IMG/VR virus record: IMGVR_UViG_3300020463_001912
Span: 1-24,323 of that record
Direction: 5' to 3' (one strand)
Source: a virus
DNA length: 24,323 nucleotides
In this document: positions 1 through 24,323 of the stretch, in pieces
How positions within the stretch are numbered: the first letter of the stretch is position 1
Layout: each line of letters begins with the position of its first letter
Position numbers and translations under genes: made by a program
The notes under the pieces: generated by a model
The model's database searches: none
Seen by the model: only the letters and a program-made list of their open reading frames with translations
What the model was told of the DNA's origin: nothing

Positions 1-1671
1 GTGGCAACAGGTAGAATTACAGAACTTGTATCAAGTTCTAATCCAAATGGCGAAATCAAAAAAGGTTTTAACACTGTAGGCACAGATTACAAATACATTG
101 GAACAGCAACAGTTGCCGAAGCACTTGTTGATGGTAATGGAACAATTAGAAATGCTGACAGTTATCTTGTGTCAGATGGTGATGACACAACTGTAGGTGC
201 ATTAACAATACAAAACAATGCAGGTTTAACAGTAGGTCTTAATAATAACACAAAATTACAATTTACAAACAATGCATTCACTATTGCCAATCAATTAACA
301 GGACAAGATGTAGAAATTAAAGTAAGAAATCCAGCAGAATTGTCTGCATTGAAAGTAGATGCAACAAACAGTAGAGTTGGAATTTACAAAGTATCACCTA
401 CAAAAACTTTAGACGTAGGTGGAGATGTTAATATTGATGGTAATCTTGTTGTTGCAGGTACAACAACATCCATAGATGTACAAGATTTAAGAGTAGAAGA
501 CAAAAATATTGAACTTGCAATAGACAGCAACGGTAATGTAGGTAATGATGCCGCAGTAGATGGTGGTGGTATTATATTAAAATCAAGTCAAGGTGACAAA
601 TCATTTGTATGGCAAGATGGTACAGACAGTTGGACAAGTTCTGAATTTATAGATTTAGCGGCGACTAAAGGAATAAAAATTAACACAAACACAGTTTTAA
701 CAGAAACGGCATTAGGTGCCAGTGTAACTACTGCACCTGGTTTAACAATACTTGGAACTTTAACACAATTAGTTGTAGATGATGTAACAGTTGATGGTTC
801 AAGTGTGTTTACTTCAGCAAACAGTTTACAATTAGGCAGTAATGGTCCAATCACAGTATTGAGCAGTAACAGAATTACAGGAGTAGGTTCACCAGTAAAT
901 GATTCAGATGTTGCAACAAAAGGTTACACAGATGGATCAACTGTAATAGGTTTAGATATGAACGTGACTGGATTGAATATGGCTTCGCCTTACAATGATG
1001 TAAGAGACGAATTAGAAAAATTATTCCCAGCAGGCGGTTACACATTGGCAAGTCCTAATAGACCAACAAATGCTAATTTTTCTAACAGTGTAATACCAGC
1101 AAGAGGACAAGGTGCATTGGCAAGAGTAAGAGCAGTGAACTATGGTTCAGGTGGTGGTTTCAGTATTCCAAGCATACCTTTTGCAGGTTTGAAAAACTTT
1201 ACACCAGTTGACCAAACAATTACTACTCAACAAAGAACAATACAGACTGTTACAACGTACAGTCAAGATAACAGTTTAGGTACAACAACAAAAATTACTT
1301 GTTCAGCATCACACTACTACGAAGCAGGTCAAGCCGTTGTTTTAACAGGCACAACTTTCAGTGGTGGTATTGGAACAATAGACGGAAACTACACGGTACA
1401 GTCGGCTGAATTTTCAGCAGAATCACCTAACTTTGTGTCATTAACAATAAACTATGACTCACAAGCGTCAGGATTAAATGGTGCCAACTATAATGCGGCA
1501 AGTGGTACTATTGAAAGAACACCTGTGGTAGGAAACGCAAACAAACAGGTAGTAGAAGACTTCTCAGACCCAACAGGAGTAACTGGACAGGTTACTTTTG
1601 CTCCAACAACAACGATTTTACAGTTTGGAGTGAACAATGGAGTGTGGGAGTTTGACAGAACAATACCGTAA
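1..1671 (+). CDS. tail-fibre-like virion protein, 5' end probably cut by window
   Basis: The reading frame is open from the first base (a GTG codon) to TAA, giving 556 residues. No upstream sequence or ribosome site is visible, so the true N-terminus may lie outside the window. The protein is rich in Thr, Asn, Val and Gly with short beta-strand-like repeats and very few Cys. Residues about 134-165 carry a 'LDVGGDVNIDGNLVVAGTTT' stretch and residues 292-311 an 'ITGVGSP..DSDVATKGYTD' stretch. Both are typical of phage tail-fibre or appendage proteins (family knowledge). It is likely a trimeric beta-structured fibre or baseplate appendage in the virion. The next virion gene follows 30 bp later behind a late-promoter motif, which supports a late structural role. 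I cannot tell which fibre component it is. Confidence 0.7.
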   Translation: MATGRITELVSSSNPNGEIKKGFNTVGTDYKYIGTATVAEALVDGNGTIRNADSYLVSDGDDTTVGALTIQNNAGLTVGLNNNTKLQFTNNAFTIANQLTGQDVEIKVRNPAELSALKVDATNSRVGIYKVSPTKTLDVGGDVNIDGNLVVAGTTTSIDVQDLRVEDKNIELAIDSNGNVGNDAAVDGGGIILKSSQGDKSFVWQDGTDSWTSSEFIDLAATKGIKINTNTVLTETALGASVTTAPGLTILGTLTQLVVDDVTVDGSSVFTSANSLQLGSNGPITVLSSNRITGVGSPVNDSDVATKGYTDGSTVIGLDMNVTGLNMASPYNDVRDELEKLFPAGGYTLASPNRPTNANFSNSVIPARGQGALARVRAVNYGSGGGFSIPSIPFAGLKNFTPVDQTITTQQRTIQTVTTYSQDNSLGTTTKITCSASHYYEAGQAVVLTGTTFSGGIGTIDGNYTVQSAEFSAESPNFVSLTINYDSQASGLNGANYNAASGTIERTPVVGNANKQVVEDFSDPTGVTGQVTFAPTTTILQFGVNNGVWEFDRTIP

Positions 1672-1675
1672 AGAC

Positions 1676-1683
1676 GATAAATA
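1676..1683 (+). promoter_or_regulatory. T4-type late promoter motif GATAAATA
   Basis: GATAAATA lies in the 30-bp gap between two virion genes, 18 nt before the ATG at 1702. It differs in one base from the T4 late -10 element TATAAATA and fits the NATAAATA form reported for T4-like marine phages. The surrounding 13-mer ACGATAAATATTA (1674-1686) recurs exactly on the minus strand at 19473-19485, also just upstream of an operon. An AAGGG Shine-Dalgarno-like site follows at 1693-1697. Confidence 0.55.
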
Positions 1684-1701
1684 TTACGAAACAAGGGTAC
1701 T

Positions 1702-3171
1702 ATGGCATATATTGTAAACAAATTTGATGGAACTTTAATAGCAACTGTGCAAGACGGCACAGTGGATCAAACAACTAATCTAAGATTCATAGGTAAAAAC
1801 TATGCTGGATATGGTGAAATACAGAACGAAAACTTCTTACACCTATTAGAAAACTTTGCAAGTGGTAGTCAACCAAGTAAACCACTCAGTGGTCAGATAT
1901 GGTTTGACACATCAAACAGCAAATTGAAGTTCTATGATGGTACAAAATTCAGAACAACTGGTGGGGCAGAAGTAAGCACATCCGCTCCAGGTGGTTTAAC
2001 AACTGGTGACTTTTGGTGGGATTCAGCAAACAGTCAATTATATGCTTGGGACGGTACAAGTTTTGTGCTTGTTGGTCCTCAAGGTACAGGTTCTTCAGTA
2101 ACACAGTTTACAACAAGACAAATAAAAGATTCATTAAATGCAAATCAATTAATTATTGAAGGTAAAGTAAACAACACAACTGTTGTTCTTTTCAGCGGAA
2201 CTGAATTTACAATTGGTACAGCAGATCCAAACAACACAATCACAGGATTTGATGTTGTTAAAAAAGGTTTAACACTTGTAAACACTCAGGCGGCAACAAG
2301 TGGTATCACAACAACTGACCACAGATATTGGGGAACATCATCTAACTCAGATAGATTAGGTGGCTTCCTTGCTTCTGATTACATCAGATCAGGTTCAAGT
2401 GCTTTTGCAAGTATTGTAAGATTTGGTGATGCAGGATTCACAGTTGGTGATTCAAATGATTTAAAAGTTTCAATTGAAAATGGCAATGAAGGTGCTATTG
2501 CAAATGAAATAGGAACTAAAATTTCTTTAAAAGTAAATTCAAATAACGTTGTTACAAACATTGCAGAAGTAAATGCAGATGGAATAATGCCAGGCACAGG
2601 TAATAAAAATATTGGTGCTTCAAATGATCAATGGTATGAAGTTCATGCAAATTACTTTAAAGGATTGGCGGACAATGCATCAGGTATATACTTCGGTAGC
2701 CAAACTTATTTAGGTGCAACAACAGCCGTTAACAACACAGTGGCATTAAGAGATGGTACAGGTAAAATTACAGCAAATATTTTTGACGGTGTGGCAACAT
2801 CAGCCAACTATGCTGACTTGGCAGAGATATATTCTACAGACAAAGAATATGAAGTGGGTACAGTAATGGCAATTGGTGGTGATGCAGAAACAACTGAATA
2901 TGATAAAACAAAAAGTGCTTTTGGTGTAATATCCGAAAAACCAGGATTTTTGATGAACAAAGATGCTGAAGGTCAAGCGATTGCGTTTGTTGGTCGTGTA
3001 CCAGTAAAAGTAAATGGTGCTGTACAAAAAGGCGACAAAGTTTTTGCTGATGATGGTGGTGTTGCAACTACTACCAAAAAAGGAGAATTAATTGGTTTTG
3101 CACTGGCAACTGATACAAATGAATCCACAAAACTTGTTGAGGTAGCACTAAGACTTATAAATAATTCGTAG
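1702..3171 (+). CDS. phage fibre/appendage protein with Peptidase_G2-like C-terminal domain
   Basis: This 489-aa virion protein starts at an ATG preceded by AAGGG. The N-terminal third carries two copies of a Trp/Asp motif: 'GQIWFDTSNSKLKFYDG' near residues 64-80 and 'GDFWWDSANSQLYAWDG' near 103-119. Such repeats are common in fibre proteins of marine T4-like phages. The C-terminal 120 residues, from 'YADLAEIYSTDKEYEVGTVM' (about 369), resemble the Peptidase_G2 / intramolecular chaperone domain found on phage appendage proteins. That domain assists trimer folding and in some relatives cleaves itself off. The domain call rests on my recognition of the YADLAE...EPGTV-like pattern, and no catalytic residue was verified. 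The gene sits between two other structural genes and is flanked by late-promoter motifs. Confidence 0.7.
   Translation: MAYIVNKFDGTLIATVQDGTVDQTTNLRFIGKNYAGYGEIQNENFLHLLENFASGSQPSKPLSGQIWFDTSNSKLKFYDGTKFRTTGGAEVSTSAPGGLTTGDFWWDSANSQLYAWDGTSFVLVGPQGTGSSVTQFTTRQIKDSLNANQLIIEGKVNNTTVVLFSGTEFTIGTADPNNTITGFDVVKKGLTLVNTQAATSGITTTDHRYWGTSSNSDRLGGFLASDYIRSGSSAFASIVRFGDAGFTVGDSNDLKVSIENGNEGAIANEIGTKISLKVNSNNVVTNIAEVNADGIMPGTGNKNIGASNDQWYEVHANYFKGLADNASGIYFGSQTYLGATTAVNNTVALRDGTGKITANIFDGVATSANYADLAEIYSTDKEYEVGTVMAIGGDAETTEYDKTKSAFGVISEKPGFLMNKDAEGQAIAFVGRVPVKVNGAVQKGDKVFADDGGVATTTKKGELIGFALATDTNESTKLVEVALRLINNS
3156..3163 (+). promoter_or_regulatory. T4-type late promoter, exact TATAAATA
   Basis: TATAAATA matches the T4 late -10 consensus at all eight positions. 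It lies inside the last codons of the upstream fibre gene and 20 nt before the ATG at 3184, almost the same spacing as the motif at 1676. An AGGA site (3170-3173) lies between motif and start. Confidence 0.65.
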
Positions 3172-3183
3172 GAATAGAATTCA

Positions 3184-4062
3184 ATGGCTTTAATAACAGC
3201 AAATAGATTTAACACATTAAGACAATCAGTAGACAATGTACTAGGAAATGGTGCAGGTGACACAGGTTACGGACAAACATTAACAAGTGCAGGGATAAAT
3301 GTTGGCGATATAATTAATGCAAGTCACATTAATGCTGTTTATGAAGATTTAAGAAAATGTTACAAACACCAAAACGGTGGTGACCCAGCAACAAGTTTAA
3401 TCCAAGCAGTAACACAAGGCGATCTTGTAAAAGATACTGATGGTGTAAATTACACTGGTTGGGATCAATATGAAGCACTTGCTTCTACTATATCAACAAA
3501 CAGATTGACTGTGGCAGGTACGCAACAAACCATTGCAACTGCAATGACAAGAAGCAGAGGCAGTTGGAATGGAACTATCGTACAAGTTTCTGACGTTTCT
3601 TTTGCTAGTGATGATGCACGAAGACACTTTTTTAACCAAGGTGGATTCATCAGAATTTTAGCGAGTACGTCAGACGGAAGTTCACTAGGTAACAGTTGGC
3701 AAAATATGTTTAACAACAATGCCGGCAATGTTGACCTTAAAGCACATAGCACAACAAGATCAGGCGGTGGTGGTTCAGTATCTGGAGCATTAGGAAATTA
3801 TGAACTATCAGGAGCATACCAGTACATATATCAAAACTTTGATGCTGGTGGAGGTGCTTACAGTGCCAATGACTATTACATTGAGGCGTATGCGGCAAGT
3901 GGTAGTTTAATCAAAATCAGACAAACATGGAGAGACGAAAAAGGTGGCAATCCAGATGAAAACATCTCCAATTTAACAGCGACTATTCAATGTGCAACAG
4001 CAATAACAGATGTAATTGGTACTGCACCGGGTGTTTCAAGCGGTTCTGGTACTACTTTATAA
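3184..4062 (+). CDS. putative virion structural protein
   Basis: The 292-aa protein starts at an ATG 10 nt after AGGA, 12 bp downstream of the fibre gene. It has no signal peptide or membrane segment. Residues 1-70 look helical, with an 'INASHINAVYEDLRKCY' stretch. The rest is Gly/Ser/Thr-rich and probably beta-structured, with Gly-rich turns near 195-203 and 219-225. I recognise the general type as one that accompanies fibre genes in marine T4-like phages, but I cannot name a T4 gene equivalent. The exact TATAAATA late promoter in front and the two preceding fibre genes argue for a virion role. It is the last gene before the strand's transcription signal changes from late-type to sigma70-type. 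Confidence 0.6.
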   Translation: MALITANRFNTLRQSVDNVLGNGAGDTGYGQTLTSAGINVGDIINASHINAVYEDLRKCYKHQNGGDPATSLIQAVTQGDLVKDTDGVNYTGWDQYEALASTISTNRLTVAGTQQTIATAMTRSRGSWNGTIVQVSDVSFASDDARRHFFNQGGFIRILASTSDGSSLGNSWQNMFNNNAGNVDLKAHSTTRSGGGGSVSGALGNYELSGAYQYIYQNFDAGGGAYSANDYYIEAYAASGSLIKIRQTWRDEKGGNPDENISNLTATIQCATAITDVIGTAPGVSSGSGTTL

Positions 4063-4071
4063 TTCATTTCA

Positions 4072-4100
4072 TTGACTAAAATCCCAATTTACGTTATAAT
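4072..4100 (+). promoter_or_regulatory. strong sigma70-type promoter (TTGACT-17 bp-TATAAT)
   Basis: TTGACT at 4072-4077 matches five of six bases of the -35 consensus. TATAAT at 4095-4100 is a perfect -10, and the spacer is the optimal 17 bp. Transcription would begin near 4107, only about 8 nt before the ATG at 4115. It lies in the 52-bp gap between the virion genes and the 14-gene accessory operon. Host RNA polymerase should be able to read that operon early in infection. Confidence 0.85.
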
Positions 4101-4114
4101 GACACTACAAAATT

Positions 4115-4447
4115 ATGAATCAATCGTTCGAAAAATCTTTGGCTTACGCCAATCGTATGAAAGTGTTCAACAATCAACTTAGATTGTTAAAAGAAAAGTA
4201 TCTAGAAAAGAATACTTACTACACTAAAGGACATCAATTTACAATAGATTTACATCTTCTTAATCATTGTATAGCACTGAAAAATTTGAACAAACAAAAC
4301 ACAGTTTTGCTAGATGATTATCAAATTCCCGTACAAATAGAAAACATAGATACTTTTTATCATGACATAATGGACGTTTACCAACAGAATCTTAATTCTT
4401 ATCTAGTTGAATACAACAAGTTGGTAAAGGAAAAAGGTGAAATTTAA
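4115..4447 (+). CDS. unknown 110-aa protein, first gene of accessory operon
   Basis: I do not recognise this protein. It is small, mostly helical by composition, rich in Asn, Leu, Lys and Tyr, and has a single Cys (in 'NHCIALKNL'). There is no membrane segment or signal peptide. The ATG at 4115 has no Shine-Dalgarno sequence. With the predicted transcription start near 4107 the leader would be only about 8 nt, so it may be translated as a nearly leaderless message. An in-frame ATG at 4157 is a possible alternative start, also without a ribosome site. The gene heads an operon of glycosyltransferase-like and radical SAM genes, so it could be a regulator, an adaptor or a substrate. None of these is shown by the sequence. 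Confidence 0.6.
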   Translation: MNQSFEKSLAYANRMKVFNNQLRLLKEKYLEKNTYYTKGHQFTIDLHLLNHCIALKNLNKQNTVLLDDYQIPVQIENIDTFYHDIMDVYQQNLNSYLVEYNKLVKEKGEI

Positions 4448-4449
4448 AA

Positions 4450-5250
4450 ATGTCAAAAGGAATTGTATTATTTGCCCATAATAATGATACCATCAATTAT
4501 GTGGCACAGGCGGTATTTTGCTGTAAGAAAATTAAAGAACATCTAAAACTCCCAGTAACTTTAATTACATCTGAAAATGTTAAAGAAGATATATTTGACA
4601 ACATTATTAAAATAAAAAATCCAAATACAAAACAAACTAGAAATATGTATGACGGAGAAATCCGTAAAAACGTTTTGTGGAGTAATCAATCTAGATCAAC
4701 GGTGTTTGATTTGACTCCATACGAAGAAACCATAGTGATGGACACAGATTATATTGTGGAAAACGATACACTGCTTAAAGCATTTCAAACGAAGGAAGAC
4801 TTTTTAATAAACTATGATGCACAACACATAGATTTTGAATCAACAATGACCAGTGAAATGAAATATATTAGTGATACTGGTATAAAGATGTGTTGGGCCA
4901 CAGTATTTTATTTTAAAAAAGTTGGACGTGTAAAAAATTTGTTTACTTTAATAGATCACGTCAAACAACACTGGAGTTTTTATAGGTTTCGATATCAATT
5001 AAAAGAACTAACATATAGAAATGATTTTGCTTTTAGTATTGCGATTCATATGATGAACGGATTTACACACAGTGATTGGCCCAATAAATTGCCATGTAAA
5101 TTGTTTTACATCACAGATAGAGATAAAATTATTTCATACAAAGACAGTACTTGGAGTTTTGAACTACAAGGTGGATTAAAATGTTCTATCAAAGACTTAA
5201 ACATTCATGTAATGAATAAAATAGGATTAGAAAAAATAATAAATGACTAG
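4450..5250 (+). CDS. GT-A-type glycosyltransferase-like protein, copy 1
   Basis: The 266-aa protein begins 2 bp after the preceding gene, with AAGGTGA 9 nt upstream of its ATG. The N-terminus has a beta-strand pattern (residues 3-9) followed by a second strand near 'LPVTLITSE'. Residues 89-100, 'TPYEETIVMDTD', end in a D98-T-D100 motif, the metal/nucleotide-sugar-binding DxD of GT-A folds such as GT8 (family knowledge). The protein should act in the cytoplasm, moving a sugar from a nucleotide donor to an unknown acceptor. It is a tandem paralog of the next gene, sharing the D.TP..ETIV.D.D block. Donor and acceptor cannot be inferred. The DxD is clear, but overall family assignment is from pattern only. 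Confidence 0.65.
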   Translation: MSKGIVLFAHNNDTINYVAQAVFCCKKIKEHLKLPVTLITSENVKEDIFDNIIKIKNPNTKQTRNMYDGEIRKNVLWSNQSRSTVFDLTPYEETIVMDTDYIVENDTLLKAFQTKEDFLINYDAQHIDFESTMTSEMKYISDTGIKMCWATVFYFKKVGRVKNLFTLIDHVKQHWSFYRFRYQLKELTYRNDFAFSIAIHMMNGFTHSDWPNKLPCKLFYITDRDKIISYKDSTWSFELQGGLKCSIKDLNIHVMNKIGLEKIIND

Positions 5251-6064
5251 AGGTTTTTTAATTTTTGTACAAGACAACGGAGATGTTGATTATCTTAAAC
5301 TGGCGACTGCGTGTGCTATGAGCATTAAAAAATTTATGCCCAAAGAACAAGTATGCCTAGTTACAGATATATTTGTGCCTGACAACTTTAAACAATATTT
5401 TGACATAGTAAAAGATATACCAGGAGATGATTTGGCTAAAAATTCAAAATGGAAAGTACAAAACAGATGTAAAATATATGATGCCACTCCATTTGATGAA
5501 ACTATTGTTTTAGATGCAGATATGTTAGTATTAGAAGATATTACACATTGGTGGAAAGCATTATCTAATTATGAATTATATTACACTGATAAAGTAAAAA
5601 CTTTCAGAAATGAATTAGTTACAGACACGTTTTATAGAAAAGTATTTGAGGCAAACAATTTACCTAATGTGTATTGTGGTATGTACTATTTTAAACGCAC
5701 AGATAACAATCATAAGTTTTTTGAATTACTGAAAGACGTAGTAAAAAATTACAGTTGGTACAGCGAAAAGTACACTTCTAAAAATACGCAAAGTTGGGTT
5801 AGTATGGATGTCAGCACTGCTATTGCAATTAAAATACAAAATATTGCTCATCAGGTTTTTTCTAAAAAGAACTTTTTAACTTTTACACATATGAAACCTA
5901 ACATACAAAAGTGGTTAGCACAAAAGGATAGTTGGTTAGAAGTAATTGATTACAATTTTAACAATTCAAATGAACTAATGGTAGGCAACTTTTTACAAAA
6001 AGGTATATTTCACTATGTAGAGAAAAGTTTTGTTACAGACAAAATGATGGAGCAGTTACAATGA
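5243..6064 (+). CDS. GT-A-type glycosyltransferase-like protein, copy 2
   Basis: The 273-aa protein overlaps the preceding gene by 8 nt (ATGACTAG), a sign of translational coupling. It opens with a hydrophobic strand (4-9) and repeats the neighbour's signature. 'ATPFDETIVLDAD' at 81-93 ends in D91-A-D93, the DxD that in GT-A enzymes binds metal and nucleotide sugar. A 'CGMYYFKR' strand and a Trp-rich C-terminal half match the layout of copy 1. The duplication followed by divergence suggests two successive or alternative sugar transfers. It could instead be a nucleotidyltransferase, since that fold also uses an acidic pair. No membrane segment is present, so a soluble cytoplasmic enzyme is expected. 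Confidence 0.65.
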   Translation: MTRGFLIFVQDNGDVDYLKLATACAMSIKKFMPKEQVCLVTDIFVPDNFKQYFDIVKDIPGDDLAKNSKWKVQNRCKIYDATPFDETIVLDADMLVLEDITHWWKALSNYELYYTDKVKTFRNELVTDTFYRKVFEANNLPNVYCGMYYFKRTDNNHKFFELLKDVVKNYSWYSEKYTSKNTQSWVSMDVSTAIAIKIQNIAHQVFSKKNFLTFTHMKPNIQKWLAQKDSWLEVIDYNFNNSNELMVGNFLQKGIFHYVEKSFVTDKMMEQLQ

Positions 6065-6645
6065 GACCACCTTTAAAATTCGGAAATTATAAACCTGAAA
6101 TGAAATACTATTTTAAATTTGATCCAGATAGTGGAGAAGTGTTAGAGTTTAGTATAGAAAAGAAAGGTAATTGTGTAGAGATATCAAAAGAACTTGCAGA
6201 CAAGTTGTATGCAGGACAAACAAATTATATTTTTTATAAAGTGATATTAGATAAAGATGGATACAAAGCAGTGCCTAAGAATGCTGTTGAAAGCAAGACA
6301 CATACAGAAATACAGCAGAAAGATATAGTAAACACAAATTTATATGAAATTAAATCAAACACAAATGATTCTTGTATTAGATTTATTTTAAACATGACTA
6401 AAAAAGAATTGAATATATCAATAGACAGCAAGTTAAAAGCATCTTTGCAGAACAGCGTAGACGCTGATAACGAGTATGAGTTTTTTGCAACTGATGATGA
6501 TAACACGTCAATACCAGCATACAGTTTTAAAATTAAATTACAAAATTTATTTGATAATAATATTGTAATACCACACGCAGTTGATTATGTTCCAAAAATA
6601 TTTTGTAGAAAAGTTTTTAATTATGCGTATGAGGTTACACAATGA
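6061..6645 (+). CDS. unknown 194-aa protein between two glycosyltransferase pairs
   Basis: This gene is not recognised. It starts in an ATGA overlap with the glycosyltransferase-like gene upstream and has GGAG 8 nt before its start. The protein is Lys/Asp/Asn-rich and soluble-looking. It alternates strands and short loops (for example 'MKYYFKFDPDSGEVLEFSIE' near residues 14-33) and has three Cys, with no metal-binding cluster, membrane segment or signal peptide. The beta-rich appearance would suit a binding or scaffold domain. It sits exactly between the first and second glycosyltransferase-like pairs and ends in an ATGA overlap with the next gene, so it is probably made in step with them. 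No function is assigned. Confidence 0.55.
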   Translation: MRPPLKFGNYKPEMKYYFKFDPDSGEVLEFSIEKKGNCVEISKELADKLYAGQTNYIFYKVILDKDGYKAVPKNAVESKTHTEIQQKDIVNTNLYEIKSNTNDSCIRFILNMTKKELNISIDSKLKASLQNSVDADNEYEFFATDDDNTSIPAYSFKIKLQNLFDNNIVIPHAVDYVPKIFCRKVFNYAYEVTQ

Positions 6646-7553
6646 TACTAAAAATTTCTGATATAGATTTTGTGTTTTTAAGTTTTGACGAGCCAAATGC
6701 TGATAAAAACTTTGCTGATTTGAAAAAGAAAGTGCCATGGGCAAAACGTGTACATGGAGTAGCAGGATTTGATTCTGCACACAAAAAAGCAGGTGAGATA
6801 TCTGAGTCACAAAGATTTATTACAGTAGATGCAGACACACAGATTGACGAGGAGTTCTTATCAATGCTTGTAGACTTCAATAGTTTAGGCATAGATGACA
6901 CATACACATTAAGTTGGTGTGGTAAAATTGATCTTAATGGATTACAATATGGCAATGGCAGTTTAAAATGCTGGACAAAAGAATTTGTAAAAGAAATGAA
7001 GACTCACGAAAACCACGATGGGAAAAATAAAAATGTAATTGAGTTTTGTCATAATCCTAAATATTTCCAATTTAACGAAAATTTTTCAACAAGTTTTATA
7101 AATGGTTCGGCTTATCAGGCATGGAGAGCAGGTTTTAGAGAAGGTGTCAAAATGTCTTTAGATAAAAACAACAAACTACAAAATTTAAAAGATGGTTGGT
7201 GGCAAAATTATCAAAGACTGCTTGTTTGGATGTCAGTTGGTGCAGATGTAGAATATGGAATTCACGCAATACATGGAGCAAGGTTAGGATGTTATCTAAC
7301 AAGTTGCACAGATTGGGACTTCACAAAAGCAAACAATTATAGATTTTTCCAACAGTATTGGAAATTTGAAATGCATGATAACAATAGGACTCCTGACTTT
7401 TATAAAGAAAGTGTAGAATTAGGACAAAAAATATTGCAACAACATGACATAGAATTAAGTGCCGAGCCTTTTAATTCAGCACAAAGTAAAACTTTTAAAG
7501 AAGTGTATTTGAATACGCCAAGAATATGGAAAAGGAGATTTAGAAATGTTTGA
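6642..7553 (+). CDS. glycosyltransferase-like protein, second pair, long copy
   Basis: The 303-aa protein starts in an ATGA overlap, with GAGG upstream. The N-terminal 'FLSFDEPNADKNF' (12-24) and 'AKRVHGVAG' (34-42) blocks recur nearly unchanged in the next gene. 'FITVDADTQIDE' at 59-70 contains D63-A-D65, a DxD-like acidic motif at the end of a strand, as in GT-A nucleotide-sugar enzymes. The middle is aromatic and Gly-rich ('YGNGSLKCWTKEF'). The C-terminal third has a Trp-rich helix region and an 'HAIHGARLG' stretch. This family differs from the 4450/5243 pair but shares the probable fold. A soluble glycosyltransferase is likely, with unknown substrate. Confidence 0.55.
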   Translation: MILKISDIDFVFLSFDEPNADKNFADLKKKVPWAKRVHGVAGFDSAHKKAGEISESQRFITVDADTQIDEEFLSMLVDFNSLGIDDTYTLSWCGKIDLNGLQYGNGSLKCWTKEFVKEMKTHENHDGKNKNVIEFCHNPKYFQFNENFSTSFINGSAYQAWRAGFREGVKMSLDKNNKLQNLKDGWWQNYQRLLVWMSVGADVEYGIHAIHGARLGCYLTSCTDWDFTKANNYRFFQQYWKFEMHDNNRTPDFYKESVELGQKILQQHDIELSAEPFNSAQSKTFKEVYLNTPRIWKRRFRNV

Positions 7554-8211
7554 TATATTTTTTATATCATATCAAGAACCTAATGCAGATTCAAATTTTG
7601 CAATACTGCAAGATAGATTTCCTATTGCCCAACGGGTGCATGGTGTTAAGGGAATACATCAAGCACACAAAGAAGCCGCCAAAAAAGCATTGACAAAAAT
7701 GTTTTGGGTCGTTGATGGAGATGCGATTGTGGAAGAAGATTTCAATTTTGATTATGAAGTACCACAAAAAGATATGAATGCAGTACACGTGTGGAAAAGT
7801 CGCAATCCAGTGAATAATCTGGTATATGGATATGGCGGCGTCAAACTTTTACCCAGGGATTTGACGTTAAATATGAGTATAGGAACTACTGACATGACTA
7901 CAAGTATAAGTGATAGATTTAGACCAATGGAACAGATATCAAACGTTTCTGCTTTTAATACTACTTCTTTTAACACTTGGAAAAGTGCTTTTAGAGAGTG
8001 TGTAAAACTATCTAGCAAGGTCATAGACAGGCAAGAAGACGCTGAGACAGAAGCAAGATTAGATGCTTGGTGTAAGTCGGATGATCCTATGGCAGTTGAT
8101 GGAGCCATTGCTGGCAGGAAATATGGAACTGAAAATAAAAATAATAAGGAAGCAATATCTAAAATAAATGATTTTGAATGGATAAGACAAATATATAAAA
8201 ATGGAAAATAA
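7546..8211 (+). CDS. glycosyltransferase-like protein, second pair, short copy
   Basis: The 221-aa protein overlaps the previous gene by 8 nt. A strong AAAAGGAGA lies 7 nt before its ATG and fixes the start. It is a paralog of the gene upstream: 'SYQEPNADSNF' (8-18), 'AQRVHGVKGIHQAHKEA' (28-44) and 'WVVDGDAIVEEDF' (54-66) align block by block, with D57-G-D59 in place of DAD. 'VYGYGGVKLLP' matches the upstream copy's YGNGSLK segment. It is about 80 residues shorter, lacking most of the C-terminal region, so it may be a single catalytic domain or may have lost part of the acceptor side. A GT-A-like role is inferred from the DxD-type motif and the company it keeps. Confidence 0.55.
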   Translation: MFDIFFISYQEPNADSNFAILQDRFPIAQRVHGVKGIHQAHKEAAKKALTKMFWVVDGDAIVEEDFNFDYEVPQKDMNAVHVWKSRNPVNNLVYGYGGVKLLPRDLTLNMSIGTTDMTTSISDRFRPMEQISNVSAFNTTSFNTWKSAFRECVKLSSKVIDRQEDAETEARLDAWCKSDDPMAVDGAIAGRKYGTENKNNKEAISKINDFEWIRQIYKNGK

Positions 8212-9253
8212 TTTTAACATACCTTTTAAAAACATAGTTCAATTTGGACAACAAACAATGTTGGATTCCAAATTATTTTCAGTTAGTTGGATCTTAAGTA
8301 GATTTTGTAATTATAATTGTTCATATTGTTGGCCATATGCACACAGCAAAAAATCTGACCATCGACCATTAGAACAATATAAAAATACAATAGACGAGAT
8401 AAAAAGACAAGCAAAGAAAAATGGATTTTCTGATTTCCATTTCAGTTTCAGTGGAGGAGAACCTACTGCATACAAAAAATTTTTAGAATTAATTGAACAT
8501 TATAGCGGTGATAACGAAGCAAAATATCAAAGTATTCATATGACGACTAATCTAAGTCCTGGTATGAAATGGTGGTCACGTTGGATAGATGCAACAAAGA
8601 AATTATCACGTAGATCCATTACAGCAAGTTTTCATCATGAATTTGCAAACGAACAAGAGTTCGGGGACAAGATACTGATGTTGACTGATCATGATGTTTT
8701 TGTAACAATCAACCAAGTGATGGTGCCAGATCTTTTTGATGAATTGTATGCAAGATGTAAAAGATTTTGGGATAGAGGTATCAATGTCACACTTAAACCA
8801 ATGAGCGATCCTTCAGCAAGTTTTATTGTTGATGGTTACACTGATAAACAAAAAGAATTATTGCAACAAGGCTTTCCTCAACAGTTTCCTAACAAAAAAT
8901 ATAATAATTATGACAGTTTTGAATCTAATTGGGCAGACGGTCTAGATAATAAAATATATCAATTAAAATTAATAGACAAGGAGAAAAAAGAATACTTCCT
9001 TGATCAGGCAGAAAGACTAAATGCTTTCGGATTTAATAAATTTAAAGGTTGGAAATGCAATGCTGGTTTTCAAAGTTGCATAGTCAGGGAACCTGGTGGC
9101 GAGGTAAAAAGGAGTTACAGTTGTCACGACCAACCATTGGGCACTATAGAAGATGGATTCGATTTGTTTAATATGCCTATGCCATGTCTCACTCCAAGTT
9201 GTGTAAGCAGTGCTGATAGTAAAATACCAAAAAGGAAAATGGCAAATGTATAA
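8201..9253 (+). CDS. radical SAM enzyme with C-terminal Cys cluster
   Basis: The 350-aa protein overlaps the previous gene by 11 nt. CNYNCSYC (C36, C40, C43) is the CxxxCxxC site that binds the [4Fe-4S] cluster and S-adenosylmethionine, and GGEP (85-88) is the second radical SAM signature. The C-terminal 75 residues hold 'WKCNAG', then SC, SC, PC and SC pairs, consistent with a SPASM-like region binding one or two extra clusters. SPASM enzymes usually modify peptides or sugars/alcohols by hydrogen abstraction (family knowledge). The same WKCNAG block recurs in the gene at 14762 and, as WHCNIG, in the minus-strand gene at 16628-15666, making these three a paralog set. The start lacks a clear ribosome site but the overlap suggests coupling. 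The substrate is unknown. Confidence 0.85.
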   Translation: MENNFNIPFKNIVQFGQQTMLDSKLFSVSWILSRFCNYNCSYCWPYAHSKKSDHRPLEQYKNTIDEIKRQAKKNGFSDFHFSFSGGEPTAYKKFLELIEHYSGDNEAKYQSIHMTTNLSPGMKWWSRWIDATKKLSRRSITASFHHEFANEQEFGDKILMLTDHDVFVTINQVMVPDLFDELYARCKRFWDRGINVTLKPMSDPSASFIVDGYTDKQKELLQQGFPQQFPNKKYNNYDSFESNWADGLDNKIYQLKLIDKEKKEYFLDQAERLNAFGFNKFKGWKCNAGFQSCIVREPGGEVKRSYSCHDQPLGTIEDGFDLFNMPMPCLTPSCVSSADSKIPKRKMANV

Positions 9254-10232
9254 TTTTACAGATATTAGAGACGTGCATTTAGAAATTACCAGCAAGTGCC
9301 AGGCAAAATGTCCTATGTGTCCAAGAAGAATAAATGGTGGACCTATGAACCCATTTATAAAATTAGATGATATTACAATAGATAGATTCAAAGAATGGTT
9401 CCCGCAACATTTTATACAACAATTGAACAGTATGTTTATGTGCGGAAATTTAGGCGATCCGATTATAAGCAAGGATACTTTAAAAATATTTGAATATTTA
9501 AGATTAGTTAATCCACGGTTGAAACTGGCAATGCACACCAATGGTAGTGCAAGAGATCAAAATTGGTGGAAACAATTGGCACAACATAGAGTAGTTGTTA
9601 CTTTTGGTATTGATGGACTAGAAGATACAAATCATCTTTATCGTATAGCCACAAACTTTAAAAAGATAATCGAAAACGCCAAAGCATTTATAGGCCATGG
9701 AGGATATGCTAAATGGCATATGTTGGTTTTCGAACATAACGAACATCAAATAGAAGAAGCAAAACAGATGTCAATAGATTTAGGTTTTAAAATGTTCACA
9801 ACAAAAAACACAACTAGATTCAAAGATGATTATTTTCAGGTAATAGATGAAAAAGGAAAACCTTTGCACAAATTAAGACCGTCAGAAAAAAGTAAGGCTA
9901 TGAAGCCTATGATGGAGGAGGCAAGTAAACAAGTTAAAACAAGTATTGTATGTAAAGCAGTCAAGTATAAACAGATTTATGTGAGTGCTTGTGGAAACGT
10001 ATCACCTTGTTGTTGGCTCGATATGGAATGGTTACCGCCAATGCAAGAATCGAGAATAGATTATATGAAAAAAATAAAAAGATTTCCAAATCTATACAAA
10101 GAATCCTTACAAGAAATATTCGAAAGTAACTTTTTTAGTGATATAGAAGATACTTGGGAGATTACTCCTTTGCAAGAGTGCAGTAAACAGTGTGGAGCAT
10201 TTGATAAGTTAGGAGCACAATTTGAAAATTGA
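9246..10232 (+). CDS. radical SAM/SPASM-type enzyme
   Basis: I start this gene at the ATG at 9246, not an in-frame ATG at 9210. The later start gives an 8-nt overlap (ATGTATAA) with the upstream stop, has AAAAAGG upstream, and removes a non-conserved leader, leaving 328 aa. CQAKCPMC gives C18, C22 and C25, the radical SAM [4Fe-4S] site. The usual GGEP is replaced by 'CGNLGDP' near residues 66-72. The C-terminus has 'VCKAVKYKQIYVSACGNVSP' followed by CC and a late 'ECSKQC', the spacing expected for a SPASM domain carrying auxiliary Fe-S clusters. It lies between another radical SAM gene and a methyltransferase. The reaction is unknown, and peptide or carbohydrate modification fits the family. 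Confidence 0.85.
   Translation: MYNFTDIRDVHLEITSKCQAKCPMCPRRINGGPMNPFIKLDDITIDRFKEWFPQHFIQQLNSMFMCGNLGDPIISKDTLKIFEYLRLVNPRLKLAMHTNGSARDQNWWKQLAQHRVVVTFGIDGLEDTNHLYRIATNFKKIIENAKAFIGHGGYAKWHMLVFEHNEHQIEEAKQMSIDLGFKMFTTKNTTRFKDDYFQVIDEKGKPLHKLRPSEKSKAMKPMMEEASKQVKTSIVCKAVKYKQIYVSACGNVSPCCWLDMEWLPPMQESRIDYMKKIKRFPNLYKESLQEIFESNFFSDIEDTWEITPLQECSKQCGAFDKLGAQFEN
10211..10215 (+). promoter_or_regulatory. ribosome binding site AGGAG deciding a TTG start
   Basis: AGGAG ends 6 nt before TTG at 10222, the optimal distance, and there is no ATG nearby in that frame until 10255. This supports TTG as the start of the methyltransferase gene. The site lies inside the coding end of the upstream radical SAM gene. 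Confidence 0.7.
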
Positions 10233-10827
10233 GATAAAAGACGTGCTATTCTGGATGGATGCTATTAGGCAATCAGATGACAGATATAGAACTTTAGAAA
10301 GTTTCTGGAAAGGTCAAATTAATAGTAAGGTGTGGCTAATAGATCATTTAGAAAAATACTATCAAAATTTACCTTATAATATATTAGTGTGTGGTGGATG
10401 GAACGGAGTATTAGCAACATTATTATTCAACAGTAATCTTAATATCACGCGGATTGTTAGCATGGACATAGATCAAAATTGTGAAGAGATAGCCTATACT
10501 ATGAACAAAGATTATGAAATGCAAGGCAGGTTCAAAGCAATCACTTCAGATATGTTGACCTACGAAGATTATGGCAAACACAATTTAATAATTAATACGG
10601 TTTGTGAACATATGACTACTGAACAATATAATCAATGGTTAGACAGATTGCCTACAAACAAAAGAATAGTATTACAAAGCAATGACTATTTTAGTCATAA
10701 AGAACACGTAAATTGTAAACAAACTTTAAAAGAATTCCAACAAGATTGTAATTTAAATGTTGATATGGCGGCTACTATGCCAACAGAAAAATATAATAGA
10801 TTTATGATAATAGGACACAAAAAATGA
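10222..10827 (+). CDS. SAM-dependent methyltransferase (class I fold)
   Basis: The 201-aa protein starts at TTG, supported by AGGAG 6 nt upstream and an 11-nt overlap with the preceding gene. 'NILVCGGWNGVLATLLF' (53-69) is a Gly-rich motif I at the end of the first strand. 'IVSMDIDQNC' (78-87) ends the second strand with acidic residues that would bind the SAM ribose, and 'INTVCEHM' is in the position of motif IV. These are the landmarks of the Rossmann-like class I methyltransferases (family knowledge). It should be soluble and cytoplasmic. Its place between a radical SAM enzyme and an alternative oxidase gives no direct substrate clue. Methylation of a sugar, peptide or small molecule made by the operon is plausible. 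Confidence 0.75.
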   Translation: MKIEIKDVLFWMDAIRQSDDRYRTLESFWKGQINSKVWLIDHLEKYYQNLPYNILVCGGWNGVLATLLFNSNLNITRIVSMDIDQNCEEIAYTMNKDYEMQGRFKAITSDMLTYEDYGKHNLIINTVCEHMTTEQYNQWLDRLPTNKRIVLQSNDYFSHKEHVNCKQTLKEFQQDCNLNVDMAATMPTEKYNRFMIIGHKK

Positions 10828-11438
10828 AAGAACCAGTAAATTTTTCAGATAAGGTTGCTTATAAAATTACAATGTTCTTGCGTTGGATTGCTGATACATT
10901 TTTCAAAAAACGTTATGGACACAGGGCAGTTGTTTTAGAAACTGTTGCAGGTGTGCCTGGCATGGTTGCAGGTATGTGGAACCATTTAAGAAGTTTACGT
11001 AAAATGAAACCAGATGATCGAGGTTGGATTAAAACTTTGTTAGCAGAAGCGGAAAATGAACGTATGCATCTAATGATTTTTATCAGGATCGCAAAACCAA
11101 ATTGGTTTGAACGTTGGATGATTATTACAGCACAATTTATTTTCTGGCACTTCTATATGTTCTTGTACATATTTTTTCCACAGTGTGCCCACAGGATGGT
11201 AGGTTATTTTGAGGAACAAGCCTGCATTAGTTATACAGAATACTTAAAAGAAATAGATGAGGGAAGAACAGAAAACATTAAGGCGCCTAAAATTGCTATT
11301 GATTATTACAATTTACCTAAAGACGCAAAGTTGCGTGATGTTGTTATCGCTGTGCGAAAAGATGAAGAAGGACATAGGGACGTAAACCATGACATGGCAG
11401 ATCAAATAAGAAGGAATAGAGCAGGACTTATAAAATGA
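10824..11438 (+). CDS. aox: alternative oxidase (ubiquinol:oxygen oxidoreductase, mitochondrial/proteobacterial type)
   Basis: The 204-aa protein carries all four signature blocks of alternative oxidase in order: 'LETVAGVPGMVAGM' (38-51), 'AEAENERMHLM' (74-84), 'YFEEQACISYTEYL' (128-141) and 'DEEGHRDVNH' (180-189). The six diiron ligands expected for AOX can be placed at E39, E79, H82, E130 or E131, E181 and H184. A hydrophobic hairpin (98-118) matches the region by which AOX sits in one membrane leaflet. AOX oxidises quinol and reduces O2 to water without pumping protons (family knowledge). The NERMH and HRDVNH forms are of the mitochondrial/proteobacterial type, not the plastid PTOX type carried by cyanophages. 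It lacks the long mitochondrial N-terminus and is about the size of the bacterial catalytic core. It starts in an ATGA overlap with AGGA upstream, so it is part of the operon. Confidence 0.92.
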   Translation: MKEPVNFSDKVAYKITMFLRWIADTFFKKRYGHRAVVLETVAGVPGMVAGMWNHLRSLRKMKPDDRGWIKTLLAEAENERMHLMIFIRIAKPNWFERWMIITAQFIFWHFYMFLYIFFPQCAHRMVGYFEEQACISYTEYLKEIDEGRTENIKAPKIAIDYYNLPKDAKLRDVVIAVRKDEEGHRDVNHDMADQIRRNRAGLIK

Positions 11439-12139
11439 TAATGACCAACAAAGACATAGAAGAGTATCATAATATTGGTTTGGACACTGCAACAAAAGTG
11501 TTTAATAAATTTAAAGATGGAACTTTAGATTATCTAGAGTTAGATTTAGATTTTAATGATTACAAAGTTAAGCAGGAATTTAAAAACATTGACTCTTATT
11601 ATGTAGAACACAGAGAAGATGAATCTCATAAAGGTTGGGAGAGTTGTTGTTTACATGGATTAGATATAGATAAGACAAGAGTGGCAAAAGAATATGGTTA
11701 CAAAGATGAACTTAATGCTCCTTATAAATGGACAAAATTAAAAGACATGGCTCCAACAGCAAAAAAATTCTGGGAAGAATTTCCAGCAGAAAGATATAGT
11801 AGAATAAGATTTATGAAACTAAAACCATCAGGTATGATAGATTGGCACAATGATGATCCTGGTACAACATTACCAGATGACTTATGCGAATATCTTATAC
11901 CAATTAATGTTGCTGTGTTACATCCTGCCTTATGTTATATGGAAATTGAACCAGAAAAAATTATTCCGTGGAAACATGGCAAAGTGTTTTTAGTAAACAT
12001 TTTAAAAAATCATAGAGTGGTAAACAATTCGAATGTGGATAGAATACACATGATTGCCCAAGCACACATCGGAAACAAAAGAAAAGCATTTAACGAATTA
12101 CTAGATAGGAGTATACAAAAATATGGCGTTTCTATTTGA
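11435..12139 (+). CDS. 2-oxoglutarate/Fe(II) oxygenase, aspartyl/asparaginyl hydroxylase-like
   Basis: The 234-aa protein starts in an ATGA overlap with the AOX gene, with AGGA 9 nt upstream. 'MIDWHNDDPG' supplies H138 and D140 of the iron-binding HxD. 'NHRVVNNSNVDRIHMIAQ' supplies the distal H193, with R203 exactly ten residues later to bind the 2OG carboxylate. This H-x10-R spacing is typical of the double-stranded beta-helix oxygenases. The NHRV..NSN.DRIH pattern resembles aspartyl/asparaginyl beta-hydroxylases and related phage proteins. It would hydroxylate an amino-acid side chain or small molecule using O2. An alternative start at the third residue (also ATG) is possible. The substrate is unknown. 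Confidence 0.8.
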   Translation: MIMTNKDIEEYHNIGLDTATKVFNKFKDGTLDYLELDLDFNDYKVKQEFKNIDSYYVEHREDESHKGWESCCLHGLDIDKTRVAKEYGYKDELNAPYKWTKLKDMAPTAKKFWEEFPAERYSRIRFMKLKPSGMIDWHNDDPGTTLPDDLCEYLIPINVAVLHPALCYMEIEPEKIIPWKHGKVFLVNILKNHRVVNNSNVDRIHMIAQAHIGNKRKAFNELLDRSIQKYGVSI

Positions 12140-13511
12140 AGCACAAACAAAAGAAAAGAAAAATATTGTATTCATTTGTAACACAAATTTTCATCAGATA
12201 GATAATATCAGTGCAAAAGAAACAATTATGAATATCGCTGAGTATCAAATCAGTAATATTACTAGTAAAGGATATGATTGCTATGTTGCTATAAGTGAAG
12301 ACACGACCCTACAAAAAGTGGCAGACGATTATGATTATGCAGTGTGTTACAGCACAGATACAGAATTTGAAGGAGATAAATTTTTTGAGCATCTACATGG
12401 ACTTATCAAATCAGAATTTCTTGTTGCAGGACATATCTTAGATAGAAAAGAAGGTTGGTATGAAGTTCATGAACAATGTTATGTAATAAATCTGAAGAAA
12501 TACAAAGAATACGAATGTCCTGAAATAGGAGAATTTAAAAGAAATGCAGAACATTTCGAAACTGTGCCTATTAGGAGTGATGAAAATTTTCATGATAATC
12601 ACACTCCTCTCTGGATTAAGCCAGGAACCGAAATGATAAAATATAAACACAAATGGCACGGATGGAATCTATTAAGAGTAGCCTTCGACAATAAAGAAGA
12701 AGTGATTGTGTTCGATGAAAATATAAGACATTCTAAAAGATGTTATTATGCCGCACACGAAACTGATTATATCGAAAATAGTAGTCACATACTAAAAAAA
12801 TATAATCTTAGTGCTAGTAGATTATTTTACCCTATAAACACAGAAGAGGTGGTATCCTTACCTGATTTTGTCGGTCCTATCAAACAATTGGTTACGCCTG
12901 CAAGTGGTTTTAACTGGTTGAAATATTTAGATAAATATGGTTATAACGAAGATACGGAAGTTATATTTTATGACTATAATCCTAATGCTTTATACTATAT
13001 GCAGACTATAATTGAAAAATATGAAGGTGGAGATTTACATAAATTTCTAAAACAAAACAATACTCATAGAACTCCAGACTGGATTAATAGCAAGAAAGAT
13101 ATTGCAGATTATATCAGTAAAATAGGAAATTTATTAGGAATAAGAAGTAAATTAAAATTCAAATACGTTGAATGCGATTTATTGAATGAATTTAATCTTA
13201 AATTTAAAAATGACAAAGGCACAATTTTAAATATTAGCAATATATTCGCTTATGAACCAACAGCGGCAGTGGTGCCAACAAAGCAAAGAGTATTCAGAGA
13301 AAACAAACTTATTAAATTACTTCATGAAAAATATGATAAGATTCATTTAATAGCATCTATGCACTCATGGACAGGCTTTGTAGACTACCCTATGTTAGCA
13401 GGTCCAGTCACTAAATTTACACCGTGCGATATAGAATCAATGAGAGCACCGTTATGGCGTTTTGGAAAGGATTGGAAAAATCCAAAGGATCCTCATGAAG
13501 AAGATGAATAA
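12123..13511 (+). CDS. two-domain unknown protein; C-terminal half possibly methyltransferase-like
   Basis: The 462-aa protein overlaps the upstream gene by 17 nt, with AGGAG 11 nt before its ATG. I do not recognise the whole protein. The N-terminal half (1-250) begins with a hydrophobic strand 'NIVFICNTNFH' and includes an 'AGHILDRKEGWYEVHEQCYV' segment that could belong to a glycosyltransferase- or flavodoxin-like alpha/beta domain. In the C-terminal half, 'TPASGFNWLKYL' (258-269) followed by 'EVIFYDYNPNAL' (279-290) and 'ILNISNIFAYEP' resembles the strand-loop-helix, acidic-strand and motif-IV order of class I methyltransferases. The Gly-rich loop is atypical. No Cys cluster or membrane segment is seen. 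It is followed by a radical SAM gene that begins inside its last codons. Confidence 0.45.
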   Translation: MAFLFEAQTKEKKNIVFICNTNFHQIDNISAKETIMNIAEYQISNITSKGYDCYVAISEDTTLQKVADDYDYAVCYSTDTEFEGDKFFEHLHGLIKSEFLVAGHILDRKEGWYEVHEQCYVINLKKYKEYECPEIGEFKRNAEHFETVPIRSDENFHDNHTPLWIKPGTEMIKYKHKWHGWNLLRVAFDNKEEVIVFDENIRHSKRCYYAAHETDYIENSSHILKKYNLSASRLFYPINTEEVVSLPDFVGPIKQLVTPASGFNWLKYLDKYGYNEDTEVIFYDYNPNALYYMQTIIEKYEGGDLHKFLKQNNTHRTPDWINSKKDIADYISKIGNLLGIRSKLKFKYVECDLLNEFNLKFKNDKGTILNISNIFAYEPTAAVVPTKQRVFRENKLIKLLHEKYDKIHLIASMHSWTGFVDYPMLAGPVTKFTPCDIESMRAPLWRFGKDWKNPKDPHEEDE

Positions 13512-14769
13512 CAGTTGTACTTTCTGTATGCATCCTTTCACAGGACTTGCTACTAGAGAAGATGGGGCAATTAAAGTTTGTTGTCGTAGTCTTCCTATTG
13601 GTAATATCAAAGATATGAGTTTAGAGGAAGCATGGAATTCAGATAAAATGAAGCAAGTAAGAAAACAAGTGCTTAACGGAGAACGACCTGATGTATGTCA
13701 ACCTTGTTTTGATTTAGAAGATCAAGGCGTACAAAGTTTACGGCAAAGACATATTACAGATTCATCTCCCGAGTCAAGAAGTAATTTATATCCTAATGCT
13801 TTAGATACTTTGAGTGCAGACTATTCTATGCCTTTTCAATTGCCGACAATGGAAATAAAAATAGATAATTTATGCAATTTAAAATGTAGAATGTGTAATC
13901 CTTTGGACAGTACACAATGGAAAGATTGGAGCAGTATAGTATCGCATTATGAAAAGGAAGGAAATTATCTTGTAGAGGCAGTCAAAGGATTAGGATTAGA
14001 AAAGGCCCCATATGTAGGATTGTTTGAAGACAAATCACACTTTTGGGAAAATTTAGAAAAATTACTACCTTACTTTAAAAGAGTAGAATTTGCAGGTGGT
14101 GAACCTTTAATGGCTCCTTCACATTATAAAATTTTAGATTTACTGGCAAAAAATGGAAAGAATATTGAAATAAAATATGCAACAAATGGCACTACTCTTG
14201 GTATTAAAGGTGGCAGAAATATATTTGAGTATTGGCCTAAATTTAAAAGTGTTGCTGTAAATGTAAGTATAGATGGATTGCATAACACATATGAATACAT
14301 AAGAGGAAATAGTAAGTTTGCAGATGTAGAACACAATATTAAAGAAATGAAGAAAATTCCAACAGTCAGTCGTATTGTTGGAGCGTTTACAGTTCAAGCA
14401 AATAACATTTTACAAATTGACAAAGTTATTGATTATTTTTTGAATGAAATGCAAATTGTATTTTATAGTCATAGAGTAAATTATCCTAGAGCCTTATCGG
14501 CACAAGTTTTACCGGAAGAATTAAAACAAGCAGTGGTTGTAAAACTAGAAGCATTGAAGAATAAAGTTAAAGACTATAAGATGGTCAAAAAATATCCTGT
14601 GTTAGAAAAAATTACTTTACAACAGATACAAGACAATATTAATTTTTTACAAGCAAGAGACCTTAATCATTATTGGGAAGACTGTGTTGATTTTAATAAA
14701 AAATTAGATATTTCACGTAAGCAAGGACCTTTTGAAAAAATTAATCCGGAGTTTGCCGCTTATGTTTAA
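13495..14769 (+). CDS. N-twitch radical SAM protein
   Basis: I place the start at the ATG at 13495, which follows AGGA by 5 nt and gives 424 aa. An ATG at 13504 is a close alternative, and the longer TTG frame from 13462 is unlikely. The protein begins with a Cys-rich 'twitch' half-SPASM region: C8, C11, C29-C30, C68 and C71, with the 'AWNSDKMKQVRKQVLNG' helix. The radical SAM core follows, with CNLKCRMC (C127, C131, C134) and GGEP (201-204). Having the auxiliary-cluster region ahead of the core is characteristic of the twitch-domain radical SAM family. Members are common in marine phage and bacterial surface-polysaccharide loci (general recollection). It pairs with the short radical SAM gene downstream, and the pair recurs in mirror image on the other strand. 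Confidence 0.85.
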   Translation: MKKMNNSCTFCMHPFTGLATREDGAIKVCCRSLPIGNIKDMSLEEAWNSDKMKQVRKQVLNGERPDVCQPCFDLEDQGVQSLRQRHITDSSPESRSNLYPNALDTLSADYSMPFQLPTMEIKIDNLCNLKCRMCNPLDSTQWKDWSSIVSHYEKEGNYLVEAVKGLGLEKAPYVGLFEDKSHFWENLEKLLPYFKRVEFAGGEPLMAPSHYKILDLLAKNGKNIEIKYATNGTTLGIKGGRNIFEYWPKFKSVAVNVSIDGLHNTYEYIRGNSKFADVEHNIKEMKKIPTVSRIVGAFTVQANNILQIDKVIDYFLNEMQIVFYSHRVNYPRALSAQVLPEELKQAVVVKLEALKNKVKDYKMVKKYPVLEKITLQQIQDNINFLQARDLNHYWEDCVDFNKKLDISRKQGPFEKINPEFAAYV

Positions 14770-15676
14770 AGTTGAACATTTATATAAACACGTACAAGGA
14801 AGCGTCAAAGTAGAATGGAATCTTGGAAAACGTTGTAATTATGATTGTACATACTGCCCTGCAGAGATACATGATAATACAAGTAAACACACAGACATAA
14901 AAATTTTAAAAGGAGCAGTTGATGATTTAATAGCGTCTATGCCTAGCAACGATACAAAAGTAAGAATTAGTTTTACAGGTGGAGAACCTTGCGTACATCC
15001 AAAATTTTTACAACTTTTAGAATACGCAAGACCAAAAGTTAGTTGGTTAAATGTGACAACAAATGGAACCCGTACTCCAAAATATTATATGCACCTTTTA
15101 GATAATTTGGTAGATCATTTGGTATTCAGTTTGCACTTTGAATATGACCACCAAAAAGTTTTGAATTCAATTTTAAGGGCCGCACAAGGGTCTGAAAACA
15201 AAAATATACTTGTACACGTAATGATGCTTCCTGGACGTTTATACGACGTCAAAGACGTTTGCAGACACCTTTCTGATGAGCAAATAAAGTTTGCTCTAAG
15301 ACCAATCCGTTGGACTCAAACTCATGATATTTTTGAAGACATGAATCGGTACTCTCCAGAAGAATTAGATTTTTTGAAATTGGAAAACCATAATCCACCA
15401 CATAATGTTTTGATAGACAATGGACCAAAAACTTGTAACGTGAATGATATGCTTATCCAAAAAACTAATCAATTTAAAAATTGGAAATGCAATGCAGGAC
15501 TTGAAAGTTTAATGATTAATTGGGACGGAGTTGTTCACAGAGCAACTTGTAGAGTTGGCGGCAGTCTAGGAAACATTTATAAAGGCACATTTAACAAACC
15601 AACTGAACCTATCAATTGCACAAGAGATTGGTGCACCTGTGCCGCTGATATTAATATTACAAAAGTTAAATCCTAA
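14762..15676 (+). CDS. short radical SAM enzyme with C-terminal Cys cluster (plus-strand partner)
   Basis: The start is set at the ATG at 14762, which overlaps the upstream stop by 8 nt (ATGTTTAA) and has GGAG 10 nt upstream, giving 304 aa. The in-frame TTG at 14732 is rejected. CNYDCTYC gives C25, C29 and C32, and GGEP lies at 73-76. The C-terminus has 'WKCNAGLES', a following 'ATCRV', 'INC' and 'WCTC', a Cys array like a SPASM region. The N-terminal block 'VEWNLGKRCNYDCTYC' and the C-terminal array align with the minus-strand gene at 16628-15666. The two genes run tail-to-tail, overlapping by 11 bp. It is the last gene of the operon that begins at 4115. The substrate is unknown. Confidence 0.85.
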   Translation: MFKVEHLYKHVQGSVKVEWNLGKRCNYDCTYCPAEIHDNTSKHTDIKILKGAVDDLIASMPSNDTKVRISFTGGEPCVHPKFLQLLEYARPKVSWLNVTTNGTRTPKYYMHLLDNLVDHLVFSLHFEYDHQKVLNSILRAAQGSENKNILVHVMMLPGRLYDVKDVCRHLSDEQIKFALRPIRWTQTHDIFEDMNRYSPEELDFLKLENHNPPHNVLIDNGPKTCNVNDMLIQKTNQFKNWKCNAGLESLMINWDGVVHRATCRVGGSLGNIYKGTFNKPTEPINCTRDWCTCAADINITKVKS

Positions 15677-16628
15677 CTTTATCCAATAAACTTTCTGGCT
15701 GACACATACAAGTATTTGTTTTATCACAAATTTTAGGTTTTATGTCTGGATCAAACTTTTCTACAAAATCTTTATCATAAATGTTATAGTTGTCAAACAG
15801 TCTTGTTCTACAAGCACCTGTAATAATACCTTCGGGATCAATCATCATACTGTCTACTCCTATGTTACAATGCCATCCATAGAAATCATTCTGCTTGTTT
15901 AACACAATCCAGTTCCTGTTTACTCGCTTTTTAGAGCCGTCTTCAAACACAACAACAGGATTATCTTTTAAATGTTTTCTATTTTTCCAAATGTGCCATA
16001 TGCTAGGTCGTCTTTTTGTAGGCTTGGCTACAAATGCCCGTTGTTCATCTGTGTAGTTGATTGTTTCGTGCATGACTTCCATAGCACTGATAAACCATGG
16101 GTGTTTACTTGTTTTGCAAGTTTCAATCAGTGACAAGCACTTGTCCCATGCAGAAGGATCCATCAAAACCATTACATTTGGACTTCTACCCATCTCATGT
16201 AGTGTGTCGCTTACTTTTACAAAATGTTCTATGTCTACTTCTTTGTGATGACAACTTAATAAAATTTTATCAAACACAGTGCCGAACTTCTGCCACCATC
16301 TTAAAGTTCTACTACCATTACTACTAATAGTGATGTAGGCAGGAATATGTTTTCTTATTTCAGTTACAAATTCTCCTAACTTGGGCCACAGAGTGGGTTC
16401 ACCTCCTACAATGTGTAATTCTAACATTTCTTTGCCTACTGCTTTGTATTTTTTGAATAGATGCTTAAAATTTTCTACTAGTTGCTCCATGTCGTCAGTC
16501 CAACGATGTGTGCCTTCATGCGATCCCTTGAAACAATACCAGCAATTAAAATTACAAGTATTTCCTATCATGAACTCTATACGCAGTAAATTTTTAGGTT
16601 GTGGATTATGTACCTGTACTATGTTCAT
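15666..16628 (-). CDS. short radical SAM enzyme with C-terminal Cys cluster (minus-strand partner)
   Basis: The 320-aa protein starts in an ATGA overlap with the upstream twitch radical SAM gene, with AGGA 8 nt before the ATG. CNFNCWYC gives C25, C29 and C32, and GGEP lies at 75-78. The C-terminus carries 'WHCNIGVDS', 'GAC', 'KIC' and 'TCMC', which parallels the WKC/ATC/INC/WCTC series of the plus-strand partner. Its stop overlaps the stop of that gene by 11 bp. It is the last gene of the four-gene minus-strand operon. Oxidation or rearrangement of a peptide or sugar would fit the family, and the sequence does not say which. A 'MVLMDPSAWDKCLSL' segment in the middle is ordinary core. Confidence 0.85.
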   Translation of the reverse strand: MNIVQVHNPQPKNLLRIEFMIGNTCNFNCWYCFKGSHEGTHRWTDDMEQLVENFKHLFKKYKAVGKEMLELHIVGGEPTLWPKLGEFVTEIRKHIPAYITISSNGSRTLRWWQKFGTVFDKILLSCHHKEVDIEHFVKVSDTLHEMGRSPNVMVLMDPSAWDKCLSLIETCKTSKHPWFISAMEVMHETINYTDEQRAFVAKPTKRRPSIWHIWKNRKHLKDNPVVVFEDGSKKRVNRNWIVLNKQNDFYGWHCNIGVDSMMIDPEGIITGACRTRLFDNYNIYDKDFVEKFDPDIKPKICDKTNTCMCQPESLLDKVRI

Positions 16629-18043
16629 AGCAAGTGTCCTATTTCAGGAAATATGTTTTTAGCATTTACACCACGTATTGCATCTAACTTATTGACATAT
16701 TCTTTAAATCCTGGCAACAGAAATGAATTATCTTTCTGATTCATATGTGCCAATACAGCCTCCCAACGACGCCAACCATATGGATTATTTTTCCAATACT
16801 CATCGTCTTGTCTATAATTGTGCCATAACCAATCTTTAAATTCTAAAAATCTTTCTTGTACTTCTTGTTTGTCTTCTTTGGGTAATATTTGTATGCTTAA
16901 AAAAGTTGGTATGTACAATAAGTGCATATTCACAAGTCCACCTCCCATTTGCACATCGCCAGGCACTGTGCCCAAATTTAATTTTTTAAATCCACTTTCT
17001 ACTTTCCATTTCATAAAGTCAGGCAAATGTTTTACATTAAAAATTTGTATAGCAGTTGCTAAACTAGTTTGTATGTTGTCTGGAGTGTTGTCTAACATCT
17101 GTAAATTTTTTTCCACAATATCCCATTTAGTAGGAAACCTTATATATTCGTCACGTTCTTTGATTGCATCCATGCTCACCGCAAATTTAACTTTTTTAAA
17201 TTTACTCCATAATTCAATCAAATCTTTGTCCACTAATATTCCATTTGAATTGTAACGCAATAATATTTTGTCTTGATAGCCTTGTCTGATTATTTCTTCA
17301 ATAAACTTTTTGTGTTCTTTTATCATTAAAGGTTCACCACCAGCAAAATAAACTTGTTTCAGTTTAGGAATTTGTTTAAACATCTCTTCCCAGAACTCAG
17401 GCTTTTCATGCCAGAAGTTGTTAAATTCTTTCTTGCCCCATTGAAGTTGATCCTTAACGTGTTTATCTTTTAATTGTGGCATTAATTCTTTCCAATCTTT
17501 TACCCATTTACTACTGTCGTGGGGTGAACACATTACACATTTTATATTGCAAGTATGACCTAATCTTAAATCTAAATATAATAAATCCTCTGGCACCGTT
17601 CCATCTTCTTTGGTTTGCTGTATTAATTCAGGAATATCTACACCATCTTTATACCATGTGCCTGTTTCCCATACACGTTTACTAACAACTCCAACTTTTT
17701 CTTCTTCAAAGCATTTACTACAACTAGAAGGTATTTGTCCTTTCAACATTGTGGTTCTGACACTTTTCATATACGCATTATTCCAAGCACTCATAGGAGT
17801 ATCTTTTCCGAAATTTGCTGGCGTACCATCTTCCTTTTTGATTATTCCTACTTCATGGTCGGAACCTGCACCACTGGCGTTTGCTGAACAGCACAATCTC
17901 ATATCTCCGTTAGGTCTTGTAGCAAAATGTATCCAAGGCAATATACAAAAAGTAGGACTACCTGACACAGATTGTAATTCTCTTTGCCATTTACCTAATT
18001 GTGAATCCTCAGGATTAATCCAATATTCCTTATTATCCGACAT
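16625..18043 (-). CDS. N-twitch radical SAM protein (minus-strand copy)
   Basis: The 472-aa protein starts at an ATG 6 nt after AGGA and overlaps the upstream SGNH gene by 11 nt. It repeats the architecture of the gene at 13495. An N-terminal Cys-rich twitch region (C33, C51-C52, C108, C111, with 'AWNNAYMKSVRTTMLKG') is followed by a radical SAM core with CNIKCVMC (C165, C169, C172) and GGEP (235-238). The long Trp-rich C-terminal half (about 290-472) has no extra Cys cluster. It is longer than its plus-strand relative mainly in the linker between twitch and core and in the C-terminus. It is immediately followed by a short radical SAM gene, as on the plus strand. Confidence 0.85.
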   Translation of the reverse strand: MSDNKEYWINPEDSQLGKWQRELQSVSGSPTFCILPWIHFATRPNGDMRLCCSANASGAGSDHEVGIIKKEDGTPANFGKDTPMSAWNNAYMKSVRTTMLKGQIPSSCSKCFEEEKVGVVSKRVWETGTWYKDGVDIPELIQQTKEDGTVPEDLLYLDLRLGHTCNIKCVMCSPHDSSKWVKDWKELMPQLKDKHVKDQLQWGKKEFNNFWHEKPEFWEEMFKQIPKLKQVYFAGGEPLMIKEHKKFIEEIIRQGYQDKILLRYNSNGILVDKDLIELWSKFKKVKFAVSMDAIKERDEYIRFPTKWDIVEKNLQMLDNTPDNIQTSLATAIQIFNVKHLPDFMKWKVESGFKKLNLGTVPGDVQMGGGLVNMHLLYIPTFLSIQILPKEDKQEVQERFLEFKDWLWHNYRQDDEYWKNNPYGWRRWEAVLAHMNQKDNSFLLPGFKEYVNKLDAIRGVNAKNIFPEIGHLL

Positions 18044-18653
18044 TTAATATCCTATACATTTTTTCTGCCACAGCATTATTACTTTCCTGTCCAGGGTGCA
18101 TATCATCTGTTGCTTTATCATATATTGTTATTCCATCATTGTGCCAGTTACTGACATTGATAAAATCAATTTTATGTCTTTCCAATTCGTTAGGCGTTGC
18201 AGGAAAATGAATATATTTCACACCTAATTTATTTAGATACAAGTCTGCGTGTTGTATGAAGAACCACGACTTCATTGCATAATCTTTTTCATCTAAAAAT
18301 TCTACCCATTTACGTTCTTGATGTGTTTTATTCCAAGGTCCTAATCTATCTCTAAACAAAGGAAACTTATGTTGATTGTTGAATAACATATCTCTCACAT
18401 AATGACTCCACATTATTACTGCAACATCATCCTTTTTAAAATCAAATTTTAAAATGCTGTACAATACTTCTATGTTACTACTACCTGGAAAAGATTTGTT
18501 TACAAGTTCAATATCAAGTTTATTTGCTAATGTTTGTGCCCAACCTAGTTTACTAGGTTTAAGATGATGAAATTGATTGAAGAACCAATTTTTACAATCT
18601 TCTAATCCAGTTCCGTATGCGTAAGAACAACCAAATGTTATTAATCTTTGCAT
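18033..18653 (-). CDS. SGNH/GDSL-type hydrolase
   Basis: The start is set at the ATG at 18653, 7 nt after a GGGGAG ribosome site. An in-frame ATG further out at 18692 would overlap the upstream gene by 52 nt and lacks this signal. The result is 206 aa, with a 13-nt overlap. 'ITFGCSYAYG' gives the block I nucleophile S10, 'SFPGSSN' gives G57 and N60 of blocks II and III, and 'DDMHPG' near the C-terminus gives the D183-xx-H186 of block V. Together these form the Ser/Gly/Asn/His set of SGNH hydrolases. Such enzymes remove acyl or acetyl groups from sugars, lipids or other esters (family knowledge). There is no signal peptide, so it acts in the cytoplasm. In this setting deacetylation of a glycan intermediate is plausible but unproven. 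Confidence 0.75.
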   Translation of the reverse strand: MQRLITFGCSYAYGTGLEDCKNWFFNQFHHLKPSKLGWAQTLANKLDIELVNKSFPGSSNIEVLYSILKFDFKKDDVAVIMWSHYVRDMLFNNQHKFPLFRDRLGPWNKTHQERKWVEFLDEKDYAMKSWFFIQHADLYLNKLGVKYIHFPATPNELERHKIDFINVSNWHNDGITIYDKATDDMHPGQESNNAVAEKMYRILNVG

Positions 18654-19462
18654 TGATCTTCTCCCCATTGTCTTTCTTGACACCAGAAACATTTACCGCA
18701 CACAGGCACGGGCGACCCTGGCACATATGTCTTGTAATCTAAGTCTCCAAAGATTTCAGGATATGTGTCTCGATCACCTTCACAACTGCGAGTAAGATTG
18801 AATAGGTCCATTATGCCTAATTTTTTGAATTGAGCAACTATCCAATCCTTCTGTACATATGTGAATGGGTGACAAGCATAGCCGCCCATGTGTGGTTTGA
18901 TGAGTTTTTCTAGAGTCTTATCACCAATAGTATCTATCAAGACATCTCTGTCTAATAGTCTCTCATCAAATTCTTTATCAGGATTCTTGGTAACAGCACA
19001 AAACCAAGCATCCAATTTTTCTGTATGAGCCACGTATTCTGCGTGTGCTCTTAATTCTATTTGATTACCGCTTTTCATTTTTCCATATTCGTCCATAATG
19101 TTTGGACCTTTTGAACCCCATTCTAAATCAGGAGCAATAAAATTTTCATGCCTTGTGAATTTAATTGTTGGAAAGTTATCCACCAGCCAATGGAATACAT
19201 CTAAACTGTTTTGTTTCTGCCAAGGTCTGGTCTTCCAACATCTAATATTTGTAATAATATGTACTTCTGAAGTGTAAAGTTTTTGTGTGATAATACTGCA
19301 AAGCAAAACTGCCATCAAGGCACTGTCCGCTCCACCACTTAAACTAACGCCAACCTTTTGCCATCTTTCAGAAAATGGAAATATTACTCCATTTATCTCA
19401 TGGAGAATGTTTTTGTAGAGACTAGTTTGATAAACCGCTTTTATGTGTTCATAATCTGGCAT
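18641..19462 (-). CDS. PP-loop ATP pyrophosphatase, QueC-like with four-Cys zinc site
   Basis: The 273-aa protein is the first gene of the minus-strand operon. 'SLSGGADSALMAVLL' contains the PP-loop SGGxDS (42-47), which binds ATP and adenylates a substrate. Near the C-terminus C227 and the 'VCGKCFWCQERQWG' segment (C255, C258, C261) form a four-Cys zinc site like that of QueC, which makes 7-cyano-7-deazaguanine (preQ0). No other deazaguanine genes (QueD, QueE, FolE) are visible here, so a QueC-like enzyme with another carboxylate substrate is equally possible. The ATG has no Shine-Dalgarno site. A GATAAATA motif 13 nt upstream implies a very short leader. The domain call is firm and the exact reaction is not. 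Confidence 0.8.
   Translation of the reverse strand: MPDYEHIKAVYQTSLYKNILHEINGVIFPFSERWQKVGVSLSGGADSALMAVLLCSIITQKLYTSEVHIITNIRCWKTRPWQKQNSLDVFHWLVDNFPTIKFTRHENFIAPDLEWGSKGPNIMDEYGKMKSGNQIELRAHAEYVAHTEKLDAWFCAVTKNPDKEFDERLLDRDVLIDTIGDKTLEKLIKPHMGGYACHPFTYVQKDWIVAQFKKLGIMDLFNLTRSCEGDRDTYPEIFGDLDYKTYVPGSPVPVCGKCFWCQERQWGEDQCKD
18661..18666 (-). promoter_or_regulatory. ribosome binding site GGGGAG deciding the SGNH start
   Basis: On the minus strand GGGGAG stands 7 nt before the ATG at 18653 and inside the end of the QueC-like gene. It supports the internal start over the upstream ATGs at 18668 and 18692, neither of which has a comparable site. Confidence 0.65.
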
Positions 19463-19472
19463 AATTGGACGT

Positions 19473-19485
19473 TAATATTTATCGT
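19473..19485 (-). promoter_or_regulatory. T4-type late promoter motif (ACGATAAATATTA) for the minus-strand operon
   Basis: Read on the minus strand, ACGATAAATATTA contains GATAAATA (19483-19476), ending 13 nt before the ATG at 19462. It is identical over 13 bases to the motif at 1674-1686 ahead of a virion gene. Transcription starting about 6-7 nt downstream would leave a leader of about 7 nt, in line with the missing Shine-Dalgarno site. No better sigma70 promoter is visible on this strand in the 60-bp divergent gap. Confidence 0.55.
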
Positions 19486-19510
19486 GTTTAAGTACGCACA
19501 TTTTTTTTTC

Positions 19511-19516
19511 GATAAG
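19511..19516 (+). promoter_or_regulatory. possible weak -10 element GATAAG for the right-hand plus operon
   Basis: GATAAG matches four of six bases of TATAAT and ends 6 nt before the ATG at 19523, which would make that message leaderless. There is no convincing -35 at the proper distance, and a run of nine T lies just upstream (19501-19509). The rest of the divergent gap 19463-19522 shows nothing else for the plus strand. Confidence 0.25.
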
Positions 19517-19522
19517 TACAGT

Positions 19523-20200
19523 ATGTTGGAAAGAATCAATACCAAAATAGACGCCAAATCCATTTTTGATATTACCAAACAGTTACCGCCAGGTAAGAAT
19601 GTTTTGAATATACCCACTGGTGATTTCTTTTATGATGAATGGAAACTGGAAGATAAGTGGTTAGGCACACCTGTAGATGACCTTTTGAATCAATTGCCTA
19701 ATCATGGTGAAGCAAGAGTGATTGTTTTATCTCCAGGACAAAGTTATTGTGCCCATGCAGACATAGATGACAGGTGGCATCTAACACTAGATGCGGAACA
19801 AAGTTACATTACTGATTTAGAAAACAATAAAAATTACAAATTAGAAGTAGATAACGAAGTTTATGTGATGGATTCAGGCAGAATACACACAGCATCCAAC
19901 TTTGGCTTCAAACCACGATATCAGTTGGTTATACGAAAATTACTTAAAAGGAATGAATTGCAAGAGCCTACTAATTGCACAATTGAATTAGTAGACCCAC
20001 CATACAATGTTAGATACCTTTTTGATAAAAGTTTTTCTATCTTATTAAACAAATTAGAAAAAGAAGGAAAAATTAATAATTTTAGACGCACTAATAATAA
20101 TTCAATAGCATTAGATATAGAAAAAGAGGAAGTACAACAATTACTTGATCAAGAAAAGACTTGTGGATTCAAATATAAAATAATTTATGGAAAATTTTAA
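19523..20200 (+). CDS. 2-oxoglutarate/Fe(II) oxygenase with C-terminal extension
   Basis: The start is set at the ATG at 19523 (225 aa). The frame stays open upstream to 19358, but that part is antisense to the QueC-like gene and encodes an implausible leader. 'SYCAHADIDD' gives H78 and D80 of the iron-binding HxD. 'GRIHTASNFGFKPRYQLVIR' gives H122 and R132, ten residues apart, as expected for the 2OG-binding Arg. About 85 charged residues follow the oxygenase core and have no recognised motif. The H..SN.G...P(R) block resembles that of the three tandem paralogs downstream, which have Lys at the same place. It heads a plus-strand operon divergent from the minus-strand operon and has no Shine-Dalgarno site. 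Likely a hydroxylase with unknown substrate. Confidence 0.78.
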   Translation: MLERINTKIDAKSIFDITKQLPPGKNVLNIPTGDFFYDEWKLEDKWLGTPVDDLLNQLPNHGEARVIVLSPGQSYCAHADIDDRWHLTLDAEQSYITDLENNKNYKLEVDNEVYVMDSGRIHTASNFGFKPRYQLVIRKLLKRNELQEPTNCTIELVDPPYNVRYLFDKSFSILLNKLEKEGKINNFRRTNNNSIALDIEKEEVQQLLDQEKTCGFKYKIIYGKF

Positions 20201-20807
20201 AAATTTTTACAAATTTAAGGGAGGACTCGCTGTGACGAATATGCTTTACGAGCCTCTTGTTAGCAACGACAAAAAAATTTTCTGTATGAACTGGAATGTA
20301 AATGAATATTTTGATAATGCTGAAATGTCTGAAGAATTATACAACTTTTGGTTTAATCAAGAATTAAAATATCTGTTGCATTTAAGCAACAAAAAATATA
20401 TTCCTGAAATATTGTTAATTGATACAAAAAAACGTATCATAGAATTTAAATGGTACAATAAAAATCTAAATGTAATGATAGAAAACAACACAATCAACAA
20501 AGTTAAGGATTGGCAAAAGAAGATAAAAGCAATTAAAGATGATTTAGAGAAGGATAACATATTCAAAATTAATATGTACCCACACACTTTCTTCTTTGAC
20601 GATGACGGAAACGCATACGTAATGGATCTTTATGGTTGCACAGACAAGCAAACAAGATATTTGGACACAAAATATCTAAAACCTCTAATTCGCACTGATA
20701 GATTTGATAAATTTATAATAAACGACCAATTAGACACACATGAATTGTATAATGAAACTATTAAAACTAACTATGCCGAATGGCCGGGAGATTTTTTAAA
20801 TGCTTGA
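20187..20807 (+). CDS. unknown protein, possibly kinase-fold (aminoglycoside-phosphotransferase-like)
   Basis: From the ATG at 20187 the protein has 206 aa and overlaps the upstream gene by 14 nt, but that ATG has no ribosome site. A GTG at 20232 with AAGGGAGGA 6 nt upstream is a strong rival start (191 aa). Near residues 129-151 the order 'NMYPHTFFFDDDG' then 'YVMDLYGC' resembles the catalytic loop and DFG-like metal motif of small-molecule kinases. An earlier 'IFCMNW' strand could hold the nucleotide. The classic HxD...N is not exact, so the kinase idea is tentative. A Lys-rich helix (104-122) precedes the loop. If correct, it would phosphorylate a sugar or similar compound. It ends in an 8-nt overlap with the first of three oxygenase paralogs. 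Confidence 0.5.
   Translation: MENFKNFYKFKGGLAVTNMLYEPLVSNDKKIFCMNWNVNEYFDNAEMSEELYNFWFNQELKYLLHLSNKKYIPEILLIDTKKRIIEFKWYNKNLNVMIENNTINKVKDWQKKIKAIKDDLEKDNIFKINMYPHTFFFDDDGNAYVMDLYGCTDKQTRYLDTKYLKPLIRTDRFDKFIINDQLDTHELYNETIKTNYAEWPGDFLNA
20217..20225 (+). promoter_or_regulatory. near-perfect ribosome binding site AAGGGAGGA before an internal GTG
   Basis: AAGGGAGGA is among the strongest Shine-Dalgarno sequences in the window and ends 6 nt before an in-frame GTG at 20232. If the ATG at 20187 were the start, this stretch would encode codons AAG GGA GGA CTC GCT GTG ACG, which are rare choices in this AT-rich genome. That suggests the stretch is kept as a ribosome site. Confidence 0.5.
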
Positions 20808-21336
20808 GTTTGTAGGTAATTGTAATCATATCCTTAATTGGAATGAAATAATAAATGAAGTAAAAGACCAAGAAGGTAAATGTGCCTGCAAGTATCTACC
20901 TGTGTCAGATGTACCAGAATTAAAAGAGATTAATGACGCACTGGGCAAATACTGCCAACCATCTATAGAATGGATCAACTATTACCCAGGCAAAGAGTTT
21001 TCAATGGAGATAGCAGAGAAGTTTGGCGAATTTGTTGGTGCTCCTAGAATGATTAAGAGTTGGATATCTAAAATATATCCTGGAAAGACTGCTCCATGGC
21101 ATTGGGATTGGGACGTTGACTGGAAGAAATACACAGAACAAGGCAATCCTGTAAGATTCACAGCAATGATTAATGAACCTGCACCAGGACACGTGTTTAT
21201 TGTAGGTGATGAAGCATTATATAATCAGAAACAAGGAGATGTTCACAAATGGCCTGACTTTAAATCATATCATGGCGGAACTAATTGTGGACTTGTACCT
21301 AAATTTAATTTTAATTACTTGGCATACGCAGAATGA
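20800..21336 (+). CDS. 2OG-oxygenase-like protein, tandem paralog 1 (Lys variant)
   Basis: The 178-aa protein overlaps the preceding gene by 8 nt. 'APWHWDWDVD' supplies H101 and D103 of the HxD iron site, and 'SYHGGTNCGLVPKFN' supplies the distal H158. The residue ten places on, where Arg normally binds 2-oxoglutarate, is K168. The N-terminal 'FVGNCNHILNWNEII' block opens all three paralogs, and 'QKQGDVHKWPD' also recurs in the second. Fold and iron site are well supported. Cofactor use is less sure because of the Lys. A few oxygenases such as FIH also use Lys for this contact, though from another position (family knowledge). Likely a small hydroxylase of a phage- or host-made substrate. Confidence 0.72.
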   Translation: MLEFVGNCNHILNWNEIINEVKDQEGKCACKYLPVSDVPELKEINDALGKYCQPSIEWINYYPGKEFSMEIAEKFGEFVGAPRMIKSWISKIYPGKTAPWHWDWDVDWKKYTEQGNPVRFTAMINEPAPGHVFIVGDEALYNQKQGDVHKWPDFKSYHGGTNCGLVPKFNFNYLAYAE

Positions 21337-21887
21337 AACAGTATATAGGAAATTGTAATGATGTGATAGACTGGAATGCAGTTGTAGACAGTGTTGCTAA
21401 TTCTAAACCAGCATACAAAGGACCAAGGCACACACGAAATGATGACTTACCTGGCATAAAAGAGATTAGTGAAGCATGGGACAAGGCAGGATACACACTA
21501 GAATCGGAAGGTGGCACAGTTGGTTGGGATATGTGTATACCTGAAACTAATTTTGATAGAAGTGTGGTAGATAAATTTTCTGATTACGTTGGTGTTGATG
21601 TTTTAAGTTGTTGGGTCAGTGTTATACATCAAGGATGTCATGCTCCATGGCATTGGGACACACAAGATAACGAAGAAGAATTAAAGAAGTTAGGTGCTAT
21701 TGAAAGATTTCATGTGCATATGCAGGATACCCGTCCAGGACATATACTAATTGTTGAAGATGAACTGTACTACAACGCAAAACAAGGTGATGTATACAAG
21801 TGGCCAGATAGAAATGCATGGCACGCCGGCAGTAATTGTGGACAAAATCCAAAATACATTTTTAACTTCTTCGGAACAAAGAGATGA
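21333..21887 (+). CDS. 2OG-oxygenase-like protein, tandem paralog 2 (Lys variant)
   Basis: The 184-aa protein starts in an ATGA overlap with paralog 1. 'YIGNCNDVIDWNAVV' at the N-terminus, 'APWHWDTQDNEEEL' (H107, D109) and 'AWHAGSNCGQNPKYIF' (H164, K174) repeat the layout of its neighbour, with the same H-x10-K spacing. The DNA encoding the iron site shares an 18-base identical stretch with paralog 1. 'AKQGDVYKWPD' precedes the distal His in both. It lacks membrane segments and should be cytoplasmic. A likely enzyme with a diverged substrate pocket: the stretch between residues 25 and 70 differs strongly from paralog 1. Confidence 0.72.
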   Translation: MKQYIGNCNDVIDWNAVVDSVANSKPAYKGPRHTRNDDLPGIKEISEAWDKAGYTLESEGGTVGWDMCIPETNFDRSVVDKFSDYVGVDVLSCWVSVIHQGCHAPWHWDTQDNEEELKKLGAIERFHVHMQDTRPGHILIVEDELYYNAKQGDVYKWPDRNAWHAGSNCGQNPKYIFNFFGTKR

Positions 21888-22414
21888 AAAAATACGTAGG
21901 CAATTGCAGTGATGCTTTCGATTGGGAGCAGATTATTTCAAAGTTTGATGAACAACAAGTAAGTCACAAAAAATATGAAGAAGGTTCTACAGCAAGTAAA
22001 GAAATAGATGACGCATGGGCAGAGTCTAAAGAGTCCGTAGACTTCTTTACATACCACACAGGAGAAGCGTATGATCCGGACCTGGACAAACGCTTTGGCG
22101 AATGGATTAGTTGTGAACCTTACATGGCTTGGTTCAGCAAGATGGAAACTGGCAAAAGTTGTGGTCAACATGAAGACAAAGAGATAGCAGAGAGATTAGA
22201 GAGCGAAGGAAAGAATATGAAAGACTTTGTGCGATACCATGTACACGTAACAGAACCTTGCATGGGTGGTGTGTTAATAATTGAAAAAGATTGTTATCAC
22301 ATGGAAGAACAAGGAAGTGTTTGGGAATGGAATTCTCCTGATGCTTTACATCTTGGAGTAAATGCAGGACACAAAACAAAAGTATTATATCACTTTGTTG
22401 GAAAGAGGAAATGA
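21884..22414 (+). CDS. 2OG-oxygenase-like protein, tandem paralog 3 (diverged)
   Basis: The 176-aa protein starts in an ATGA overlap with paralog 2 and opens with 'YVGNCSDAFDWEQII'. The iron motif has changed to 'CGQHEDKE' (H96, D98), keeping H and D but losing the APWHWD context. The distal site is 'DALHLGVNAGHKTKVLYHF' (H156, K166), again with Lys ten residues on. 'VRYHVHVTEPCMGGVLIIE' corresponds to the strand before the second iron ligand in the other two. It is the most diverged member, so it could have a new substrate or be a non-catalytic partner. All three predicted iron ligands remain, which favours activity. Confidence 0.65.
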   Translation: MKKYVGNCSDAFDWEQIISKFDEQQVSHKKYEEGSTASKEIDDAWAESKESVDFFTYHTGEAYDPDLDKRFGEWISCEPYMAWFSKMETGKSCGQHEDKEIAERLESEGKNMKDFVRYHVHVTEPCMGGVLIIEKDCYHMEEQGSVWEWNSPDALHLGVNAGHKTKVLYHFVGKRK

Positions 22415-22569
22415 AATTACTAAAATGGATACTTGTTTATATAATAGTAGCACCTGTATTTTACATAATGACTTTTCCGATATGCAGTTTAATTGCATTA
22501 ATGGATTGGGGCAATGGCAAAACTTATAGAGAAAATTTAAGAGAAGTAATGGGAATGAAACAAAAATGA
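22411..22569 (+). CDS. 52-aa single-pass membrane protein
   Basis: This short gene starts in an ATGA overlap (22411-22414) with the third oxygenase paralog, and its stop overlaps the next start the same way (22566-22569). The protein opens with Lys residues (MKLLKW), then has a continuous hydrophobic segment from about residue 6 to 31 ('ILVYIIVAPVFYIMTF' and onward). It ends with a polar, basic tail rich in Arg, Glu and Lys. It is probably anchored in the inner membrane with one helix. There is no cleavable signal site or lipobox. The function is unknown, and ideas include a membrane anchor for a neighbouring enzyme. The double start/stop coupling makes it a real gene despite its size. Confidence 0.65.
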   Translation: MKLLKWILVYIIVAPVFYIMTFPICSLIALMDWGNGKTYRENLREVMGMKQK

Positions 22570-23150
22570 AAAAATTACAATTTGATTATTGGCCCATATT
22601 AAGATCCGATGATGGAACAAATCCTTTAATACTAGAAGGTCAACTAGAAGACCTTTTATTAACACATTGGAACGATAAAGAGTGTTGGCCCACAATAGAA
22701 TTAAGCAAAGAAGGATATGAAAAAGGTTCGGTGTTTAGAAGTGCTGATATAGATTTTGATAACAAATACAACATTATAAATTTACTTAATAAACAAACGT
22801 GGTCGAAAACTAATGAAACTGTGGATATACCTGCAACAATAGAAATAAGTGCAGTTGAAGAGGACAAATGGCGTATTGATTTTTCATACAATTGGTCCAA
22901 TGTGGTAAAAGATGAACTACATTATTTTAATGACAAGTTTGGTATAGGCACAGAAAAATTTCATTTCAAAGTAAATGGTGAAGCCTGGATAGCCAATCAG
23001 GAAATAAAAGCAGGCGAACTGTACAAAGTTTCAAGCACAATTCTTTGGAAAGCAACCACTCCGTTAATGTTTGAAATAGAAGAATTTGGTTGGAGTAACC
23101 AATCAGAACTAACAAGATTTATACAGGGTGTAAGATGGACGGTAAAATGA
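22566..23150 (+). CDS. unknown 194-aa protein
   Basis: I do not recognise this gene. It starts in an ATGA overlap with the small membrane protein gene and ends in another with the dehydrogenase-like gene. The protein is Trp-rich (about ten Trp), acidic and soluble-looking. It alternates beta-strand patterns ('VDIPATIEISAVEEDKWRID', 86-105) with short helices. Residues 125-165 ('GIGTEKFHFKVNGEAW' and onward) also look like strands. There is no Cys or His cluster, DxD, P-loop or membrane segment. The all-beta look suggests a binding or jelly-roll-like domain, but nothing identifies a ligand. Because it lies in an operon of oxygenases, it could recognise the same substrate. Confidence 0.55.
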   Translation: MKKLQFDYWPILRSDDGTNPLILEGQLEDLLLTHWNDKECWPTIELSKEGYEKGSVFRSADIDFDNKYNIINLLNKQTWSKTNETVDIPATIEISAVEEDKWRIDFSYNWSNVVKDELHYFNDKFGIGTEKFHFKVNGEAWIANQEIKAGELYKVSSTILWKATTPLMFEIEEFGWSNQSELTRFIQGVRWTVK

Positions 23151-23701
23151 AAATAATAATTACAGGACATACATCACCTATGGGTAATGCTGTTTATGAT
23201 TACTACAAACAAAAGCATGAAGTATTAGGTGTTAGTAAAAATGAAGGATTTGATTTTACAAAGAATCACCATCAAGATCAAATTGTTGATATGGCTTTAG
23301 CAAGAGATGTGTTTTTAAACATAGCACACGTAGGCACAGCACAGTCAACAATAATGATGAAATTAAAACAACGTTGGAGTCCGGAAGCACCATTACGCAA
23401 AGTAATTACTGTGGGATCACTAGCAACAAAAGTAGATGAAAAATTACTTGAACAAGTTAACATTGACAAACAATATCTAAAAGACAAACAACATATTGAC
23501 GCTGTAAGTAATATGATGTCTAACGAAAAACCCTTTGGAGAACAGTTGCACTATACTCTTGTGCGTGTTTTAAACTATGGTGAAAAGACAGGAGACAGAG
23601 CAGGTGAACCTACTTGCAGTGTAGATGATATTTGTAGAACTTTTGATTATATTATAAATGAGCCTATGTATATAGGTAAATTAGATATAAGAAGAAATTA
23701 A
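23147..23701 (+). CDS. short-chain dehydrogenase/reductase-like protein
   Basis: I start the gene at the ATG at 23147, in an ATGA overlap with the upstream gene. An in-frame ATG four codons earlier (23135) is possible. The 184-aa protein begins 'MKIIITGHTSPMGNAVYDYY', which contains the TGxxxxxG nucleotide-binding loop of SDR enzymes. 'NIAHVG' stands where NNAG usually lies. 'VITVGSLAT' offers the catalytic Ser (S91), and Y110-LKD-K114 forms the YxxxK pair. It is about 60 residues shorter than a typical 250-aa SDR, mainly in the middle strands and the C-terminal substrate region, but the catalytic set is complete. It would reduce or oxidise a carbonyl/alcohol, for example on a sugar nucleotide or lipid. 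The substrate is not known. Confidence 0.7.
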   Translation: MKIIITGHTSPMGNAVYDYYKQKHEVLGVSKNEGFDFTKNHHQDQIVDMALARDVFLNIAHVGTAQSTIMMKLKQRWSPEAPLRKVITVGSLATKVDEKLLEQVNIDKQYLKDKQHIDAVSNMMSNEKPFGEQLHYTLVRVLNYGEKTGDRAGEPTCSVDDICRTFDYIINEPMYIGKLDIRRN

Positions 23702-24309
23702 TATTCAGAAAGATTATCAATACCTAATTGTTTACGAAACTTATCTGTAAACACACAATCAATTCTTAAACCATATTCTTGTTCGGCATTTACTTCTCCG
23801 CCATGCCAGTCTTGATCATTCCAAAATGAAGCATTAGAATTAATGTAAACTTTGTTTTGCTTTTCAGGATCCCATATGTAGAATCCTCTTTTTGTGTTGT
23901 GTCTTATGTGGATGAATTCATTCTTGTGTCCACTGTACCCTTGATCGTCTCCATGCTTTCCATCAAGGTCTCTATGTTCAAATGGTTTCCCGTCGTGTTC
24001 ACAATGGAAGAATATTACTCTTCCTATACTTTCTATGATGCCCGTGTTTACTAATTCTTTTATCCAAGCCACTAAACCTGGAAAATATTTTGCTTCTTCT
24101 GTCAAATTTCTTTCAGCATTTCTTTGATCCCAGTCTCCTTCTTCCCAAAGGAAATAATAAATGTAAGGATCCTTTGCACCCAACACAGCCTTAAGATATC
24201 TTGTGAACTGATTGCGTGTTTTGTAATCTTTTATATTTGCGTACAAGTCGTCACCATTTTTTCTGATTGGATCACTTTCTGGTAGTGCTTTGTATTCTTC
24301 CAAAGCCAT
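23698..24309 (-). CDS. 2OG/Fe(II)-oxygenase-like protein (aspartyl/asparaginyl hydroxylase-like)
   Basis: The 203-aa protein runs towards the left, and its stop overlaps the preceding plus-strand stop by 4 bp. The ATG at 24309 is only 14 bp from the window edge and has no clear ribosome site, so a longer N-terminus cannot be excluded. 'KPFEHRDLDG' supplies H112 and D114, 'DQDWHGGEVN' the distal H169, and 'YGLRIDCVF' R182. This Arg is thirteen residues after the His, not ten, so this oxygenase belongs to a different subfamily from the others in the window. The N-terminal 90 residues are helical and acidic ('LWEEGDWDQRNAER') with no recognised motif. A soluble hydroxylase is likely, with unknown substrate. 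Confidence 0.68.
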   Translation of the reverse strand: MALEEYKALPESDPIRKNGDDLYANIKDYKTRNQFTRYLKAVLGAKDPYIYYFLWEEGDWDQRNAERNLTEEAKYFPGLVAWIKELVNTGIIESIGRVIFFHCEHDGKPFEHRDLDGKHGDDQGYSGHKNEFIHIRHNTKRGFYIWDPEKQNKVYINSNASFWNDQDWHGGEVNAEQEYGLRIDCVFTDKFRKQLGIDNLSEY

Positions 24310-24323
24310 ATAAATTGGTTTCC

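What the first reader, a model, noticed from the sequence alone, without database searches (positions are those of the whole stretch)
10824..11438. Mitochondrial/proteobacterial-type alternative oxidase carried on a phage-like contig
All four AOX signature blocks and the six expected diiron ligands are present. The forms (NERMH, GHRDVNH) are those of ubiquinol AOX, not of the plastoquinol PTOX known from cyanophages. A virus-encoded AOX of this type would let the phage redirect host electron flow away from proton pumping during infection. I do not know of a description of this type on phages. It sits inside an operon coupled by start/stop overlaps, so it is not a stray ORF.
Basis: partly seen in the sequence, partly recalled or inferred. 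Interest (0 to 1): 0.88.

Follow-up and report, generated by a model that had tools for sequence, protein, structure and literature searches.

The report
Phage-encoded bacterial-type alternative oxidase
A large marine virus of bacteria carries an intact gene for alternative oxidase, an enzyme that passes respiratory electrons straight to oxygen without storing energy, and close relatives of this gene sit in many other, mostly unrelated, bacterial viruses, which appears not to have been described before.

Summary
ORF 10824-11438 (+) encodes a 204-aa alternative oxidase (Pfam AOX, E=2.8e-82). All six diiron ligands and the catalytic tyrosine are present, and the AlphaFold model matches trypanosome AOX (TM 0.89). 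It is the proteobacterial ubiquinol type; cyanophage PTOX is far more distant.

The phage linkage is real. The window is colinear at 93% with an independent 62-kb contig carrying a portal gene, and at about 70-78% with a 134-kb contig carrying major capsid, terminase, portal and protease genes. That contig's capsid and terminase are closest to jumbo phages (PA5oct, Phosso). At least 91 IMG/VR contigs encode close relatives; a looser scan found 503 (capped).

Ten AOX-bearing records hold capsid or terminase genes, including the complete phage C48C1, whose AOX is annotated "hypothetical". Nearly the same AOX (96% aa) sits in an otherwise unrelated 172-kb phage, so the gene moves between phages. 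dN/dS is about 0.04.

Most likely role (inferred): during infection it feeds host ubiquinol electrons to O2 without proton pumping, keeping NADH reoxidation and biosynthesis running. Host and activity are untested.

Virus-encoded PTOX is known in cyanophages and prasinoviruses. I found no published report of ubiquinol-type AOX in phages.

The parts
10824..11438 (+). alternative oxidase (ubiquinol:O2 oxidoreductase type), 204 aa
   Evidence: Pfam PF01786 E=2.8e-82; fold match to trypanosome AOX 3vv9, TM 0.89, rmsd 2.4; all six diiron ligands; median dN/dS 0.043 in the window-type clade
10222..10827 (+). gene immediately upstream, overlapping AOX by ATGA; looks like a Rossmann-type methyltransferase by eye, no Pfam, PHROG or NCBIfam hit
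11435..12139 (+). gene immediately downstream, overlapping AOX by ATGA; aspartyl/asparaginyl beta-hydroxylase-like oxygenase
   Evidence: Pfam PF05118 E=5.3e-9
9210..10232 (+). radical SAM/SPASM protein in the same gene string
   Evidence: Pfam PF04055 E=4.1e-9, PF13186 E=2.5e-6
1..1671 (+). virion structural protein (phage anchor in the window)
   Evidence: PHROG 6002 virion structural protein E=4.1e-17
1702..3171 (+). tail-fibre/structural protein with Peptidase_G2 autoproteolytic domain (phage anchor)
   Evidence: PF11962 E=7e-8; PHROG 19602 tail fiber E=4.3e-11; best hits are jumbo phages Atu_ph07, Phosso, Callisto

Best explanation
The gene encodes a functional bacterial-type alternative oxidase, carried as an auxiliary metabolic gene by a large T4-superfamily (jumbo-type) marine phage that infects a respiring, ubiquinone-using, probably proteobacterial host. 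The protein would attach to the host cytoplasmic membrane, oxidise host ubiquinol at a non-haem diiron centre and reduce O2 to water without pumping protons. This bypasses the cytochrome bc1/oxidase branch. By doing so the phage would keep NADH oxidation, the TCA cycle and precursor synthesis running, and the quinone pool from over-reduction, while host oxidases are no longer renewed or when proton-motive force would throttle respiration. Shown: gene identity, intact active site, predicted fold, phage linkage, purifying selection, and recurrence in unrelated phages. Inferred: enzymatic activity, membrane attachment, host, and benefit during infection.
For: Pfam AOX 276 bits. AF2 model pLDDT 80.6 whose only significant PDB matches are trypanosome AOX chains, TM 0.88-0.90. 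All six ligands and catalytic Tyr conserved. Virion genes on the same contigs: gp23 capsid on 9 records, and TerL on one further record; portal, protease, SbcCD and late sigma on the contigs colinear with the window. Capsid of the colinear 134-kb contig is 73% identical to Phosso and 68% to PA5oct; its TerL is 56% identical to PA5oct-like phages. Complete circular phage C48C1 carries an AOX between clamp and clamp-loader genes. dN/dS median 0.043 over 165 pairs in the window-type clade. The same AOX lies in a different phage backbone, L014/G003, where only AOX is shared with the window; that contig has phage baseplate, DNA polymerase and RNR genes and an alphaproteobacterial/permuted tmRNA. 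No psbA in 27 AOX records argues against cyanobacterial hosts.
Against: No biochemical or expression data are available. No AOX contig of IMG/VR is shown as complete, so partner genes could be missed. The host of the window's own phage is unknown; no tRNA, tmRNA or other Rfam hit was found in the window or in the searched parts of its colinear contigs. The AF2 model is only moderately confident around residues 21-50 (block means 57-69), which include the first ligand.
Confidence: 0.74

Rival explanations
1. The AOX is mainly an oxygen scavenger that protects oxygen-sensitive [4Fe-4S] radical SAM enzymes. Six radical SAM proteins are encoded in this window, around the AOX.
For: Radical SAM genes lie next to AOX in the window. 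14 of 52 sampled proteins from the window and from the neighbourhoods of the window-type and sister phage AOX are radical SAM.
Against: In the third group of AOX phages only 2 of 89 neighbouring proteins are radical SAM. C48C1 has its AOX among replication genes. Directly downstream in the window is a hydroxylase of a kind that itself consumes O2.
Confidence: 0.08
2. The AOX serves to lower the proton-motive force, helping lysis timing or excluding superinfecting phages, rather than to keep respiration going.
For: AOX is non-pumping, so it would lower the proton yield per electron (established biochemistry of the family).
Against: No lysis or holin gene was recognised beside it in the window scans. 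It lies in a cargo stretch in the window and in replication genes in C48C1. AOX alone does not collapse the gradient.
Confidence: 0.08
3. It is a diverged cyanophage plastoquinol oxidase (PTOX) acting in a photosynthetic host.
For: PTOX is a well-known cyanophage gene of the same superfamily (PMC3037559).
Against: Cyanophage PTOX is about 26% identical to C48C1 AOX over the aligned part, and the window protein finds none in the phage collection at E<=0.01. NERMH/RDVNH/GYFEE motifs are those of ubiquinol AOX, while cyanophage PTOX reads NETEH/EVEVHA. No psbA in 27 AOX records.
Confidence: 0.02
4. The AOX is a chance-captured host gene or an assembly chimera without function for the phage.
For: Window ends are open; single short-read contigs can be chimeric.
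Against: Colinear in about 20 other contigs; virion genes on the same molecule; median dN/dS 0.043, lower than most neighbouring genes; nested inside a phage clade with 100/99 support.
Confidence: 0.02

Closest known systems
Proteobacterial ubiquinol alternative oxidase (Pfam PF01786), e.g. Limnobacter sp. 130, Litoricola, Puniceispirillum, Pelagibacteraceae
   Same: Same family, similar length, same motifs; about 63-74% identical over nearly the full protein
   Different: The window copy belongs to a phage-only branch with 100/99 support and lies on a phage genome
Cyanophage plastoquinol terminal oxidase (PTOX, PHROG 4235)
   Same: Same diiron quinol-oxidase superfamily; a virus-encoded non-pumping quinol oxidase, proposed to balance ATP and NADPH in infected cells (PMC3037559)
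   Different: About 26% identity to C48C1 AOX, different motifs, shorter (167 aa), sits with gnd and zwf (and petE in one phage) in a photosynthesis/carbon cassette
Prasinovirus PTOX/alternative oxidase (Micromonas viruses)
   Same: Virus-encoded alternative oxidase superfamily member (PMC12584671)
   Different: Plastid-type PTOX in eukaryotic algal viruses, near cyanophage PTOX in that paper's tree
Phage C48C1 (OQ984149) CDS0028, WJE87901.1
   Same: AOX on a complete phage genome, 55% identical
   Different: Annotated 'hypothetical protein'; separate placement in the tree, on a long branch near Polynucleobacter; located between clamp and clamp loader
PA5oct/Phosso/Vibrio 2.275.O jumbo phages
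   Same: Closest cultured phages by capsid (68-73%) and terminase (50-56%) of the colinear contig G004, and in part by the tail-fibre gene of the window
   Different: The phage protein search finds an AOX only in C48C1, so none was found in these

Membership tests
Alternative oxidase (ubiquinol type) | Match to the AOX profile over the catalytic domain | tested here: met
   PF01786 E=2.8e-82, profile 14-216 of 216
Alternative oxidase (ubiquinol type) | Six diiron ligands (4 Glu, 2 His) and catalytic Tyr | tested here: met
   E39, E79, H82, E130, E181, H184, Y137 aligned with trypanosome AOX; invariant in 22 phage sequences
Alternative oxidase (ubiquinol type) | Helical bundle fold of AOX | tested here: met
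   AF2 model, TM 0.89 to 3vv9, rmsd 2.4; membrane binding itself not tested
Alternative oxidase (ubiquinol type) | Groups with ubiquinol AOX and not with PTOX in a tree | tested here: met
   Inside proteobacterial/phage AOX, phage clade 100/99; the AU test against PTOX was uninformative because PTOX is one long branch
Alternative oxidase (ubiquinol type) | Cyanide-insensitive quinol:O2 oxidoreductase activity | not testable with these tools
   needs an enzyme assay
Cyanophage PTOX | PTOX motifs (NETEH, EVEVHA) and PHROG 4235 membership | tested here: not met
   PHROG 4235 only E=7.5e-4; motifs differ
Cyanophage PTOX | Carried with photosynthesis genes in a cyanobacterial virus | tested here: not met
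   no PF00124 (psbA/psbD) in 27 AOX-bearing phage records; most of the contigs are fragments
Phage auxiliary metabolic gene | Physically linked to virion genes on the same molecule | tested here: met
   gp23/TerL/portal on the same contigs, including contigs colinear with the window; C48C1 complete genome
Phage auxiliary metabolic gene | Kept by selection in phages | tested here: met
   median dN/dS 0.043, maximum 0.109 over 165 pairs
Phage auxiliary metabolic gene | Expressed and changes host metabolism during infection | not testable with these tools
   no transcript or infection data
PA5oct/Phosso-type jumbo phages (for the carrier) | Capsid and terminase closest to this group | tested here: met
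   Tested on the colinear contig G004: MCP 73% Phosso, TerL 56% PA5oct-like
PA5oct/Phosso-type jumbo phages (for the carrier) | Genome over 200 kb | tested here: inconclusive
   longest contig colinear with the window is 134 kb and open-ended

The most novel reading that the evidence does not exclude
Phages of non-photosynthetic marine bacteria share a phage-owned, mobile ubiquinol AOX. It moves between unrelated phage backbones and has been handed back to bacteria (Limnobacter and a Baikal Pelagibacteraceae nest among the phage rows), so viral redirection of bacterial respiration is a general infection strategy, parallel to PTOX in cyanophages.
Probability: 0.35. Interest if true: 0.78.

Novelty: new variant of a known kind. 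Interest (0 to 1): 0.64.

Why it matters
In the papers I could search, virus-encoded quinol oxidases are discussed only for photosynthetic hosts. A widespread, selected, non-pumping ubiquinol oxidase in phages of respiring bacteria would mean that such phages alter oxygen consumption per ATP during infection. That is measurable and would matter for how viral infection is counted in marine carbon and oxygen budgets. Since AOX needs no haem or copper (general knowledge of the family), it is a plausible one-gene route to respiratory control that can be tested directly in E. coli oxidase mutants.

Tried and rejected
Cyanophage-PTOX origin: rejected by profile, motifs, identity and tree. Chimera or cellular contamination: rejected by colinear independent contigs and virion genes. 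AU test of window plus PTOX as one clade (p 0.345) was uninformative: PTOX is a single very long branch, so the test mostly asks where the root attaches. AU test of a single viral clade (p 0.264) did not reject one origin, although the best tree nests four bacterial rows among the phages, so the number of acquisitions is unresolved. TerL_nuclease PF20441 was the wrong marker for T4-type terminases and gave 0 of 36; PF03237 worked. Complete bypass with a phage NDH-2 dehydrogenase: no convincing Pyr_redox_2 gene in 28 records. Cupredoxin partner: only 2 of 28. Host from tRNA or other Rfam RNAs in the window and colinear contigs: none found. The name C48C1 gave no relevant paper. NCBIfam gave no family for the AOX.

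Full report
OBSERVATION. The ORF at 10824-11438 (+) is real and complete: 204 aa, ATG to TGA, joined to its neighbours by ATGA overlaps on both sides. Pfam gives AOX PF01786 at E=2.8e-82. The PHROG profile for cyanophage PTOX gives only E=7.5e-4. The six ligands are E39, E79, H82, E130, E181 and H184 with Tyr137; they align with trypanosome AOX and are invariant in 22 phage sequences. A 26-sequence AlphaFold model (pLDDT 80.6) finds trypanosome AOX as its only significant PDB match, with TM 0.88-0.90. A sequence profile also finds only trypanosome AOX.

PHAGE LINKAGE. The window is an IMG/VR virus record of 24,323 bases. Its first genes are virion or tail-fibre proteins, the second with best hits in jumbo phages. 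L002/G001 (62 kb) is colinear with the window at 93% nt over 20.6 kb and carries portal, SbcCD and late sigma genes. L019/G004 (134 kb) is colinear at about 70-78% and carries gp23 capsid, TerL, portal and prohead protease. The G004 capsid is 73% identical to Sinorhizobium phage Phosso (469 kb), 72% to Vibrio phage 2.275.O (349 kb) and 68% to PA5oct (287 kb); its TerL is 56% identical to PA5oct-like phages. The carrier is therefore probably a jumbo-type T4-superfamily phage. In all, ten AOX-bearing records have capsid and/or TerL on the same molecule, including the complete circular phage C48C1, whose AOX lies between clamp and clamp loader and is annotated 'hypothetical'.

HOW WIDESPREAD. Some IMG/VR entries may be cellular, so these are counts of candidates, not of proven phages. 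L014/G003 (172 kb) shares only the AOX gene with the window (96% aa, 86.7% nt). G003 has baseplate, phage DNA polymerase and phage RNR genes and a permuted/alphaproteobacterial tmRNA. Nearly the same oxidase is therefore found in unrelated phages, which points to transfer between them. In other phages AOX lies beside DUF1127 genes, a cupredoxin and a tail sheath gene, or nucleotide-metabolism genes.

EVOLUTION. In a 71-row tree the window sequence is in a phage-only clade with support 100/99, within a larger group of 41 phage and 4 bacterial rows. Cyanophage PTOX is far outside. One of the nearest 'bacterial' hits, the Verrucomicrobia TMED56 MAG, is in fact a phage contig and was counted as phage. 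Limnobacter and a Baikal Pelagibacteraceae have bacterial flanking genes and nest among phages, which hints at return transfer. A single viral origin is not rejected (p-AU 0.264) and not shown. C48C1 is a separate, long-branched row. dN/dS within the window-type clade is 0.043 at the median and 0.109 at most (165 pairs), below most neighbouring genes.

HOST. There is no direct evidence for the window's own host. Absence of psbA in 27 AOX records argues against cyanobacteria. The tmRNA of G003 and the DUF1127 genes point to Alphaproteobacteria for other AOX phages (the link of DUF1127 to that class is from my own knowledge). Among 197 genomes of the order of the Baikal Pelagibacteraceae (G035), 72 carry an AOX, so some plausible hosts have one and others may lack it.

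MECHANISM. From the established biochemistry of the family, the product should oxidise ubiquinol and reduce O2 to water without pumping protons. No convincing phage-encoded NDH-2 was found, so it would plug into the host quinone pool as a single part. The best-supported reading is an electron sink, independent of proton-motive force, that keeps NADH reoxidation and precursor supply going when host oxidases are not renewed. This is inference. Oxygen scavenging for radical SAM enzymes is a tempting local idea, because the window has six of them, but it does not generalise to other AOX phages.

LITERATURE. In the held library, the papers I found that join 'alternative oxidase' with viruses concern cyanophage PTOX (PMC3037559, PMC12584671) or prasinoviruses (PMC12584671, PMC12906663); PMC7472177 uses the term once in a cyanophage paper that I did not read further. 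An estuarine viral survey mentions only PTOX (PMC13079714). Surveys of pelagimyophages and marine jumbo phages do not mention it in their main text (PMC7029224, PMC9123017). The pelagimyophage survey does describe radical SAM cassettes in host-recognition islands, which resembles this window. Only open-licence papers are held, and supplements were not searched, so absence is not proof.

VERDICT. The gene, its type and its phage location are solid. The function in infection and the host are untested. Kind: a new variant of a known kind, a virus-encoded quinol oxidase, now of ubiquinol type in phages of apparently non-photosynthetic hosts.

Noticed in passing
window 8201-9253, 9210-10232, 13462-14769, 14732-15676 (+); 15666-16628, 16625-18043 (-): Six radical SAM proteins, several with SPASM or Fer4_12 domains, in one stretch of a phage genome; function unknown.
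   Followed up: partly
window 20800-21336, 21333-21887, 21884-22414 (+): Three tandem genes with similar starts (VGNCNHILNWNEII / IGNCNDVIDWNAVV / VGNCSDAFDWEQII), apparently tandem paralogs joined by start/stop overlaps; the first has no Pfam hit.
   Followed up: no
window 1702-3171 (+): Tail-fibre-like protein ending in a Peptidase_G2 autoproteolytic domain.
   Followed up: no
L083 (NHDJ01000025.1, Verrucomicrobia bacterium TMED56 MAG): A phage contig that appears to be mis-binned into a bacterial MAG: several flanking genes are 77-89% identical to phage contigs.
   Followed up: yes
L189:6042-6425 (G003, 172-kb AOX phage): A permuted, alphaproteobacterial-type tmRNA gene on a phage contig.
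   Followed up: partly
L055:9200-9628; by eye also L050:9460-9702, L041:9387-9644, L183:9415-9660: DUF1127 genes, followed by a second small conserved gene, lie directly upstream of AOX in several phages.
   Followed up: partly
L176:10787-11212; G018:C1:64220-64480: A cupredoxin (plastocyanin/azurin family) gene next to AOX and near a tail sheath gene in one phage contig, and in one further AOX contig.
   Followed up: partly
OQ984149.1 26279-26830 (Phage C48C1 CDS0028): An AOX annotated as 'hypothetical protein' in a complete phage genome.
   Followed up: yes
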